From Methylobacteriaceae bacterium (GTDB lineage Bacteria > Pseudomonadota > Alphaproteobacteria > Rhizobiales > Beijerinckiaceae): a DNA stretch of 64,000 bases. Below, in pieces: positions 1-64,000 of this stretch. The DNA lies in NCBI GenBank assembly GCA_016793505.1, contig JAEULW010000255.1, positions 1 to 64,000 of the forward strand, read 5' to 3'. The position numbers and the translations under genes were made by a program. The first letter of the stretch is position 1. Every line of letters starts with the position of its first letter. The notes beneath the pieces were generated by a model. The model ran no database searches and had not been told where the DNA came from. It saw only the letters and a program-made list of their open reading frames with translations.

Positions 1-507
1 AAGGGAGCGATCTGCGTACTGCGGCGCGAGGTGCGCGATACGACGGACGGCACGCTCTATTGCGAGATCGACCAGACCGTCGCGCTGCGCGGCGAAGGCG
101 GCTTCGGCGGCGAACCGCTGCCGAGGACCGCGCGGCCCGAGCCGCCGGCGCGCGCGCCCGACCGCGTCGAACGCGTGACGACGTCGTCGCGCGCCGCGCT
201 GATCTATCGCCTGTCTGGCGACCTCAACCCGCTGCATGCGGACTACGCGGTGGCCCGACGCGCCGGCTACGATCGGCCGATCCTGCACGGGCTCGCCTCC
301 TATGGCGCGGTCTGCGCCGTGCTGCTGCGCGCCTTCTGCGACAGCGATCCGGCGCGGCTGAAATCTCTGGGGCTGCGCTTCGCCGGCGTCGTCATGCCCG
401 GCGACCGTCTCGACATCGCCTGCTGGCGCGATGCCGACCGCATTCTTTTCGAGGCGCGCGTCGACGGCCGCGTCGTGCTCGATCAGGGCGTCGCGCAGGT
501 CGCGTGA
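1..507 (+). CDS. MaoC-family (R)-specific enoyl-CoA hydratase, C-terminal part
   Basis: The reading frame is open from base 1 (168 residues to the stop), so the start lies outside the window. The protein carries the hydratase-2 signature YRLSGDLNPLHADYA followed by PILHGLASYG, with the Asp and His that activate water in hotdog-fold enoyl-CoA hydratases of the MaoC/MFE-2 type. Full two-hotdog members are about 280-300 residues, and this is the catalytic C-terminal half. The family hydrates trans-2-enoyl-CoA to (R)-3-hydroxyacyl-CoA in the cytoplasm. An SDR follows 87 bases downstream on the same strand, which suggests a shared beta-oxidation-like pathway. The acyl substrate cannot be read from the sequence. 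Confidence 0.85.
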   Translation, partial: KGAICVLRREVRDTTDGTLYCEIDQTVALRGEGGFGGEPLPRTARPEPPARAPDRVERVTTSSRAALIYRLSGDLNPLHADYAVARRAGYDRPILHGLASYGAVCAVLLRAFCDSDPARLKSLGLRFAGVVMPGDRLDIACWRDADRILFEARVDGRVVLDQGVAQVA

Positions 508-594
508 CGGACGGGATGCGCTGCTCGTGAATGCGGCGTCCGGGACAATCCGAACTGCGGGCGGACGATCGCGCCCGAAGATGCGAGGAACGCT

Positions 595-1467
<873 letters not shown>

Positions 1468-1472
1468 CGGGA

Positions 1473-2030
1473 TCAGCGTGCAAACATGTCGCCGAGCGCG
1501 CTGCCCGACGGCGCCTTGCGGCTCGAAATGCGATAGACGCAGCTGGCGCGGAACACGAGACGCTCGCCGACGCGGCCGAGCGTCTGCTGGAACAGCGTGG
1601 TGCGGCCCGCGCGCAGGAGTTGCGTGTCCCCTTCCAGCCACTCGCCGAGAACAGCGGGCGAAACGAAATCCAGCGACAGGCTGACTGTCGGCGTCAGCGC
1701 GTGCCGCAGATGCGGCGCCTCGTATTGGCTGACATAGACCTGCATGTCGGCGAAGGCCGCGAGAATGCCGCCGTGGCAACTGTCGTGCGGATTGATGTGC
1801 CGGCGACCGACGCGCATGCCGAGCCGCAGCCGCCCGTCGACAGGCCGGCCATAGAGCGGCCCCAGATAGGCGTTGAAGCCCGTGCCCGTGGGCAGCGGCG
1901 CATAGCCGGGCGGCGGATCGTCGGCGATCTCTTCCGCCAGCATGGCGGCCACTGCGCGCGTGTCCAAGGCCTCGCCCCTTTGTCCGGCCGCCCCGTCGAA
2001 CAGGGTCGCCGCCGTCTTCCCGTTTCTCAT
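1473..2030 (-). CDS. PaaI-type acyl-CoA thioesterase (hotdog fold)
   Basis: The 185-residue protein carries the PaaI/YbgC-like pattern NPHDSCHGGILAAFADM, in which the HGG stretch and the following Asp form the active-site helix of hotdog thioesterases. The expected role is hydrolysis of an acyl-CoA to free acid and CoA in the cytoplasm. It ends 5 bases from the end of the SDR, tail to tail. No Shine-Dalgarno is visible before the ATG at 2030. Instead a TATGAT -10-like box lies about 10 bases upstream, inside a perfect palindrome, so the message may be leaderless. Its acyl-chain specificity is unknown. Confidence 0.8.
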   Translation of the reverse strand: MRNGKTAATLFDGAAGQRGEALDTRAVAAMLAEEIADDPPPGYAPLPTGTGFNAYLGPLYGRPVDGRLRLGMRVGRRHINPHDSCHGGILAAFADMQVYVSQYEAPHLRHALTPTVSLSLDFVSPAVLGEWLEGDTQLLRAGRTTLFQQTLGRVGERLVFRASCVYRISSRKAPSGSALGDMFAR

Positions 2031-2035
2031 TCGCT

Positions 2036-2050
2036 AGCGTATCATACGCT
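2036..2050. promoter_or_regulatory. 15-bp perfect inverted repeat, likely repressor operator
   Basis: AGCGTATCATACGCT has two 7-base arms (AGCGTAT/ATACGCT) around one central base. It sits in the 101-base divergent gap between the thioesterase (start 2030, minus) and the DUF7064-like gene (start 2132, plus). Read on the minus strand it contains TATGAT, a good -10 box, six to eleven bases before the thioesterase ATG. A protein bound here would block that promoter. The size and symmetry suit a TetR/GntR-type regulator. The bound protein is unknown, but the TetR at 8328 is a candidate. Confidence 0.6.
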
Positions 2051-2131
2051 GCCGGACCGCGCGCGGCCACCGTCTTGACGGCCTGACGCGCGACGAGCAC
2101 AAGAGCCTCGCGCACGATTGAGGAGGATCGC

Positions 2132-3091
2132 ATGATCGGCTGGATCGCGAACGCTCCCGAGATCGTCGATCCCGGCTATCTGCCGAACGACGATCTGCGC
2201 CACCGCGCCGGCGACGGCGGCAAGTCGCGCGACTCGCTGTTCTGGCAGTTGATCATGCCCGAGCACGAGCTCGGCTTTCAGTGCTATCTGTATCTGACCG
2301 GCGCCGGCAAGGCCGGCTTCAACCTGATCCTGTGGGGCCGCGACAGGCGCCCGCATGTGCTCGAACTCGTGCAGGGCGATGTTCCCGACACGATGGATTT
2401 CGACGATTTCCGCCTCGGCGATCTGCATGTGCGTCAGCCCGCGGACCAGAAGACCTCGCGCGTCACCTTCCACAGCGACAAGGTGAAGCTCGACTACGCC
2501 TTCGAAGGGTTCCATGCGCCCTTCAGCTATCGCTCCAATCCTGACGGCCTGCCGGCCTGGTTCGCCGACAACCGGCTCGAGCAGTCGGGCCGGGTGAAAG
2601 GCTTCATCGAATGGGCCGGCCGGCGCATCGATTTCGATCGCATCGGCCATCGCGATCATTCCTGGGGCGTGCGCCACTGGCAGGCGCCGCAGCACTGGAA
2701 ATGGCTGGTCGCCTATGCGCCCGATGGATCGCGCATCGTCAACGCCTGGCTCTGGAACGCCAGGGGCGCCTCGGGCGTCGGCGGCTATGTCGTGCGCTGC
2801 GGCGAACTGACGCCGATCGCTCGCGTCGAGCAGGCCGCCGTCTTCGACGACGACATGACCCAGCGCAGCATCGAGGCGCGCATCATCGACATTCGCGGCG
2901 GCGCCTGCACGCTGACCATGCAGCGCTTCGGCCTCGTCAAGCTGCCGACCGGCGGACGCCATGCGACGATGATCATGGAGGCGGCCTGCCATGCGACGAT
3001 CGACGGCAGGCCCGCGGCGGGGCAGTTCGAATGCCAATGGCCGCAGAGCTATCTCGACGCCATGATCGAGCTGAACCAGCAGGCCCGATGA
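2132..3091 (+). CDS. DUF7064/DUF7065-type protein (hydroxyneurosporene-synthase-like)
   Basis: The 319-residue soluble protein has a strong GAGGAGGA ribosome site. The key visible motif is GHRDHSWGVRHW (about 172-183), matching the D-H-S-W core of a family annotated as DUF7064/DUF7065 and distantly related to CrtC carotenoid hydratase and AttH-type lipocalin-like folds. No signal peptide or membrane segment is visible. A second member with CMDHSWSRRTE lies at 4105-5130 and is probably part of the neighbouring TRAP operon. The gene overlaps the following kinase gene by ATGA, so the two are translationally coupled. The biochemical function is not established; a role in processing a hydrophobic, terpenoid or fatty-acid-like substrate is inference. 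The family name comes from motif recall. Confidence 0.65.
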   Translation: MIGWIANAPEIVDPGYLPNDDLRHRAGDGGKSRDSLFWQLIMPEHELGFQCYLYLTGAGKAGFNLILWGRDRRPHVLELVQGDVPDTMDFDDFRLGDLHVRQPADQKTSRVTFHSDKVKLDYAFEGFHAPFSYRSNPDGLPAWFADNRLEQSGRVKGFIEWAGRRIDFDRIGHRDHSWGVRHWQAPQHWKWLVAYAPDGSRIVNAWLWNARGASGVGGYVVRCGELTPIARVEQAAVFDDDMTQRSIEARIIDIRGGACTLTMQRFGLVKLPTGGRHATMIMEAACHATIDGRPAAGQFECQWPQSYLDAMIELNQQAR

Positions 3092-4095
3092 GCTGGGACT
3101 GGGACGACTCGACGCTCGCCGCGCTGGAGCGGTTTCTCGCGGCGCGCGGCCTCGGCGAGGCGCCGCCGCGACCGCGCCGCATCGGCGAGGGCCATTCGAA
3201 CCTGACCTACCTCATCGACGTGCGCGGCGGGCAGGCGGTGCTGCGCCGGCCGCCGCCGCCGCCCGTGCCGAAAGGCGCCAACGACGTGCTGCGCGAGGCG
3301 CGCGTCCTCTCCGCTCTCGAGACTCAAGATGTCCCGACGCCGCGCGTGCTCGCCATCGCGCAGGCCGGCGAGGCGCTCGACGTGCCCTTCTATGTGATGA
3401 CGCATATCGACGGCCACATCGTCACCGATGTGTTTCCGGGCGCCTTCGACGCGGCGCGCGACGGGCCGGCGATGACGTTCGGCCTCGCAAACGGGTTGGC
3501 GCGGTTGCACGCCGTGGACTGGCGCGCTTGCGGCCTCGGCGAGTTCGGGCAACCGAAGGATTTCAACACGCGTCACATTCGCCGGCTCGAGGGGCTGATG
3601 AGCGTCTTCGGGGCGCCTGCGCCGGGTCTCGTCGAGATGGCGGCGCATCTCAGCGCGACGGCGCCGCCGGAATCGGGCGAGACCATCGTCCACAATGATT
3701 TCCGGCTCGGCAATGTGATCTGGTCACGCGCCGCGCCGGCGCGGCTGATGGCGATCCTCGACTGGGAGCTGGCGACGATCGGCGATCCGCTGTTCGATCT
3801 CGGCTATGCCGTCTGCTGCTATCCGGCGCGCGGCGAGCCGCTCAACCCGACGCAGGAACTCTCCGCCGCGCTGCTCGCCGAGGGCGTCGGCGCGCGTGAC
3901 CACCTCATTGCGCATTACGCAGCGCAGACCGGCCGCGACGTGTCGCGGCTCGACTGGTACGTCGCCATGGCGGCCTGGAAGCTGGCGGTTCTCTACGACT
4001 ACCAGCATCGCCTGGCGCGCGACGCCTACTACGCCGACGCGACTCAGGCGCCGCGCTTCCTCGCCACGGCGCAACGCTTCGCGCGGCGCGCCTGA
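3088..4095 (+). CDS. APH-type phosphotransferase (ACAD10/11 kinase-domain-like)
   Basis: The 335-residue protein has the aminoglycoside-phosphotransferase fold motifs: the nucleotide-loop region GEGHSNLTY (about 33-41), the catalytic loop HNDFRLGNVIW (202-212) and the metal-binding LDWELATIGDP (224-234). The proline-rich RRPPPPPVPKGA stretch followed by REARVLSAL is characteristic of the subfamily found in ACAD10/ACAD11 and in bacterial lipid operons. Those animal kinase domains act on 4-hydroxyacyl-CoA; true antibiotic kinases look different. The ATG overlaps the upstream stop as ATGA, so this kinase is probably made together with the DUF7064-like protein. The natural substrate here is unknown; a hydroxylated acyl-CoA or steroid/terpenoid intermediate is plausible. 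Confidence 0.8.
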   Translation: MSWDWDDSTLAALERFLAARGLGEAPPRPRRIGEGHSNLTYLIDVRGGQAVLRRPPPPPVPKGANDVLREARVLSALETQDVPTPRVLAIAQAGEALDVPFYVMTHIDGHIVTDVFPGAFDAARDGPAMTFGLANGLARLHAVDWRACGLGEFGQPKDFNTRHIRRLEGLMSVFGAPAPGLVEMAAHLSATAPPESGETIVHNDFRLGNVIWSRAAPARLMAILDWELATIGDPLFDLGYAVCCYPARGEPLNPTQELSAALLAEGVGARDHLIAHYAAQTGRDVSRLDWYVAMAAWKLAVLYDYQHRLARDAYYADATQAPRFLATAQRFARRA

Positions 4096-4104
4096 GGCGG
4101 TGTT

Positions 4105-5130
4105 TCAGACGCCGCGCGCGCTGCGCGACAGCTTGGCGTGCATGAATTCGCGGCCGAAGATGTTGGCGAGTTCGCTGTAGCCGACGCGCCCATCCTCGGT
4201 CTGCCAGCGCATCAGCGACTGAAAGGCGATGTGCGAGGGATTGAAATTGTCCCACGGATGCCCGGCGATCAACGCGCCCGAGAAGCGGTGTGTCTTGCCG
4301 CGCGTATCGGTGCATGTCACCCAGCAGGAAACCGGCATCATGTCGGTCGTCGCGCCATGCACCTCGGCGTCGACGAGGCCAAAGGTCTCGCCGTTTTCGA
4401 CGACAAAGCCGAAGCGCAGCTTCTCATACACCGTCTCGCCGTCGACGAGATCGACCGGCACGGCCATGTGCACGCCGTAGTCAGGGCCGAAGCAGGCGCT
4501 GAGATAGGCGACCGCGCGGCGGCTCACCTCGGTGCGGCGGCTCCAGCTGTGATCCATGCAGTCGTAGCTGTCGACCTTGTAGCGCTTGCCGCGCAGGATC
4601 AGCTCGCCTGTGGTGTGGCCGATCGTGTTGAAATGACCGGATGGAAAGGTCGCGTCGACCGACCGGTTGCCCCATTGATCGCCGAGACGCGAATCATAGG
4701 CGTGGCCCTGCGGCTTGGCCAGCATCGGATTCTCGTTCGGGTCTTCGCAGTCGAAAGGACGATGGATGCCGCGGAAGGTGAGGTCGAGCGCGCATTCGTC
4801 GCCGCCCTTGTAGGCGTAGCGGAAGCGATATTCGATCGGCGCCTCGGTCACCTCGACGCGCATGCCGTTCTCGAGCTCGTAATTGGTGAAGTTCTTCGGC
4901 GCCGGCAGATGCATCTGCGCGTCGCAGAAATCGATCTCGTAGGCCTGTCGGCAAATGCCCTTGACGACGGCGATCGACGACAGCGCGACGCCGAGATTGG
5001 GGCGCGAGGCGACATAGAGATTGCCGAGAATCCGCTCTTCGGGAATCGAGAAGATGAGCGGCGTCGTCTCGGTCCAGCGCCATTCCTTCGGGTCGCTGGC
5101 GTGATAGCTGCAGTCTTCAGGACGGATCAT
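4105..5130 (-). CDS. DUF7064/DUF7065-type protein, second copy
   Basis: The 341-residue protein shares with the 2132 gene the diagnostic D-H-S-W core, here YDCMDHSWSRRTE (189-201), and the same overall plan of beta-rich segments ending in an AFQSLMRWQ region. The two are distant paralogs rather than a recent duplicate. It has no signal peptide. An AGGTGA ribosome site precedes the ATG. It starts 36 bases after the TRAP large permease stop on the same strand, so it is probably the last gene of the dctP-dctQ-dctM operon, which implies that it acts on the imported compound or a product of it. It ends 9 bases from the kinase gene, tail to tail. Function is unproven. Confidence 0.65.
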   Translation of the reverse strand: MIRPEDCSYHASDPKEWRWTETTPLIFSIPEERILGNLYVASRPNLGVALSSIAVVKGICRQAYEIDFCDAQMHLPAPKNFTNYELENGMRVEVTEAPIEYRFRYAYKGGDECALDLTFRGIHRPFDCEDPNENPMLAKPQGHAYDSRLGDQWGNRSVDATFPSGHFNTIGHTTGELILRGKRYKVDSYDCMDHSWSRRTEVSRRAVAYLSACFGPDYGVHMAVPVDLVDGETVYEKLRFGFVVENGETFGLVDAEVHGATTDMMPVSCWVTCTDTRGKTHRFSGALIAGHPWDNFNPSHIAFQSLMRWQTEDGRVGYSELANIFGREFMHAKLSRSARGV

Positions 5131-5166
5131 GGCGTTTCACCTGTTGCATGCGGGCGCGGCCTCGCG

Positions 5167-6483
5167 TCACAGCGCATTGACGAGAAACAGCGCGACGGAG
5201 GGAAAGAAGAACAGCATCGCGACGCGCAGCAGATCGGTGACGAGGAACGGCGCGACGCCGCGGAAGGTCTGCGACAGCGGCACGTCGCCGGCGATCTTGT
5301 TGACGACGAAAGCGTTGAGGCCGACCGGCGGCGTGATCAGGCCGATCTCGACAACCATCAGCGCCAGAATGCCGAACCAGATCGACTTGTCCTGCTGCGA
5401 CATGCCCCACAGATCGAACTTCATGATCATGGGATAGAAGATCGGCACCGTGAGGACGATCATCGACATCGATTCCATCACGCAGCCGAGGCCGATATAG
5501 ATCACGACGATCAGCGCGACGACGAGCAGCGGCGCCATGCCGCTCGTCAGCACCCATTCGGTGATGCCGTTCGTCATGTTGGTGAAGGCGAGCGCCGCGT
5601 TGAGCAGGTCCGCGCCGATGAGGATCAGGAAGATCATCGCCGAGCCGGTCGCCGTGCCGAGCAGGCTGGCGAGGAAGCCCTTCAGCCGCATGCCGTGCGC
5701 GACAGCCAGAAAGCATGTCACCAGCGCGCCGACGGCGGACGCCTCTGTCGGACTCGACCAGCCGCCATAAATGCTGACGACGACAGCGGCGAAGATCGCG
5801 ATGACCGGCAGCACCGCGATCGTGACGCGCAGCCGCTCCGGCCAGCTGGTGCGAGGGCCGGCCGGCCCCGCCTGCGGATCGCGCGACACATGCCAGCGCA
5901 CGGCGGCGAGATAGCCGGCGAAGGCGATGAGACCGGGCACGATGGCGGCGACGAACAGCTTGCCGATCGATTCGTTGGTCAGAATCGCGAAGACGACGAG
6001 CGGAACGGAGGGCGGAATGAGAATTCCGAGCGTGCCGCCGGCGGCGATCGAGCCTGTCGACAGAGTGCTCGAATAGCCGAACTTGCGCATCTGCGGATAG
6101 GCGACCTGCGCCATCGTCGCAGCCGTGGCGATCGACGAGCCGCAGATGGCGCCGAAGCCGGCGCAGGCGCCGACCGTCGCCAGCGCCAGGCCGCCGCGGA
6201 AATGGCCGAGAAAGGCGTTGACGAAGCGGAACAGCAGATGGGACAGGCCGCCATGCGTGGCGAACTGACCCATCAAGAGGAACATCGGCACGACGATCAG
6301 ATCGAAATTCGCCAGCCGCGCATAGGCCGCCGTCTTCATCCAGTTGAGCAGCGGCGCGACGCCGACGACATAGGAAAAGCCGGCGGCGCCGGCCATGAAC
6401 ATCGCCACCGCAATCGGCACGCGCAGCAGGATCAACGCGATGCCGCCGCTGATGATCAGAAGCCCGAGTGCGACGCCGCTCAT
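5167..6483 (-). CDS. dctM: TRAP transporter large permease (DctM type)
   Basis: The 438-residue integral membrane protein has the DctM features: an RVPIAVAMFMAG first helix, the scoop motif region GSIAAGGTLGILIPPSVPLVV, and a late GLITPPVGLNAFVVN stretch, with about 12-13 hydrophobic segments. It is the channel-forming, sodium-coupled subunit that works with the small permease and a periplasmic binding protein. Its ATG (6483) overlaps the small permease stop by one base (TGATG), which fixes the start against a longer in-frame extension upstream. With dctQ and dctP it forms a complete importer in the usual P-Q-M order. The substrate is probably a carboxylate, not determinable here. Confidence 0.92.
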   Translation of the reverse strand: MSGVALGLLIISGGIALILLRVPIAVAMFMAGAAGFSYVVGVAPLLNWMKTAAYARLANFDLIVVPMFLLMGQFATHGGLSHLLFRFVNAFLGHFRGGLALATVGACAGFGAICGSSIATAATMAQVAYPQMRKFGYSSTLSTGSIAAGGTLGILIPPSVPLVVFAILTNESIGKLFVAAIVPGLIAFAGYLAAVRWHVSRDPQAGPAGPRTSWPERLRVTIAVLPVIAIFAAVVVSIYGGWSSPTEASAVGALVTCFLAVAHGMRLKGFLASLLGTATGSAMIFLILIGADLLNAALAFTNMTNGITEWVLTSGMAPLLVVALIVVIYIGLGCVMESMSMIVLTVPIFYPMIMKFDLWGMSQQDKSIWFGILALMVVEIGLITPPVGLNAFVVNKIAGDVPLSQTFRGVAPFLVTDLLRVAMLFFFPSVALFLVNAL

Positions 6484-7046
6484 CAGCCGGGCTCCGCCAT
6501 CCTGTTGCGCGTCGACATCGCCTGCGGAGCGATCGCAAGGTAGAAGCCGATCGCCGCCGTCAGCAGCAGGCCCGGCAGCATCAGCGCCTGCGCCAGCCAG
6601 ACGGGCAGCGTGAGTATCGGCGAGAAGGCGCCCTGCGCCATCGATTGCTCCGCCAGCACGCCGGTGCGCCAGGCCAGCAGCAGCGCCATGACGCCGAGCA
6701 GCGCCGAGCCGATCCTGTCGAGCGCCAGATTGGCGCGCCCGGGCAGCCGGGCTGTCGCCAGGTCGACGATGACGTGGCCGCCGGTGAGATGACACCAGGG
6801 GAACAGCATCGACACCGACAGCGCCGCCGCCAGCTGCACCAGCTCATAGTCGCCGTTGACCTGCCAGCCCAGCAGCTTGCGGGCGACGATGGTGACGCAC
6901 AGCATGCAGGCGAGGGCCGCGATGATCAGCACGCCGAACATCGCCAGCACGATTGCGGCGCGCGCCATCGCCCGTCCCGGGATATCGCGGAAGACGGGCA
7001 TGCCGAGTCCCGCCGCCGTCAACGCGCCCACATCGCGATCGACCAT
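6483..7046 (-). CDS. dctQ: TRAP transporter small permease (DctQ type)
   Basis: The 187-residue membrane protein has four hydrophobic helices in the usual DctQ arrangement, with the family's VARKLLGWQVNGDYELVQLA region after helix one and a WCHLTGGHVIVDL stretch before helix three. The start at 7046 is chosen because an AAGGGAA ribosome site lies just upstream; a longer reading would run into the end of dctP. It forms the stator-like small subunit of the TRAP importer. A very stable 14-bp hairpin lies between the dctP stop and this start. It is coupled to the large permease through a TGATG overlap. Confidence 0.9.
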   Translation of the reverse strand: MVDRDVGALTAAGLGMPVFRDIPGRAMARAAIVLAMFGVLIIAALACMLCVTIVARKLLGWQVNGDYELVQLAAALSVSMLFPWCHLTGGHVIVDLATARLPGRANLALDRIGSALLGVMALLLAWRTGVLAEQSMAQGAFSPILTLPVWLAQALMLPGLLLTAAIGFYLAIAPQAMSTRNRMAEPG

Positions 7047-7076
7047 CGAAACGTTCCCTTGCTGGTCGAGCGCTGC

Positions 7077-7110
7077 GCCGACGGCCGGGGCGCGCCCCCC
7101 GGCCGTCGGC
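7077..7110 (-). other. Intercistronic hairpin between dctP and dctQ
   Basis: Bases 7077-7090 and 7097-7110 are perfect reverse complements (14 GC-rich pairs) around a 6-base loop. The stem starts 6 bases after the dctP stop codon in the direction of transcription and ends about 30 bases before the dctQ start. There is no T-run after it, so it is not a classical intrinsic terminator. Such structures protect the 3' end of an upstream binding-protein message and reduce read-through to the permeases, giving excess binding protein. Confidence 0.75.
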
Positions 7111-7116
7111 CGCACG

Positions 7117-8148
7117 TCACTTGGCGTATTTCGCGACGGACTGGCGGGCGCGTTCGAGCAGCGCCTTGCCGTCGAGGCCCTTCTTGTTGGCGTCCGCCAC
7201 CCATTCGTCGATGATCGGTTCGGCCGCCTTGCGCCAGCGCTCATATTCGGCGTCGGCCAGGATGGTGATGTTGGCGCCCTTGTCACGGGCGATCTTCTTC
7301 TCTTCCTGCGCCGTCGTCTCGAACGCCTCCGCGAATTTTGCGGAAGGCTCCACGCCGCGGTTGTCGTCGATGACCTTTTTCAGATCGGCGGGGAGACGGT
7401 CATAGGAGCCCTGGCCCATCGCCATGATCTGCACCGACGTGTACATGCGCTTCTGGTTGTCGCCGAAGTCGGTGTAGTACTTGATCGTATCGCCGATCTT
7501 GAGCAGGCCGACGGCGCTCCAGGGCAGATAGGAGCCGTCGATCACGCCGCGATTCAACGACTCGACGATCTCGCCCGCCGGCATCTGGATCGGCAGCGCG
7601 CCGAGCGCCTGCAGCACCTTGGCGCCATAACGCCCGGCGGCGCGCAGCTTGACGCCCTTGAGATCCTCCATCGTCCTGATCTGCTTCTTGGTCGTCTGCA
7701 TGATCGGGAAATCAGACGGCGCGATGGCGATCAGCCGCAGCCCCTTGAATTCGGGCCCCGGGTTGTCGCCCATCGCGTCCCACATCGCGCGGCCGGCGTT
7801 GACCACGTCATTGAGCATGAAGGGTAGCTCGAACACCTCTGCGGCGAGGTAGGCGCCGGGGCTGTAGCCGGGGTTGCCGTAGACGATGTCCACCACGCCG
7901 TCGCGCGCCTGTTCATAGAGCGCGCCGGGCGAGCCGCCGAGTTGCATCGACGGATACATCTGGCAGACGAGACGGCCGTTCGACTGTTCCTTGATGCGCG
8001 CGCACCAGGGATCGAAGAATTTGACGTGCTGATAGGAGTTGGCGCCGATGAAGGAGTGAAAGCGCAGCGTGACCGTCTGCGCCATCGCCGTGCCGGCGAA
8101 GGTCAGACCCAGCGCAACGCCGGCTGCGAGGCGACGGAGAACCGACAT
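7117..8148 (-). CDS. dctP: TRAP transporter periplasmic solute-binding protein (DctP type)
   Basis: The 343-residue protein begins with a Sec signal peptide ending AGTAMAQ (about 18-24). The mature part is a TRAP receptor: the YEQARDGVVDIVYGNPGYSPG stretch, the MEDLKGVKLRAAG hinge motif and the SLNRGVIDGSYLPW segment that in DctP proteins follows the substrate-carboxylate contact Arg. The Arg in KLRAAGRYG is the expected carboxylate ligand. A GGAGGA ribosome site lies 6 bases upstream of the ATG. This is the first gene of the dctP-dctQ-dctM-DUF7065 unit. The divergent TetR gene at 8328 is the likely regulator. The substrate is presumably a monocarboxylate, but the sequence does not show which. 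Confidence 0.92.
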   Translation of the reverse strand: MSVLRRLAAGVALGLTFAGTAMAQTVTLRFHSFIGANSYQHVKFFDPWCARIKEQSNGRLVCQMYPSMQLGGSPGALYEQARDGVVDIVYGNPGYSPGAYLAAEVFELPFMLNDVVNAGRAMWDAMGDNPGPEFKGLRLIAIAPSDFPIMQTTKKQIRTMEDLKGVKLRAAGRYGAKVLQALGALPIQMPAGEIVESLNRGVIDGSYLPWSAVGLLKIGDTIKYYTDFGDNQKRMYTSVQIMAMGQGSYDRLPADLKKVIDDNRGVEPSAKFAEAFETTAQEEKKIARDKGANITILADAEYERWRKAAEPIIDEWVADANKKGLDGKALLERARQSVAKYAK

Positions 8149-8167
8149 GGCTATTCCTCCCGTTTTT

Positions 8168-8191
8168 ATAATGATACAGTGAGAGGCTATT
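8168..8191 (-). promoter_or_regulatory. Promoter-proximal motif shared with the kinase promoter at 10748
   Basis: Read on the plus strand this 24-base element runs from ATAATG to AGGCTATT; the same ends at the same spacing occur at 10748-10771 (16 of 24 bases identical). On the minus strand it supplies a CATTAT box whose downstream edge is about 19 bases before the dctP ATG, giving a very short leader that carries the GGAGGA site. It may be a promoter with a regulator site. A TTGACA on the minus strand at 8201-8206 is too far from CATTAT to be its -35. Confidence 0.4.
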
Positions 8192-8327
8192 TCGGCGATC
8201 TGTCAACAGGAAATTGAGCCAGCGTACTATCAGGCCGCTTTCTATCCCGGCGCGGGGCGGCGGCTCGAGGGCGGAGCGCCGGGGCGGGGCGCGCCAGGCG
8301 CGCGGCGCTGGAGTTTGGTGGTTTTCG

Positions 8328-8948
8328 ATGATCAGCAGAAAGTCCGGCCGCCCGACACATCAGCAATCGGCTGATCTGACCGACCGCATTCTCGATGCGG
8401 CCGAGCGCTCCTTCGTGGAGCGCGGCTTTCAGGGAACGACGATCAAGAGCGTCGCCGAGGACTGCCGCGTCACGCGCCGCAGCGTCGTCAGCCGCTACAA
8501 GTCGCGAGACGAACTGCTCGTCGCCGTGGCGCTGCGCGAGATGGAGACCTTCGCGCCGCAACTGCACGGGCTCGACATTCGCGAGGCGCATCGCTGGGAG
8601 GATCTCGAGGCGCTGATCCGCAAGCTCTGCGAACGCGGCGCCAACCGCAGGAACGCCGCCTTGCTGCGCGCCTATCTCGGCGAGATCGTCCGGCTGCCGC
8701 ACCTTGCCCGGTCGATCATGGCGTTCTATTCGGAAATTTCCGCCGCAATCGAGCAGAAAATTGCGATGCTGCAGACCTTCGGCATGTTTGGCGACTACAA
8801 GGCCTCGACCGTCGCGGCCAGCGTCATCTCGCTGGTCATCTCCAATCCACGCATTCGCACGATGCTGTTCGATCCGACGTTCGAAGACCCGGCGATGGTC
8901 GAGCGCTATTTCACCGACGCCTGGACGCTGATCCGCGAGATGGCCTGA
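8328..8948 (+). CDS. TetR-family transcriptional regulator
   Basis: The 206-residue protein opens with a TetR DNA-binding domain: ILDAAERSFVERGFQGTTI followed by the helix-turn-helix at about 39-58 (SVAEDCRVTRRSVVSRYKSR) and then DELL. The remaining part is all-helical, as expected for a ligand-binding and dimer domain. The ATG at 8328 is preferred because it puts the usual short tail before the first helix; an earlier in-frame start at 8214 adds 38 low-complexity residues. The gene is divergent from the dctP operon across 179 bases, so it probably controls that operon, and possibly the kinase unit at 8956-10694, which has a related promoter element. The ligand is unknown. Confidence 0.88.
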   Translation: MISRKSGRPTHQQSADLTDRILDAAERSFVERGFQGTTIKSVAEDCRVTRRSVVSRYKSRDELLVAVALREMETFAPQLHGLDIREAHRWEDLEALIRKLCERGANRRNAALLRAYLGEIVRLPHLARSIMAFYSEISAAIEQKIAMLQTFGMFGDYKASTVAASVISLVISNPRIRTMLFDPTFEDPAMVERYFTDAWTLIREMA

Positions 8949-8955
8949 CGCAGCG

Positions 8956-9477
8956 CTATTTGAAATAGTCCTCGAGTCGCGCGCCGACGTCGGGCGAGGG
9001 GTCGAAACCGATCGGCCGGTACCACAGACGCTCCATCTCGAGCTTTTCCTCGCTCGCAGCGATCACCGCGCGATCGATCTGCGGCGCGACGCCGGACTGC
9101 GTTCGGTGAGCATCCTGCACGACGCCGGCGACGGCGTGCGCCAGCTCCATCGCGACGAGGCGGATGCGGCCGGTCAGCGCCGCCGGATCGCGCGCCAGCG
9201 GCTCGGCCTCGCCGAGCGCGGCGCGCATCGCCGCGACGGCCGGGCTCGCTTCAGGCAATCCGATCGCGAGCAACGCCCGCGCCAGCGCGATGTAATGCGT
9301 CAGGTCATAGCGTTCGCGGGCATGGATGAGATGCAGGCGCTGGCGCACGAAATCGACATAGCTCGCCGCCAGCTTGAGCTGCTCGCGGGCGAGGTGGTCA
9401 GCCGGATCGATCGCGCCGGCGACCGTGTCGGTCAGCGCCTTGACGACCGATTTGAGGCCCACATCGGTCTGGTCCAT
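8956..9477 (-). CDS. Helical protein of unknown function, coupled to kinase
   Basis: I do not recognise a family. The 173-residue product is predicted to be mostly alpha-helical, without signal peptide, membrane segment or cysteine-rich motif. Sequence features include YVDFVRQRLHLIHARERYDLTHY in the middle and a conserved-looking WYRPIGFDPSPD near the end. The ATG at 9477 overlaps the stop of the upstream APH-type kinase (TGATG), so the two are translated together and their products may form a complex or act in sequence. The gene is convergent with the TetR gene, 7 bases apart. The tight coupling makes a non-coding frame unlikely. Confidence 0.65.
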   Translation of the reverse strand: MDQTDVGLKSVVKALTDTVAGAIDPADHLAREQLKLAASYVDFVRQRLHLIHARERYDLTHYIALARALLAIGLPEASPAVAAMRAALGEAEPLARDPAALTGRIRLVAMELAHAVAGVVQDAHRTQSGVAPQIDRAVIAASEEKLEMERLWYRPIGFDPSPDVGARLEDYFK

Positions 9478-10694
9478 CAGATCTTGTCCTTCAGCAGCCG
9501 CATCAGTTCCAGACCGGTGATCGATTCCATGCCCTTGACGCGCGTCAGCAGCACGTCCTGGTGCGACTTGCCGAGCCCCGCCACGCGCGTGGCCGTCGCG
9601 GTCACCGAGGCGATGATCTGGAAGCAGTTGAGAATTCGATAGTACTCGAGCCGCGCCGGATCGACGGAGAGGCCAGAGGCGGCGCTGTAGCGATCGTAGA
9701 ACTCGTCCTTCGGAATAAGACCACAGATGTAGTAGGTCTTGCCGTCCTCGCTGTAGTGGCCGAACCCCGGATGCGTCGTCCAGGCCAGATCGCGATGGCG
9801 ATCGCCGAGATGCCCGCGCTCCCAGTCGAGCCAGGCGTTGATGCGGCCCGTCGCCTCGTCGAACAGGAAATTGCCGCTGCGATAGTCGCCATGCACCATG
9901 CTGACGACGTCGAGGGTCGGCAAATTGGCCTTCAGCCAGGCCGCCGCGACATCCATCAGCGGCAAGTCCTCGCCGCGGTCCTCCTCCCAGATGCGCAAGG
10001 CGCGATTGAGCTGCCATTCGGCGTTCTGCGTCGTGCCGACGGCCGGCGCCGTCATGCTTTCGAAGCGGTGCGCGCCATAGTCGAAAGCGTGGATGCGGGC
10101 GAGTTGCTCCATGAATTGCGGCGCCAGTTTTTCGCGCAACTGCGGACCAAAATTGGTGCCGAGGCCGCTCACCATTCCGGTCGTCGTGGCCGTCGGCTTG
10201 GTCACGCCTTCGGCGAATTCATAGATCAGCGCCGGTTCGGGAAACCAGGCGCCGTCGCGATCCAGCCAGAACGGGCGCGGCACGGGAATAACGCCGGCAA
10301 AGGCGGCGAGGATCTCGTATTCGCGCAGACGGCTCGTCGTGTTGGAGCCTTCATTTGGATCCATCCTGACGACCATGCGCTCCGAACGCCGGCCGAGTTT
10401 CGGATCGGTCCAGTCCAGCCGGAAACCGAGCTGGATTTTCGAGACGCCGCCGGTGAACCAGCGCAGGTCTTCGAGCCTGTAGTCCTCGATCCCGAGGGCG
10501 GCCAGCATGCGCTCGACGCAGGCGCGCAGCTCGGCGATCGACTGCCGCCGATACTCCGGCCCCGCGCGCCGCTCGAGCTTGCGCACGAACAGCGCGTCGA
10601 GCTCCGGCTCCGTCGGATAAAGACGCCGCATCGAGGCGATGAAGTCCGGCGTGGGGCGATCCCCCAGCGCGAACCGATCCAGAGCTGCGCCCAT
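9477..10694 (-). CDS. APH-type phosphotransferase, second copy
   Basis: The 405-residue kinase has the catalytic loop MVHGDYRSGNFLFDE (about 266-280, HGD 268-270) and the metal-binding LDWERGHLGDRHRDLAW (289-305). It also has an N-terminal extension of about 75 residues before the nucleotide-binding part, containing TGGVSKIQLGF (81-91). It belongs to the same broad aminoglycoside-phosphotransferase/choline-kinase family as the 3088 gene, but the sequences differ widely. A GGGAGA ribosome site supports the start at 10694. The next gene overlaps the stop. The neighbourhood (acyl-CoA enzymes, NIPSNAP, TRAP importer) suggests a metabolic kinase rather than a resistance enzyme. Confidence 0.78.
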   Translation of the reverse strand: MGAALDRFALGDRPTPDFIASMRRLYPTEPELDALFVRKLERRAGPEYRRQSIAELRACVERMLAALGIEDYRLEDLRWFTGGVSKIQLGFRLDWTDPKLGRRSERMVVRMDPNEGSNTTSRLREYEILAAFAGVIPVPRPFWLDRDGAWFPEPALIYEFAEGVTKPTATTTGMVSGLGTNFGPQLREKLAPQFMEQLARIHAFDYGAHRFESMTAPAVGTTQNAEWQLNRALRIWEEDRGEDLPLMDVAAAWLKANLPTLDVVSMVHGDYRSGNFLFDEATGRINAWLDWERGHLGDRHRDLAWTTHPGFGHYSEDGKTYYICGLIPKDEFYDRYSAASGLSVDPARLEYYRILNCFQIIASVTATATRVAGLGKSHQDVLLTRVKGMESITGLELMRLLKDKI

Positions 10695-10747
10695 CTTCTC
10701 TCCCGTCGCCGCGCCTCGCCGGGCCGGCCGGCGCCAGCAAATCACAA

Positions 10748-10771
10748 ATAATGGCTCATGAGAAGGCTATT
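10748..10771 (-). promoter_or_regulatory. Promoter motif of the kinase gene, related to the dctP promoter
   Basis: This 24-base element shares its ATAATG and AGGCTATT ends, and their exact spacing, with 8168-8191. On the minus strand the CATTAT box lies 53 bases before the kinase ATG at 10694. It sits in a 136-base gap between the kinase start and the NIPSNAP stop. Common control of the two minus-strand units by one regulator, probably the TetR between them, is inference. Confidence 0.35.
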
Positions 10772-10830
10772 GCTTGCCGATCACGCCCGCCGCGCCATGA
10801 CCGCGCGGCAACGGCGACCGCGCGCAAGGC

Positions 10831-11142
10831 TCACGCCATCGGCGAGAACGAGGCCGGGCTCAGGAAGACGCTTTCCTGATGCACGAGCCAGGGCAGAAGT
10901 CGCGGCACGAAGGCCTGCCAGTCCGGATCGGCGGCGAGTTTCGCCCGCTGCTCGGCCCGGTGGGCGAAGTCACGGTAGGCCCACAGGAAAACCACTGAAT
11001 TGAGGACGCCCGATTCCTTGATCCAGCAGCCTTTCAACTCGGCGTAGCGGGTGATCACGGCGAGTCCGTTGGCCTCGTAGAATTTCAGCATGTCCGGCGC
11101 CTTGCCGGGCTGAACCTGGTAGGTGCGCTGTTCGAAGATCAT
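10831..11142 (-). CDS. NIPSNAP-family protein
   Basis: The 103-residue protein has the NIPSNAP pattern: start MIFEQRTYQVQPGKAPDML, a GCWIKESGVLNSVVFLWAY beta-strand core and a WQAFVPRLLPWLVHQESVFLSP end. This is a small ferredoxin-like alpha-beta barrel fold of unresolved biochemical function that often sits in degradation operons in Proteobacteria. A GGGAGG ribosome site precedes the ATG. The start is only 29 bases from the palindrome at 11172, and the gene is divergent from the TetR at 11223, so the same regulator may control it. Confidence 0.85.
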   Translation of the reverse strand: MIFEQRTYQVQPGKAPDMLKFYEANGLAVITRYAELKGCWIKESGVLNSVVFLWAYRDFAHRAEQRAKLAADPDWQAFVPRLLPWLVHQESVFLSPASFSPMA

Positions 11143-11171
11143 CCGGCCTCCCGCAATCGTTGATTTTCATG

Positions 11172-11185
11172 TCGTCATTTGACGA
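11172..11185. promoter_or_regulatory. TetR operator copy 1 (TCGTCA-TT-TGACGA)
   Basis: TCGTCATTTGACGA has perfect 6-base arms around two central bases. With flanks it shares the 18-base string GTCGTCAWTTGACGATTT with the site at 11959-11972. It overlaps a TTGACG -35-like box reading toward the TetR gene and lies 29 bases from the divergent NIPSNAP start. This position suits autoregulation plus control of NIPSNAP. Confidence 0.7.
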
Positions 11186-11194
11186 TTTGAGACT

Positions 11195-11210
11195 ATCATG
11201 CCGGCATGAT
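11195..11210. promoter_or_regulatory. 16-bp perfect palindrome upstream of tetR
   Basis: ATCATGCCGGCATGAT is fully self-complementary. It lies 9 bases after operator copy 1 and 12 bases before the chosen GTG start of the TetR gene. It may be a second binding site, or a short hairpin in the leader. No matching second copy was noticed near 11959. Confidence 0.5.
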
Positions 11211-11222
11211 CGGGCAAGATTC

Positions 11223-11969
11223 GTGAAGCCGCGCTCGCAGCTCGTCAGCGGCCGGGCCGGGCGGCGCCTGTCGGCGGAAGGCGAGCATCGCCCGGCGCGC
11301 GGCACGCCGCGCCTCGATCCGCAGGCGCGCAAGGCGATGATCGTCGAAAAGGCCATCATCTTCTTCGCCGATTACGGCCTGACGGCGCAGACCCGGGCGC
11401 TCGCCGAATCGATGGGCGTGACGCAGCGGCTGCTCTATCGCTACTTCCCGTCCAAGACGGAGCTGTTGCGCGCGGTCTACGAGGCGGCGATCCTGGCGCC
11501 GTTCAAGGCGCTGTGGATGGTGCAGCTCAGCGACCGCAGCCTGCCGATCCGCGAGCGTCTGATCGGCTTTTACGGCGATTACAGCGCCAATCTGCTGACA
11601 CGGCGCTGGCTGCGGCTGTTCCTCTACGCCTCGCTCGGCGAGACCGACATGGCGCATGACTACATCCAGGCGATCGTCGCCCGCCTGCTCGACCTGATCG
11701 CGGCGGAAACGGCGGCCGAGCTCGGCGTCGCGCTGCCGGACGATCCGGTTTTCGTGCGCGAGGCGGCCTGGGTGCTGCACGGCTCGATCTCGCACTACGC
11801 CATCCGTCAGCATGTCTACGGCGCCGCAAGCGGCCTGACCGCGCAGGACATCGTGCCGCTCAATGTCGACCTGTTCCTGGCCGGCTTCGCCGCCGCCATG
11901 CGCAGTCGCCCGGCCGCCGGCGGTCCGGTCGCCGTTGGGCCGGCCCTGCGCGACGAAGTCGTCAATTGA
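11223..11969 (+). CDS. TetR-family regulator of the sugar-ABC / molybdenum hydroxylase operon
   Basis: The protein of about 248 residues has a TetR DNA-binding domain: AIIFFADYGLTAQTRALAES and the recognition helix MGVTQRLLYRYFPSK (65-79). A basic tail of about 35 residues precedes it. The GTG at 11223 is chosen because earlier in-frame starts (TTG 11160, ATG 11169) would place the operator palindromes inside the gene; the ribosome site is weak in each case. Its stop codon lies inside a second operator copy just before the transporter operon. The regulator therefore very likely represses both itself and that operon, with relief by an operon substrate or its CoA or acid derivative. Confidence 0.85.
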   Translation: MKPRSQLVSGRAGRRLSAEGEHRPARGTPRLDPQARKAMIVEKAIIFFADYGLTAQTRALAESMGVTQRLLYRYFPSKTELLRAVYEAAILAPFKALWMVQLSDRSLPIRERLIGFYGDYSANLLTRRWLRLFLYASLGETDMAHDYIQAIVARLLDLIAAETAAELGVALPDDPVFVREAAWVLHGSISHYAIRQHVYGAASGLTAQDIVPLNVDLFLAGFAAAMRSRPAAGGPVAVGPALRDEVVN

Positions 11970-11972
11970 CGA
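11959..11972. promoter_or_regulatory. TetR operator copy 2 (TCGTCA-AT-TGACGA)
   Basis: TCGTCAATTGACGA is a perfect 14-bp palindrome. It spans the TetR stop codon and contains a TTGACG -35 box (11966-11971). Confidence 0.75.
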
Positions 11973-11994
11973 TTTATGGCCGATCGTCTATGCG
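11966..11994 (+). promoter_or_regulatory. Promoter of the sugar-ABC / molybdenum hydroxylase operon
   Basis: TTGACG (11966-11971) is followed after 17 bases by TATGCG (11989-11994), a reasonable alphaproteobacterial promoter. The -35 box is half of operator copy 2, so a bound TetR would exclude RNA polymerase. The first gene starts 48 bases after the -10 box. Confidence 0.55.
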
Positions 11995-12042
11995 ATGCTA
12001 GGGAGCCGCCGCATGCGCCGGCGCAATCGGGGGAGGCATTCG

Positions 12043-13362
12043 ATGTCCGCTTCGTCACTTTCGCGCCGCGCCGTGCTGAAGAGCGCCGCCGCCCTGGCCG
12101 CCAGCGCCGCAGCGCCCGGCGCGGTCTTCGCCCAGTCCGGCGGGCCGCTCGCCTTCGCCACATGGTCGGCCGCGGTGGATCAGGTGAAGAGCCATCTCGC
12201 CGCCTTCGAGAAGGCGACCGGACTCAAGGTCGATTATTCCAATTCGCCCTGGGCGCAGTATCGCGAGGCGATGATCACCAAATTCGTCGGCAAGGCGCCG
12301 GTCGACGTGTTGTGGGTGTCCGATTCCTGGCTGCCGGAATTCGCCGACGCCGGCTGGCTCGCCCCCGTCGACGGCTACAAGACGCTGACCGCCTACAACG
12401 CCGACACCGACGCCTTCTCCGTCGACTCGATGATGCACAAGGGCAAGCAATACGGCATCACCTACTACACCGACTTCATGGGCTTCATCTACAACGAGGA
12501 CATGCTGCAGAAGGCCGGCATCGCAGCGCCGCCGACGACATGGGCGGAGGTCGTCGAGATGTCGAAGACGATCAAGGCCAAGGGACTTTCGGAATATCCC
12601 ATGCTCCTGTCGATGGCGCAGGAGAGCTGGCTGATCGAGTTCATGGCGGCGCTGGTCTATTCGCATGGCGGCCGCTTCACCGACGACAAGGGCGCGGCGG
12701 CGATGCAGAGCGCCGAGGGCGGCGCGGTCGCGGCCCTGCAATGGATCATCGACGCGGTGCAGAAGCACAAGATCGTTTCACCCGCCTGCGTCGAGACGGG
12801 CGAGCTCGCCGGCCTCAAGGCGTTCGGCGCGGGCCAGCACGCTTTCGGTCTCATTCCGAAATATCGCCTGCGCACGCTCAATGACCCGGCGCAGAGCCAG
12901 ATCGCCGGCAAGGCGCAGATCGCGCTGATGCCGAAAGGCGGGCCGAAGGGAACGCATGCGACCGTCGGCTGGATGCGCTTCTACGGCATGACGCCGCGCG
13001 CCGCCGCCGATCCCGCCCGCGCCGAAGCCGCCGTCAAGCTGATGGAATGGTTCGGCGGCAAGGCGAACGGCGAATACACCTTCCAGAAGATGCTGTTCAA
13101 GGATGTCGGCGCCGGCTTCGGCGTGAAGTCGCTGTTCCAGGATCCCGAGATGCGCGCCGCCTACGCCAAGTATGGCGACATCAAGGTGATCGAGGCGCAG
13201 ACCGCACTGGCGAAGAAGAAGGATGTCATCGCGCCCTGGTTCGGCGAATGGAACGACGTCAACGGCGCAGCCTGGCAGCAGGCGATCGGCGGCAAGATCA
13301 CCGCCGAGGAGGCGCTGAAGCGCTCCGCCGCCAAGTGGGACCAGCTGAAAAAACAGGGCTGA
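12043..13362 (+). CDS. Sugar-type ABC transporter substrate-binding protein (family 1)
   Basis: The 439-residue periplasmic protein starts with a twin-arginine-like leader, LSRRAVLKSAAALAASAAAPG, ending at about residue 30 (VFAQSGG). The mature part is a family 1 binding protein: KVDYSNSPWAQYREAMITKF, PVDVLWVSDSWLPEFADAGWL and NEDMLQKAGIAAPPTTWAEV, the last being a common maltose/glycerol-phosphate receptor pattern. A GGGGGAGG ribosome site supports the ATG at 12043 over a longer frame that begins in the TetR gene. It is the first gene of an operon running to 20942. The partner permeases and ATPase follow. The transported compound could be a sugar, polyol or sugar acid. Confidence 0.9.
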   Translation: MSASSLSRRAVLKSAAALAASAAAPGAVFAQSGGPLAFATWSAAVDQVKSHLAAFEKATGLKVDYSNSPWAQYREAMITKFVGKAPVDVLWVSDSWLPEFADAGWLAPVDGYKTLTAYNADTDAFSVDSMMHKGKQYGITYYTDFMGFIYNEDMLQKAGIAAPPTTWAEVVEMSKTIKAKGLSEYPMLLSMAQESWLIEFMAALVYSHGGRFTDDKGAAAMQSAEGGAVAALQWIIDAVQKHKIVSPACVETGELAGLKAFGAGQHAFGLIPKYRLRTLNDPAQSQIAGKAQIALMPKGGPKGTHATVGWMRFYGMTPRAAADPARAEAAVKLMEWFGGKANGEYTFQKMLFKDVGAGFGVKSLFQDPEMRAAYAKYGDIKVIEAQTALAKKKDVIAPWFGEWNDVNGAAWQQAIGGKITAEEALKRSAAKWDQLKKQG

Positions 13363-13363
13363 G

Positions 13364-13395
13364 GACGACGCGGCCGCCGCGCGGCCGCGCACGTC
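13364..13395 (+). other. Intercistronic hairpin after the binding-protein gene
   Basis: Starting 2 bases after the stop codon, CGCGGCCGC (13369-13377) pairs with GCGGCCGCG (13381-13389) around a 3-base loop. An outer GACG/CGTC pairing (13364-13367 with 13392-13395) extends the stem across a small bulge. The position between binding-protein and permease genes matches the hairpins in the two TRAP operons. Message protection or partial termination is the likely role. Confidence 0.65.
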
Positions 13396-13426
13396 TTCCT
13401 CCGCGACGAGGCGCGACGGAGCGATC

Positions 13427-14344
13427 ATGACGCAGGCGGCCGTCCTTGCCCGCAGGCGCGAGCGCCTGCCCTTCAGCCATGACGAGCGGCGGGCTTGGCT
13501 GTTCCTCGCGCCCGTCGCGACGACGCTGCTTGTCGTCGCCGTCTTCCCGATCGTCTATTCGCTCTACATCAGCTTCTGGTCGATCAAGCTGACGCGGCCG
13601 CACCGCCAGCCCTTCGTCGGCCTCGACAACTACGCGCAGCTGCTCGCCGATCCGGAGTTTTGGCACGCGGTCGGGCGCACCACGAGTTTCACGGTCATGG
13701 CGGTGACGGCGATCTGCGTCATCGGCCTCGCCGTCGCGTTGCTGCTCAACGAGACCTTTCCGGGGCGCAAGGCGCTGCAGGCGCTGCTGCTCGTGCCCTG
13801 GGCCATTCCCTACGTCGCCAACGGCCTGATGTGGAAATGGATCTACGATTCGAGCTATGGCGCCCTGAACGGCCTGCTGTTCCAGCTCGATTTCATCGAC
13901 AAGTACATGGTCTGGCTCGGCGACGCGAACAAGACGTTGCCGCTCATCGCCAACGCCTTCGTCTGGAAGGAAGTGCCGCTCGCCGCGCTGCTGCTGCTGG
14001 TGACGCTGAAGTCGATCCCCGCCGATCTCTACGCCGCCGCGCGCGTCGACGGCGCCGGCGCGCTGCAGCGATTCCTGCACGTCACGCTGCCGGCGCTGCG
14101 GCCCGGCTTCATGCTCGTGATCATCTACGAGACGATGACGGCGATCCGGCACTTCGACCTGTTCTTCATCCTCACCGAAGGCGGGCCGGGCGACGCCAGT
14201 CACGTGTTGTCCTGGCGCATCTATGTCGAGACGTTCCGCAACCTTTCGTTCGGAACCGGCGCGGCGATGTCCTACATCCTCGCCATCGTCACCTTCGCGC
14301 TCGCCTATGGCGTCATCCGCGCGCTCGGGCGGAACGTCCGATGA
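13427..14344 (+). CDS. Sugar-type ABC transporter permease (MalF/UgpA-like)
   Basis: The 305-residue membrane protein has about six hydrophobic helices and the family's EAA loop near residues 204-228 (AARVDGAGALQRFLHVTLPALRPG), which docks on the ATPase. The first helix follows an RRAWLFLAPVATTLLVVAVFP opening typical of UgpA/MsmF proteins. A GGAG ribosome site lies before the ATG. The stop overlaps the next permease start (ATGA). It pairs with the MalG-like subunit to form the channel for the solute delivered by the 12043 binding protein. Confidence 0.92.
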   Translation: MTQAAVLARRRERLPFSHDERRAWLFLAPVATTLLVVAVFPIVYSLYISFWSIKLTRPHRQPFVGLDNYAQLLADPEFWHAVGRTTSFTVMAVTAICVIGLAVALLLNETFPGRKALQALLLVPWAIPYVANGLMWKWIYDSSYGALNGLLFQLDFIDKYMVWLGDANKTLPLIANAFVWKEVPLAALLLLVTLKSIPADLYAAARVDGAGALQRFLHVTLPALRPGFMLVIIYETMTAIRHFDLFFILTEGGPGDASHVLSWRIYVETFRNLSFGTGAAMSYILAIVTFALAYGVIRALGRNVR

Positions 14345-15291
14345 GCGCCGCTGGCCCCGCAGGCGCGACAGGCCATGTCGCGGGCGAGCGCCATCGCCGC
14401 CTGCGCATCGCCGCGTTGTGGATCGCCTCGCTGATCTTCGTCGGCTATGTCACCGCGCCGCTGGTCTGGCTCGTCTCCTCCTCCTTCCAGAGTGAACGCG
14501 AGATCACCTCGAAGCCGCCGCACTGGATCCCGCACGAACCGACCGTGCAGAATTTCGCGGCGATCTTCGCCGCGCCGAAAAAGGACGTGACCTACGAGAC
14601 GCGCCGCGCCGCCGACCCGGCGAGCGGCGGCTTCATTCCCTCGACCGCCGCCAATCTTCTGCCGGCGATGGCCAATTCGCTGATCGTGGCGATCAGCGTC
14701 GTCATTCTCAATCTGCTGGTGGCGATCCCGGCGGCCTATGCGCTGGCCAAGATCCGCTTTCGCGGCCGCGACGCCTCGATCTATGCGATCCTGACGACGC
14801 GCGTCATTCCCGACATCGCGCTGGTGGTGCCGTTCTTCCTGTTCATCCGCAATCTCGGCCTGCTCGACACGCTCGCCTCGCTGATCATCACATATCTCGC
14901 TGTCACCGTGCCCTTCTCGGTCTTCATCCTGACCAACTATTTCGAAGGGCTGCCGGACGAACTCGACAAGGCGGCGCGGGTCGACGGCTGCTCGCGGCTG
15001 CAGACGCTGCTGCACGTCTATGTGCCGCTGTCGCTGCCCGCCATCGTCGCGGTGATCCTGTTCGCCTTCCTGGCGAGCTGGAACGAGTTCCTGCTGGCGC
15101 TGATGTTCACGCAGACGCCGAATTCGCAGACGCTGCCGATCATCGTCGCCTCGTTCACGTCCGACTTCACGATCAGCTTCTCCTTCATCAACGCCGCCGG
15201 CGTTCTGGCGATCATTCCGCCCGTGCTGATCGCCCTCCTCTTCGAGCGCTATCTCGTCTCCGGCCTCACCGCCGGCGCGGTGAAAGGCTGA
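14341..15291 (+). CDS. Sugar-type ABC transporter permease (MalG/UgpE-like)
   Basis: The 316-residue membrane protein shows the MalG pattern: an N-terminal helix, the SSFQSEREITSKPPHWIP segment and the EAA loop AARVDGCSRLQTLLHVYVPLS at about residues 212-232. The ATG at 14341 overlaps the upstream stop (ATGA). A longer in-frame reading upstream is only the shadow of the first permease. There is a modest insertion of charged residues between helix one and two (KKDVTYETRRAADPASGGF), slightly longer than usual in the family. It forms the second half of the transport channel. Confidence 0.92.
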   Translation: MSAAGPAGATGHVAGERHRRLRIAALWIASLIFVGYVTAPLVWLVSSSFQSEREITSKPPHWIPHEPTVQNFAAIFAAPKKDVTYETRRAADPASGGFIPSTAANLLPAMANSLIVAISVVILNLLVAIPAAYALAKIRFRGRDASIYAILTTRVIPDIALVVPFFLFIRNLGLLDTLASLIITYLAVTVPFSVFILTNYFEGLPDELDKAARVDGCSRLQTLLHVYVPLSLPAIVAVILFAFLASWNEFLLALMFTQTPNSQTLPIIVASFTSDFTISFSFINAAGVLAIIPPVLIALLFERYLVSGLTAGAVKG

Positions 15292-15293
15292 CC

Positions 15294-16382
15294 ATGGCGT
15301 CCATCCGTTTCGACAAGGTCGGCAAGCGCTACGCCAACGGCTTCGTGGCGATCGAGAACCTCGATCTCGAGATCCGCGACCGCGAGTTTCTCGTGCTGCT
15401 CGGCCCCTCGGGCTGCGGCAAGTCGACGACGCTGAACATGATCGCCGGCCTCGAAGAGGTCACCTCCGGCAAGCTCTGCTTCGGCGACCAGCTCGTCAAC
15501 GACATCCCGCCGGACCGGCGCGACGTCGCGATGGTGTTCCAGAGCTATGCGCTTTATCCCCACAAGACCGTCTACGAGAACATCGCCTTCGGTCTGCGCA
15601 TGCGCCGCACGCCGCAGGCCGAGGTCGATGCGCGCGTTCGCTCGGCGGCGCAGAAGCTGGCGATCACCCATCTGCTCGACCGGCGCCCGAGCCAGCTCTC
15701 CGGCGGGCAGAGGCAGCGCGTGGCGCTCGGCCGCGCCATGGTGCGCCGACCCGCGGTCTTCCTGATGGACGAGCCGCTGTCCAATCTCGACGCCGCATTG
15801 CGCATCTCGATGCGCGCCGAAATCAAGCAACTGCACGAGGAGATGCAGACGACCTTCGTCTACGTGACGCATGACCAGGCCGAGGCGCTGACGCTCGCCG
15901 ACAGGATCGTCGTGATGAACGACGGCGCCATCGAGCAGATCGGCACGCCGCACGACATCTACGAGAAACCGGCGACGATCTTCGTCGCCTCTTTTCTCGG
16001 CGCGCCGCCGATCAACACGCTGGACGGCGAGATCGGCGGCGCCTCGGGGCGACCGGTGTTTCGCTGCGGCGACGTCGCGCTCGCGCTGCCGCCCGCTATC
16101 GCCGCGCCGACCGGATCGAAGGCGACGCTCGGTCTGCGCGCCGAGGACGTGACGCTCGATCCCAAAGCGCAGGACGACGTCGCGATCGACGGCGTCGTCA
16201 ATTCGATCCTGCCGATCGGATCGGACCAGTTCATCGGCATGAAGGTCGCCGGGCGCGAATTCTTTTTCCGTCTCGCGAAGGATCAGGCCTGCGCCATCGG
16301 CGATCGCGTGCGCCTCGCCGCGCTGACCAACCGCTTGCATGTGTTCGATGCGGCGAGCGGACGCTCGCTGGCGGGCGGTTGA
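15294..16382 (+). CDS. Sugar-type ABC transporter ATPase (UgpC/MsmK-like)
   Basis: The 362-residue protein has Walker [10 protein letters not shown], the signature [19 protein letters not shown], Walker [14 protein letters not shown] and the switch histidine in YVTHDQAEA. The C-terminal part (about 240-360) is a TOBE/OB regulatory domain as in MalK and UgpC, with the usual [10 protein letters not shown] stretch. It begins 2 bases after the second permease stop. It energises the importer encoded immediately upstream. Ordinary in length and sequence for the family. Confidence 0.94.
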
Positions 16383-16385
16383 ACC

Positions 16386-17252
16386 ATGAAGCCGGCGCCC
16401 TTCGCCTATCATCGCGCCGCCGACGCGACCGACGCGCTCGCCGTGATGGCCGGCGCGTCCGACGCCGCCTTCCTCTCCGGCGGCCAGAGCCTGGCGCCGA
16501 TGCTCAATCTGCGCATGGCGCGCCCGGCGCTGCTCATCGACCTGAACGATTGCGCCGAGCTCAGCGGCGTAACCCTTGGCGACGGCGGCCTGCGCATCGG
16601 CGCACTGACCCGTCACCACCATCTGGCGACTGACGCGACCGTGCGCAGCCGTCATCCGCTGCTGGCCGAGGCGGCCGCGACGATCGGCAGCGATGCGATC
16701 CGCCGCCGCGGCACGCTCGGCGGCTCGCTGGCGCATGCTGATCCGGCCGCGCAACTGCCGCTGATCGCCACGCTGTGCGGCGCCGTCATCGCGCTGCAGA
16801 GCGCGCGGGGCGCGCGCATGATCGAGGCGGACGACTTCTTCGTCTCCGCGCTCGAGACGGCGCGCGAGCCGAACGAACTGGTCGTCGCCGCGACCTTCCC
16901 GGACCTTGCCCCGGCGACCGGCTGGGGCCTCGCGCAGCTCTGCAAGGTGGCGGGCGACTTCGCCGTCGCCTCGGCGGCCGCGACGCTGGCGCTGGACGGC
17001 GCCGGCGCGATCGTCGACGCGCGCCTCGCCGTCGGCGCGGTCTGCGACAGGCCGATGGCGCTGGACGCCGCCGGTCTGCGCGGCGCGCGGCCGGGGCCTG
17101 ACGTTTTCGAGGATTTCGCCATGGCCGCCGTCGGCGCGCTGGACATCGCCGATGCGCCCGGGATCGACGCCGACGACCGGCGCGACCTCGCCGCGGCGAT
17201 GATCGTCGAGGCGATGACGCGCGCTGCGGCGCGAGCGGGGAGGGCGGCGTGA
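16386..17252 (+). CDS. Molybdenum hydroxylase FAD subunit (CoxM-like), set 1
   Basis: The 288-residue protein is the FAD-binding medium subunit of a xanthine-oxidase-family enzyme. It shows the two FAD motifs AFLSGGQSLAPMLNLRMARP (about 28-47) and TIGSDAIRRRGTLGGSLAHADPAA near residues 99-120, the latter holding the family TLGGSxxHADPAAQ string. It passes electrons from the 2Fe-2S subunit to the final acceptor. The start lies 3 bases after the ABC ATPase stop, so uptake and oxidation are in one operon. It pairs with the CoxS- and CoxL-like genes that follow with overlaps. Confidence 0.9.
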   Translation: MKPAPFAYHRAADATDALAVMAGASDAAFLSGGQSLAPMLNLRMARPALLIDLNDCAELSGVTLGDGGLRIGALTRHHHLATDATVRSRHPLLAEAAATIGSDAIRRRGTLGGSLAHADPAAQLPLIATLCGAVIALQSARGARMIEADDFFVSALETAREPNELVVAATFPDLAPATGWGLAQLCKVAGDFAVASAAATLALDGAGAIVDARLAVGAVCDRPMALDAAGLRGARPGPDVFEDFAMAAVGALDIADAPGIDADDRRDLAAAMIVEAMTRAAARAGRAA

Positions 17253-17728
17253 AACGGGTTCCGGTGACGCTCGACGTCAATGGCGAGAGCCACGCGCTGT
17301 CGCTCGAGCCGCGCCGCCTGCTGTCCGACGCGCTGCGCGAGGAGTGCGGGTTGACCGGCGTGCATGTCGGCTGTGAGAACGGCGTCTGCGGCGCCTGCAC
17401 GGTGCTGATCGACGGCGCGCCGGCGCGCGCCTGCCTGATCTTCGCCGTGCAGATGCAGGGCCACGCCATCGCCACGATCGAGAGCGTGGCGCGGGGCGGC
17501 GCGCTGTCGCCGTTACAGCAGGCGCTGCACGAGGAGCACGGGCTTCAGTGCGGCTTCTGCACGCCCGGTCTGGTCATGACCATGGAGGCTTGGCTGAAGG
17601 ACAATCCCGATCCGGACGAGACGGCGATCCGCGCGGCGCTTTCCGGACATCTGTGCCGCTGCACCGGCTATCAGTCGATCGTCGCGGCGGTCAAACGTGC
17701 GGCGCGCATCGCGCGGGAGCGGGCATGA
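17249..17728 (+). CDS. Molybdenum hydroxylase 2Fe-2S subunit (CoxS-like), set 1
   Basis: The 159-residue protein has an N-terminal plant-type ferredoxin domain with C42, C47, C50 and C62 (CENGVCGAC then C), and a C-terminal four-helix domain with C101, C104, C136 and C138 (CGFCTPG, CRCTGY). All eight ligands of the two clusters are present. It starts with GTG and overlaps the FAD-subunit stop (GTGA). It links the molybdenum centre to FAD. Length is normal for the family. Confidence 0.95.
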
Positions 17729-20088
17729 GCGGGTTTTCGAGCATCGGCAAGCGGCTGCTCCGCTTCGAAGACCGCCGCTTCCTGACAGGGCAGGGCGCCT
17801 ATCTCGACGATATCGTTGCGCCGCGCTGTCTTCATGCGCACTTCCTGCGTTCGCCGCATGCGCATGCCCGCATCCGTGCGATCGACGCGCGGGAGGCGGC
17901 GTGGCTGCCCGGCGTGCGCGGCGTCTATCGCGGCGCCGATCTGGCGGCGATGGCCAAGCCCCTGCGCATGGCGCCGCCGATCGAGGGATTGAAGCCGACC
18001 GAGATCGCGCCGCTGCCGGTCGACAAGGTCCGCTTTCAGGGCGATCCCGTCGCCGTCATCCTGGCCGACGATCGTTACATCGCGGAAGACGCCGCCGAGC
18101 TGATCGCCGTCGATTACGAGCCGCTGCCGGCGGTGACGAGCTTTGCCGAGGCGCTGTCGCCCAGCGCGCCGAAGGTGGACGAGACGCTCGACGACAATCT
18201 TGTCGCGCATCAGAGTTTCGCGACGCCGGGCTGCGCCCGCGTCTTCGCCGAGGCGAGGCGCATCGTGACGCGCCGCTTCGTGCAGAACCGCGTCACGCAT
18301 GCGCCCATCGAGACGCGCGGCTGCCTGGCGATCTGGGACGAGGGCCGCCAGCATCTGACTTTCCATGTCGGCAATCAGGCGCCGCATCCCTATCGCACGC
18401 AGCTGGCGGCGCGGCTCGGGCTGAGCGAGTCGCAGGTGACGGTGATCGCGCCGGACATCGGCGGCGCCTTCGGCCAGAAGATCGCGCTGTATCGCGAGGA
18501 GCTGGCCTGCGCAGCGCTGGCGCGGGCGACGCGTCGCCCGGTGCGCTGGCGCGAGGACAGGATGGAGAACCTCGCCGCGGCGAGCCATGCGCGCGAGGAC
18601 GCCTGCGTCACCCGCGCGGCGATCGACGCGCAGGGCCGCATCCTGGCGCTCGACGTCGCCATCGAGGAGGATTTCGGCGCCTATTGCTTCTTCCCCGGCA
18701 ACTATCTGGCGCGCGTCGTCGCGCTGATGACGCCGGGGCCCTATCGCATTCGGGACTACGCCTACGACGTGCGCGTCGCGCTCACCAACAAATGCGGCGC
18801 CGGGCCGATGCGCGCGCCGATGTCGATGACGAGCTGGATCATGGAAGGCACGCTGGACGCGATCGCTGCCGAGCTCGACGCGGATCCTGCCGATATCCGC
18901 CGCCTGAACATGATCGAGGCGCGCGAATTGCCGTACGTCACCGTGACCGACCAGCGGCTCGAGGACATCACGCCGCGCGAGACGCTCGAAGGCGCGCTGG
19001 CGCATCTCGATTATGCCGCGGCGCGGGCACGCCAGCGCGCCGATCGCGCGCGGGGGATCCTGCGTGGGCTCGGCATCTGCGTTGTCGTCGAATCGACCAC
19101 CTATGGCTCGGCCTTCTACAAGTCGGCCGGCATCCCCGGCTCCGGTCACGAGACGGCGGTGGTGAAGGTCGAGCCGTCGGGCGCGGTCAACGCCGCCGTC
19201 GGCTTGATGGCGTCGGGTCAGGGCTATGAAACGGCGCTTGCCCAGGCCGTCGCCGAAGGGCTCGGCGTCGATCCGGCCACGGTGCGCCTGCAGATCGGCA
19301 ATACCGACGTCGCCCCTTACGGCATGGGCAGCCGCGGCGCGCGCGGCGCCACCGCCGGCGGCGGCGTTCTTTATCTCGCGTCGCAGGCGCTGGGCGAAAA
19401 GATCAGGACCATCGCCGCGCGCGAGCTGGGGCTGAACGACATCGGCGAGCTGCGCCTCGCCGCGGGCCGCATCGAGCGGCGCCTCGCCGGCGCGTGGGAA
19501 GCGACGCGCCTGTCGCTGACCGATGTGGCGCGCATCGCCTATCTCGACCCGCTGCGCCTGCCGCCCGGTCTCGAGCCCGGCCTCGAGGTCCACAAGGCCT
19601 ACGAGCCGCCGGCGATGACCTTCTCCAATGCGACGCATGTCTGCGAGGTCGTCGTCGACGCGCGCAGCGGACGCATCGCGATCGAGCGCTACATCGTCGC
19701 CGAGGATTGCGGCACGCCGCTCAATCCGATGCTGGTCGAAGGCCAGCAGATCGGCGCCGTGGCGATGGGTCTGTCAGGCTGCCTTTCCGAGCATGTCGTC
19801 TATGATCGCGACGGGCAGAACCTGTCCACCACCTTCGCGGACTATCATCTGGCCACCGCCGTCGAGATTCCGCATATCGAGATCGTGCCGATGCACACGC
19901 CGAACCGCTCGACGCCGGCCGGCGTCAAGGGCATGTCGGAAGGCGGCGTGATGGGCGCGATCGGCGCCCTCGCCAACGCCGTCGACGACGCCCTGCGCCC
20001 GCTCGGGATCAGGGCCGAGGCGCTGCCGCTGACGCCGATCGCCCTGCGCCGGTTGATCCGCACCGCGACACGAAGGAGCGCGCCATGA
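17725..20088 (+). CDS. Molybdenum hydroxylase large subunit (CoxL-like), set 1
   Basis: The 787-residue subunit binds the molybdopterin cofactor. Visible family motifs are DIGGAFGQK, the cofactor loop GMGSRGARGATAGGG and the C-terminal GVKGMSEGGVMGAIGALANAV, in which the Glu after GMS is the conserved catalytic base. The active-site loop reads GPMRAPMSM (Arg at about 363) where carbon monoxide dehydrogenase has AYXCSFR and related enzymes AYRGAGR, so this is not a form I CO dehydrogenase. The enzyme probably hydroxylates an aldehyde, heterocycle or similar carbonyl. ATG at 17725 overlaps the CoxS stop. The sugar-type transporter upstream may bring in the substrate. No Mo-cofactor genes are in the window. 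Confidence 0.9.
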   Translation: MSGFSSIGKRLLRFEDRRFLTGQGAYLDDIVAPRCLHAHFLRSPHAHARIRAIDAREAAWLPGVRGVYRGADLAAMAKPLRMAPPIEGLKPTEIAPLPVDKVRFQGDPVAVILADDRYIAEDAAELIAVDYEPLPAVTSFAEALSPSAPKVDETLDDNLVAHQSFATPGCARVFAEARRIVTRRFVQNRVTHAPIETRGCLAIWDEGRQHLTFHVGNQAPHPYRTQLAARLGLSESQVTVIAPDIGGAFGQKIALYREELACAALARATRRPVRWREDRMENLAAASHAREDACVTRAAIDAQGRILALDVAIEEDFGAYCFFPGNYLARVVALMTPGPYRIRDYAYDVRVALTNKCGAGPMRAPMSMTSWIMEGTLDAIAAELDADPADIRRLNMIEARELPYVTVTDQRLEDITPRETLEGALAHLDYAAARARQRADRARGILRGLGICVVVESTTYGSAFYKSAGIPGSGHETAVVKVEPSGAVNAAVGLMASGQGYETALAQAVAEGLGVDPATVRLQIGNTDVAPYGMGSRGARGATAGGGVLYLASQALGEKIRTIAARELGLNDIGELRLAAGRIERRLAGAWEATRLSLTDVARIAYLDPLRLPPGLEPGLEVHKAYEPPAMTFSNATHVCEVVVDARSGRIAIERYIVAEDCGTPLNPMLVEGQQIGAVAMGLSGCLSEHVVYDRDGQNLSTTFADYHLATAVEIPHIEIVPMHTPNRSTPAGVKGMSEGGVMGAIGALANAVDDALRPLGIRAEALPLTPIALRRLIRTATRRSAP

Positions 20089-20942
20089 ACATCGCCTTTC
20101 TGGGAACCGGCATCATGGGCGCGCCGATGGCCGCCAATCTCATCGCCAAGGGTTTCGCCGTCGCGGTCTACAACCGCAACGCCGCCAGGCTCGGCCCGCT
20201 TGTCGAGAAGGGCGCGCGCGCCTGCGCGACGATCGCGGAGGCCGTCGCCGGGGCGGACGTCGTCATCACCATGCTGGGCCTGCCGGGCGACGTCGAGGCG
20301 GTCTATCTCGGCGATGACGGCGTCATCGTCCATGCGCGCGCCGGCGCCGCGCTGATCGACATGACGACGTCGAGCCCGGCGCTGGCGCGGCGGATCGCCG
20401 AGGCTGCGACAGTGCGCGGCCTCGTGGCGCTCGATGCGCCCGTCTCCGGCGGCGAAATCGGCGCGATCAACGCCAAGCTGTCGATCATGGTCGGGGGCGA
20501 CAGGGACGCCTTCGAACGCATGCGCCCGGTTTTCGAGGCGATGGGGACGAACATCAATCACCTCGGGCCGGCCGGCGCCGGCCAGCATTGCAAGCTCGTC
20601 AACCAGACGGTGATCGCCGGCACGATGCTCGGCGTCGCCGAGGGCGTCGCCTACGCCATGAAGAGCGGGCTCGATCCGGCCCAGGTGCTCGCCGCGATCG
20701 GAACCGGCGCGGCGGGCAGCTTCCTGCTCAACGGTCTCGGGCCGAAGATGGTCAGCGGCGATTTCGCCCCCGGCTTCATGATCGAGCACATCGCCAAGGA
20801 CCTGCGCCTCGCCAGCGACGAGGCGGCCGGCATGGGCCTCGATCTCGAAGGGCTTTCGGTCGCGCTGCGCCGCTACGCCTCGCTGCGCGAGGCCGGCCGG
20901 GCGCGCGAGGGCACGCAGGCGCTGATCCGCAGCTATGTCTGA
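20085..20942 (+). CDS. Beta-hydroxyacid dehydrogenase (3-hydroxyisobutyrate dehydrogenase family)
   Basis: The 285-residue protein has the NAD(P) motif FLGTGIMGAPMAANL (5-19), the substrate loop DAPVSGGEIGA (117-127) and the catalytic lysine K170 in GAGQHCKLVNQ. These mark 3-hydroxyisobutyrate, tartronate semialdehyde and glyoxylate reductase relatives. The Asn-Arg after the second strand (VYNRN) suggests a preference for NADP(H), as in the GlxR type. AAGGAG precedes the ATG, which overlaps the CoxL stop. It is the last gene of the operon that starts at 12043. Reaction direction and substrate are not set by the sequence. Confidence 0.88.
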   Translation: MNIAFLGTGIMGAPMAANLIAKGFAVAVYNRNAARLGPLVEKGARACATIAEAVAGADVVITMLGLPGDVEAVYLGDDGVIVHARAGAALIDMTTSSPALARRIAEAATVRGLVALDAPVSGGEIGAINAKLSIMVGGDRDAFERMRPVFEAMGTNINHLGPAGAGQHCKLVNQTVIAGTMLGVAEGVAYAMKSGLDPAQVLAAIGTGAAGSFLLNGLGPKMVSGDFAPGFMIEHIAKDLRLASDEAAGMGLDLEGLSVALRRYASLREAGRAREGTQALIRSYV

Positions 20943-20990
20943 CCCGGCGCGCGCCGCGCGTTCCTGTCTGCGGCACAAGTCGGTCAGCAT

Positions 20991-21006
20991 GCGGGCGGCG
21001 GCCCGC
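20991..21006 (+). terminator. Possible hairpin after the operon
   Basis: GCGGGC (20991-20996) pairs with GCCCGC (21001-21006) around GGCG, 49 bases after the dehydrogenase stop. There is no T-run, so termination would be weak or Rho-dependent. The 173-base gap 20943-21115 holds this element and the likely promoter of the next operon, with no small gene. Confidence 0.3.
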
Positions 21007-21013
21007 AACGCTG

Positions 21014-21042
21014 TTTACAATCCATCGCGTTGTGATTGAATT
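21014..21042 (+). promoter_or_regulatory. Candidate promoter of the oligopeptide ABC operon
   Basis: TTTACA (21014-21019) and TGAATT (21037-21042) are separated by 17 bases in a locally AT-richer stretch. The binding-protein ATG lies 73 bases after the -10 box. The -10 match is weak. Confidence 0.35.
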
Positions 21043-21115
21043 TGAAGCCGAGCGGCGCACGCCCATGGCGCGCATCATGGCGCGACGCCGCGCCGGCAAG
21101 ACAGGGAGCCCTCGC

Positions 21116-22801
21116 ATGCCTCGACACGCCTCGCGTCGCGCCATTCTCGGCGGCGCCTTGACCGTCTCCATTGCGGCCGCGCTCGCCGGCTCGGCCCTTG
21201 CGCAAGGCGCCGGCGATCCGATCCGCAAGATCGTCATCATCACCGACACCCAGGGCGCCATGCCTCAGGCCTATCAGGCCGGCCAGCTGATCGCGCAGGA
21301 ATGGCGCAAGCTCGGCCTCGACGTCGAAGCCCGGCCGATGGCGCGCCAGGCGCAGACCGATCTCGTCTGGTTCAACCGCGACAAATGGGACACGACGATG
21401 TGGCGCATGGTCGGGCGCCCCGAGCGCAGCGACCCCGACGAGATGACCTTCAACCTGTTCCACTCCTCGACCGCGCCGCGCGGCTTCAATTTCGTCGGCT
21501 ACAACAGCCCGGACTATGACAAGGTCGCCGAACAGCAGCGCCAGACGCTCGACCCCACGGCAAGGCAGGCGCTGATCAAACAGGCGCAGGAAATCGTCAA
21601 TCGCGACGCGCCCTATGCGTTCCTGCTGCATCCCAACACGTTGCAGGCCTTCAACCAGAACGTCTTCGATCCGGCCTCCATCGTCGTGCAGAAGGGCGTC
21701 GGCATCCGCAATTTCTGGACCTTCATCGGCGCCGCGCCGAAAGGCGCCCAGAAGGCGATGATCATCAATTCGGGCACGGCCTTGCAGGCGATCCATCCGC
21801 TCTACATCGCCGGCGCGCCGGACAGCTGGATGAACGAACTGATCTGGGACCGGCTGGTCCGCATCGGCCCCGACGGCCTGCCGCGGCCATGGGCGGCCGA
21901 GAGCTTCAAATTCGTCGACGACAAGACGGTGGACATCGTCATCCGCGGCGACATGAAGTTCCACGACGGCAAGCCGGTGACGATCGACGACGTCATCTTC
22001 TCCTACGAGGCGCCGCTGAAAACCGACAAGTCGCCGATGTTCAAGCCTTTCGTCACGGACATCGATCGCATCGAGAAGACCGGCGACCGTTCGCTGCGCA
22101 TGCATCTCAAGCGCGCCAACGCCGCCTTTGCGACGACGGCCCTCGGTCGCGTCTTCATCGTGCCCAGGCATGTCTGGGAGCCGCATCTCAAGAGCCTCGA
22201 AGGCAAGCCCGACACGCTGGAGGCGATCCGCGATCCGGCCAATGTCGGCTCCGGGCCGTTCAAGCAGGTGCGCGCGCGACTCAACGAGGAGATCGTCATC
22301 GAGCGTCACGCCGAGCACTGGGCGGCGCCGAAGGTCGATCGCGTCGTGCTCCGCGTCATCCCGAACGCCGAGGCGGTGGTCGGCATGTTGCGTTCGGGCG
22401 AGATCAATCTCCTGTCCGAATATGGCGGCGATCCCGACGTGCTCGACAAGCTCGCCAAGGACAACGCGGCGATCAAGCTGACGCAGGTCACCGATGTCGG
22501 CATCGAGTTCCTCGCCTTCAACAACCGCCGTCCGCCGTTCGACGACGTTGCGTTCCGCAACGCGCTGTCTGCGGCGATCGATCGCAACGTGATCGTCCAG
22601 GCGGCGTGGAACGGCTATGCCGTGCGCTCGGTCAGCCATGTCTCGCCGGCGATCGAATTCTGGCACGCCAGGGACGTGAAGGCGCCGCCGACCGGACTCG
22701 ACGTCGCCAAGTCGATCCTCGACAAGGCGGGCTACAAGGTCGAGGGCGGCAAGCTGCGCTATCCCGCCGGCAAGAAGGAGGCGTTGCAGCCGCCGGGCTG
22801 A
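21116..22801 (+). CDS. Oligopeptide-type ABC substrate-binding protein with swapped lobe order
   Basis: The 561-residue protein has a twin-arginine-like leader (ASRRAILGG, cleavage near ALAQG, 30-31). Residues about 35-205 look like the part that normally ends family 5 proteins: QLIAQEWRKLGLDVEARPM, NFVGYNSPDYDKV, LDPTARQALIKQAQEIVNRD and APYAFLLHP. Residues about 212-545 then give the part that normally comes first: IWDRLVRIGPDGLPRPWAAES, GDMKFHDGKPVTIDDVIFSYE, GSGPFK, PPFDDVAFRNALSAAIDR and finally DVAKSILDKAGYKVEGGKLRY. A usual protein runs from that last segment into the first block, so the order is circularly permuted. The canonical order is seen at 45036-46550. Length is normal and nothing is lost, so it is probably functional. 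The permease and ATPase genes follow directly. Confidence 0.85.
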   Translation: MPRHASRRAILGGALTVSIAAALAGSALAQGAGDPIRKIVIITDTQGAMPQAYQAGQLIAQEWRKLGLDVEARPMARQAQTDLVWFNRDKWDTTMWRMVGRPERSDPDEMTFNLFHSSTAPRGFNFVGYNSPDYDKVAEQQRQTLDPTARQALIKQAQEIVNRDAPYAFLLHPNTLQAFNQNVFDPASIVVQKGVGIRNFWTFIGAAPKGAQKAMIINSGTALQAIHPLYIAGAPDSWMNELIWDRLVRIGPDGLPRPWAAESFKFVDDKTVDIVIRGDMKFHDGKPVTIDDVIFSYEAPLKTDKSPMFKPFVTDIDRIEKTGDRSLRMHLKRANAAFATTALGRVFIVPRHVWEPHLKSLEGKPDTLEAIRDPANVGSGPFKQVRARLNEEIVIERHAEHWAAPKVDRVVLRVIPNAEAVVGMLRSGEINLLSEYGGDPDVLDKLAKDNAAIKLTQVTDVGIEFLAFNNRRPPFDDVAFRNALSAAIDRNVIVQAAWNGYAVRSVSHVSPAIEFWHARDVKAPPTGLDVAKSILDKAGYKVEGGKLRYPAGKKEALQPPG

Positions 22802-22845
22802 CCGCGGGCTGACGGGCGCGATCCGCCAAGGGGGGCGACGGCGCG

Positions 22846-23814
22846 ATGAGCTATGTGCTGCGTCGGCTGGCCCACAGCCTCTTCGTGCTGTGGGCCGTCG
22901 TCACCATTCTCTTCCTGATGTTCCGGCTGATGCCGGGCAATCCGCTCGCCGCCTACATCAACGAGCAGCTCAACGAGGAGGATCAGCGCCAGATCATGGC
23001 GCAGTTCGGCCTCGACCGGCCGCTGTACCAGCAATACGCGATCTATCTGTGGAACCTGCTGCAGGGCAATCTCGGCATGTCCTTCTTCCGGCGCGAGCCG
23101 GTCTGGGACGTGATCGTCTCGGCGCTGCCGAACACGCTGATCCTGACCACGACAGGGCTGCTCGTCGCCTATCTATTCGGCGTGCTCGCCGGCGCCTGGC
23201 TGGCGACGAAGCGCGGCACGCTGGCCGAAGGCGTCATTGTGCCAGCTGCGCTGGCGACGCGCGCGGCGCCGGAGTTCTGGATCGGCATGATTCTGCTGAC
23301 GCTGTTCGCTTTCACCCTCGGCTGGTTTCCCTCGGGCGGCGCCAACAGCGCCGGCGCAGCCTACGCCAGCGAATGGGATCGCATCTTCTCGATCGATTTC
23401 GCCCGGCATCTGTTCCTGCCGGCGCTGACGCTGGCGCTCTATCTGCAGGGCCTGCCGCTCCTGCTGATGCGCTCGACGATGCTCGAAATCCTGCATGACG
23501 AGTTCATCACCATGGCGCGGATCAAGGGCCTGTCGCCCTGGCGGATCACCTTGCGACATGCGGCGCGCAACGCCCTGCTGCCGGTGGTGACCGCCTTTGC
23601 GCTCGGTCTCGGCGCGACGCTCGGCGGCAATGTCGTGGTCGAGACCGTCTTCTCCTGGCCCGGACTCGGCCGGCTGCTCGTCGGCGCGGTGGCGCAGAGC
23701 GACTACCCGCTGGCGCAGGGCGCGTTTTTCCTGATCAGTCTGGTGCTGATCAGTCTCAATCTGCTCGTCGACCTCATCTATGGCTGGCTCGATCCGCGAG
23801 TGTCGCATGACTGA
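22846..23814 (+). CDS. Oligopeptide ABC transporter permease (DppB/OppB type)
   Basis: The 322-residue membrane protein begins with YVLRRLAHSLFVLWAVVTILF, the DppB opening, followed by the FRLMPGNPL stretch. The EAA loop is at about 216-235 (TMARIKGLSPWRITLRHAAR) and the C-terminus has the ETVFSWPGLGRLLVGAV motif. About six helices are visible. An AAGGGGGG ribosome site lies upstream of the ATG. The end overlaps the next permease by 8 bases. It forms the channel with the DppC-like subunit. Confidence 0.93.
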   Translation: MSYVLRRLAHSLFVLWAVVTILFLMFRLMPGNPLAAYINEQLNEEDQRQIMAQFGLDRPLYQQYAIYLWNLLQGNLGMSFFRREPVWDVIVSALPNTLILTTTGLLVAYLFGVLAGAWLATKRGTLAEGVIVPAALATRAAPEFWIGMILLTLFAFTLGWFPSGGANSAGAAYASEWDRIFSIDFARHLFLPALTLALYLQGLPLLLMRSTMLEILHDEFITMARIKGLSPWRITLRHAARNALLPVVTAFALGLGATLGGNVVVETVFSWPGLGRLLVGAVAQSDYPLAQGAFFLISLVLISLNLLVDLIYGWLDPRVSHD

Positions 23815-24706
23815 CGCGAGCCAGACCCGCCTCGCCCGGCCGGGCGCGAGCCGACTCTGGTCGGCGGCGCGGAGCATCCTGCGCGATCCTTTCGCCGTCG
23901 CCGCATTGGCGATCTATCTGGCGCTGACGCTGATGGCGATCTTCGCCGACGAATTGCGCACGCATGATCCGACGCAGATCCTGTTCCGCGCCAATGGCCG
24001 CGTCGCCGCCAATCAGCCGCCAGGCGAGGCGTTCCTGCTCGGCACCACCAATCTCGGGCGCGACATCTATTCGCAATTGATCGCCGGTTCGCGCAACGCG
24101 CTGATGGTCGGCGTCACGGCGGCGATCTCGGTCGCCGCGATCGGCACGCTGGTCGGTCTGCTCGCCGGCTATTTCGGCGGCCGCGTCGACGCTTTTCTGA
24201 TGCGGCTCGCCGATGTCGCGCTCGCTATCCCGTTCCTGCCCTTCGTCATCGTCCTGTCGGGCTTCCTGCGCGCCAACACCTGGAATGTCGTGATCGCAGT
24301 GGCGCTGCTGCTCTGGCCGAACACGGCGCGCGTCATCCGCGCCCAGGTGCTGACGCTGAAGGGCCGCGCCTATGTCGAGGCGGCGCGCGTCACCGGCGCG
24401 TCCGACATGCGCATCCTCTTCGTGCATGTCGCGCCGAACATTCTGCCGCTCACCTTTCTCTACGGTTCGGTGGCGATCGGCTGGGCGATCCTGACCGAAG
24501 CGGCGGTGAGCTTCGTCGGGTTCGGCGATCCCTCGCGCATCTCCTGGGGCTTCATGCTGCAGGACGCCTTCGTCTCGCAGGCGCTCTCGCGCGGCAGCTG
24601 GAACTGGTTCCTGCCGCCGGGCCTTGCGATCATCGCGGTGGTGATCGCCGGCTTCCTGCTGGCGCGCGGCGCCGAGGAAGTCCTGTTCCCGAAGTTGAGG
24701 AGCTGA
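23807..24706 (+). CDS. Oligopeptide ABC transporter permease (DppC/OppC type)
   Basis: The 299-residue membrane protein has the OppC plan: an N-terminal helix after [18 protein letters not shown], then [20 protein letters not shown], the motif that follows the periplasmic loop in this family, and the EAA loop at about 195-214 ([20 protein letters not shown]). It ends with a helix and a short charged tail. The ATG at 23807 overlaps the DppB stop by 8 bases. It completes the membrane channel for the permuted binding protein. Confidence 0.92.
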
Positions 24707-24708
24707 GC

Positions 24709-25719
24709 TTGGACGCGGCGCTGCGGATCGAGAACCTGTCGATCGAGTACCGCACTGCGCGCGGCCTCGTGCGGGCCGTCGACGGCGTCAGCTTCGTCGT
24801 GCCGCAGGGCGCGATCGTCGGCCTCGTCGGCGAGTCCGGCTGCGGCAAGACGACGGTGGCGCGCGCCATCACCGGCGTCATGCATCAGAACGCGCGCTTT
24901 GCCGGCGGCCGCATCGTTTTCAAGGGCGAGGATCTGATCGCCGGCCCGCCCGGCCGATGGCTCGAGCGGCGCTGGCGCGACATTTCCTTCATTCCGCAAA
25001 GCGCCATGAACTCGCTCGATCCGGTCTATCGGATCGGCGCGCAGATTGCCGAAGTGCTGATCCACCGCGGCGACCGCAGCCGCGCCGCCGCGCAGACGCG
25101 GGCGCGCGAGTTGTTCGACATGGTCGGGCTCAACCCTGCGCGGCTCGACGACTATCCGCACCAGTTTTCCGGCGGCATGCGCCAGCGCGTGGCGATCGCG
25201 CTCGCCCTCGCTCTGGAGCCCTCGCTCGTCATCGCGGATGAACCGGTGACCGCGCTCGACGTCATCGTCCAGCGCCAGATTCTCGATGTCATTCGCGAGC
25301 TGCAACGCAAGCTCGCTTTGTCGATGATCCTCGTCACGCACGACATCAGCGTCGTCGCCTATCTCGCCGACAGCATTGTCGCGATGTATGCCGGCCGCGT
25401 CGTCGAGACCGGCGCGACCGCCGATCTGCTGGAGCGCCCGCGCCATCCCTACATGATGGGGCTGACCAACGCTTTTCCCGATCTCGACGCCGCGGCGCGC
25501 GAGCTGGTTCCCATCGACGGCAGCCCGCCGGACCTTCTGGATCCGCCGCCCGGCTGCCGCTTCGCGCCGCGCTGCCCCTTCGCCCTGCCGCGCTGCGCTG
25601 AAGAGGCGCCGCACGCCGACCACCTGTCGCCGGATACGAGCGTCGCCTGCCACCGCGCCGGCGAGGCCGCCGCCCTTCGCGCGCTGGCGCAGGCGCCCGC
25701 CACATGGGCGCGGGCATGA
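24709..25719 (+). CDS. Oligopeptide ABC transporter ATPase (DppD/OppD type)
   Basis: The 336-residue protein carries Walker [10 protein letters not shown], signature [19 protein letters not shown], Walker [13 protein letters not shown] and the switch His in LVTHDISVV. The C-terminal cysteine cluster [17 protein letters not shown] (about 285-301) is the iron-sulfur motif of the oligopeptide/dipeptide ATPases. It starts with TTG at 24709 after a GAGGAG site, 2 bases beyond the DppC stop. It drives transport together with the next gene. Confidence 0.92.
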
Positions 25720-26699
25720 CGGCGCCGACGCCGCTGATCGAGGCGCGCGGCCTCGTCAAGCGCTTCGCGCCGCCGGCGCGGCTGGCGCAGTTCTTCGGCA
25801 AGGCGCGCGCGCCCACACACGCTGTCGATGGCGTCGATCTTTCCATCAGCCGCGGCGAGAGCGTCGGGCTGCTCGGCGAGTCGGGCTGCGGCAAGACGAC
25901 GACCGGCCGCCTGTTGCTGAAGCTCATCGAGCCGAGCGAGGGCGACATCAGCTTCGACGGCGCGCCGCTGGCGAGGCTCGCCGGCCCTTCGCTGATCGCC
26001 TTCCGCAAGCGCGCGCAGCTCGTCTTCCAGAATCCGTTCGACGCGCTCAATCCACGCTTCACCATCGAGCGCGCCCTCGCCGAGCCGCTGGTCAATACCG
26101 GCGTCGAGAGCGCCGCGCATCGCGCCCGGATCGAGAAGGCGCTGACGCAGGTCCGCCTGCCGCCGCTCGCCCGCTTCGAGGGCCTGTATCCGCATCAGCT
26201 CAGCGGCGGACAGTTGCAGCGGATCGTGCTCGCCCGCGCGCTGGTGCTCGAGCCCGCGTTCATCGTCGCCGACGAACCGGTGTCGATGCTCGATGTTTCG
26301 GTGCGCGCCGGCGTGCTCAACGTCATGCGCGAGGTGCGCTCGAAGCTGGGTCTGGCCGCGCTCTACATCTCGCACGATCTGGCGCTCGTCCGCTATGTCT
26401 GCTCGCGCACGCTGGTGATGTATCTCGGCCGCATTGTCGAGGAGGGCGACACGGTCGACCTCCTGAAGTCCCCGCAGCATCCCTATACGCGCGCGCTGAT
26501 GGCGGCGGTGCCGACGCCGCGCGTCGACCAGTCGCGCGCGCCGCTGCCGATCATCGGCAACGTGTCCGACGCAGGCGGCCGGCCGAAGGGCTGCGCCTTC
26601 CGCGATCGATGCCCGCTCGCCGTCCAGCGTTGCGCGGAGGAACAGCCTGTCTTGCGCGCAGTCGCCCCTGGCCGACGCGTCGCCTGCCATCTGGTTTGA
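25716..26699 (+). CDS. Oligopeptide ABC transporter ATPase (DppF/OppF type)
   Basis: The 327-residue protein has Walker [10 protein letters not shown], the OppF Q-loop LVFQNPFDALNPRFTIERAL, signature LSGGQLQRIVLARALVLEP, Walker B FIVADEPVSMLD and the C-terminal cysteines GCAFRDRCPLAVQRCAEEQP. The ATG at 25716 overlaps the upstream stop as ATGA; an ATG 12 bases earlier is possible. It is the second nucleotide-binding subunit of the importer. The M28-like genes follow 22 bases downstream on the same strand. Confidence 0.92.
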   Translation: MTAPTPLIEARGLVKRFAPPARLAQFFGKARAPTHAVDGVDLSISRGESVGLLGESGCGKTTTGRLLLKLIEPSEGDISFDGAPLARLAGPSLIAFRKRAQLVFQNPFDALNPRFTIERALAEPLVNTGVESAAHRARIEKALTQVRLPPLARFEGLYPHQLSGGQLQRIVLARALVLEPAFIVADEPVSMLDVSVRAGVLNVMREVRSKLGLAALYISHDLALVRYVCSRTLVMYLGRIVEEGDTVDLLKSPQHPYTRALMAAVPTPRVDQSRAPLPIIGNVSDAGGRPKGCAFRDRCPLAVQRCAEEQPVLRAVAPGRRVACHLV

Positions 26700-26721
26700 C
26701 CGAGCCCGAGAGGACAACGCC

Positions 26722-28440
26722 ATGAAGACGCACAAGGCGCTGCTGAACGACATCAGTCTCGACGCGCCATGGGAACTGGTCGAAACCTTCGCCAGGACGC
26801 CGCGCTGGAAGCCCGCCGACGTCAACAAGGGCGCCGACATGATCGTGCGCCGGCTGAGGAAGCTCGGCGCGCCCGTGACGGTGCACGAGCCCGAGATTTA
26901 TCTGTCGATCCCCTATGACGCTTCGGTGACGGCGTGCGGCCGCGTGATGCGCGCCAAGCCGCCGGCCTATTGCGTGCCGACCAGCGGAACGACGGCGGAA
27001 GTCGCCTATGTGCCGGCCGCCTATTCGAAGTCGATCGGCAAACTGTTCCACCGCAACCAGACCGTCACCGACATGTCGCGGCTCAGAGGCCGCATCGCCG
27101 TGTCGGAAGGTTTTGCCTTTCCGCAGAAGATTCGCGAATTCGAACTCGCCGGCGCCGTGGGCGTCATCGCGGTCAATCCCGGCGTCGATGTGCATTGGGG
27201 CATCTGCACCTCCATCTGGGGCACGCCCGATCTCGACGATCTGCCGCGCAAGCCCGGCATTCCGGTCGTCGCCGTCAACAATCCAGATGGAAGGGACATC
27301 ATCAAACTTGCCGGCACAGCCGAGACGGTGACGATCGCCGCCCATCTCGAGGAGGGCTGGTACAGGCAGAAGGTTCCTGTCGTCGAAATCCGCGGCGCGG
27401 TCGAACCGGAGAAGTTCGTTCTGCTGCACGGACACTACGATTCCTGGGATGTCGGCGTCGGCGACAACGCGACCGGCGATGCGACCATGCTCGAGATCGC
27501 GCGCGTGCTCGCCGCCCATGCAGGCAGGCTCAGACGTTCGGTGCGGATCGCCTGGTGGCCGGGCCATTCCACCGGGCGCTATGCCGGCTCGACCTGGTTC
27601 GCCGATCACTTCGCGCTCGATCTCGACGCCAATTGCGTCGCGCAGATCAATTGCGACAGTCCTGGCTGCCGCTGGGCGACCGAGTTCAAGGATGTCTCCT
27701 GGATGAAGGAGACGGAAGCCTACGCCAGGGCGGTGATCAAGGCCGTCTGTGGGCTCGACGGCCATGGCGAGCGGCCGCATCGGGCGGGCGACTACTCGTT
27801 CAACAATATCGGCCTGTCGAGCCTTCTGATGCTGTCCTCGACGATGCCCGACGCGTTGCGCGCCAAGAAGGGCTACTACACGGTCGGCGGCTGCGGCGGC
27901 AACATCGCCTGGCACACCGAGAACGACACGCTGGAGATCGCCGATCGCGACATTCTCCTGCGCGACATCAAGGTCTATTGCGAGATGGTCGCCGGCATCG
28001 CCGACGCCGAGATCCTGCCGTTCGACTGGCGCGCCCAGATCGCCGAATTCGGCGACACGATCGCCGCCTATCAGAAGGCGGCGGGCAAGGCGTTCGACCT
28101 GACGCCCGCGGCCGAAGCGACCGCGGCGCTCGGCGAGCGGCTCGAGACCTTCTACAAGGCGACGCAGCGCGGCAAGGTGAAACCCGCCGCCGCCAACGCC
28201 GTGATCCAGCGCCTCGCGCGCATTCTCGTGCCGATCAACTACACGACGACGCCGCGATTCCGCCATGATCCGGCGACGCCGGTGCCGGCGCTGCCGACGC
28301 TCGCGCCGGCGACGCAGCTCAAGGGGCTCGACAAGACGCGCCTCGGCTTCGCCCGCACCCAGCTTGTGCGTGGACAAAATCGCTATATCGCGGCCTTGCG
28401 CGACGCGGAGACGATCGTCGCCGCCGCGCTCGCCGGCTGA
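26722..28440 (+). CDS. M28-like metallohydrolase, copy 1
   Basis: The 572-residue cytoplasmic protein (no signal peptide) has an M28 core with an inserted PA-like domain (about 80-215; GAVGVIAVNPGVDVHWG). Metal-ligand positions are visible: H238 and D240 (HGHYDSW), D248 (VGDNATGDA), D312 (INCDSPGC) and H398 (AWHTENDTLE). Where M28 peptidases have the Glu-Glu pair (general base plus metal ligand) this protein reads WWPGHSTGRYAGSTWF (278-293), with G281-H282. The catalytic base therefore seems absent, so the activity may not be ordinary aminopeptidase. About 150 C-terminal residues follow the core. It lies after the peptide-type transporter and before a paralog, so it probably acts on the imported compound. 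Confidence 0.8.
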   Translation: MKTHKALLNDISLDAPWELVETFARTPRWKPADVNKGADMIVRRLRKLGAPVTVHEPEIYLSIPYDASVTACGRVMRAKPPAYCVPTSGTTAEVAYVPAAYSKSIGKLFHRNQTVTDMSRLRGRIAVSEGFAFPQKIREFELAGAVGVIAVNPGVDVHWGICTSIWGTPDLDDLPRKPGIPVVAVNNPDGRDIIKLAGTAETVTIAAHLEEGWYRQKVPVVEIRGAVEPEKFVLLHGHYDSWDVGVGDNATGDATMLEIARVLAAHAGRLRRSVRIAWWPGHSTGRYAGSTWFADHFALDLDANCVAQINCDSPGCRWATEFKDVSWMKETEAYARAVIKAVCGLDGHGERPHRAGDYSFNNIGLSSLLMLSSTMPDALRAKKGYYTVGGCGGNIAWHTENDTLEIADRDILLRDIKVYCEMVAGIADAEILPFDWRAQIAEFGDTIAAYQKAAGKAFDLTPAAEATAALGERLETFYKATQRGKVKPAAANAVIQRLARILVPINYTTTPRFRHDPATPVPALPTLAPATQLKGLDKTRLGFARTQLVRGQNRYIAALRDAETIVAAALAG

Positions 28441-28452
28441 CGGAGAACGATC

Positions 28453-30195
28453 ATGGCCCTGACAGAGAACGAACGCGCGGTTCTTTCCGACATCTCGCTC
28501 GATGCGCCGTGGGATCTCGTCGTGACCTACGCGAAGATGCATCGCTGGCGGCCCGAGGACGTCAACAAGGGCGCCGATGCGCTCGGCCGACGGTTGAAGA
28601 AACTCGGCGTGCCGTTCGAGATGCACAAGCCGACGATCTATCTGTCGATCCCGCTCGACGCATCGGTGAAGCTCGGCCGCAAGACGTTCCGCGCCAAGCC
28701 GCCGTCGATGTCGCTGTCGGCGCCCGGCGGCGTCTCCGGCCCGCTCGTCTATCTCGACGCGGACGAAGAGAAGTTCCGCTCCTACACGCGCGATCCGAAG
28801 GAAATCTTCAAGGACGGCGGCGCCGACGGGCCGAGTCGTGTCGGCGGGAAGATCGCGGTGCTGAACGGATTCGCCAATCCCGGCACATGTTCGCTGCTGG
28901 AGGAGTGGGGCGCGCGGGCCGTCATCGCCGTCAATCCCGGCGTCGACATTCACTGGGGCACCTGCACGACGATCTGGGGCTCGCCCGATCTCGACGATCT
29001 GCCGCGCAAGCCGAAGATTCCCGTCGTGGCCGTCTCCAATCCCGATGGCCAGCATCTCATCGCTGCGGCGAAGACCGGGCAGACGGCGAAAGTCGCCGCC
29101 GAGATGCTCGAGGGCTGGTTCATGCAGAAAGTGCCGGTGGTCACGATCCCCGGCGCCGTCGAGCCGGAGCGTTTCGTGCTCGTGCATGGCCACTACGACT
29201 CATGGGAAGTCGGCGTCGGCGACAACGCCACCGGAGATGCGACTCTGCTCGAGCTTGCGCGCGTGCTGCACAAGAATCGCAGCAAGCTGCGGCGCTCGGT
29301 GCGCATCGCCTGGTGGCCGGGACATTCCACCGGCCGTTATGCCGGGTCGACCTGGTTCGCGGATCATTTCGCCGAGGATCTCGACGAAGCCTGCGTCGCG
29401 CAGATCAATTGCGATTCGCCCGGCTGCCGCTGGGCGACGAGCTATCATCAGACGACCTGCATGCCCGAGGCGCGCGACCATGTCGCCGACATCATCACGG
29501 AAATCGCCGGTCTGCCGCCGAAATTCAAGCGGCCGAACCAGGCCGGCGACTACTCCTTCAACAATATCGGCATCTCGAGCTACTACATGCTGTCCTCGAC
29601 AATGCCGGACGATCTCCGGGCGCAGAAGAACTATTATGCAGTGTCGGGCTGCGGCGGCAACATCGCCTGGCACACAGAAAACGACACGCTGGAGATCGCC
29701 GACAAGAACGTGCTGATGACAGACATGCGCATCTATCTCCTGTCGGTGCTGCGCCACGCCAACGCCAGCTATCTGCCGGTCGACTGGCGCGCCGCGATCG
29801 CCGAATTTCTGGCGACGATCGGCGCCTACCAGAAGGCGGCGGGCAAGAACTTCGATCTGTCGCCGGCGCGGCAGGCGACGGAGCGCCTCGGCGCGCGGCT
29901 CGACGCGCTCTATGCGCGCATCGCCAGGAAGACGATCGACGAGGCGCGCGCCAACGAGGCGCTGATGCGGCTGGCGCGCGTGCTGGTGCCGATCAACTTC
30001 ACCCAGCAGCCGCGCTTCCGGCATGATCCCGCCTATGCCTGTCCGCCGCTGCCGACGCTTGCGTCTGTGCGCGATATCGCCAGCGCAGGGCCCGAGCGAA
30101 CCGGATTCGTGAAGACGCAAGCCATGCGCGGCCAGAACCGCTATCTCGGCGCGCTGCGCGAGGCGACGCGCCTCGTCGACGCCGCGCTGGCGTGA
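28453..30195 (+). CDS. M28-like metallohydrolase, copy 2 (tandem paralog)
   Basis: The 580-residue protein is colinear with the upstream gene throughout and shares long identical stretches such as RSVRIAWWPGHSTGRYAGST, with many substitutions elsewhere, so the duplication is old. The same changed site is present: WWPGHSTGRYAGSTWF instead of a Glu-Glu motif. HGHYDSWEVGVGDNATGDA, NCDSPGCRW and AWHTENDTLEIAD supply the metal ligands. GGAGAA precedes the ATG, 12 bases after copy 1. Conservation of the variant site in both copies suggests that it is functional. The two may form a heterodimer or have split specificity. Confidence 0.8.
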   Translation: MALTENERAVLSDISLDAPWDLVVTYAKMHRWRPEDVNKGADALGRRLKKLGVPFEMHKPTIYLSIPLDASVKLGRKTFRAKPPSMSLSAPGGVSGPLVYLDADEEKFRSYTRDPKEIFKDGGADGPSRVGGKIAVLNGFANPGTCSLLEEWGARAVIAVNPGVDIHWGTCTTIWGSPDLDDLPRKPKIPVVAVSNPDGQHLIAAAKTGQTAKVAAEMLEGWFMQKVPVVTIPGAVEPERFVLVHGHYDSWEVGVGDNATGDATLLELARVLHKNRSKLRRSVRIAWWPGHSTGRYAGSTWFADHFAEDLDEACVAQINCDSPGCRWATSYHQTTCMPEARDHVADIITEIAGLPPKFKRPNQAGDYSFNNIGISSYYMLSSTMPDDLRAQKNYYAVSGCGGNIAWHTENDTLEIADKNVLMTDMRIYLLSVLRHANASYLPVDWRAAIAEFLATIGAYQKAAGKNFDLSPARQATERLGARLDALYARIARKTIDEARANEALMRLARVLVPINFTQQPRFRHDPAYACPPLPTLASVRDIASAGPERTGFVKTQAMRGQNRYLGALREATRLVDAALA

Positions 30196-30202
30196 AACGA
30201 AG

Positions 30203-31204
30203 ATGCAGGACATGCGCGCGGTCTTCTACGAGCGCTGCGGCCCGGCCGCTGAGGTCTTGCGTCTCGGTGCGACGCCGAGCCCGGCCCCGGGGCCGAATGA
30301 GGCGCTCGTGCGCGTGCATGTCTCGGGCGTCAATCCGCATGACGTCAAGAAGCGGGCGGGCTGGCTGACGCAGGAGTTGCCGGCGCCGCGCGTCATTCCG
30401 CATTCGGACGGCGCCGGCGTCATCGTCGAGGCCGGGCCCGGCGTCGCGCGCGAGCGCATCGGCGAGCGCGTGTGGATCATGCATGCCTCGGATCAACGCC
30501 CCGGCGCCGGCGCGGCGGCCGATCTCGTCGTCGTGCATTGCGATCACGCGGTGCGCCTGCCCGAGGGCGTCGGCTTCGATGTCGGCGCCTGTCTCGGCGT
30601 GCCGTTCCTGACGGCGCATGACGCCGTGCTGCGCGACGGGCCGGTGACCGGACAGACGGTGCTGGTGCAGGGCGGCGCCGGCGCTGTCGCGGGCTACGCG
30701 ATCCAGCTCTGCGTCTGGAATGGCGCGCGCGTCATCGCCACCGTGAGTTCGCCGCAGAAAGCCGCGCACGCCCGCGCGCTCGGCGCCGACATGACGATCG
30801 ACTATACGCGCGAAGATGTCGTCGCAGCGGTTATGGAGCAGACACGCGGGCGCGGCGTCGATCGCATCGTCGAGGTCGATTTCGGCGCAAATCTCGTCGC
30901 CGATCATGCCGTCATTCGGCCCTGCGGCGTCGTCGCCAGCTATTCCTCGAGCCGCGTGCGCGAGCCGACGCTTCCCTACTACGCTTTCGCGCGCAAGGGC
31001 GTCACGCTGCATTTCGTGCAGGGCATGCTCCTGACGCATGAGCGCGCCGGGGCCGGGATTCGCGACGCGACCGCGCTGCTCGAGCGCGGCCGCCTCGTTC
31101 ATCCGATAGCGCGGACGTTTCCGCTGGCCGAGACCGCGGCGGCGCATGAGCTGCAGGAAGGCGGCGTCGCGATCGGCAAGATTCTCGTCGCCAACGATCT
31201 CTGA
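30203..31204 (+). CDS. Quinone-oxidoreductase-like medium-chain dehydrogenase
   Basis: The 333-residue protein belongs to the MDR superfamily, zinc-free NADPH:quinone reductase branch. It shows the early VSGVNPHDVKKRAGW (the PxDxxxR region), the Rossmann motif VLVQGGAGAVAGYAIQLC, ALGADMTIDYTREDV and HELQEGGVAIGKILV at the end. The structural-zinc cysteines of alcohol dehydrogenases are absent. The start may be the ATG at 30203 or the ATG at 30212 (MRAVFYERCG), which fits family openings better; neither has a strong ribosome site. It lies 7 bases after the M28 pair and is the probable last gene of the operon from 21116. The natural substrate is unknown. Confidence 0.87.
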   Translation: MQDMRAVFYERCGPAAEVLRLGATPSPAPGPNEALVRVHVSGVNPHDVKKRAGWLTQELPAPRVIPHSDGAGVIVEAGPGVARERIGERVWIMHASDQRPGAGAAADLVVVHCDHAVRLPEGVGFDVGACLGVPFLTAHDAVLRDGPVTGQTVLVQGGAGAVAGYAIQLCVWNGARVIATVSSPQKAAHARALGADMTIDYTREDVVAAVMEQTRGRGVDRIVEVDFGANLVADHAVIRPCGVVASYSSSRVREPTLPYYAFARKGVTLHFVQGMLLTHERAGAGIRDATALLERGRLVHPIARTFPLAETAAAHELQEGGVAIGKILVANDL

Positions 31205-31214
31205 TCCGCCGCGT

Positions 31215-32597
31215 TCAGACGCGCATCCTGCCGAGTTCGGCGAGCAGCGCCGCGCCGCTGCGAATGCCGTTGTGGAAGCAGTCGAGCGACAGATTCTCGT
31301 TCGGCGCGTGATTGGCCTCGTCGGCGTTGGCGTAGGGCGTGCCGAAGGCCGGCAGTCCGAGGATCTTGGTGAAGACATAGTCCGGCAGGCTGCCGCCGAG
31401 CGCGGGGAAGAGCAGGGGCTCGACGCCGAAGCCGGCGCGCATGGCGGCGACCACCGCGGGCGCGAAGCGTGACTCGAACGGCGTCTTCGACGGCAGCATG
31501 CCGCCCTGCGCAACGAACTCCACCTCCGGCGCGTGTCGTGCGACATGCGCCGCGACCTTCTCGAACACCTGCTGCGGCGTCATCGCCTCGACGAGTCTAA
31601 TGTCGCATTTCGCGATCGCCTCGGCCGGCAGCACCGTCTTGCTCCCCGCCCCGCCATAGCCGCCATGCAGGCCGTTGATCGTCAGCGTCGGATGGAACAT
31701 CAGCCGGTCGTAGAACGGTCGAGCGGCCGGCGCGTCGAGGCGAGCGACGCCGATCTCCTGCATGGCGCCGGCAAGATCGAGCGGCAGCGCGGCGGCGGCG
31801 CGGCGCTCCGCCTCGCTCGGGGCGACGATCGGATCGTGCAGCCCCTCGATGGTGATCTCGCCGGCGGCATTCTTCATCGTCGCGAGCAGATGCACGAGCG
31901 TCCAGATGGCGTTCGGCGCGACGCCGCCGAAATTGCCCGAATGCATGTCGCGCTTCGCCGTTCGGGCGCGCAGCTCGAAGGAGGCGACGCCGCGCACGCC
32001 GAAATTGACGACCGGCGCGCCCGAGCGATGCAAAGGTCCATCTGCGGTGACGACGAGATCGGCCTGCAACTTGTCGGCATGTTGGCGGACGAAATCCGCG
32101 ATATGCGGGCTGCCGATCTCCTCCTCGCCCTCCAGCAGCACGATGACGTTGCAGGGCAAGGCGCCATGCACGGCGAGGTGCGCCTCGATCGCCATCAGCT
32201 GGGCGAAGTGCTGGCCCTTGTTGTCACCGATGCCGCGCGCATAGATGCGCCCGTCGCGGATCGTCGGCTCGAAGGGCGGGCTCAGCCACTGATCCAGCGG
32301 ATCGGGCGGCTGCACGTCGTAGTGGCCGTAGAGAATCACCGTCGGCGCGCCGGGCCGGTCGGTTCTGCGCCCGAGGATCATCGGGTGGCGCGCCGTCGGC
32401 AGCGCCTGCGCCTCGAGGCCGAGCGCGCCCAGCATGTCGAGCAGCAACGCGCCGACCTCGGCGATGCCGATGTTCTGCGCGCTGATGCTGGGATGGCGGA
32501 CATAGTCCATCACCCGCCGCACATAGTCGTCCCGGCGCGCGTCGATATGGGCGAGGACGCGGGCCAGAGCCTGATCGTCCGTCTGCGTCTCGCTCAT
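31215..32597 (-). CDS. M20-family dipeptidase / metallocarboxypeptidase
   Basis: The 460-residue protein has the M20 zinc site: YGHYDVQP (H92, D94), the bridging Asp in GIGDNKG (D125) and the GEEEIGS motif (general base and metal ligand at about 158-159). A dimerisation lid follows. No signal peptide is visible, so it is cytoplasmic. Relatives act on dipeptides and N-carbamoyl or N-acyl amino acids. The ATG overlaps the HyuA stop (ATGA), linking it to the hydantoinase/oxoprolinase genes upstream. This suggests that it removes the amino acid or amide produced by them. Confidence 0.9.
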   Translation of the reverse strand: MSETQTDDQALARVLAHIDARRDDYVRRVMDYVRHPSISAQNIGIAEVGALLLDMLGALGLEAQALPTARHPMILGRRTDRPGAPTVILYGHYDVQPPDPLDQWLSPPFEPTIRDGRIYARGIGDNKGQHFAQLMAIEAHLAVHGALPCNVIVLLEGEEEIGSPHIADFVRQHADKLQADLVVTADGPLHRSGAPVVNFGVRGVASFELRARTAKRDMHSGNFGGVAPNAIWTLVHLLATMKNAAGEITIEGLHDPIVAPSEAERRAAAALPLDLAGAMQEIGVARLDAPAARPFYDRLMFHPTLTINGLHGGYGGAGSKTVLPAEAIAKCDIRLVEAMTPQQVFEKVAAHVARHAPEVEFVAQGGMLPSKTPFESRFAPAVVAAMRAGFGVEPLLFPALGGSLPDYVFTKILGLPAFGTPYANADEANHAPNENLSLDCFHNGIRSGAALLAELGRMRV

Positions 32598-34651
32598 GCG
32601 CGCATTCCCTCGGCGGAGGATTCATCGACGAGCAGCAGCGCGCCGTTGGCCATCACCTCGGCCCGCCAGCCGGCGTGAACCAGCGTCGTGGCGTCGAGCT
32701 GCGTGACGATCGCCGGCCCGGTGAAGCGATCGCCGGCGCCGAGCGTTGCGCGATCATACACCGGCGCCGCGATGCGACGGCCTTCGACGAACATCGGATG
32801 CGTCGCTGCGGGACGCGCGCCAGCGCCGCGCGGCGCGGTCTGACGCGGCGGCGCGCCGACCGCGCCGACCGCCTCGACGCGCAACGTGACGCATTCGATC
32901 GGCGCGTCGAGCGTGAAGCCATAGAGCCCGCGATGTTGCGTCTCGAACGCCGACTCGAGCGCGGCGGCCTCGTCGCGCCAGGGCGTCGCCACCTCGCCGC
33001 CCTGGCCGCGATAGCGCATCAGCGCGGCGCGCGCGAAGCTGCGGCGTGCGGCGGGAATGCGCTCGGCCTCGAGCCAGGCCTCGGCCTTCGCCTCGAGTTC
33101 GGCGAAGATCGCATGCGCCGCGCCCATGTCGACGACGTCGGCCTGCGCCAGCGTGCGGGCGAATTCGGCCTTGATGTCGGCGGCCAGCAGCCCGTCGGCG
33201 CAGAGCACGCCGGGCGCGACCGGAATCAGAACCCGCGAGACGCCGAGCAGGCGCGCCAGCGCGCAGCCGTGCAAGGGGCCTGCGCCGCCGAACGGCGTCA
33301 GCGTGAAGTCGGCCGGATTTCGTCCGCGCTCGACGGAGACGACGCGCAAGGCGCCCATCATGTTGTTGTCGACGATGGCGAGGACGCCCTGCGCCGCCGC
33401 CTCCACCGACAGGCCCAGCGGCCGCGCGATCGTCTCCTCGACGACGCGTCGCGAGGCCTCCGCATCGAGCCGCATGCGGCCGCCGAGCAGGCTCGCCGGC
33501 AGATGGCCGAGAACGACATGCGCGTCGGTGACCGTGGAGAGCGCGCCGCCGCGCCCGTAGCAGGCCGGACCCGGATCGGCGCCGGCGCTCTCCGGCCCGA
33601 CGACGAGCGCGCCGTCGCGCAGGCGCGCGATCGAGCCGCCGCCGGCGCCGATCGTCACCATGTCGAGCATCGGCAGAGGCAGCGGCCAACCGCCGACATG
33701 CCCGCTCTGGGTGAGGCCGATGCGACCTTTCTCGATCAGGCAGATGTCGGCGCTGGTGCCGCCGATGTCGACGGTGATCAGGTTGTCGACGCCACACTCG
33801 GCAGCCGCCTCGCGCGCGCCGACGACGCCGGCGGCGGGACCGGACAGGGCGGTGGTGATCGCCGCCTCGCGGATGCGCGCCGCGCCCGCCACGCCGCCAT
33901 TCGACTGCATCAGCAAGAGCGGCGCATCGACCTTCAGATCGGCGAGCCGTTGCTCGAGACGCGCGATATAGGTCGCGACGCCCGGCGTCACGACGGCGTT
34001 CAGCGCGGTGGCGAGCGAGCGCTCGAACTCGCGCACGACCGGCAGAACGTCGCTCGATGCGGTGACGGCGACGCCCGGCAACTCCTGCGCGAGAATTTCG
34101 GCCGTCCGCCGTTCATGCGACGGATTGGCGTAGGCGTGCAGCAGGCACACCGCCACCGCCGACACGCCGAGCGCCCGACAGCGCGCGGCGGCGGCGCGCA
34201 CGCTCGCCTCGTCGAGCGGCGTCAACACGGCCCCGCCGGCGGCGACGCGCTCGCGCACCTCGAACACGCGCGAGGCCGGCACGGGGCGCGGCGGCTTCAC
34301 CCAGGCGTAAAGATTGGCGCGGCGCGGAATGTCCTGCCGGCCGATGGTGAGAACGTGACGAAAGCCTGCGGTGGTGATCAGCGCCGCCGCGGCGCCCTTG
34401 TTCTCGAGGATCATGTTGGTCGCGACCGTCGTGCCGTGCAGCACGCGGCCGAGCGCGGCGGCCTCGCGTCCTGCGGCGCGCAGCGCGAGCTCCACGCCGG
34501 CGAGGAAGGCCTGCGAGGGGTCGGACGGAACGCTCGGCGTCTTGGCGCGCCAGACGCGACCGCTGGCGTCGTCGCGCAGCGCCACGTCGGTGAAGGTGCC
34601 GCCGATGTCGACGGCGACGGTCAGCGCCGCCTCAGAGGAGTTCGTCGACAT
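32594..34651 (-). CDS. hyuA: Hydantoinase/oxoprolinase subunit A (HyuA type)
   Basis: The 685-residue protein carries the two ATPase-fold phosphate loops of the family, AVDIGGTFTDVAL (13-25) and VDIGGTSADIC, plus GAGGGSIARL and ESAGADPGPACYGRGG. HyuA-type subunits use ATP to open cyclic imides, lactams (5-oxoproline) or ketones (as in acetone carboxylase relatives) together with HyuB. The ATG at 34651 overlaps hyuB by 20 bases and avoids a longer reading antisense-like to hyuB. The neighbours hyuB and an M20 peptidase fit cleavage of a cyclic amide. The exact substrate is open; related proteins are 5-oxoprolinase and N-methylhydantoinase. Confidence 0.9.
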   Translation of the reverse strand: MSTNSSEAALTVAVDIGGTFTDVALRDDASGRVWRAKTPSVPSDPSQAFLAGVELALRAAGREAAALGRVLHGTTVATNMILENKGAAAALITTAGFRHVLTIGRQDIPRRANLYAWVKPPRPVPASRVFEVRERVAAGGAVLTPLDEASVRAAAARCRALGVSAVAVCLLHAYANPSHERRTAEILAQELPGVAVTASSDVLPVVREFERSLATALNAVVTPGVATYIARLEQRLADLKVDAPLLLMQSNGGVAGAARIREAAITTALSGPAAGVVGAREAAAECGVDNLITVDIGGTSADICLIEKGRIGLTQSGHVGGWPLPLPMLDMVTIGAGGGSIARLRDGALVVGPESAGADPGPACYGRGGALSTVTDAHVVLGHLPASLLGGRMRLDAEASRRVVEETIARPLGLSVEAAAQGVLAIVDNNMMGALRVVSVERGRNPADFTLTPFGGAGPLHGCALARLLGVSRVLIPVAPGVLCADGLLAADIKAEFARTLAQADVVDMGAAHAIFAELEAKAEAWLEAERIPAARRSFARAALMRYRGQGGEVATPWRDEAAALESAFETQHRGLYGFTLDAPIECVTLRVEAVGAVGAPPRQTAPRGAGARPAATHPMFVEGRRIAAPVYDRATLGAGDRFTGPAIVTQLDATTLVHAGWRAEVMANGALLLVDESSAEGMRA

Positions 34652-36467
34652 AACTGCCCCGATGGAAGGCCTTTGCCGCGGGCCGGACGCGGCGCAGCGC
34701 CGCCGTTCCGGCCGGATCGAGCGCATCGTCGACGATGGCGACGCCGTAGTCGCGGCGCGCCGCCTCGAGGCTGACGAAGCCGCCGCGCACATCCTCCAGC
34801 ACCTCGTCGGGCGGGCGGTCGAAAGGATGGCCGTGACCACCGCCGCCGCCCGTGACGATCCTGAGAATGTCGCCATGGCGCAGCTTGTGCCCGTCCGACA
34901 GCGGCGGCAGGCGCCGCTCGTCGGGCGCGCCCGGATTGACCGTGGCCGAGCCGACGCCGCCGCAAAGGCCGCCGGCGATGCCCCAGGGCGGATTCTTCAC
35001 GCTGTCGATGCGGATGGCGAGCAGCGCCTCCTCGGCGAGGATTTCATACTCGCGCACGATGCCGCAGCCGCCGCGGCGCCGGCCGGGCCCGCCCGAATCG
35101 ATCGCCACCGCATATTCGCGCAGCCGCACCGGATAGCCCTGTTCGAGAAACTCGACCGGATAGTTCTCCTGCGCGACGAAATAGACCGCGTCGATGCCGT
35201 CGGCGAAGGGCCGCGCGCCATAGCCGACGCCGATGCCATCCGCCAGCAGGAACGGCTGCAGAGCGCCCTGCGCGGTGCGGAACACGCCGCGCATGATGGT
35301 GATCACATAGGCCGAATGCGCCGCCGGCGCGCCGCCGCCGGCGACATTGACGAGGCCGTTCAACGCCGCGAGCACGCGCATCATAGTGAGGCCGCGCATG
35401 CCGAGCGGAGCGGGAAAGCGCGGCCACAGCAGCGAACCTTCGCGCAACAGAACCTCGTCGAGCGCCTGCGGCCCGCCGGCGTTGCACACCTGCGCCGGAT
35501 CGCCGCCGAGATAATAGAGACCGAGCGCCATGCCCGGCACGCCGGGATTCATCAGGAAATTGACCGGCCCGAACGACTGGTCGTCGGTCTGCGTCGCGTC
35601 GAAGACGAAGCGATCCTCGCCATTCGCCTGTCGCGTCCGCGTCAGCGCCAGACGCAGCTTGAAGGGTCCGGCGCCGTGCCCGTCCGAATCGATCGCGTCG
35701 GTGAAGCGGTGCGTGCCGTAATCGAAGGTCGCGGCCAGACGCTGGCGCACGACGCCGCGGGTGCGCGCCAGAAGGCGCGCCAGCGCGTCGCCGAACGTCG
35801 ACACGCCGAAGCGCCGCACGATCTCCTCGACGCGCCGGACGCCGAGTTCGACGCTCGCCATCAGCGCCTTCATGTCGCCGAGGCTCTGCTGCGGATAGCG
35901 CGAATTGCGGTGGAAGATCGCCAGCGCCGCCTCGTTGGTCGCGCCGGCGTCGATCAGCCTGGTCGGCGGCACGATGATGCCTTCATGCATGATGTCGGTG
36001 GCGTCGGGGCTGATCGACCCCGGCCGCAGCCCGCCGATGTCGGCGAAATGCGCCCAGGCCATGACGAAGGCGACGCGCGCCCCGTCGCAGAACACCGGCG
36101 CGATCAGCACCTGATCGTTGGAATGCGACACCGCCCCGCGCGAGCCGTAGCAGTCATTGTACCAATAGACGTCGCCGGGGCGCATCGAGGCGGCGGGGAA
36201 ACGCGCCAGCACCGGGCCGGTCATGTCGCCGAACACCGGCACCATCGAGCCGACCGCCATCACCCCGTCGGCGTCGAACAGGCCGGTGTAGAAATCCTTT
36301 TTCTCGCGGATGAAGGCGGAGATGGCGGTGCGCTCGATCAGCGCCTCCATCTCGCTCTGCGCCGCGCCGATCGCGCCGCGGATGATCTCGAGCGTCACCG
36401 GATCGCCGGTCGCCGATCCTCGCGGACGCTCGCCCGCCGGCGCGCCGACGCTCACAGCTTCGTGCAT
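34632..36467 (-). CDS. hyuB: Hydantoinase/oxoprolinase subunit B (HyuB type)
   Basis: The 611-residue protein shows the HyuB pattern: DPVTLEIIRGAIGAAQSEME near the start, then ALIERTAISAFIREKKDFYT, the metal-associated DVYWYNDCYGSRGAVSHSND and HFADIGGLRPGSISPDATD. The late GGGGGHGHPFDRPPDEVLEDV is the family ending. The start at 36467 follows a GAGGGG site 6 bases away. A 121-base gap separates it from the TRAP permease stop at 36589. That gap holds a 6-bp stem (36541-36556), and I see no gene in it. It acts as a heteromer with HyuA. Confidence 0.9.
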   Translation of the reverse strand: MHEAVSVGAPAGERPRGSATGDPVTLEIIRGAIGAAQSEMEALIERTAISAFIREKKDFYTGLFDADGVMAVGSMVPVFGDMTGPVLARFPAASMRPGDVYWYNDCYGSRGAVSHSNDQVLIAPVFCDGARVAFVMAWAHFADIGGLRPGSISPDATDIMHEGIIVPPTRLIDAGATNEAALAIFHRNSRYPQQSLGDMKALMASVELGVRRVEEIVRRFGVSTFGDALARLLARTRGVVRQRLAATFDYGTHRFTDAIDSDGHGAGPFKLRLALTRTRQANGEDRFVFDATQTDDQSFGPVNFLMNPGVPGMALGLYYLGGDPAQVCNAGGPQALDEVLLREGSLLWPRFPAPLGMRGLTMMRVLAALNGLVNVAGGGAPAAHSAYVITIMRGVFRTAQGALQPFLLADGIGVGYGARPFADGIDAVYFVAQENYPVEFLEQGYPVRLREYAVAIDSGGPGRRRGGCGIVREYEILAEEALLAIRIDSVKNPPWGIAGGLCGGVGSATVNPGAPDERRLPPLSDGHKLRHGDILRIVTGGGGGHGHPFDRPPDEVLEDVRGGFVSLEAARRDYGVAIVDDALDPAGTAALRRVRPAAKAFHRGSYVDELL

Positions 36468-36588
36468 TGAGAACCCCTCGTCGGCGCGAGGATGGCCTGC
36501 GGCGGGGCGGCTGTCGAGTGGCCCGGATTGCGCCGGACGAGGCGCAGGCATGCGCCCGGCGCGAGCGCTCCGCCCGGTCAGCGGCGCA

Positions 36589-37848
36589 TCACTGAAGCGT
36601 CAGCGCCGGGATGTAGGAGAAGGCGAGGAGGATCGCCAGCGCCATGGCGTAGAAGGGCGCGAGCTCCTTCGTCGTCTCGATGATCTTCGTGCGCGCCACC
36701 GAAGCGGAGATGAACAGCGTCGTGCCAACAGGCGGCGTGTAGAGACCGATCGCCAGATTGAGCACCATCACGATACCGAGCTGCGTCAGATCGAAGCCGA
36801 TGACACGCGCCAGCGGCACGAAGATCGGACCGAGCAGCAGGATGGCGGCCGGCAGATCGATGAACATGCCGGCGACGAGCATGATCGCGTTCATCGCCAG
36901 TACGATCAGCCAAGGCTCTTTCAGGGCGCCGAGCGCCCATTGCGAGAAGGTCTGCGGCACCTGCGCATAGGTCATGATCCAGCCGATCACCGCCGAGGCC
37001 ATGATGACGAGCATGACGACGCCGGTGGCGACGCCGGCGGCGATCACCGCGTGATAGAAGCGCGACCAGGTCATGTCGCGATAGATGAACAGGCCGGCGG
37101 CGAGCGCATAAAGCACGGCCAGAACCGACACCTCGGTCGGCGTGGCGACGCCGAAGCGCAGGAACAGCAGGATGAACAGCGGCATCGCCAGCGCCGGCGC
37201 AGCTTCCAGCAGCAGAACCCGGAACTGCCGCCAGTCGAAGGCGATCTTCTCGAACGGAAAGCCGCGCAGCCGCGCCGACACGTTGTTGACGACCACAAAG
37301 CCGGCGGTGAGCATCAATCCGGGCAGAACGCCGGCGAAGAACAGCGCGCTCACCGACACGTCGGAGACGAGCGAATAGAGGATGAGCGGGATCGAGGGCG
37401 GAATGAGAATGGCGATGGTCGAAGCCGCCGCATTGTTGGCCGCGCAGTAGGCGGGCGGATAGCCCTGCTGCTTCTGCCAGGGAATGAGCATGCCGCCGAT
37501 CGCCGTGGCGTCGGCGACAGCCGAACCCGACACGCCGCCGAACACCGCCGAGCCGACGACGCTGGTCGAGGTGAGCCCGCCGCGATAGCGCTGCACGAGC
37601 AGCGTCGCGAAGGCGATCATCTTCTGCCCGAGACGGCCCGACATCATCAGGCTGCCGGCGAGAATGAAGAAGGGCAGCGCCAGCATCGGGAAGGATTGCG
37701 TCTGCTGGAACATCTGCTGGACGACGATCATCAGCGGCAGCGCGCCCGAGGCCAGCACCGAAGCGCTGGCGGCGGCCACCAGCACATGGCCGACGGGCAC
37801 GGCGAGAAACATCAGTCCGAAGAAGGTGACGATCAGGACGACAATCAT
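36589..37848 (-). CDS. dctM: TRAP transporter large permease (DctM type), second system
   Basis: The 419-residue membrane protein has the DctM hallmarks: VPVGHVLVAAASASVLASG, the AASTIAILIPPSIPLILYSLV scoop and a late NLAIGLYTPPVGTTLFISASV segment, with about 12 helices. It ends immediately after helix twelve (IPALTLQ). The ATG overlaps the small-permease stop (ATGA). It belongs to the importer whose receptor is encoded at 38439. It is only distantly similar to the first TRAP system at 5167, so the two are separate systems and not a recent duplication. Confidence 0.92.
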   Translation of the reverse strand: MIVVLIVTFFGLMFLAVPVGHVLVAAASASVLASGALPLMIVVQQMFQQTQSFPMLALPFFILAGSLMMSGRLGQKMIAFATLLVQRYRGGLTSTSVVGSAVFGGVSGSAVADATAIGGMLIPWQKQQGYPPAYCAANNAAASTIAILIPPSIPLILYSLVSDVSVSALFFAGVLPGLMLTAGFVVVNNVSARLRGFPFEKIAFDWRQFRVLLLEAAPALAMPLFILLFLRFGVATPTEVSVLAVLYALAAGLFIYRDMTWSRFYHAVIAAGVATGVVMLVIMASAVIGWIMTYAQVPQTFSQWALGALKEPWLIVLAMNAIMLVAGMFIDLPAAILLLGPIFVPLARVIGFDLTQLGIVMVLNLAIGLYTPPVGTTLFISASVARTKIIETTKELAPFYAMALAILLAFSYIPALTLQ

Positions 37849-38375
37849 GTCACGCTCTCCTCCGGATCGAACTCCGGCGCGGCCTCATGCCCATGCGCGA
37901 TCACCCGCAGGCTGACGGCGAGCGCCGAGGCGATGACGCCGAAGATGGTGAAGGCCAGCGAATAGAAGCCGATCGATCGCGGCAGGCCGAGCAGCGGCGA
38001 TTTCTCGATCGCGGTGATCTCGGCGATCTCTATCACCGGGCCGACGAGCATCGCATAGGCGGCGATCACCACCGCGTTGACGAAGACGATCATCGCCACC
38101 TTGCCGCGCGGCGGCAGCGCGCCGGAAATGAAGTCGACCGCGATATGCGCGCCGCGTTGCACGCCGAGGATGATCCCCGCGGCGATCAGCCACGGAAAAA
38201 TCATCTCGGGGATTTCGCCGACCTCGTTCAGCCCGCCGCTGGCGAACAGATAGCGCGCCGCCACATTCGCGCCGATGACGACGAGCAGGGCCAGCATCGC
38301 CACGAGGATGACGCCCCGGCACACCATGCCGAGGTAGTGGACGACCCCATCCATCACGCGCGCCAACGCGATCAT
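37845..38375 (-). CDS. dctQ: TRAP transporter small permease (DctQ type), second system
   Basis: The 176-residue membrane protein has four helices with the DctQ patterns VARYLFASGGLNEVGEIPEM and LGVQRGAHIAVDF. An AGGAG ribosome site lies close to the ATG at 38375. It is coupled to the large permease by ATGA overlap. The 63-base space before it contains an imperfect GC-rich hairpin just after the receptor gene. Ordinary for its family. Confidence 0.9.
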   Translation of the reverse strand: MIALARVMDGVVHYLGMVCRGVILVAMLALLVVIGANVAARYLFASGGLNEVGEIPEMIFPWLIAAGIILGVQRGAHIAVDFISGALPPRGKVAMIVFVNAVVIAAYAMLVGPVIEIAEITAIEKSPLLGLPRSIGFYSLAFTIFGVIASALAVSLRVIAHGHEAAPEFDPEESVT

Positions 38376-38395
38376 GCCGATCTCCTCCCGCGGCG

Positions 38396-38430
38396 CGCGG
38401 AGCAGCGGGCGCGGCGCCCGGCGCTCCGCG
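38396..38430 (-). other. Intercistronic hairpin between the second dctP and dctQ
   Basis: The outer arms CGCGGAGC (38396-38403) and GCTCCGCG (38423-38430) are perfectly complementary, and inside them GGGCG (38407-38411) pairs with CGCCC (38415-38419). The structure sits 8 bases from the receptor stop codon. No T-run follows. It matches in position the hairpins at 7077-7110 and 13364-13395. Confidence 0.65.
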
Positions 38431-38438
38431 TCGCGCTG

Positions 38439-39452
38439 TCAGCCGACCGCCTTGACCAGCTGATCGACGAAATCGCCGAACGGCTTCTTGCGCCAGGCGT
38501 CGACCACCGTCGCCGTGCCCTTGCGGAAGGCCGCCTTGTCCGCCTCGTTGAGCTTCAGCTTGGGGTTGGCCTTGAACTCTTCGTTGAACCTGGCGTCGGC
38601 CTCGCCCATCAGCTTGCGCTGCAGCGCCGTCGCCTCCCCGGCCGCGGCGCGGACGATGTCGCGGTCCGCCGGCTGCAGGCGCCCGAGCGTGATGTTGGAG
38701 ACGAGGAAGGGCGTCGACTCCCATTTGTGGCCGGTGAAGGAGATGAACGGGTTCACCTCGTGCAGCTTCGAGGAGGCGATGTTGGCGAGCGGATTCTCCT
38801 GCCCGTCGACGACGCCCTGCTGCAGCGCGACGTAGAGCTCGCCGAAGCTGATCTGCTGCGTCGCCGCGCCCAGCGCCTGGAAGATGTCGATGGTCATGGG
38901 ATCGGGCGGCGTGCGGATCTTCAGGCCCTTGAGATCTTCCGGCAGGTTGATCGGCCGCTTCGAATTGGTGATGTGGCGGATGCCGTTGTCCATCCAGCCG
39001 AGCGGCGTCATGTTCACCTTGGCGAAGCGCTGCGCGAAGACCTCGCCGAACGGCCCGTCGAGCAGCTTGAACGCGGCGTCGGCGGAGGCGAACAGGAAGG
39101 GAAGGCCGAGCGCGGCGATCTCCGGCACGAGCGCCGAGGTCGAGCCCTGGCTGTTGATGGTGAAGTCGACCGCCCCCGTGCGCAGGCTCGTCAGCAGAGA
39201 GGCCTCGTTGCCGAGCTGCTCGGACGGCGCGACGCGCACGCTGATGCGGCCGCCCGACTTCTCCTTGACGATCTCGGCAAATTTTTCAGCCGCGACATGG
39301 CGCGGATTGGTCGGCGCGGCGTTGTGGCCGAGCGACAGAACCGCGCCGCCCTGCGCCCGCGCGCCGACGCCGCCGGCCAGAATCGCCGGCGCGGCCACGC
39401 CGACGGCCACGAAAGCGCGACGCGACAGCCGCATTCCGTTCGTTTCAACCAT
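38439..39452 (-). CDS. dctP: TRAP transporter periplasmic solute-binding protein (DctP type), second system
   Basis: The 337-residue protein has a leader with RLSRRAFVAVGVAAPAILAG and cleavage near GARAQGG. The receptor motifs are LPEDLKGLKIRTPPDP with the carboxylate-binding Arg, and QISFGELYVALQQGVVDGQE, the DctP signature. The ATG at 39452 is chosen because GGAGGAA lies 4-5 bases upstream; an ATG 12 bases earlier is less likely. It is part of the long minus-strand cluster that begins at the SDR (42089). The receptor type suggests a sugar acid or other hydroxy acid. Confidence 0.92.
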   Translation of the reverse strand: MVETNGMRLSRRAFVAVGVAAPAILAGGVGARAQGGAVLSLGHNAAPTNPRHVAAEKFAEIVKEKSGGRISVRVAPSEQLGNEASLLTSLRTGAVDFTINSQGSTSALVPEIAALGLPFLFASADAAFKLLDGPFGEVFAQRFAKVNMTPLGWMDNGIRHITNSKRPINLPEDLKGLKIRTPPDPMTIDIFQALGAATQQISFGELYVALQQGVVDGQENPLANIASSKLHEVNPFISFTGHKWESTPFLVSNITLGRLQPADRDIVRAAAGEATALQRKLMGEADARFNEEFKANPKLKLNEADKAAFRKGTATVVDAWRKKPFGDFVDQLVKAVG

Positions 39453-39494
39453 GGTTTCCTCCACCTGATTTTCGTTACGGCCGTTTCGGGGCCG

Positions 39495-40511
39495 TCATTT
39501 GAGCCAGCGTTTGATGCGCGTGGCGATGGCCTTGGCGGAAATGCCGTAGCGATCGTGCAGGGTCGGCAGCGCGCCGGCGTCGAGGAAGGCGTCGGGCAGC
39601 GCGATGTGCCGGAACGTCGGATGAATGCCGGCGGAGAGCAGGGCGCGCGCCACCGCCTCGCCGAGGCCGCCGATTTCCGTATGGTTCTCGGCGACCACCA
39701 CGAGACGGCCGCTCTTCTTCGCCTCGCGACGGATGGCGGCGACGTCGAGCGGCTTGATCGTCGGCGTATGCAGCACGGCGACGCCGATCTTGTCCTTCTC
39801 AAGAAGCGCCGCCGCTTCGAGCGCGCGCATCGTCAGGAGGCCGGAGGAGATCACCAGCACATCCTTGCCGTCGCGCAGGCGCTTCGCCTTGCCGAGCTCG
39901 AACGTGTAGTCATACGCGTCGAGCACGAGCGGCACGGCCCCGCGCAGCAGCCGCATGTAGACGGGCCCCTGATGCGCGGCGATGGCGTGCGTCGCCTGCT
40001 CGATCTCGAGCGCGTCGCAGGGATCGACCACGACCATGTTGGGCATGGCGCGGAACAGCGCCAGATCCTCGGCCGCCTGATGGCTCGGCCCGTAGCCGGA
40101 GGTCAGGCCGGGCAGGGCGCAGACGATTTTCACGTCGCGGTCTTCCTCCGCGATCGTCTGATGGATGAAGTCATAGGCGCGCCGCGAGGCGAAGACGGCG
40201 TAGGTCGTCGCAAACGGCGTGAAGCCTTCGGACGCAAGGCCCGCCGCCGCGCCGAACAGCAGTTGTTCGGCCATGCCCATCTGATAGTAGCGATCCGGGC
40301 AGGCCTGCGCGAAGACGTGCAGATCGGTGTATTTGCCGAGATCGGCGGTCATGCCGACGATCTTCGAATGCTTCTTCGCCGCCGCGACGAGCGCGTGGCC
40401 GAAGGGCGCGGGACGCGTCGCCTGCCCCGGCGCGGCGATCGAGGCGATCATCGCCGACGTCGTCAGACGCGGCTTTCCCGTTTTCACGGGCGGTGGCGCG
40501 TGCTTCTTCAT
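39495..40511 (-). CDS. Transketolase, C-terminal half (split enzyme)
   Basis: The 338-residue protein contains the pyrimidine-binding and C-terminal domains of a transketolase. It has MGMAEQLLFGAAAGLASEG, where the Glu activates thiamine diphosphate, and the family's DLALFRAMPNMVVVDPCDAL and VVVAENHTEIGGLGEAVA. An N-terminal tail of about 35 residues is lysine- and proline-rich. The ATG overlaps the N-terminal half gene stop (ATGA), so the halves are made in equal amount. Split transketolases occur in many catabolic clusters and act on special ketoses. It starts the transfer of a two-carbon unit, and the substrate may be the compound reduced by the SDR. Confidence 0.9.
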   Translation of the reverse strand: MKKHAPPPVKTGKPRLTTSAMIASIAAPGQATRPAPFGHALVAAAKKHSKIVGMTADLGKYTDLHVFAQACPDRYYQMGMAEQLLFGAAAGLASEGFTPFATTYAVFASRRAYDFIHQTIAEEDRDVKIVCALPGLTSGYGPSHQAAEDLALFRAMPNMVVVDPCDALEIEQATHAIAAHQGPVYMRLLRGAVPLVLDAYDYTFELGKAKRLRDGKDVLVISSGLLTMRALEAAALLEKDKIGVAVLHTPTIKPLDVAAIRREAKKSGRLVVVAENHTEIGGLGEAVARALLSAGIHPTFRHIALPDAFLDAGALPTLHDRYGISAKAIATRIKRWLK

Positions 40512-41344
40512 GCCGGCCTCCCGGCGTCGAGCGCCTCGAGCGCGAGTGTCCATTCGTGGGCGTCGACGCGCATGAAGTGGTTCTTCTCGCGCGTTTCGAG
40601 GAAGGGCACGCCCTTGCCCATCAGCGTGTCGGCGATGATCATCCGCGGCTGCGGCGCGGCATGGTTCTTTGCCGCGTCGAAGGCGGCGCGCACCGCCTCG
40701 ATGTCGTTGCCGTCGACGCGCTGCACGAACCAGCCGAAGGCCTTCAGCTTGTCCGCCAGCGGCTCGAAACCGAGCATCTTCGTCGAGGGCCCGTCGGCCT
40801 GCATGTTGTTGACGTCGACGACCGCGACGAGATTGTCGAGCTTGTGATGGGCGGCCGACATCATCGCCTCCCACATGGAGCCTTCGCCGAGTTCGCCATC
40901 CGAAAACAGCGTGTAGACCCGCGCCTTCGAGCCCTTGCGCTTCAACCCAAGACACTTGCCGACGGCGATCGACAGGCCGAGGCCGAGCGAGCCGCCGGAC
41001 ATCTCCATGCCGGGCGTGTACTGCGCCATGCCGCTCATCGGCAGCCGGCTGTCGTCGGCGCCATAGGTCTCGATTTCGCTCTCGGGCAGAACGCCCGCCT
41101 CGATCAGCGCCGCATAGAGCGCGATCGCGTAGTGGCCGTTCGACAGCAGGAAGCGGTCGCGCCCCTCCCAGTCCGGATCGTCCGGGCGATAGGTCATCGC
41201 GTGGAAATAGACGACGGCCAGAACGTCGGCGATGTCGAGCGCCTGCGCGATGTAGCCCTGGCCCTGCACCTGGCCCATCAGCACGGCGTTGCGGCGGATG
41301 TGATAGGCGCGGTCGGCGAGCGTCTTGTTGGGGCGTTCAGCCAT
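40508..41344 (-). CDS. Transketolase, N-terminal half (split enzyme)
   Basis: The 278-residue protein has the diphosphate-binding domain: the YHIRRNAVLMGQVQGQGYIA opening, RFLLSNGHYAIALYAALIEAG, the thiamine site motif SDGELGEGSMWEAMMSA and the metal ligand in VVDVNNMQADG. It overlaps the upstream SDR by 8 bases and the C-terminal half gene by ATGA. Both halves are complete, so the enzyme should be active. No kinase gene for a sugar phosphate is nearby, so the donor may be taken from central metabolism. The precise ketose cannot be inferred. Confidence 0.9.
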   Translation of the reverse strand: MAERPNKTLADRAYHIRRNAVLMGQVQGQGYIAQALDIADVLAVVYFHAMTYRPDDPDWEGRDRFLLSNGHYAIALYAALIEAGVLPESEIETYGADDSRLPMSGMAQYTPGMEMSGGSLGLGLSIAVGKCLGLKRKGSKARVYTLFSDGELGEGSMWEAMMSAAHHKLDNLVAVVDVNNMQADGPSTKMLGFEPLADKLKAFGWFVQRVDGNDIEAVRAAFDAAKNHAAPQPRMIIADTLMGKGVPFLETREKNHFMRVDAHEWTLALEALDAGRPA

Positions 41345-42089
41345 GGATGAGCATGCCTCCATTGACGTCGATCACCGCGCCGGTGACATAGGCCGACAGG
41401 TCGGATGCGAGGAACAGGTAGCAGCCGGCGACATCGCTCGCCTCGCCGAGGCGGCCGAGCGGTATGCCCTTGGCGATGTCGACGCGCATCTCGTCGGTGA
41501 GCTTGCCGCCGGTGATGTCGGTCTGGATCAGGCCGGGCGTGACGCAGTTGACGCGGATGCCGTCCGGCCCGAATTCGCGCGCCATCGCCTTGGCGAGGCC
41601 GAGCACGCCGGCCTTGGCGGCCGAATAGTGCGGCCCGCCGAAAATGCCGCCGCCGCGCTGCGCGGAGACCGAGGACATGCAGGCGATCGATCCTGTCTTG
41701 CGCGCCCGCATGTGCGGCAGGAAGGCCTGGCTCAGGAACAGGACGCCCTTGGCGTTGATGTCCATGATGCGGTCCCAGCTCGCTTCGTCGATGTCGAGCG
41801 TCTTCACCGGCTGCGTCACGCCGGCGTTGTTGATCAGGATGTCGACATGGCCGAAGGCGGCCAGCGTCTCGCGCGCCGCGGCCTCGCAGGACGCCTTGTC
41901 GGCGACGTCGCAGCCAAGCCCGGTATGACCGGCGCCGAGTCCGGCGGCGGCGCGCTTCGCGGCGTCCGCGTCGATGTCGAGGATCGCCACCCGCGCGCCG
42001 TGCTGCGCGAACAGCCGCGCGGTCGCCAGGCCGATGCCGCGCGCGCTGGCCGCGCCGGAGATCGCCGCCGTCTTGCCCTGCAGAAGCAT
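41337..42089 (-). CDS. SDR oxidoreductase of the transketolase cluster
   Basis: The 250-residue protein is a classical SDR: the cofactor loop SGAASARGIGLATA, Asp after beta-2 (ILDIDAD, so NAD(H) is favoured), NNAGVTQ, and a complete active site with Ser in MSSVSAQ and YSAAK. The C-terminal VTGAVIDVNGGMLIHG is typical of 3-oxoacyl reductase-like polyol or sugar dehydrogenases. Start 42089 has a GGAAACGG-type ribosome site; an ATG 21 bases upstream is possible but lacks one. It is the first gene of the minus-strand cluster and is divergent from the LysR gene. It probably oxidises a polyol or hydroxyacid to the keto compound used by the transketolase. Confidence 0.85.
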   Translation of the reverse strand: MLLQGKTAAISGAASARGIGLATARLFAQHGARVAILDIDADAAKRAAAGLGAGHTGLGCDVADKASCEAAARETLAAFGHVDILINNAGVTQPVKTLDIDEASWDRIMDINAKGVLFLSQAFLPHMRARKTGSIACMSSVSAQRGGGIFGGPHYSAAKAGVLGLAKAMAREFGPDGIRVNCVTPGLIQTDITGGKLTDEMRVDIAKGIPLGRLGEASDVAGCYLFLASDLSAYVTGAVIDVNGGMLIHG

Positions 42090-42185
42090 GTCCGTTTCCG
42101 TCCCTGACATTTTTCGGCGCGGCCGCGAGGGTCGGCGCTCGAAGACAGCCTGCCGCAAAGGCGCGCCGCGCGAAAACGGTGATAT

Positions 42186-42215
42186 TTCATGCTCGGTTGA
42201 ATTTTGCTCATTCAA
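42186..42215. promoter_or_regulatory. LysR-type binding region in the divergent gap
   Basis: Alternating half-sites TTCA (42186-42189), TTGAA (42197-42201) and TTCAA (42211-42215) form overlapping inverted repeats. The second, TTGAA-N9-TTCAA, contains the T-N11-A core (TGAATTTTGCTCA) of LysR sites. The position is about 100 bases from both the SDR start and the LysR start. This 233-base gap (42090-42322) shows no gene. Spaced sites fit autoregulation plus activation of the cluster. Confidence 0.5.
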
Positions 42216-42322
42216 GAGGCTAACATGACGCGATCCAGGCCGGATTTTAGGCTTGCGGCGGGTAGTCGCGGCCCTCGGTCCAGCTGACGGATGAACGTGG
42301 CTCAGGCAATACGGAGATCGCC

Positions 42323-43204
42323 ATGCTCGGCAAGGTGTCGTTGCCGGGGCTGCGCGTGTTCGAGGCGGTGGCGCGGCGCGGCTCGTTCAAGGCGGCGGCC
42401 GCCGAACTCGGTCTGACGCCCAGCGCCGCCAGCCATGCGGTGGTCAATCTGGAGACGACGCTCGGCGTCGCCCTGTTTCAGCGCAACGGCCGGCATGTGC
42501 GCCTGACCGTCAGCGGCGAGCTCCTGGTGCGTCACGCCGCCGGCGCCTTCGACGAGCTGCGCCGCGGACTCGATCTCGTCGCCGCGCAGAAGGGGCGCGG
42601 CCTGCTGCGCATCCATTCGGCGCCCTCCTTCGCCTACGCCTGGCTGTCGCCGCGCCTGCCGAAATTTCTCGCCGCCCATGCCGGGATCGAGGTCCGGCTG
42701 GCGGCCGGCGCCGACTATGCGCGTTTCACCGACGACGCCTTCGACGTCGACATCGTCTACGGGCCGGTCCACGCCGCCGGCGTCATCGCCATGCCGATCG
42801 TCGAGGAGACAGTGACGCCGCTCTGCGCGCCAGCGCTCGCTTCACGCATCCGCGCGCCGCGCGATCTGCTCGATTGCCGGCTGATCCTCAGCGACAACAA
42901 GCAGGTGCGCTGGCCGCACTGGCTCGAGGCCAACGGCCTTGCGGCCGCGGCGACGCATGCGCTGCGTTTCGATCGCAGCTTTCTGGCGATCGGCGCCGCA
43001 GCGGACGGACTCGGCGTCGCGCTGGAATCGACGCTGCTGGCGCGTCGCGAAATCGAGCGCGGCCAGCTCGTCGCGCCGCTCGCCGGAGCGAGCGTCGACA
43101 TCCGCTATGTCGGCCATCATCTGGTCTATCCGCGCGAGACCGGGCGCCGCTCGACCGTCAAGGCCTTCGTCGACTGGATCGAGGCGGAGATCGCCGCGGG
43201 CTGA
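42323..43204 (+). CDS. LysR-family transcriptional regulator (GcvA-like)
   Basis: The 293-residue regulator has the LysR helix-turn-helix near its N-terminus (SFKAAAAELGLTPSAASHAV, about 21-40) followed by LETTLGVALFQRNGRHVRLT. The effector domain from about residue 95 has the type-2 periplasmic fold. The opening PLPGLRVFEAVARRGSF-like string places it with GcvA/AmpR-type regulators. It is divergent from the SDR-transketolase-TRAP-Hyu cluster and is the natural activator of it. It ends 7 bases from the dipeptide permease stop, tail to tail. Confidence 0.92.
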   Translation: MLGKVSLPGLRVFEAVARRGSFKAAAAELGLTPSAASHAVVNLETTLGVALFQRNGRHVRLTVSGELLVRHAAGAFDELRRGLDLVAAQKGRGLLRIHSAPSFAYAWLSPRLPKFLAAHAGIEVRLAAGADYARFTDDAFDVDIVYGPVHAAGVIAMPIVEETVTPLCAPALASRIRAPRDLLDCRLILSDNKQVRWPHWLEANGLAAAATHALRFDRSFLAIGAAADGLGVALESTLLARREIERGQLVAPLAGASVDIRYVGHHLVYPRETGRRSTVKAFVDWIEAEIAAG

Positions 43205-43211
43205 CCCGTCG

Positions 43212-44090
43212 TCACTTCTCGCGCGGATCGAAGGCGTCGCGCAGGCCGTCGCCGAGCAGGTTGAAGGACAAGACGGCGACGAAGATCGCCAGCCCGGGCC
43301 ACACCGCCATCCAGGGCGCATTGGTGAGGAAGCGCTGCGCCGAATTGAGCATCGAGCCCCAGGACGGCGCCGGCGGCTGCTGGCCGAGGCCGAGGAAGGA
43401 CAGGCTCGCCTCGGCGATGATCGCCGTGGCGATCGTCAGCGTCATCTGCACCAGAATCTGCGGCGCGACATTCGGCAGGATGTGCCTCAGCGCGATGCGC
43501 CAGCGCGGATTGCCGATGGCGCGCGCGCTCTCGACATAGTCCTCGGTCCTGACCGCCATCACCTGGCCGCGCGTCAGACGCACGAAGATCGGCGTCGCCG
43601 TGACGCCGATGGCGATCATCGCATTCGACAGGCTGGGGCCGAGAAACGCCGCCAGCGCGATCGCGAGGATCAGGAACGGCATCGACAGCATCGCGTCGGT
43701 GACGCGGCTGATGATCAGATCGAGCCAGGCCGGGCCATAGCCCGCCGTCAGGCCGAGCGGCACGCCGAGCGAGGTCGCCAGAACGACCGAGATCACGCCC
43801 GCCATCAGCGAGGCGCGCGCGCCGTAGATGACGCGCGTGAACAGATCGCGGCCGACCTCGTCCGTGCCGAACCAGTGCGCCGCCGAGGGCGCCTTGCGCA
43901 CCGCGCTCCAGCTCTGCTGCGCCGGATCGTAAGGCGCGATCAGCGGCGCGAACACCGCCATCAGGACCAGCGCGACGATCACCGCGAGGCCGACCATCGC
44001 GCCCTTGCGTCGCTTCAGCCGCCGCCAGGCGCGCCGGCGCGGCGATTCGATGGCGGGCTCGGCCGCCAGCGCGGCGACAGAGGCGCTCAT
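43212..44090 (-). CDS. Dipeptide-type ABC transporter permease (DppC type)
   Basis: The 292-residue membrane protein has the DppC plan: RRAWRRLKRRKGAMVGLAVI before the first helix, HWFGTDEVGRDLFTRVIYGAR after the periplasmic loop, and the EAA loop YVESARAIGNPRWRIALRHI. About six helices are visible. The ATG overlaps the DppB stop. It is the last gene of the minus-strand unit that begins with gamma-glutamyltransferase at 51194. Confidence 0.93.
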   Translation of the reverse strand: MSASVAALAAEPAIESPRRRAWRRLKRRKGAMVGLAVIVALVLMAVFAPLIAPYDPAQQSWSAVRKAPSAAHWFGTDEVGRDLFTRVIYGARASLMAGVISVVLATSLGVPLGLTAGYGPAWLDLIISRVTDAMLSMPFLILAIALAAFLGPSLSNAMIAIGVTATPIFVRLTRGQVMAVRTEDYVESARAIGNPRWRIALRHILPNVAPQILVQMTLTIATAIIAEASLSFLGLGQQPPAPSWGSMLNSAQRFLTNAPWMAVWPGLAIFVAVLSFNLLGDGLRDAFDPREK

Positions 44091-45031
44091 GACGTCCTCA
44101 GCCGCGGATTGACGAGGATGTAGCCGATGTCGGCGACGAGATTGAGCAGGATGTAGGTCGCCGAGGTGACGAGCACGACGCCCTGCACCACCGCGTAGTC
44201 GCGATTGAAGACGGCGTCGACGATCAGCTTGCCGAAGCCGGGAATCGAGAAGATCTGCTCGGTCAGCACCGCGCCCGACAGCAGCGTGCCGAATTCAAGC
44301 GAGCCGATGGTGATGATCGGCGTCAGCGCGTTGCGCAGCGCATGGCGCAGCACCACGCGCCCCTCGAGCAGCCCTTTCGCGCGCGCCGTGCGCACATAAT
44401 CCGAATTCATCGCCTGCAGCACCGCGGCGCGGGTATGGCGCATGAGAATTCCGGCGATGGCGTTGCCGAGCACGAAGGCTGGCAGGATCGTCGTCTTGAG
44501 AGACTGCGCCGGATCGACGAAGGGCGAGACGTAGCCCGACGCCGGCAGCCAGCCGAGCTTCACCGTGAACAGGAAGATGAGCATGATGCCGAGCCAGAAA
44601 TTCGGCGTCGAGATGCCCCACAGCGACAGGATGTTGGCGAGATAGTCCCAGACAGTGTCCTTCTTCACCGCCGAGACGACGCCCGCCGGAATGCCGATCA
44701 GGATCGCGATGATCATCGCCATGCTGGCGAGCTGCAGCGTCACCGGCAGCTTCTGCATCACGAGGCGCGCGACCGGCTCCTTCAGGCGCATCGATTCGCC
44801 GAGATCGCCGGTCGCCACCCCTTTCAGCCAGTAGAAATATTGCACCGGGATCGGCTGATCGAGCCGGTATTGCCGGCGGATCTGCTCGATCACCTCCGGA
44901 TCGCGCTCCTCGCCCGCCATCACCAGCGCCGGATCGCCCGGCAGCAATTGCTGCAGCCCGAAGATCAGCATCGAGATGATGATGATCGTCGGGACGAGCT
45001 GGATCAGACGCCGGCCGATGAGCTGGACCAT
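44087..45031 (-). CDS. Dipeptide-type ABC transporter permease (DppB type)
   Basis: The 314-residue protein has the DppB opening GRRLIQLVPTIIIISMLIFGL, the PGDPALVMAG loop, EAA residues YVRTARAKGLLEGRVVLRHA and ending motif EQIFSIPGFGKLIVDAVFNRD. It starts 4 bases after the binding-protein stop and overlaps dppC. Together they form the importer channel. Ordinary in every visible feature. Confidence 0.93.
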   Translation of the reverse strand: MVQLIGRRLIQLVPTIIIISMLIFGLQQLLPGDPALVMAGEERDPEVIEQIRRQYRLDQPIPVQYFYWLKGVATGDLGESMRLKEPVARLVMQKLPVTLQLASMAMIIAILIGIPAGVVSAVKKDTVWDYLANILSLWGISTPNFWLGIMLIFLFTVKLGWLPASGYVSPFVDPAQSLKTTILPAFVLGNAIAGILMRHTRAAVLQAMNSDYVRTARAKGLLEGRVVLRHALRNALTPIITIGSLEFGTLLSGAVLTEQIFSIPGFGKLIVDAVFNRDYAVVQGVVLVTSATYILLNLVADIGYILVNPRLRTS

Positions 45032-45035
45032 CGCG

Positions 45036-46550
45036 TCACTTCAGCTTGAGGCCGGTGACGCGCACGAGACCGTCCGGCATCTGCGAATAACCCTCGACTC
45101 GATCGCGATGTGCGATGATGACGATGCGGTGATAGAGATAGACGATCGGCAGATCGGCGGCGAGTCGCTGGGCGACCTTGCGATAGGCCGCCTTGCGCTG
45201 CGCCGGATCGTTCAGCGTGCGCGCCTCGGTCAGCGCGGCGTCGACCTCCGCGTTGGAGTAGGCCGAATAATTGTTCGGCGCGTTGGTCATGGCGAAGTTG
45301 ATGATGTTGCCGTCCGGATCGGTGCGGCCGGACCAGGCGAGGATGTAGCCCTGGAACTTGCCGGCCTCCGCCTCCTTGAGCGAGGTGGCGAATTCGGTGA
45401 CGCGGATCTTCACGTCGAATCCGGCCTCCGCCGTCATCGCCTGAATGACCTCGGCGACCTGCCGCGTCTCGGGATTGTTCGGCGTCATCAGGTCGACCTC
45501 GACCTTGCCTTTGACGCCGGCCTCGGCGAGCAGCTTCTTCGCCTTGGCGAGATCACGCGGCGGAACCGGAATCGACTCCTGATAATAGGAGTTCTGCGGG
45601 CTGACCCACTGATTGCCCGGCTTGAACTCGCCGTTGAAGACGACCTGCGTCAGCGCCTCGCGGTCGATCGCCGCCTCGAAGGCCTGGCGCACGCGCGCAT
45701 CCGCTCCGAGCGGGCCCTTGGCGGCGTCGCCCTTGCCGACATTGATGGTCAGGCCCTGATAGCCGAGCTCCAGCGCGGTCGCGAGTTTGAGGCCCGGCGT
45801 CGCGCGGATGTCCTTGATGTCGGTGGCGAGCGCGCGCTCGATGATGTCGAGCTGGCCGCCCTTCAGATTGGCGAGCCGCACCGTCGAATCGGTGATCGGC
45901 AGATCGGTGATGCGGTCGATATGGACATTGCCCTTGTCCCAGTAGTCGGCGAACTTCTCGACGACGATGCGATCCTGCTGCACGCGTTCGACGAACTTGT
46001 AAGGTCCGGCGCAAACCGGGTTCTGGCCGAACTTGTCGCCCGCCGCCTGCGCCGCCTTGGGCGAGACCATCATGCCGGCGCGATCGGTGAGCTGGGCGAT
46101 CAGCGGCGCGAACGGCGTCTTCAGGACGATGCGGATGGTCAGCGGGTCGACGACCTCGACCTTCTCGACCTGGCTGAGTTCGGAACGACGGAACGAGCCC
46201 TGCATCGTCATGTGACGGTCGAGCGAATATTTCGCCGCCTCTGCGTCGAGCGCCTCGCCGTCGTGGAATTTTACGCCCGGCCGCAGCTTGATCGTCACGG
46301 TCTTTCCGTCCGCCGCGGTCTCGTGCGACAGCGCGAGCTGCGGAACGGCGTTGAGCTTGGCGTCGATGTCGAACAGCTTGTCGCAGATCGAGGCGAAGAC
46401 GATGCGCCCGACATAGGTGCGCGCCTGCGTCGGATCGAGCGCGTCGGGATCCTCGGCGAGGCCGATGCGCAGATGCGTCTGCGCCTGCGCGCCGGCGATC
46501 AGGCCGGCGAAGGCGGCGGCGGAGATGAGCAGGCGAGCAGTCCGTCTCAT
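45036..46550 (-). CDS. Dipeptide-type ABC substrate-binding protein (canonical order)
   Basis: The 504-residue protein has a signal peptide (RRTARLLISAAAFAGLIAG, cleavage near AQAQ, residues 23-24). The family 5 segments come in the usual order: ALDPTQARTYVGRIVFASIC, KLRPGVKFHDGEALDAEA, CAGPYKF, RVRQAFEAAIDREAL, KAKKLLAEAGVKGKVEVDL, then the C-terminal lobe with YSAYSNAEVDAALTEA and LPIVYLYHR. An AAGGAG site supports the ATG at 46550. This gives an internal comparison for the permuted protein at 21116. The operon context with gamma-glutamyltransferase suggests a gamma-glutamyl peptide or conjugate as ligand. Confidence 0.93.
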   Translation of the reverse strand: MRRTARLLISAAAFAGLIAGAQAQTHLRIGLAEDPDALDPTQARTYVGRIVFASICDKLFDIDAKLNAVPQLALSHETAADGKTVTIKLRPGVKFHDGEALDAEAAKYSLDRHMTMQGSFRRSELSQVEKVEVVDPLTIRIVLKTPFAPLIAQLTDRAGMMVSPKAAQAAGDKFGQNPVCAGPYKFVERVQQDRIVVEKFADYWDKGNVHIDRITDLPITDSTVRLANLKGGQLDIIERALATDIKDIRATPGLKLATALELGYQGLTINVGKGDAAKGPLGADARVRQAFEAAIDREALTQVVFNGEFKPGNQWVSPQNSYYQESIPVPPRDLAKAKKLLAEAGVKGKVEVDLMTPNNPETRQVAEVIQAMTAEAGFDVKIRVTEFATSLKEAEAGKFQGYILAWSGRTDPDGNIINFAMTNAPNNYSAYSNAEVDAALTEARTLNDPAQRKAAYRKVAQRLAADLPIVYLYHRIVIIAHRDRVEGYSQMPDGLVRVTGLKLK

Positions 46551-46576
46551 GTCGGTCTCCTTGTCGTCGTGAAGGT

Positions 46577-47623
46577 TCAACTGGCGAAGGCGTCGATCAG
46601 TCTTTGCGCGACGGGCGTGATCTGCGCTTCGCGCGGCACGATGTCGTGGGCCGCGCCGATCTCGCGCCAGCGATGGCAGGCGACGGCGCGCCCGGCTTCC
46701 GTCGCGAGCGCCGGCGCGACGTCGGCGCAGAGAGGAACGGCGTAGGGGCAGCGCCCGTGCAGATGGCAGCCGGGCGGCGGCGCGATCGGGCTCGGCACGT
46801 CGCCCGACAACGCGATGCGCCGGCGCTCGCGGCCCGGCGCGGTGACCGGAATCGCCGAAAGCAGCGCCCGCGTATAGGGATGGCGCGGATCGGCGTAGAT
46901 CGCCTCGACCGGCCCGCTCTCGACGATGCGGCCGAGATACATCACGGCGATGCGATCGGCGATGTGCTTGACCACCGCCAGGTCGTGCGAAATGAAGATC
47001 AGCGCCAGGCCCAGCCGACGCTGCAGATCACGCAGCAGATTGAGAATCTGCGCGCGGATCGACACGTCGAGCGCCGACACCGGTTCGTCGCAGACGATCA
47101 GCCGGGGCTCGCCGGCCAGCGCCCGGGCGATGACGATGCGCTGGCGCTGGCCGCCGGAAAATTCGTGCGGATAGCGCTGCGCGTGTTCCGGCCGCAGGCC
47201 GACGAGATCGAGCAGTTCGGCGACGCGGGCGCGCCGCTGCGCCGCCGGGACGAGACGATGCAGGATCAAGGGCTCGGCCAGCGCGTCGCCGACCGTCATG
47301 CGCGGGTTGAGCGAGGCGAAAGGGTCCTGAAAAATCAGCTGCGCATGGCGGCGCAGCGCCCGCATCTCGGCTTCCGGCAGAGCGAGGATGTCGCGACCCT
47401 CGATGCGCACTGCGCCGGCCGTCGGCTCGATCAGCCGCAGCAGCAGGCGGCCGAGCGTCGACTTGCCGCAACCCGATTCGCCGACCAGCGCCAGCGTCTC
47501 GCCGGCGCGAAGATCGAGATCGACGCCGTCGACCGCCTTGACGGTTGCGAGCGCGCGGCCGGTCAGCGAGCGTTTCGCCACGAAATGCCGGGCGAGGCCG
47601 CGCGCCTCGAGGATGGCGCTCAT
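46577..47623 (-). CDS. Dipeptide-type ABC transporter ATPase (DppF type)
   Basis: The 348-residue ATPase has Walker [30 protein letters not shown] at the Q-loop, signature [19 protein letters not shown], Walker [13 protein letters not shown] and C-terminal cysteines [19 protein letters not shown]. The ATG overlaps the DppD stop (ATGA). It drives the importer encoded downstream. Normal length for the family. Confidence 0.93.
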
Positions 47624-48606
47624 GCCGCCAGCCTTTCGAGCGGCGCGCGCCGGCAGCGCGAGGCGCGGTCGTCGCCGAGATCGACGAGCTCGGGCCGGCC
47701 TGCGCGACAGGCGTCCTCGACGAAGGGGCAGCGCGCGGCGAAGCGGCAGCCCGCGGGCAGCGCCGCCATGTTGGGCACAGCGCCGGCGATCGCGGCGAGC
47801 CGCTCGCGCTTTTCGGCGAGACGCGGCAGCGAGCCGAGCAGGCCGAGCGTATAGGGATGCTGCGGCATCGCGAACAGCGCCTCGACCGGCGCGCGCTCGA
47901 CGATCTCGCCGGCATACATCACGACCACGTCGTCGGCGACTTCCGCGACGACGCCGAGATCATGCGTGATGAGGATCACCGCAGCGCCGCTCTCGCGGCG
48001 CAGATCGCGCAACAGATCGAGAATCTGAGCCTGGATGGTCACGTCGAGCGCCGTCGTCGGCTCGTCGGCGATCAACAGCTTCGGATCGAGCGCCAGCGCC
48101 ATGGCGATCATGACGCGCTGGCGCATGCCGCCGGAGAGCTGATGCGGATAATCGCGCGCCCGCGCTTCCGGCTCGGGAATGCGCACGCGGCGCAGCATGT
48201 CGACGGCGCGCCGCTCCGCCTCCTCGCGCGTCGTCGCGCGGTGGCGCAGGATCGCCTCGGCGATCTGGTCGCCGACGCGGTGCGAGGGGTTGAGCGAGGT
48301 CATCGGCTCCTGAAAGATCATCGTCAGCCGGTCGCCGCGCAGATCGCGCAGGGCGCGGTCGGGCAGGGCGACGAGATCGCGCCCCTCGAACTTGACGCGC
48401 CCCTCGACGCTGGAGGCGGCCTTCGACAACAGGCCCATGATCGCCAGCGCGGTGACGCTCTTGCCGCAGCCAGATTCGCCGACGATGCACAGGGTGCGCC
48501 CGGCGGCGACGTCGAAGGAGACGCCATCGACGGCGCGCAGCGTGCGCCCGTCGGTCGTCGGAAACGACACTTTCAGATCGCGCAGCGAGAGCAGCGCGTC
48601 GCTCAT
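47620..48606 (-). CDS. Dipeptide-type ABC transporter ATPase (DppD type)
   Basis: The 328-residue ATPase has Walker [38 protein letters not shown], signature [19 protein letters not shown], Walker [13 protein letters not shown] and the cysteine cluster [14 protein letters not shown]. The start at 48606 overlaps the DUF1028 stop as ATGA; a longer frame further upstream is only a shadow of that gene. It pairs with DppF. Confidence 0.93.
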
Positions 48607-49346
48607 GCGCGCGTCTTCCGCGTCTTCGCGCCGCCGCGCGCCGCCTCCTTCATCGATTGCGCGATGCGCCGCTCGATCTCGTCGCGATCGGTCACGCCGG
48701 CCGGGTTGTCGCGGCTCGGCATGAACTTGCGGTAATGGATGTAGCGCTGGTTGGCGACGCCGAGGAGCCGCGCCAGCTCCTCGATCGGCTCGGCGTGATC
48801 GTCGACGCGCAGATCGAAGAGCGGATATTCCTCTGCGTCGTGAATGAGCATCGCCGCCGACTGCTTGCCGCGCTTGTCGCCGCCTGCGGCCTGCCCCGCG
48901 CGCAGCGCGAGGATGAAGCGCTCCGACAGCGGACGGCGCTTCGCCTTCTCGAAGGCCGCCGCCGTCGCCTCGATCACCTCTGGGCCGGCCAGCATGTTGC
49001 CGGCGACCGAGAAGCCCTTGCCGATCAGGTGGCCGCACCACGGCACGCAGCTCGCTCCTGTATAGGCGGCGAAACGGAACTGCCGGTCCATGACATGCGC
49101 CTGACGCTGCGCGCGGCCTTCATCCGCCGCCGTGACGATGCGCAGCACATCCTCCGCGCTCGCGCCGGCGCGCAGGAGTTCGAGGCCGCGATAGCCGTAA
49201 TACGGGTTGACGAAGGCCTGCGTCGCGATGGCGCCGACGCCGGTCGCGACGAACGGCACGCGCGCTCCGACGGCGAAGGCGCAGGTCGACACCGCGAGTC
49301 CGATTTCGCCCGTCCGCCGGTCATGCGCGATGATCGACCACGTCAT
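48603..49346 (-). CDS. DUF1028-family protein (Ntn-hydrolase-like)
   Basis: The 247-residue protein shows the DUF1028 pattern: the opening TWSIIAHDRRTGEIGLAVST, VPFVATGVGAIATQAFVNP and GKGFSVAGNMLAGPEVIEA. The family is thought to have an Ntn-hydrolase-like fold. Its Thr directly after the initiator Met could be the nucleophile, but this is inference. About 40 C-terminal residues rich in Lys and Arg follow the domain. It lies between gamma-glutamyltransferase (12 bases upstream) and dppD (ATGA overlap), so it probably hydrolyses an amide in the same peptide or conjugate. Confidence 0.85.
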   Translation of the reverse strand: MTWSIIAHDRRTGEIGLAVSTCAFAVGARVPFVATGVGAIATQAFVNPYYGYRGLELLRAGASAEDVLRIVTAADEGRAQRQAHVMDRQFRFAAYTGASCVPWCGHLIGKGFSVAGNMLAGPEVIEATAAAFEKAKRRPLSERFILALRAGQAAGGDKRGKQSAAMLIHDAEEYPLFDLRVDDHAEPIEELARLLGVANQRYIHYRKFMPSRDNPAGVTDRDEIERRIAQSMKEAARGGAKTRKTRA

Positions 49347-49358
49347 GGTTGCGCCCTC

Positions 49359-51194
49359 TCAGCGTCCCGCCGCATAGCCCTGCATGCCGCGCGGATTGGC
49401 GGCCGCCTTCAGAATCGACCCGTCGCGGGCGCAGGCCACCAGCCGCCCCTCTGACCAGTCCGGCCCGACCTCGACGATATGGCCGCGCCGGCGCAGCTCC
49501 TCGACCGTCGCGGCCGGAACGCGGCCCTCGACGACGACGACGCCGGGGCGCGAGGTGCGCGGCCAGAATGAGCCCGGGAAATGCTCGGTGTGCCAGGCCG
49601 GCGCGTCGATCGCCTCCTGCAGATTCATGCCGGCATGCACGTGACGCAGGAACATCTGGGGAATCCACTGGTCCTGCTGGTCGCCCCCCGGCGATCCCCA
49701 CGCCAGATAGGGCGCGCCCTCGCGCAGGGCCATGGTCGGCGACAGGGTCGTGCGCGGCCGGCGGCCGGGGCCGAGCGCGGCGGGATGCGCCTCGTCCAGC
49801 ATGAACATCTGCGCCCGCGTGCCGAGGCAGAAGCCGAGCGCCGGGATCACCGGCGAGGATTGCAGCCAGCCGCCGGAGGGCGTCGCCGCCAGCATGTTGC
49901 CATGCCGGTCGATGACGTCGACATGCACCGTGTCGCCGCGGGTGACGCCGTTCGGCGCGACGGTTTCGAGCCCGCCCTGCTGCACCGCGCCGACCGTCGG
50001 CTCGCCGGCGCCGGTCGCCGACACCGCGACGCGCGGCCCCTTGGCGGCGCGCGCCTGCGCCGCGCCGCCGAAGCCGGGGATGACGCCCGGCCTGAGATCA
50101 TGCGAGGCGGAGGCGCCGATCAGCTGGCGCCGCGCGTCGTTGTAGGCGTCCGACAGCATGTGATCGAGCGGCACGGCGACATGATCGGGATCGCCGAGAA
50201 ACGTGTCGCGGTCGGCGAAGGCGAGCTTGGCCGCCTCGACCTGCAGATGGATGAAGTCCGGCCCCGCCGGATCGAGCCCGTCGAGATCGAAGCCCTTCAG
50301 CAAGGCGAGCTGCTGCAAGGTCGCGATGCCCTGACACCATGGGCCCGGCTTCTGCACCGTATAGCGCCCGTAGCGATATTCGGCCGGCGCTTCGACGCTG
50401 GCGCGCCAGCGCGCCATGTCCTCGCCGTTCAGCACGCCGCGATGGCGCCGGCCGGTGACGTCCATCGCCTCGGTGTCGCGGCAGAAGGCGTCGATCGCCT
50501 CGGCGACGAAGCCCTGCGACCACACCTTGCGGGCGCGCTCGATCTCCGCCTCGCGGCCGCCGCCGCCCGCCTCCGCCTCTCGCAGGATGCGCTCATAGGT
50601 CTCGGCCATTGCCGGATTGCGGAACAGCGCGCCGACGGCGGGCTTTTCGCCGCCGGGCAGATAGACCGCCGCCGAACTCGGCCAATGCTCGCGAAACAGC
50701 GTCTCGACCGTGGCGATGGTGGCGACGATGCGCTCGACCAGCGGATAGCCGCGCCGGGCGTAGGCGATCGCCGGCTCGAGCACGTCGCGCAGGCGCCAGG
50801 TTCCATAGTCGCGCAGCAGCAGCATGTAGGCGTCGAACGTGCCCGGCACGCAGGGCGCGAGCAGGCCGGTTCCGGGCACCAGATCGAGCCCGAGATCGCG
50901 GCAATGGCCGATCGTCAGGCCGGCCGGCGCAACGCCCTGGCCGCAGATCACCTCGGTGCGGCCCTTGGCGGCGGCGTGGATCATGATCGGCACGTCGCCG
51001 CCCGGCCCGTTGAGATGCGGTTCGACCACCTGCAGCGCGAACATCGTCGCCAGGCCCGCGTCGAAGGCGTTGCCGCCGCGCTCCAGCACGCCCATGCCGA
51101 CGGCGGTGGCGATCCAGTGGGTGGAGGCGACGACGCCGAAGGTGCCGGCGATTTCGGGCCGCGTGGTGAAACGCGACGGATTGATGTTGCTCAT
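49359..51194 (-). CDS. Gamma-glutamyltransferase-family protein
   Basis: The 611-residue protein is a GGT-type Ntn hydrolase without a signal peptide, so it seems cytoplasmic, unlike secreted E. coli GGT. Visible motifs are GGNAFDAGLATMFALQVVEPH, GGDVPIMIH, and the self-processing site GDTVHVDVIDRHGNMLA with the candidate nucleophile T422. The usual TTH is TVH here, which is seen in distant family members. PGGDQQDQW takes the place of the Gly-Gly oxyanion loop. It leads the operon with DUF1028 and the dipeptide transporter. It should cleave an imported gamma-glutamyl or related amide. No Shine-Dalgarno is seen before the ATG. Confidence 0.88.
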   Translation of the reverse strand: MSNINPSRFTTRPEIAGTFGVVASTHWIATAVGMGVLERGGNAFDAGLATMFALQVVEPHLNGPGGDVPIMIHAAAKGRTEVICGQGVAPAGLTIGHCRDLGLDLVPGTGLLAPCVPGTFDAYMLLLRDYGTWRLRDVLEPAIAYARRGYPLVERIVATIATVETLFREHWPSSAAVYLPGGEKPAVGALFRNPAMAETYERILREAEAGGGGREAEIERARKVWSQGFVAEAIDAFCRDTEAMDVTGRRHRGVLNGEDMARWRASVEAPAEYRYGRYTVQKPGPWCQGIATLQQLALLKGFDLDGLDPAGPDFIHLQVEAAKLAFADRDTFLGDPDHVAVPLDHMLSDAYNDARRQLIGASASHDLRPGVIPGFGGAAQARAAKGPRVAVSATGAGEPTVGAVQQGGLETVAPNGVTRGDTVHVDVIDRHGNMLAATPSGGWLQSSPVIPALGFCLGTRAQMFMLDEAHPAALGPGRRPRTTLSPTMALREGAPYLAWGSPGGDQQDQWIPQMFLRHVHAGMNLQEAIDAPAWHTEHFPGSFWPRTSRPGVVVVEGRVPAATVEELRRRGHIVEVGPDWSEGRLVACARDGSILKAAANPRGMQGYAAGR

Positions 51195-51201
51195 GCGCGA
51201 C

Positions 51202-51229
51202 AGGCTATCAGCCGGCGCCGCCTTGGCAA
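51202..51229 (-). promoter_or_regulatory. Candidate leaderless promoter of the gamma-glutamyltransferase operon
   Basis: On the minus strand TTGCCA (51224-51229) and TAGCCT (51202-51207) are separated by 16 bases. The -10 box ends 7 bases before the ATG at 51194, which leaves almost no leader and explains the missing ribosome site. Confidence 0.4.
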
Positions 51230-51270
51230 TGGCGCGCGGCGGGTGGCCATCATCCATCCCGCCCGATACG

Positions 51271-52380
51271 ATGCGACCCATGATCAGGCAGAGCGTTTCG
51301 GCCGGCCGCGCCGGCGCGCGCTTCGACGTCGACGCGCTCGACTGGCCGCGCCTGGCGACGCCGATGGCGCGCGCCGAGGACGCGCTGGCGCGGCTCGACG
51401 CGCGCATCGCCGCCTCGCCGATCCGCGACGGCTTTCTGGCGCGCGCCCACATTCTCGACGCGCGCGACGCGCTGTGGCTCGAGGGCGAACTCGTGCCGCT
51501 CGAGGATCTGGTGCTGCACGACGCCGGCATGGACGCGCGGGCGCCGACGCACGAGCTGACGCGCGCCCACGAGGCGCTGCGCGCCCGCCGCCGCATCGCC
51601 CGCCAGCCGCCGGACTGGGCCTTCACCGAGGCCGGCTTCGCCGTGCTGCGCGGCGAGGCCGAACCGGCGCCGCCGGCCGCCGCGCCCACGCCTGACCACG
51701 AGGCGGCCGACGCCTCGCCCTTCGACGCGGTCTTCGCCGACATCGACGCGGCGATGGCGCGCGCCTCGCGCCTGCTGGCGGGCGAGGCCGTCGCCCCGCG
51801 CGCCGCCGCCGACCGGCCGCCGCGCGAGGCCGCCGACGACGCGCTCGCCTGTTTCCGCGACGCCCTCGCGGCGCGCGAGGACCTGCCGCCGACGCTGGCG
51901 GCGGCGCTCGCCCTCGCCGAGCTCGAGCGTCTGGCGCCGTCCGAGCCGCTCGGGCGGCGCGGCTGGCTGGCGCCGCTGCTCGCCGCCGCGCTGCTGCGCG
52001 CCGGCGGCAAATGCGGCCATCTCGTCGCGCTGGGGGCGGGGCTGCGCGCCGTGGCGCGCGAGCGCCGCCGCGCCGCCGAGCCGACCGTGCGCCTCGTCGC
52101 CTTTCTGGCGGCGCAGGCGGCGGCGGCCGAGGCCGGCCTGCGCGATCACGAGCGATGGCTCGCCGCCCACGCCGCGCTGATGAAGAAGGCGCAGGGCCGA
52201 CGCCAGACCTCGCGGCTGGTCGAGGCGATCGACATCGTCCTCGCCCGGCCGCTGGTCACCGCCGGGATGCTGGCCAAAGAGCTCGGCGTGACGCCCCGCG
52301 CCGGCCTCAACCTGATCGCCGAACTCGGCCTGCGCGAGACCACGGGGCGCGGCCGCTATCGCGCCTGGGCCGTTCTGTAG
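51271..52380 (+). CDS. RHE_PE00001-like protein (DUF1612 with C-terminal helix-turn-helix)
   Basis: The 369-residue, alanine- and arginine-rich protein has the arrangement of a rhizobial family annotated RHE_PE00001: an N-terminal helical part with GFLARAHILDARDALWLEGELV (about 50-72), a variable linker near residues 130-160, and a C-terminal helix-turn-helix (VTAGMLAKELGVTPRAGLNL). It may start at ATG 51271 or 51280; no clear ribosome site is visible. It is divergent from the gamma-glutamyltransferase operon across 76 bases. A DNA-binding role is likely, but the function of the family is not established. The family is best known from Hyphomicrobiales, which supports the taxon guess. Confidence 0.7.
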   Translation: MRPMIRQSVSAGRAGARFDVDALDWPRLATPMARAEDALARLDARIAASPIRDGFLARAHILDARDALWLEGELVPLEDLVLHDAGMDARAPTHELTRAHEALRARRRIARQPPDWAFTEAGFAVLRGEAEPAPPAAAPTPDHEAADASPFDAVFADIDAAMARASRLLAGEAVAPRAAADRPPREAADDALACFRDALAAREDLPPTLAAALALAELERLAPSEPLGRRGWLAPLLAAALLRAGGKCGHLVALGAGLRAVARERRRAAEPTVRLVAFLAAQAAAAEAGLRDHERWLAAHAALMKKAQGRRQTSRLVEAIDIVLARPLVTAGMLAKELGVTPRAGLNLIAELGLRETTGRGRYRAWAVL

Positions 52381-52608
52381 GCGCCGGTCGCCCGGCGCGG
52401 CGATAGCGGCCATAGGCGCGTGGCCCGCGGTCCCGGTCGATCGCGCCGGGGCCCTTCCGCTGCGCCCGGACGCGTGCGAGACAGGCCGCGCTGCACGGTT
52501 CCGGATCGCCGCGGCCGCTCCCGACATGGCAGTCATGCCGCAAATCGCTTGGCGGGCGCGGCTGTCGGACGGCAAACTGTCGCAGCACTTCAGGGAGCAA
52601 GGATACGC

Positions 52609-53484
52609 ATGCGCTACGAGGCGCCGGACAGAATCGAAAAAGCCGTGGACCTGCTCGCCTCAGCCGCCGGCGAGGCGCGCGTTCTGGCGGGCGGCACCGA
52701 TCTGATCGTGCAGATGAAGTCCGAGATCGTCGAGCCCGACCTCGTCATCGACGTGAAACGGATCGCCGAGATGCGCGGCGTGGTCGAGGAGGGCGGCGCC
52801 TTCCGAATCGGCGCCGCGGTGTCCGGCGCGGAGCTGAAGGAGCATCCGAGGCTGCGCAAGGTCTGGCCGGGCGTCATCGAGGCCGCCAATCTGATCGGCT
52901 CGACGCAGGTGCAGGGGCGCGCCACGCTCGGCGGCAATCTGTGCAACGCCTCGCCCGCCGCCGACAGCGTGCCGGCGCTGATCGCCGCCGGCGCGAAGGT
53001 GATCATCGCCGGCCCCGCCGGCCGGCGCGAGCTCGCCGTCGAAGACGTGGTGCTCGGGCCGCGCAAGACGGCGCTGGCGAAGGGCGAGATCGTCGTCGCC
53101 TTCGTGCTGCCGAAGCGGGTTCCGCTCGCGGCCGACGCCTATCTGCGTTTCATTCCGCGCACCGAGATGGACATCGCCGTGGTCGGTTGCGGCGTCGATC
53201 TGACGCTCGATCCGGCGGGCAAGATCATCGCCGCGCGCATGGGCCTCGGCGCCGTCGCGGCGCGGCCGCTGCTGGTCGGCGAAGCCGGCGCGGCCATCAT
53301 CGGTTCGAGCCTCGACGAGCCGGCGCTCGCGCGGCTCGAGGCGGCGGCCCGCGCCGCCTGCCGTCCGATCGACGACAAGCGCGGCACCAAGGAATTCCGT
53401 GTGCAGATCGCCGGCGTGCTGGCGCGGCGCGTCGTCCACATCGCCTATGAAAGGGCAAAGGCTTCGGCAAAGGTTTCGACATGA
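52609..53484 (+). CDS. Molybdenum hydroxylase FAD subunit (CoxM-like), set 2
   Basis: The 291-residue protein has the FAD motifs ARVLAGGTDLIVQMKSEIVE (about 24-43) and TQVQGRATLGGNLCNASPAAD (102-122, the second pyrophosphate contact), with the TLGGNLCNASPAAD variant common in nicotinate- or quinoline-type enzymes. The ATG at 52609 follows a GGAG site. The 228-base gap upstream (52381-52608) shows no gene and no clear promoter or palindrome. The subunit hands electrons from CoxS to the acceptor. Confidence 0.9.
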   Translation: MRYEAPDRIEKAVDLLASAAGEARVLAGGTDLIVQMKSEIVEPDLVIDVKRIAEMRGVVEEGGAFRIGAAVSGAELKEHPRLRKVWPGVIEAANLIGSTQVQGRATLGGNLCNASPAADSVPALIAAGAKVIIAGPAGRRELAVEDVVLGPRKTALAKGEIVVAFVLPKRVPLAADAYLRFIPRTEMDIAVVGCGVDLTLDPAGKIIAARMGLGAVAARPLLVGEAGAAIIGSSLDEPALARLEAAARAACRPIDDKRGTKEFRVQIAGVLARRVVHIAYERAKASAKVST

Positions 53485-53957
53485 GCAAGATTCATCTCAC
53501 GACGACCGTCAACGGCGATGCGGTCGAGGCTCTGGTCGAGGCCGACGAAACCCTGCTCGACGTGCTGCGCAATCAGCTCGCCCTGACCGGCGCCAAGGAA
53601 GGCTGCGGATCGGGCGACTGCGGCGCCTGTTCGGTGACGCTCGACGGCCGGCTCGTCTGCTCCTGTCTGGTGCTGGCGGTCGAGACGCAGGGCAGGCGCG
53701 TCGAGACCGTCGAGGGCATGGCCAAGGGCGGCGTCCTGCACCCGCTGCAGCAGAAATTCCTCGAACTCTCCGCCCTGCAATGCGGCATCTGCACGCCGGG
53801 CTTCCTCGTCGCGGCGCGCGCGCTGCTCGAGAAGAACCCCGATCCGACCGAGACGGAAGTCCGTTACTGGCTGGCCGGCAATCTCTGCCGCTGCACCGGC
53901 TACGACAAGATCGTGCGCGCCGTCATGGACGCCGCCGCCGAAATGCGAGGAGCCTGA
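53481..53957 (+). CDS. Molybdenum hydroxylase 2Fe-2S subunit (CoxS-like), set 2
   Basis: The 158-residue protein has all eight cluster cysteines: C42, C47, C50, C62 and C101, C104, C136, C138 (GCGSGDCGAC, CGICTPG, CRCTGY). An additional cysteine is at 60. It starts with an ATGA overlap on the CoxM stop. The ferredoxin-like and helical domains are in normal order. Function is electron transfer from the molybdenum centre to FAD. Confidence 0.95.
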   Translation: MSKIHLTTTVNGDAVEALVEADETLLDVLRNQLALTGAKEGCGSGDCGACSVTLDGRLVCSCLVLAVETQGRRVETVEGMAKGGVLHPLQQKFLELSALQCGICTPGFLVAARALLEKNPDPTETEVRYWLAGNLCRCTGYDKIVRAVMDAAAEMRGA

Positions 53958-53960
53958 GCC

Positions 53961-56243
53961 ATGCTCGACACGGTTGCGAAGAAGAGCGACTACAAGGTCG
54001 TCGGCACCCGCCCGATCCGCCCTGACGGCGTCGACAAGGTGACGGGCCGCGCGCGCTTCGGCGCCGATCTCAACCTGCCCGGCCAGCTCGTCGGCCGCGT
54101 GCTGCGCAGTCCGCACCCACATGCGCGACTCGTCTCGATCGACGTGTCGGCCGCGGCCGCGCTCGACGGCGTCAAGGCGATCGTCACGCGCGAGGATTTC
54201 GCCGATCAGCCGCCCGAGCTCACCGCCGCCGGCGAGATGATGCTCAATTACCGCGACGTCGTGCGCAACGTCTTGGCGCGCGAGAAGGTTCTCTACGAGG
54301 GCCATGCGATCGCCGCCGTCGCCGCGATCTCGGCCGCGATCGCCCGCAAGGCGCTCAGGCTGATCCGCGTCGACTACGAGATCCTGCCGCATGTCACCGA
54401 CGTCGTCGCCGCGATGGCGCCGGATGCGCCGCTGCTCGACGAGGCGATGATCACCGCCGGCGTCACGCCGACGCCGACGACGCCCTCCAACATCGCCAAG
54501 CGCGTCGATTTCGGCCATGGCGACATCGACACGGGTTTCGCGCAGGCTGACGTGATCGTCGAGCGCGAGTTCCGCACCGAATCGGTGCATCAGGGTTACA
54601 TCGAGCCGCAGGCCTGCGTCGCCAACGTCGCCGAGGACGGGCAGGCGGAGCTGTTCGTCACGACCCAGGGTCAATGGATCGTGCGCGGCCACTGCGCCAA
54701 GCTGCTCGGCTGGAACGTCAACCGCATCAAGGTCACAGCCGCCGAGATGGGCGGCGGCTTCGGCGGCAAGACGGTCGTCTATCTCGAGCCGCTCGCGCTC
54801 GCGCTGTCAGCGAAAGCGCGTCGGCCGGTGAAGATGGTGATGACGCGCGAGGAAGTGCTGAAGGCGACCGGTCCGACCTCGGCCGCGCGCGTGCGCGTCA
54901 AGGTCGGCGCGAAGAAGGACGGGCGCATCACCGCGGCCTTCGCCGAATGCGCCTACGGCGCCGGCGCCTTCGCCGGATCGCCAGCCGGCGGGGGCGCGAT
55001 GTGCGCCTTCGCGCCCTACGAGCTCGAACATGTCGCCACGATCGGCCTCGACGTGCTGACCAACCGGCCGAAAGTCTCCGCCTATCGCGCGCCGGGCGCG
55101 CCGATCGCCGCCTTCGCGGTCGAGAGCGTGCTCGACGAGATCGCCAGGACGATCGGCGTCGATCCGATCGACCTGCGCTTGAAGAACGCGGCGAAAGTCG
55201 GCACGCGTTCGACTTACGGGCCGACCTTCGCAGCGATCGGCTTCGTCGAACTGCTGCAGGCGGCCAAGGCGCATCCGCACTACAGCGCGCCGCTGCCGGC
55301 AGGGCAAGGCCGGGGCGTCGCCGCCGGATTCTGGTTCAATGTCGGCGGCGACACCGCGGTGCAGCTGACGCTCAACGAGGACGCCTCGGTGACGCTGACC
55401 GCCGGCACCCCCGACGTCGGGGGCCTGCGCGCCTCGCTCGGCATGATGGTGTCGGAAGAGCTCGGCATTCCGCTCGACAAGATCCGCACCCAGATCGGCG
55501 ACACCGCCTCGCTGGCCTACAATTTCGTCACCGGCGGCAGCCGCTCCACCTTCGCGAGCGGCATGGCTTCGGTGGAGGCCGCGCGGGCGATGGTGAAGGA
55601 GCTGGCCGCTCGCGCGGCGAAGATCTGGGACATCCCGGTCGACGCGGTGAAGTTCGAGGACGGCATGCTCAAGCCGGCCGGCGACAACGCCGGCAAATAC
55701 GAGCCGATGTCGATCCGCGACATCGCGCGGCAAATGGCCAAGACGGGCGGCCCGATCGTCGGCTATGCGACGCTGAATGCGCAGGGCGCCGCGCCCGGCC
55801 TCGCCTTCCACATCGTCGACACGCAGACCGATCCGGAGACCGGCAAGACGACGATCCTGCGCTACACCGCGCTGCAGGATGTCGGGCGCGCCATCCATCC
55901 GGCCTTCGTCGAAGGCCAGATGCAGGGCGGCGTGGCGCAGGGAATCGGCTGGGCGCTGAACGAGGAATATGTCTACGGCGCCGACGGCAGGATGCAGAAC
56001 GCGGGCTTCCTCGACTACCGCGTGCCCGTCGCCTCCGACCTGCCGATGATCGACACGGTGATGGTCGAGGTGCCCAATCCGCGCCATCCCTATGGCGTCA
56101 AGGGCGTCGGCGAGGCGCCGATCGTGCCGCCCATGGCGGCGATCGCCAACGCCGTGGCGCGCGGCGCCGGCGTGCGCTTCACGCAGTTGCCGATGTCGCC
56201 GCCGCGCGTGCTCGCGGCGCTTTCGGGGCAGGGCGCGCGCTGA
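53961..56243 (+). CDS. Molybdenum hydroxylase large subunit (CoxL-like), set 2
   Basis: The 760-residue subunit has the cofactor motifs MGGGFGGKT, the active-site loop SAYRAPGAPIAAFAVE (Y375, R376), TGGSRSTFASG and the C-terminal GVKGVGEAPIVPPMAAIANAV with the catalytic Glu. AYRAPGAP, not AYXCSFR, marks an enzyme for an aromatic, heterocyclic or CoA-bound substrate rather than CO dehydrogenase. It begins 3 bases after the CoxS stop. The following CMD-like gene starts 11 bases after the stop. No substrate can be assigned. The set is not a close copy of set 1 at 16386-20088. Confidence 0.92.
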   Translation: MLDTVAKKSDYKVVGTRPIRPDGVDKVTGRARFGADLNLPGQLVGRVLRSPHPHARLVSIDVSAAAALDGVKAIVTREDFADQPPELTAAGEMMLNYRDVVRNVLAREKVLYEGHAIAAVAAISAAIARKALRLIRVDYEILPHVTDVVAAMAPDAPLLDEAMITAGVTPTPTTPSNIAKRVDFGHGDIDTGFAQADVIVEREFRTESVHQGYIEPQACVANVAEDGQAELFVTTQGQWIVRGHCAKLLGWNVNRIKVTAAEMGGGFGGKTVVYLEPLALALSAKARRPVKMVMTREEVLKATGPTSAARVRVKVGAKKDGRITAAFAECAYGAGAFAGSPAGGGAMCAFAPYELEHVATIGLDVLTNRPKVSAYRAPGAPIAAFAVESVLDEIARTIGVDPIDLRLKNAAKVGTRSTYGPTFAAIGFVELLQAAKAHPHYSAPLPAGQGRGVAAGFWFNVGGDTAVQLTLNEDASVTLTAGTPDVGGLRASLGMMVSEELGIPLDKIRTQIGDTASLAYNFVTGGSRSTFASGMASVEAARAMVKELAARAAKIWDIPVDAVKFEDGMLKPAGDNAGKYEPMSIRDIARQMAKTGGPIVGYATLNAQGAAPGLAFHIVDTQTDPETGKTTILRYTALQDVGRAIHPAFVEGQMQGGVAQGIGWALNEEYVYGADGRMQNAGFLDYRVPVASDLPMIDTVMVEVPNPRHPYGVKGVGEAPIVPPMAAIANAVARGAGVRFTQLPMSPPRVLAALSGQGAR

Positions 56244-56254
56244 CGGCGGCGGCG

Positions 56255-56812
56255 ATGTCGCGGCTGCCGCCGATCGCGCCCGGGGCCTACACGGCCGAGC
56301 AGAAGCAGGCGGTCGAGGAGTTCCTCGCCGCCCGCAAGGTTGCGATCTCGGGCCCCTTCGAGGTGATGCTGCATTCGCCGCAGGTGATGACCCTCGCGCG
56401 ATCGATGGGCGACTATCTGCGCTTCCGCTCGCGCCTGCCGGCAGCTCTCTGCGAACTCGTCATCCTCGTCACCGCGCGCGTCTGGAGCCAGGACTATGAA
56501 TGGTCCTATCACGCGCCGATCGCCGCACAGGCCGGCCTCGCGCCGTCGGTGATCGCGGCGATCCGCGACGGGCGTCGACCGCGCGACATGACGGAGGAGC
56601 AGGAGATCGTCTACGACTTCTCCACCGAGCTGCATCGCGACAGGCGCGTCAGCGACGACACCTTCCGCCGCGCCGAGCGGGCCTTCGGCCGCGCCGGCGT
56701 CGTCGATCTCGTCGGCGTCAACGGCTATTACACATTTCTGGCGATGCAGATGAACGCCGCCGCCCTGCGCGTCGCCGACGGGGCCGAGACGCTGCCGCGC
56801 TTTCCCGACTGA
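56255..56812 (+). CDS. Carboxymuconolactone decarboxylase-like (CMD/AhpD fold) protein
   Basis: The 185-residue protein has the CMD pattern LPAALCELVILVTARVWSQDYEWSYHAPIA and VVDLVGVNGYYTFLAMQMNA. The CxxC of the AhpD peroxidase branch is absent, and the conserved Glu and His in YEWSYH remain. It may therefore be a lactone or decarboxylase-type enzyme or a non-catalytic partner. It is probably co-transcribed with the second Mo-hydroxylase (11 bases apart), which suggests a role in the same degradation pathway. It ends 12 bases from the CitE-like gene, tail to tail. Confidence 0.8.
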   Translation: MSRLPPIAPGAYTAEQKQAVEEFLAARKVAISGPFEVMLHSPQVMTLARSMGDYLRFRSRLPAALCELVILVTARVWSQDYEWSYHAPIAAQAGLAPSVIAAIRDGRRPRDMTEEQEIVYDFSTELHRDRRVSDDTFRRAERAFGRAGVVDLVGVNGYYTFLAMQMNAAALRVADGAETLPRFPD

Positions 56813-56824
56813 ACGCCTCCCGCC

Positions 56825-57715
56825 TCAGCTGCGCCGGCTGAACATCTCGTGGCGCGCCAGAAGGCTGCTGGCGCGCTTGAGATGGGGAATGTCGAACATC
56901 TTGCCGTCGATGCCGACCGTGCCGACGCCGCCCTCCTTCTCGAACGCGGCGACGATGCGGCGCGCCAGCTCGACATCCTCCGCCGACGGCGCGAAGGCGC
57001 GGTTGATCGGCGCGACCTGACCCGGATGAATGGCGACGCGCCCGGTGAACCCCTCCTGCGCCGCCGCGCGGCTCGACGCCTCGAGGCCGGCGCTGTCGCG
57101 GTAGTTCACGTAAACCGTCTCGACCGCCTCGACGCCCGCGGCCTTGGCGGCGAGCAGCATGGCCGATCGCGCCCAGCGGAAGGTCAGCGCCCAGCGGCCG
57201 CTGTCGTCGAGATTGGTGCTCGCGCCAAGCGCGGCGCTCAGATCCTCGGCGCCCCAGCACAACGCCGACAGGCGCGGCAGCTTCGCCCCGGCGAATTCGG
57301 CGAGGCGCAGCGTGGCGGCGGGCGTCTCGGTGGCCACGGCGCAGATGCGGACCGACCCTTGCGGCAGACCCTCGCGGACCTCCAGCGCGTCGAGATGGAA
57401 GCCGAGCCGCGCGACATCCGCCGCGCCCTCGATCTTCGGCAGGATGACGCCGTCCGGCGCGCCGCCGACGACCGCGGCGAGATCGACGAGCGCGGCGTCG
57501 TCGAGCGGATTGACGCGCACCCACAGCTGGCGCGTCCGCGCCGCGGGCGGGCGCGCGTCGAGAATGGCGCGCGCCTTGCCCCGCGCCGCGTCGCGATTGG
57601 TCGCGGCGACCGAATCCTCGAGGTCGAGCACGATGGCGTCGGCCCCCGATGCGTCGATCTTCGCCAGCTTGCGATCGTCGTCGGCCGGAACGTAGAGCCA
57701 GGATCGAATGGACAT
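56825..57715 (-). CDS. CitE/HpcH-family CoA-ester lyase (citramalyl-, malyl- or similar)
   Basis: The 296-residue protein has the (beta/alpha)8 CitE motifs: VLDLEDSV (29-36), VRVN (R68), ILPKIEG (91-97), the metal ligand Glu in AVATETP (E130) and CWGAEDLSAALG (D158). These retain the Arg, Glu and Asp active-site residues. Members cleave citramalyl-CoA, malyl-CoA or methylmalyl-CoA to acetyl- or propionyl-CoA plus a 2-oxoacid. GGGAGA lies before the ATG. It is divergent from the LacI gene, with a LacI-type half-site pair between them, and a CoA-transferase and a MaoC hydratase nearby fit a three-step CoA pathway. The exact substrate is not determined. Confidence 0.87.
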   Translation of the reverse strand: MSIRSWLYVPADDDRKLAKIDASGADAIVLDLEDSVAATNRDAARGKARAILDARPPAARTRQLWVRVNPLDDAALVDLAAVVGGAPDGVILPKIEGAADVARLGFHLDALEVREGLPQGSVRICAVATETPAATLRLAEFAGAKLPRLSALCWGAEDLSAALGASTNLDDSGRWALTFRWARSAMLLAAKAAGVEAVETVYVNYRDSAGLEASSRAAAQEGFTGRVAIHPGQVAPINRAFAPSAEDVELARRIVAAFEKEGGVGTVGIDGKMFDIPHLKRASSLLARHEMFSRRS

Positions 57716-57823
57716 TGCATCTCCCGTCGCGCCGTGCGGCGAACTGCGCGCGACCTTGCTGTCGCCGACGCGCGCCTGTCAACGGACCGGCGCCGGCGCG
57801 TCGAAAGCGCGTGCGCGGCGCGA

Positions 57824-57837
57824 TGAAGCCGGTTACA
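57824..57837. promoter_or_regulatory. LacI-type operator near lacI (imperfect copy)
   Basis: TGAAGCCGGTTACA has the half-site CGGTTACA identical to that at 60611-60624; the left half differs at two bases. It lies 43 bases before the lacI ATG, in the 165-base gap shared with the divergent CitE-like gene. It may give autoregulation. The gap shows no gene. Confidence 0.55.
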
Positions 57838-57880
57838 TTTCGCGCCAAGGCCCGCAGGGCGGAGCCTCGCGGAGGAGGCA

Positions 57881-58963
57881 ATGACAGGCGAGCGCGCCGC
57901 GACGACGCAGCCGGCCGGCGCCGTCCGCAAGCGCGGCGGCGACGGCGTCGGCCTGCGCGACGTCGCGCGGGCGGCCGGCGTGTCGACGGCCACCGTGTCG
58001 CGCGCCATCAATGCGCCCGACCTCGTCTCGGCGGCGCTGCGCGAGCGCATCACGCTCGCCATCGACCGGCTCGGCTGGGTGCCGGACGGCGCAGCCAAGG
58101 CGCTGGCGACGCGCCGCTCCTTCGCCATCGGCGCCGTGTTTCCGACACTGGCGACCGGCGATTTCGCGCGCGCTGCGGCAGCCGTGCAGAAGGAGCTGCA
58201 GGGCTTCGGCTACACGCTGCTGCTGGCCTGTTCGGAATATGACGCCGAGCAGGAGCTGGCGCAGGTGCGCAAATTCGTCGAGCGTGGCGTCGACGGGCTG
58301 ATCCTTGTCGGCCGCTCGCATCACGAAAAGCTCGCCGCATTCCTCGACAGGAAGGCGATCCCTTACGTCTTCAGCTTCGTGCATGACGGACTCGAAGGCG
58401 GGGTCTGCATCGGGCCCGACAACCGCAAGGCGATGGCGGCGCTGACCAACTATCTGCTGGAGCTCGGCCACCGGACGATCGCGGTGATCGCCCAGTCGAC
58501 CGACAACAACGATCGCGCCCGCGCCCGGCTCGAGGGCATCCGCGACGCGCTTGCGGTCCGTGGCCTTGCGGTGCGCCCGCAGCACATGGTGACCGGGCGA
58601 TGGACGATCGAGGAGGGGCGCGAGCTGTTCCGCCGCCTGTGGGCGACGACGCCGCGTCCCACCGCGATCATCTGCGGCAACGCGCATCTGGCGGTCGGCG
58701 CGATCATCGAAAGTCAGGCGAGCGGCGTCGCCGTTCCGGCCGATGTCTCGATCGTCAGCTACGACGACATCGACATCATGTCGCATCTGCCCGCGACGGT
58801 GACGGCGCTGCGCGTGCCGGGCGAGGACATCGGGCGCAACGCCGCGCGCTGGCTCGTCGGCCAGGTCGAGGGACGGGAGCTGCCGGTGCAGTTCGAACAC
58901 ATGCCCGAACTTCTGGCGCGCGACTCGTCCGGCCCGCCGCGGCGGGACGCTGACTCGCCCTGA
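57881..58963 (+). CDS. LacI-family transcriptional regulator
   Basis: The 360-residue protein has a LacI DNA-binding domain at about residues 24-75 (LRDVARAAGVSTATVSRAIN then LGWVPDGAAKALATRRSF) and a sugar-binding-protein-like effector domain with SIVSYDDIDIMSHL near the end. A GGAGGAGG site precedes the ATG. The N-terminal 23 residues are a charged extension. The perfect palindrome at 60611 and the near-copy at 57824 have the central CG typical of LacI-family operators. The effector is likely a carboxylate or CoA ester of the pathway, as sugar genes are absent here. The gene ends 15 bases from the CoA-transferase, tail to tail. Confidence 0.92.
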   Translation: MTGERAATTQPAGAVRKRGGDGVGLRDVARAAGVSTATVSRAINAPDLVSAALRERITLAIDRLGWVPDGAAKALATRRSFAIGAVFPTLATGDFARAAAAVQKELQGFGYTLLLACSEYDAEQELAQVRKFVERGVDGLILVGRSHHEKLAAFLDRKAIPYVFSFVHDGLEGGVCIGPDNRKAMAALTNYLLELGHRTIAVIAQSTDNNDRARARLEGIRDALAVRGLAVRPQHMVTGRWTIEEGRELFRRLWATTPRPTAIICGNAHLAVGAIIESQASGVAVPADVSIVSYDDIDIMSHLPATVTALRVPGEDIGRNAARWLVGQVEGRELPVQFEHMPELLARDSSGPPRRDADSP

Positions 58964-58978
58964 CCGTCACCGGGCGCG

Positions 58979-60547
58979 TCAATGCGCCGGCCGGCGCGTC
59001 TCGATGTCGGCGCGCAGACCCATCGGCCCGGGTCGGAAGATGCGCGCATCCATCAGCCGCGGCGCGGCGGCGACGCGCGGCCGGAACGCCATCTGCGCGA
59101 AGATGTCGCGCTCGATGTCGACGCCGGGCGCGACCTCGATCAGCTCGAGTTCGCCGCCGACGGCGCGGAACACGCAGCGTTCGGTGACGAACAGCGCCTC
59201 GCGGCCCTCGCTCTGCGCGAAAGCGGCGTTGTAGCAGACCTGCTCGATGCGCTCGACGAATTTGCGGTGCCGCCCTTCCCTGACGATGCGCAGCGCGCCA
59301 TCGCCGGTGTCGAGCTCCAGGCCGCCGGAGGTGAAGGTGCCGCTGAACACCACCTTGCGGGCGTTCTGACTGATGTTGATGAAGCCGCCGACGCCGACGA
59401 TCTTCGATCCGAAGCGGCTGATGTTGACGTTGCCGGCGGGATCCACCTCCGCAAACGACAGGAAGGCGATGTCGAGCCCGCCGCCATCGTAGAAATCGAA
59501 CTGATAGGGCTGATCGACGATCGCATCGTAATTCTGCGAGGCGCCGGAATCGGGCCCGGTCAGCGGCGCGCCGCCGATGAAGCCCTGCTCGTTGGTCAGC
59601 ACGATCCTGTCGAGCACCTCTTCCTCGGTCGCCACTGCGGAGATGCCGGTCGAGATGCCGGCGCCGAGATTGAGGATGGCGCCGGGGACGATCTCCATCG
59701 CCGCGCGCCGCGCCACGATCTTGCGCATGTCGAAGGGCAGCCGCTTCAGCGCATGCAGCGGCACTTTCAGTTCGCCCGCATAGGACGGGTTGTAGTCCGT
59801 CGCATAGGTCTGGCGCTGGGCCGGATCGACGACGATGCAGTCGACGAGGATTCCGGGAATCTTCACCGCCTTCGCCGGCAGCATGCCGCGTCGGGCCATG
59901 CGCTTGACCTGCACGATGACGAGGCCGCCATTGCGCCGCGTCGCCTGCGCGCAGGACAGCATCTCGCCGAAAATCGCTTCCTGCTCCATGCTGACATTGC
60001 CGTCCTCGTCCGCCGTCGTGCCGCGCAGGATGGCGACGTCGATCGGAAACGGCTTGAAGCGCAGATACTCCTTGCCGTCGATGGTCATCAGCTCGACGAG
60101 ATCGTCCTTCGCGCTCGGGCTCTGCCGTCCGCCGCCGAAGCGCGGATCGATGAAGGTGTGCAGCCCGGTGCGGGTGATCAGGCCGGGCCGTCCCGCCGCC
60201 ATGTCGCGCATGATCTGCGACAGCACGCCCTGCGGCAGCGTGTAGGACTCGATCCTGTCCGCGCTGGCGAGGCCGATCAGCGGCGGCGAGTCGATCAGCG
60301 CGCTGGTGATCGAGCGCTTCAGCATGCCCTCGTGACGGAAGCGCGCCGCGCCCGTGGCGATCCGGTCGCCGATGCCGACGACGTGAATCAGCGTCAACGC
60401 GCCGGGCGCGCCGGACGCCAGATAGCGCGCCTCCAGCGCCGCCAGCACGGTTTCGGGCACGGCGTGGCCGCCGCCGGAGCCGCTGACGAGGATCGAGGCG
60501 CCGTGCGGGATTCTCTGCGCGGCCTCTTCGGCCGTGACCAGCTTCAT
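58979..60547 (-). CDS. Family I CoA-transferase (fused alpha-beta, acetate/propionate CoA-transferase type)
   Basis: The 522-residue protein fuses both domains of family I CoA-transferases. The first has the opening LVTAEEAAQRIPHGASILVSG with a GSGGG loop near residues 23-27. The second has LNLGAGIST and VLTNEQGFIGGAP, with E320 as the candidate covalent CoA-thioester nucleophile. The family exchanges CoA between acyl-CoA and a free acid. GGGGAGA precedes the ATG. Its promoter overlaps the LacI operator at 60611. With the hydratase (62664) and lyase (56825) it supplies the activation step of a CoA-dependent dicarboxylate route. It could also be a 3-oxoacid or propionate CoA-transferase. Confidence 0.9.
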   Translation of the reverse strand: MKLVTAEEAAQRIPHGASILVSGSGGGHAVPETVLAALEARYLASGAPGALTLIHVVGIGDRIATGAARFRHEGMLKRSITSALIDSPPLIGLASADRIESYTLPQGVLSQIMRDMAAGRPGLITRTGLHTFIDPRFGGGRQSPSAKDDLVELMTIDGKEYLRFKPFPIDVAILRGTTADEDGNVSMEQEAIFGEMLSCAQATRRNGGLVIVQVKRMARRGMLPAKAVKIPGILVDCIVVDPAQRQTYATDYNPSYAGELKVPLHALKRLPFDMRKIVARRAAMEIVPGAILNLGAGISTGISAVATEEEVLDRIVLTNEQGFIGGAPLTGPDSGASQNYDAIVDQPYQFDFYDGGGLDIAFLSFAEVDPAGNVNISRFGSKIVGVGGFINISQNARKVVFSGTFTSGGLELDTGDGALRIVREGRHRKFVERIEQVCYNAAFAQSEGREALFVTERCVFRAVGGELELIEVAPGVDIERDIFAQMAFRPRVAAAPRLMDARIFRPGPMGLRADIETRRPAH

Positions 60548-60589
60548 GACGTGTTCTCCCCGGCCCGCGTCCGGCGCCGGCGATTGCGG

Positions 60590-60618
60590 TTGACGTCGGC
60601 GGCGACAGGGTGTAACCG
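60590..60618 (+). promoter_or_regulatory. Promoter of the ABC / MaoC operon
   Basis: TTGACG (60590-60595) and TAACCG (60613-60618) with a 17-base spacer. The -10 box is inside the LacI operator 60611-60624, so bound repressor would block it. Confidence 0.6.
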
Positions 60619-60624
60619 GTTACA
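60611..60624. promoter_or_regulatory. LacI operator, perfect palindrome over a bidirectional promoter
   Basis: TGTAACCGGTTACA is perfectly self-complementary with the central CG of LacI-family sites. It lies in the 164-base gap between the CoA-transferase (minus) and the permease (plus). Both deduced -10 boxes read TAACCG and fall inside it. Confidence 0.8.
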
Positions 60625-60644
60625 TGCCGGCCGCGGGAAGTCAA
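60617..60644 (-). promoter_or_regulatory. Promoter of the CoA-transferase gene
   Basis: On the minus strand TTGACT (60639-60644) and TAACCG (60617-60622) are separated by 16 bases. The symmetric layout with the plus promoter means that one repressor dimer can shut both. Confidence 0.6.
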
Positions 60645-60711
60645 CCCGATCGCGTCAGGCCGGGGCTGGTCGCCGAAGCGGCGGCCGCAACGCCCCGCCG
60701 GGGAGGAATCG

Positions 60712-61560
60712 ATGGTCGCCAGTCCCGCCGCCGACAGGCCGGGCGTCCTCGACGGCGCGACGCCGGCGGCCGCGCCGCGCCGCTCGCCCGCCGCGCGCCG
60801 GACGCAGGCGGCGCTGTGGAGTCTGCTGCCGCCGCTGTCCTTCGCGGCGATCGTGTTCGCCTGGTGGGCGGCGGTGCGCGTCTTCCGCGTACCCGCCTAT
60901 CTGCTGCCTGGCCCCGACGCCGTCTTCCTGCGGCTGATCGGCGAAGGCGCGATGCTGTGGACGCACGCCAAGGTGACGCTCGCCGAAATTCTCGCCGGCT
61001 TCGCGCTCACCGTCGTGCTGGCGATTCCGCTCGGCCTCCTGATCGCGCTGTCGCGGCTCGCCCGGCAGACGCTCTATCCGCCGATCATGCTGCTGCAGCT
61101 CGTGCCGAAGATCGCCGTGGCGCCGCTGTTTCTCGTCTGGCTCGGCTTCGGCATGGAATCGAAGATCCTGCTGACGACGCTGATGACGTTCTTTCCCTTG
61201 CTGATCGCCAGCATCAGCGGCTTCCAGATCCTCGACGCCCGGCTGCTGTATCTGACGCAGTCGATGGGCGCGAGCCTGTGGCAGACCTTCCGCTATCTGC
61301 GCTTTCCAGCCGCCCTGCCGGTCATCTTCGCCGGCGTGAAGACCTCGGCGACGATCGCCGCGACGGCCGCGATCGTCGCCGAATTCGTCGGCGCCAATCA
61401 GGGGCTCGGCTACGTGCTGCTGCGCGGCACCAGCACGATGGATCTCGAACTGACTTTCGCGGTGCTGGTCGTGCTGACGCTGATCGGCATCGTGATCAAC
61501 TACGCGGTCGAGTTCGCCGAATGGGCGATGACGCCGTGGACGCGGATCTCGCGCACATGA
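60712..61560 (+). CDS. Nitrate/taurine/sulfonate-type ABC transporter permease (SsuC/TauC-like)
   Basis: The 282-residue membrane protein has a basic N-terminal tail of about 35 residues, then about six helices with the SsuC-type motifs AYLLPGPDAVF, TLAEILAGFALTVVLAIPLGL and the loop MGASLWQTFRYLRFPAALPV (the EAA-like coupling segment). A GGGAGGA site is seen before the ATG. It forms the channel for the binding protein and ATPase that follow. No second permease is present, as usual for this family. Confidence 0.92.
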   Translation: MVASPAADRPGVLDGATPAAAPRRSPAARRTQAALWSLLPPLSFAAIVFAWWAAVRVFRVPAYLLPGPDAVFLRLIGEGAMLWTHAKVTLAEILAGFALTVVLAIPLGLLIALSRLARQTLYPPIMLLQLVPKIAVAPLFLVWLGFGMESKILLTTLMTFFPLLIASISGFQILDARLLYLTQSMGASLWQTFRYLRFPAALPVIFAGVKTSATIAATAAIVAEFVGANQGLGYVLLRGTSTMDLELTFAVLVVLTLIGIVINYAVEFAEWAMTPWTRISRT

Positions 61561-61609
61561 CGGCGACAGGCCGGCGCATCACACGATTCTCGAGAGCGGA
61601 GGAGCACAG

Positions 61610-62632
61610 ATGACGATCCTGAATGGAATGGCGACGCCGATCCGGCGCATGGCCGCCGCCGCGGGCGCAGCGGCGCTGGCCGCTTTCGTCGCGACGCCGG
61701 CGTCCGCGCAAACCAAGGTGACGTTCCAGCTCAACTGGACGGCGGGCGGGCCGAACGCCGGTTTCGCCGCCGCGGTCGGCGAGGGCTATTACAAGGACGC
61801 CGGTCTCGACGTCACTGTCGTGCAGGGCAACGGTTCGGGCAACACGGCGCAGCTCGTCGCCAGCGGCCGCGCCCAGCTCGCCTATGCCGACGCGGTGACG
61901 GTCAGCCAGCTGATCGCCAAGGGCGCGCCGATGAAGGTGGTCGCGACCGTCTACCAGTCCAATCCCAATCAGGTCTCGGCGCTGAAGAAGACCGGCGTGA
62001 AGTCGATCAAGGATCTCGTCGGCAAGAAGGTCGGCGTGCCGGCCGGCTCGTCGCAGACGACGATGCTGCCGCTGTTCTTCAAGGCCAACGGCCTGAAGGA
62101 GAGCGACATGACGCTGCTCAACATGCCGCCGGCGGCGATGGTTCCGGCGCTGCTGCAGGGGCAGGTCGACGCGATTCTCGGCTCGATGGACGCCTATCAG
62201 ATCCAGCTCGAGGCGCAGGGCGCCGAGCTCGACAATTTCCGCTTCTCCGAATTCGGCGTGCCGACGGTGAGCACGTCGATCTTCGTCGCCGACGCCTTCG
62301 CCAAGGAGCAACCCGACCTCGTCAAGAAATTCGTCGCCGCGAGCCTGAAGGGCTGGGGCTTCGCCATCGACAATCCGGAAAAGACCGTCCAGCATCTCAA
62401 GACGGTGTTCCCGGAAGTCAACGTCAAGCTCGCCGCCGCGGAACTGGCGGCGATCACGCCGCTGTTCTGCAGCGGCGGCGCGAAGTTCCTCGGCAAGGCG
62501 GAGGAGGCGCACTGGACGCGCACGCAGGCGCTGTTGTCGGAAGTCGGCCTGCTGCCGGCCGGGCAGGATCCGAAGAGCTATTACAGCAACGACTTCCTGC
62601 CGCCGGAGTCGGCGATGCGTCCCTGCAAGTGA
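61610..62632 (+). CDS. NMT1/THI5-like ABC substrate-binding protein
   Basis: The 340-residue protein has a signal peptide with cleavage near ATPASAQ (residues 29-35). The mature part begins KVTFQLNWTAGGPNAGFAAA, the NMT1 opening, and carries KSIKDLVGKKVGVPAGSSQT, the phosphate/anion-type ligand loop. GGAGGAG precedes the ATG. Similar receptors take up thiamine precursors, taurine, riboflavin or aromatic and aliphatic acids, so the family does not set the ligand. In the context of the neighbouring CoA enzymes, a short dicarboxylate is an attractive candidate. It lies between the permease and the MaoC gene. Confidence 0.9.
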   Translation: MTILNGMATPIRRMAAAAGAAALAAFVATPASAQTKVTFQLNWTAGGPNAGFAAAVGEGYYKDAGLDVTVVQGNGSGNTAQLVASGRAQLAYADAVTVSQLIAKGAPMKVVATVYQSNPNQVSALKKTGVKSIKDLVGKKVGVPAGSSQTTMLPLFFKANGLKESDMTLLNMPPAAMVPALLQGQVDAILGSMDAYQIQLEAQGAELDNFRFSEFGVPTVSTSIFVADAFAKEQPDLVKKFVAASLKGWGFAIDNPEKTVQHLKTVFPEVNVKLAAAELAAITPLFCSGGAKFLGKAEEAHWTRTQALLSEVGLLPAGQDPKSYYSNDFLPPESAMRPCK

Positions 62633-62663
62633 CGCGCTGCGCCCCGAGGCCCGGAGACATCGC

Positions 62664-63164
62664 ATGACGGTCGGCTACAGCTATCGCGATCTGCACGTCG
62701 GCATGCGCTTCCGCAGCCCGGGGCGCACCATCGGCGAATCGGATCTGACGGCCTTCGCCGGCCTGACGGGCGACTTCTCCGAGCTGCATACGAGCGACGT
62801 CTATGGCAAGGCCAGCCAGTTCGGGCGCCGCGTGGCGCACGGCATGCTCGGCCTCGCCTATGCTCATGGCCTGATGTGGGCGCGCACCGGCGAATTGCGC
62901 GAGACGGCGATCGCCTTCCTCGGCATCGGCGACTGGCGGTTCGTCGGCCCGATCTTCATCGGCGACACCATCTTCGTGAACTACTGGATCGTCGAGTTGC
63001 GCGACAGCCGCTCGCGGCCCGATCAGGCGATCGCCACCTTCGAGGTCGAGCTGGTCAATCAGGACGGCGCCGTCGTGCAGAAGGGACGCAAGGCGCTGCT
63101 CGTGTCGAAGACGCCGCTCGCCGCCGTCGCCGCGTCCATGGGCGACGCGCCGCAGCCCGGCTGA
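62664..63164 (+). CDS. MaoC-family hydratase inside the ABC transporter operon
   Basis: The 166-residue, single-hotdog protein has DLTAFAGLTGDFSELHTSD (27-45) with D37 and H42 as the likely catalytic pair, and FGRRVAHGMLGLAYAHG (H59 in the hotdog helix loop). The pattern matches single-domain MaoC hydratases such as those acting on mesaconyl-, itaconyl- or 3-hydroxybutyryl-type CoA. GGAG lies before the ATG. It sits 31 bases after the binding-protein stop and 12 before the ATPase start, an unusual place for an enzyme. It probably hydrates the CoA ester made by the CoA-transferase at 58979. Confidence 0.85.
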   Translation: MTVGYSYRDLHVGMRFRSPGRTIGESDLTAFAGLTGDFSELHTSDVYGKASQFGRRVAHGMLGLAYAHGLMWARTGELRETAIAFLGIGDWRFVGPIFIGDTIFVNYWIVELRDSRSRPDQAIATFEVELVNQDGAVVQKGRKALLVSKTPLAAVAASMGDAPQPG

Positions 63165-63176
63165 GGAGAACCGACG

Positions 63177-64000
63177 TGCCTGCTGCGACAACGCCGACGG
63201 CCTCCGGCGTGCCGATCGACATCCGGCGCGTCTCGAAGACGTTCGGCGATGACACGGCGCAGCCTTTCCTGGCGCTGAAGCCGATCGACGTGTCGATCGA
63301 GGCCGGCTCCTTCGTCTCCGTCGTCGGCGCGTCGGGCTGCGGGAAGAGCACGCTGATGCTGATGGTCGCCGGGCTTCTGGCGACGACGACCGGCGAAATC
63401 CGCGTCGATGGAAGAGCCGTGACGCGACCGATCACCGATGTCGGCATCGCCTTCCAGGATCATCTGCTGCTCGATTTCCGCACGGCGTTCGAGAACGTCA
63501 TGCTGCACGCCGATATTCGCGGTCTGGCGCGCGCGCCGCTCGAGAAGCGCGCCCGCGAGCTGTTCGCGCAGCTCAGGCTCGAGGCGGCGATGCACAAATA
63601 TCCCGCCCAGCTTTCCGGCGGCATGCGTCAGCGCGTCTCGCTGATCCGCACGCTCGTGCACGATCCCGCGCTCATCCTGATGGACGAGCCGTTCGGCGCG
63701 CTCGACGCGCTGACGCGCCTGCAGGTGCGCGCCGATCTCGAAGAGCTGTGGCTGCGCCGGCGGCCGACCGTGCTGTTCATCACCCACAGCGTCGAGGAGG
63801 CGGTCGGCCTGTCCGATCGCATCCTGGTGATGAGCCCGAGCCCGGGCGAGGTCGTCGACGACATTGTCGTCGACCTGCCGCGGCCGCGGCCGCTGGTGTT
63901 CGGCGACGCGCCGCAGTTCACCGGCTATGTCGACCGCATTCATCGCCATTTCCAGAGGCTCGGCATATTGCACGACGCGACGCCCGGCGCGGCGCAGGCG
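63177..64000 (+). CDS. Nitrate/taurine-type ABC transporter ATPase (SsuB/TauB-like), cut at window end
   Basis: A GTG start with a GAGGAG site 7 bases upstream opens a frame that runs to base 64000 without a stop (274 codons visible). It has Walker A GASGCGKST, signature [19 protein letters not shown], Walker B LILMDEPFGALDALTRLQ and the switch His in FITHSVEEA. The signature and the VEEA context are typical of SsuB/TauB proteins, usually about 260-290 residues long, so only a few residues may be missing. It drives the importer encoded at 60712-62632. Confidence 0.9.

Follow-up and report, generated by a model that had tools for sequence, protein, structure and literature searches.

A family 5 receptor with its two blocks in reversed order

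Few groups of ABC receptors are as numerous or as thoroughly studied as family 5, and the gene at positions 21116–22801 of the window (the whole 64,000-nucleotide stretch of DNA analysed here) raises the question of whether such a receptor can exist in nature with its chain circularly permuted, as a first-pass annotation had proposed, and, if so, whether the new order is inherited or an error. The reading frame, on the plus strand, runs from an ATG at 21116 to a TGA stop at 22799–22801, is open throughout and encodes 561 residues. Evaluating this protein against Pfam, we found SBP_bac_5 to be the sole confident family (209 bits against a curated cut-off of 32.4), matching as two stretches, and a six-frame search of the assembly placed these in the same frame with the back part first (profile positions 287–365 at 21224–21472, then 2–287 at 21881–22762). 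Two matches in reversed order are what the first-pass annotation had predicted for a permuted chain.

A canonical profile of 510 positions, trained on 20 family 5 receptors of ordinary order from this genome, gave the same picture, with profile positions 361–489 matching residues 48–183 (71 bits) and positions 24–351 matching residues 205–544 (220 bits), such that the block order and coordinates claimed at first pass were borne out. The profile gap between the two pieces is only about 10 positions (351–361), and therefore essentially no residues were lost at the cut. Rotating the protein in silico at residue 210 converted the two matches into a single colinear match (profile 6–489 of 510, 303.5 bits) that covers all fold segments of both lobes, while rotations elsewhere left the match split or lowered its score. 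Because only rotations near the true junction yield one colinear match, chance and badly placed profile boundaries were ruled out. Profile-profile alignment against L007, a receptor of this genome with ordinary order, likewise assigned block 1 to positions 347–488 (E 2e-22) and block 2 to positions 34–362 (E 1e-66).

Across the 27 SBP_bac_5 matches in the assembly, three of which (L024–L026) span only part of the profile, the match was split and reversed only at 21116–22801. The other family 5 receptor in the window (45036–46550, minus strand) gave one colinear match (profile 2–364), in agreement with the usual order ascribed to it earlier. The 561-residue protein thus lacks the ordinary linear segment order, and we filed it as a permuted branch of family 5; it is a family 5 (SBP_bac_5, cluster C) receptor whose two blocks stand in reversed order. 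The earlier remark that this is not a habit of the genome holds for the assembly, but the gene is no lone oddity, as it belongs to a rare and widespread subfamily (see below).

The cut lies in a predicted domain III hairpin

The protein opens with a predicted signal peptide (residues 1–30, 21116–21205, MPRHASRRAILGGALTVSIAAALAGSALAQ) that carries a twin-arginine-like SRRAIL motif and lies outside the receptor blocks. Block 1 (residues 36–205, 21221–21730) corresponds by profile and profile-profile alignment to the C-terminal portion of family 5 receptors with the usual order, and block 2 (residues 212–556, 21749–22783) corresponds by profiles and by model alignment to AppA to their N-terminal part. 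Between them, sequence, profiles and model place a junction (residues 205–212, 21728–21751) that joins the old C-terminus to the old N-terminus, with no inserted domain and no remnant signal peptide visible and with a model pLDDT of about 89–94.

The permuted protein ends ...AGYKVEGGKLRYPAGKKEALQPPG and starts, after its leader, with GAGDPIRKIVIITDTQG..., two segments that together read like the hairpin after the AGY helix of ordinary receptors. We predict the cut to be a hairpin turn that connects the stretch following the helix AKSILDKAGY to the beta strand that comes next; when mapped on AppA, the match breaks off at 347 and resumes at 364. Domain III of OppA spans about 271–486, and by these limits the cut is placed inside domain III. 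With the former ends of the chain, which both sit in domain I, now fused, lobe I (domains I and II) forms an unbroken run and domain III is the one cut in two. From this mapping, the chain should still cross between the lobes twice. The first-pass suggestion that the new order could alter hinge behaviour or ligand access is accordingly not supported, because the break falls in a domain III loop and it is within domain I that the former termini meet. The main physical change would instead be that the N-terminal signal or lipid anchor exits domain III rather than domain I.

An AlphaFold2 model of the 561-residue protein, built from an input alignment of 14 permuted sequences, was confident (pLDDT 88.4, pTM 0.86), with block 1 at about 82–97. 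The best solved relative was AppA (1xoc), for which VIA-align matched model residues 178–526 to AppA 17–361 (Z 24.3 over 334 residues, within block 2), while the best Foldseek TM against solved structures was 0.54 on the query. Both aligners keep chain order, and a partial match limited to the block 2 portion is what permutation predicts from them; both left block 1 and the last ~140 AppA residues unmatched, and in sequence block 1 matches AppA 379–499. Among the best 60 of 108 matches, no solved chain was colinear with the permuted profile. Folded alone, block 1 gave a poor model (pLDDT 66.7) with weak matches (Z ≤7.7), which fell on the expected C-terminal parts (e.g., 5u4o 356–483, 1dpp 337–470). 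The pTM, pLDDT and sequence together suggest that block 1 is spatially equivalent to the ordinary C-terminal part.

Permuted relatives are rare but widespread, and the order is inherited

A homologue scan over one genome per species recovered full-length colinear relatives at 82–87% identity in independent genomes of other Hyphomicrobiales, and more distant ones (28–34% identity) in records titled Bacillus, Desulfobacterales, Deltaproteobacteria, Gammaproteobacteria, Tissierellia, Alphaproteobacteria and Candidatus Bathyarchaeota. Among plasmid records, those of Neorhizobium, Roseomonas, Nitratireductor, Microvirga and Ketogulonicigenium, isolate megaplasmids among them, carried relatives at 50–53% identity, and haloarchaeal plasmids did so at about 23–30% identity, with block order checked in three. 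Named isolates are represented by, among others, Neorhizobium, Roseomonas, Nitratireductor, Ketogulonicigenium and Halalkalicoccus. Classifying sequences by the order of their profile matches, we counted 50 permuted ones (49 after one duplicate was set aside), and all permuted loci with both ends present share a breakpoint at profile positions of about 344–378. Homologues starting with the same block, which the first-pass annotation had proposed to look for, thus number about 49 distinct loci, drawn from multiple phyla of bacteria, one Bathyarchaeota bin and plasmids of haloarchaea. Three further sequences that surfaced as relatives (L059, L060, L082) have the ordinary order and were excluded from the permuted set.

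Genome counts from these scans are lower bounds because scoring was limited to the few best candidates of each genome: 15 of 385 sampled genomes matched in the class (one of these with an ordinary receptor and one with a contig-end fragment), as did 6 of 199 in the phylum of the Bacillus locus, 5 of 198 in that of the deltaproteobacterial locus and 1 of 151 in that of the Bathyarchaeota locus, the last three with the centre included. At E 1e-60, the window's own genome was the sole match among 398 of its phylum. Five of the permuted receptors come from a single deltaproteobacterial bin, the match being incomplete for two. To summarize, the gene at 21116–22801 belongs to a rare but widespread permuted subfamily of cluster C receptors.

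These relatives bear directly on whether the order could be spurious. The assembly is a draft of 352 contigs with many family 5 receptors, and one might imagine that pieces of two adjacent receptor genes were joined in the wrong order by assembly or recombination; this account is refuted by the homologues in independent genomes and plasmid records, by a breakpoint shared by about 49 loci and by purifying selection on both blocks (dN/dS 0.03–0.18 between close relatives where computable), and we give it practically no credence. The same order across bacterial and archaeal relatives instead indicates a real inherited rearrangement. The circular permutation read at first pass is well supported: the order of the profile matches, the rotation test and the profile-profile alignment agree with a confident model and with a breakpoint common to about 49 loci. 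The dN/dS values, together with conserved length, also rule out a pseudogene. A degenerate receptor, or one without a role in transport such as a sensor or inactive paralogue, is highly improbable: the five permuted paralogues of one genome could include specialised copies, but dN/dS is low, permease and ATPase genes follow the receptor immediately in alphaproteobacteria and haloarchaea, and similar-looking reading frames are present at the Bacillus and Tissierellia loci.

The permuted receptors form one branch

Placing all sequences in the ordinary register, we obtained a tree in which one branch (support 100/99) splits 45 permuted from 36 ordinary rows, most of the ordinary receptors belonging to the same taxonomic order as the window. 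Block 2 by itself, for which no rotation is required, returned a permuted clade in IQ-TREE (99/89), and a quick FastTree run on this block failed to group the permuted sequences into a single clade. Five residues (R104, W259, H352, W354 and S379) are near-invariant in permuted rows and uncommon in ordinary ones. Escherichia coli DppA, whose order is ordinary, has R383 and D436 as ligand residues (PMC12136057), and the permuted receptors have the near-invariant Arg104, which ordinary ones seldom carry.

A competing account holds that the reversed order arose several times at a cut site that is a hot spot, such that the permuted receptors are not one family. A hairpin turn could tolerate breaks, and the narrow sampling of ordinary receptors also leaves some room for this account, but the position of all 45 permuted rows on one side of a single branch, the block 2 clade and the five shared residues make it very unlikely. 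A single permutation in the subfamily's ancestor, followed by vertical and horizontal spread, is most likely. The probable route is a tandem duplication whose copies fused and then lost their outer parts; among the loci recovered here, there was no fused tandem receptor of the kind expected as a duplication intermediate.

An importer operon with peptidase neighbours

Directly downstream of the receptor, on the same strand, lie genes for a DppB-type permease (22846–23814; PF00528, PF19300), a DppC-type permease (23780–24706; PF00528), and DppD-type (24709–25719) and DppF-type (25704–26699) ATPases, both with PF00005 and oligo_HPY (PF08352). With two permeases and two oligo_HPY ATPases beside the receptor, and with relatives annotated likewise, the locus encodes a Dpp/Opp-type importer, and its gene set (receptor, two permeases, two ATPases) is identical to that of E. 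coli DppABCDF. Compared with DppA, OppA, NikA and AppA, the window protein is homologous over essentially its whole length and sits in an operon that likewise has two permeases and two oligo_HPY ATPases, and it differs in having its blocks reversed, its termini in domain III and the old termini joined. Altogether, we are highly confident that this gene, placed in an importer operon, specifies a working and exported cluster C receptor that represents a natural circular permutation of the DppA/OppA/NikA fold.

Immediately after the importer genes, two M28 family peptidase genes stand in tandem (26722–30195), encoding proteins of 572 residues (26722–28440, PF04389) and 580 residues (28453–30195, PF04389), followed on the plus strand by a zinc-binding dehydrogenase of quinone reductase type (30203–31204; PF13602, PF00107, PF08240). 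On the minus strand come an M20 family peptidase/amidohydrolase (31215–32597; PF01546, PF07687) and hydantoinase/oxoprolinase subunits A (32594–34876; PF01968, PF05378) and B (34632–36551; PF02538). Upstream, 11863–20088 holds genes for a putative ABC importer of sugar type, comprising a receptor, two permeases and an ATPase, and behind them apparent genes for subunits of molybdenum hydroxylase type.

Similar neighbours recur among the relatives. An M28 gene lies near the permuted receptor in four further loci (L061, L062, L063 and L067), one of which (L062) also has a quinone reductase gene downstream, and the Nitratireductor, Ketogulonicigenium and Roseomonas plasmids have the order receptor-permease-permease-ATPase-ATPase with M28, M20 and hydantoinase A/B genes close by. 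Haloarchaeal neighbours include M28 in Haloprofundus, creatininase-family and M20 genes in Halalkalicoccus and D-aminoacylases in Haladaptatus, while in Maritalea the order differs, with an ATPase preceding the permeases and a gamma-glutamylcyclotransferase-like gene downstream. Ordinary family 5 receptors can have similar gene neighbours. From these neighbours, the ligand is likely a peptide-like or an N-blocked or cyclic amino-acid compound. By analogy with DppA, the receptor would close on this ligand in the cleft between its lobes and hand it to the adjacently encoded permeases, with the two ATPases powering import, after which the M28 and M20 peptidases and the hydantoinase/oxoprolinase may process the imported compound.

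Precedents, tethering and export

The nearest precedent is a permuted cluster B receptor, MglB-2 of Treponema pallidum (TpMglB-2, Tp0684), which with its homologues makes up the 'cluster Bc / type Ic' permuted sugar receptors. In that protein, the permutation shifts N-lobe strands to the C-terminus and adds a fourth inter-lobe crossing, and ligand binding and ligand-induced movement are described as retained (PMC4990184). Both cases are natural circular permutations of an ABC receptor common to a set of homologues, but TpMglB-2 belongs to cluster B and has the fourth crossing, whereas the window receptor belongs to cluster C and should keep two. No cluster B (sugar receptor) family matched the window protein in Pfam at E up to 1. 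The first-pass annotation had left open whether the order had been described before; in the open-licence literature, we found no earlier description of a family 5 permutant, and such receptors are absent from the main text of the CIRPIN preprint on circular permutations. The branch is annotated merely as 'ABC transporter substrate-binding protein', and standard profiles match only pieces of it, a warning that sequence and structure searches that keep chain order show permuted proteins as partial matches.

Could the new order be adaptive? With the N-terminus now on domain III, and the signal or lipid anchor with it, tethering, permease docking or the export route might be altered, the last through Tat, with folding before export. 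Twin-arginine-like motifs occur in 16 of the 26 permuted receptors from alphaproteobacteria, compared with 7 of 33 ordinary ones (p 0.003, a crude count over rows that are not independent), and the MglB-2 authors raise tethering for their own permuted receptor (PMC4990184). Against this, the motif count is affected by shared ancestry and the motif is absent from 10 of the 26, and we regard adaptation of this kind as conceivable and rather doubtful. We hold with equal reserve the fuller scenario in which one ancient permutation founded a separate cluster C branch that spread through bacteria and archaea and was kept since its anchored N-terminus had moved to the other lobe; if true, the moved N-terminus changes the receptor's export, its tethering or its docking on the transporter. 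With about 30% identity across phyla, the permuted branch represents a ready-made experiment on chain order, termini placement and anchoring in a Venus-flytrap receptor, and it offers natural permutation sites for the construction of peptide biosensors.

Variation ahead of block 1

In a deltaproteobacterial bin (L056, 5527–7572), the frame of a permuted receptor is open upstream into the apparent C-terminal end of a TRAP DctM permease; the join could be a bin error, or the last DctM membrane helix could act as the receptor's signal. One permuted subgroup (L058, L081 and L083) has an extra ~30–50 residues ahead of block 1, which in L058 include KYRRFYDGVSGYYMKDPGWVAETTARLTWPKAGE.
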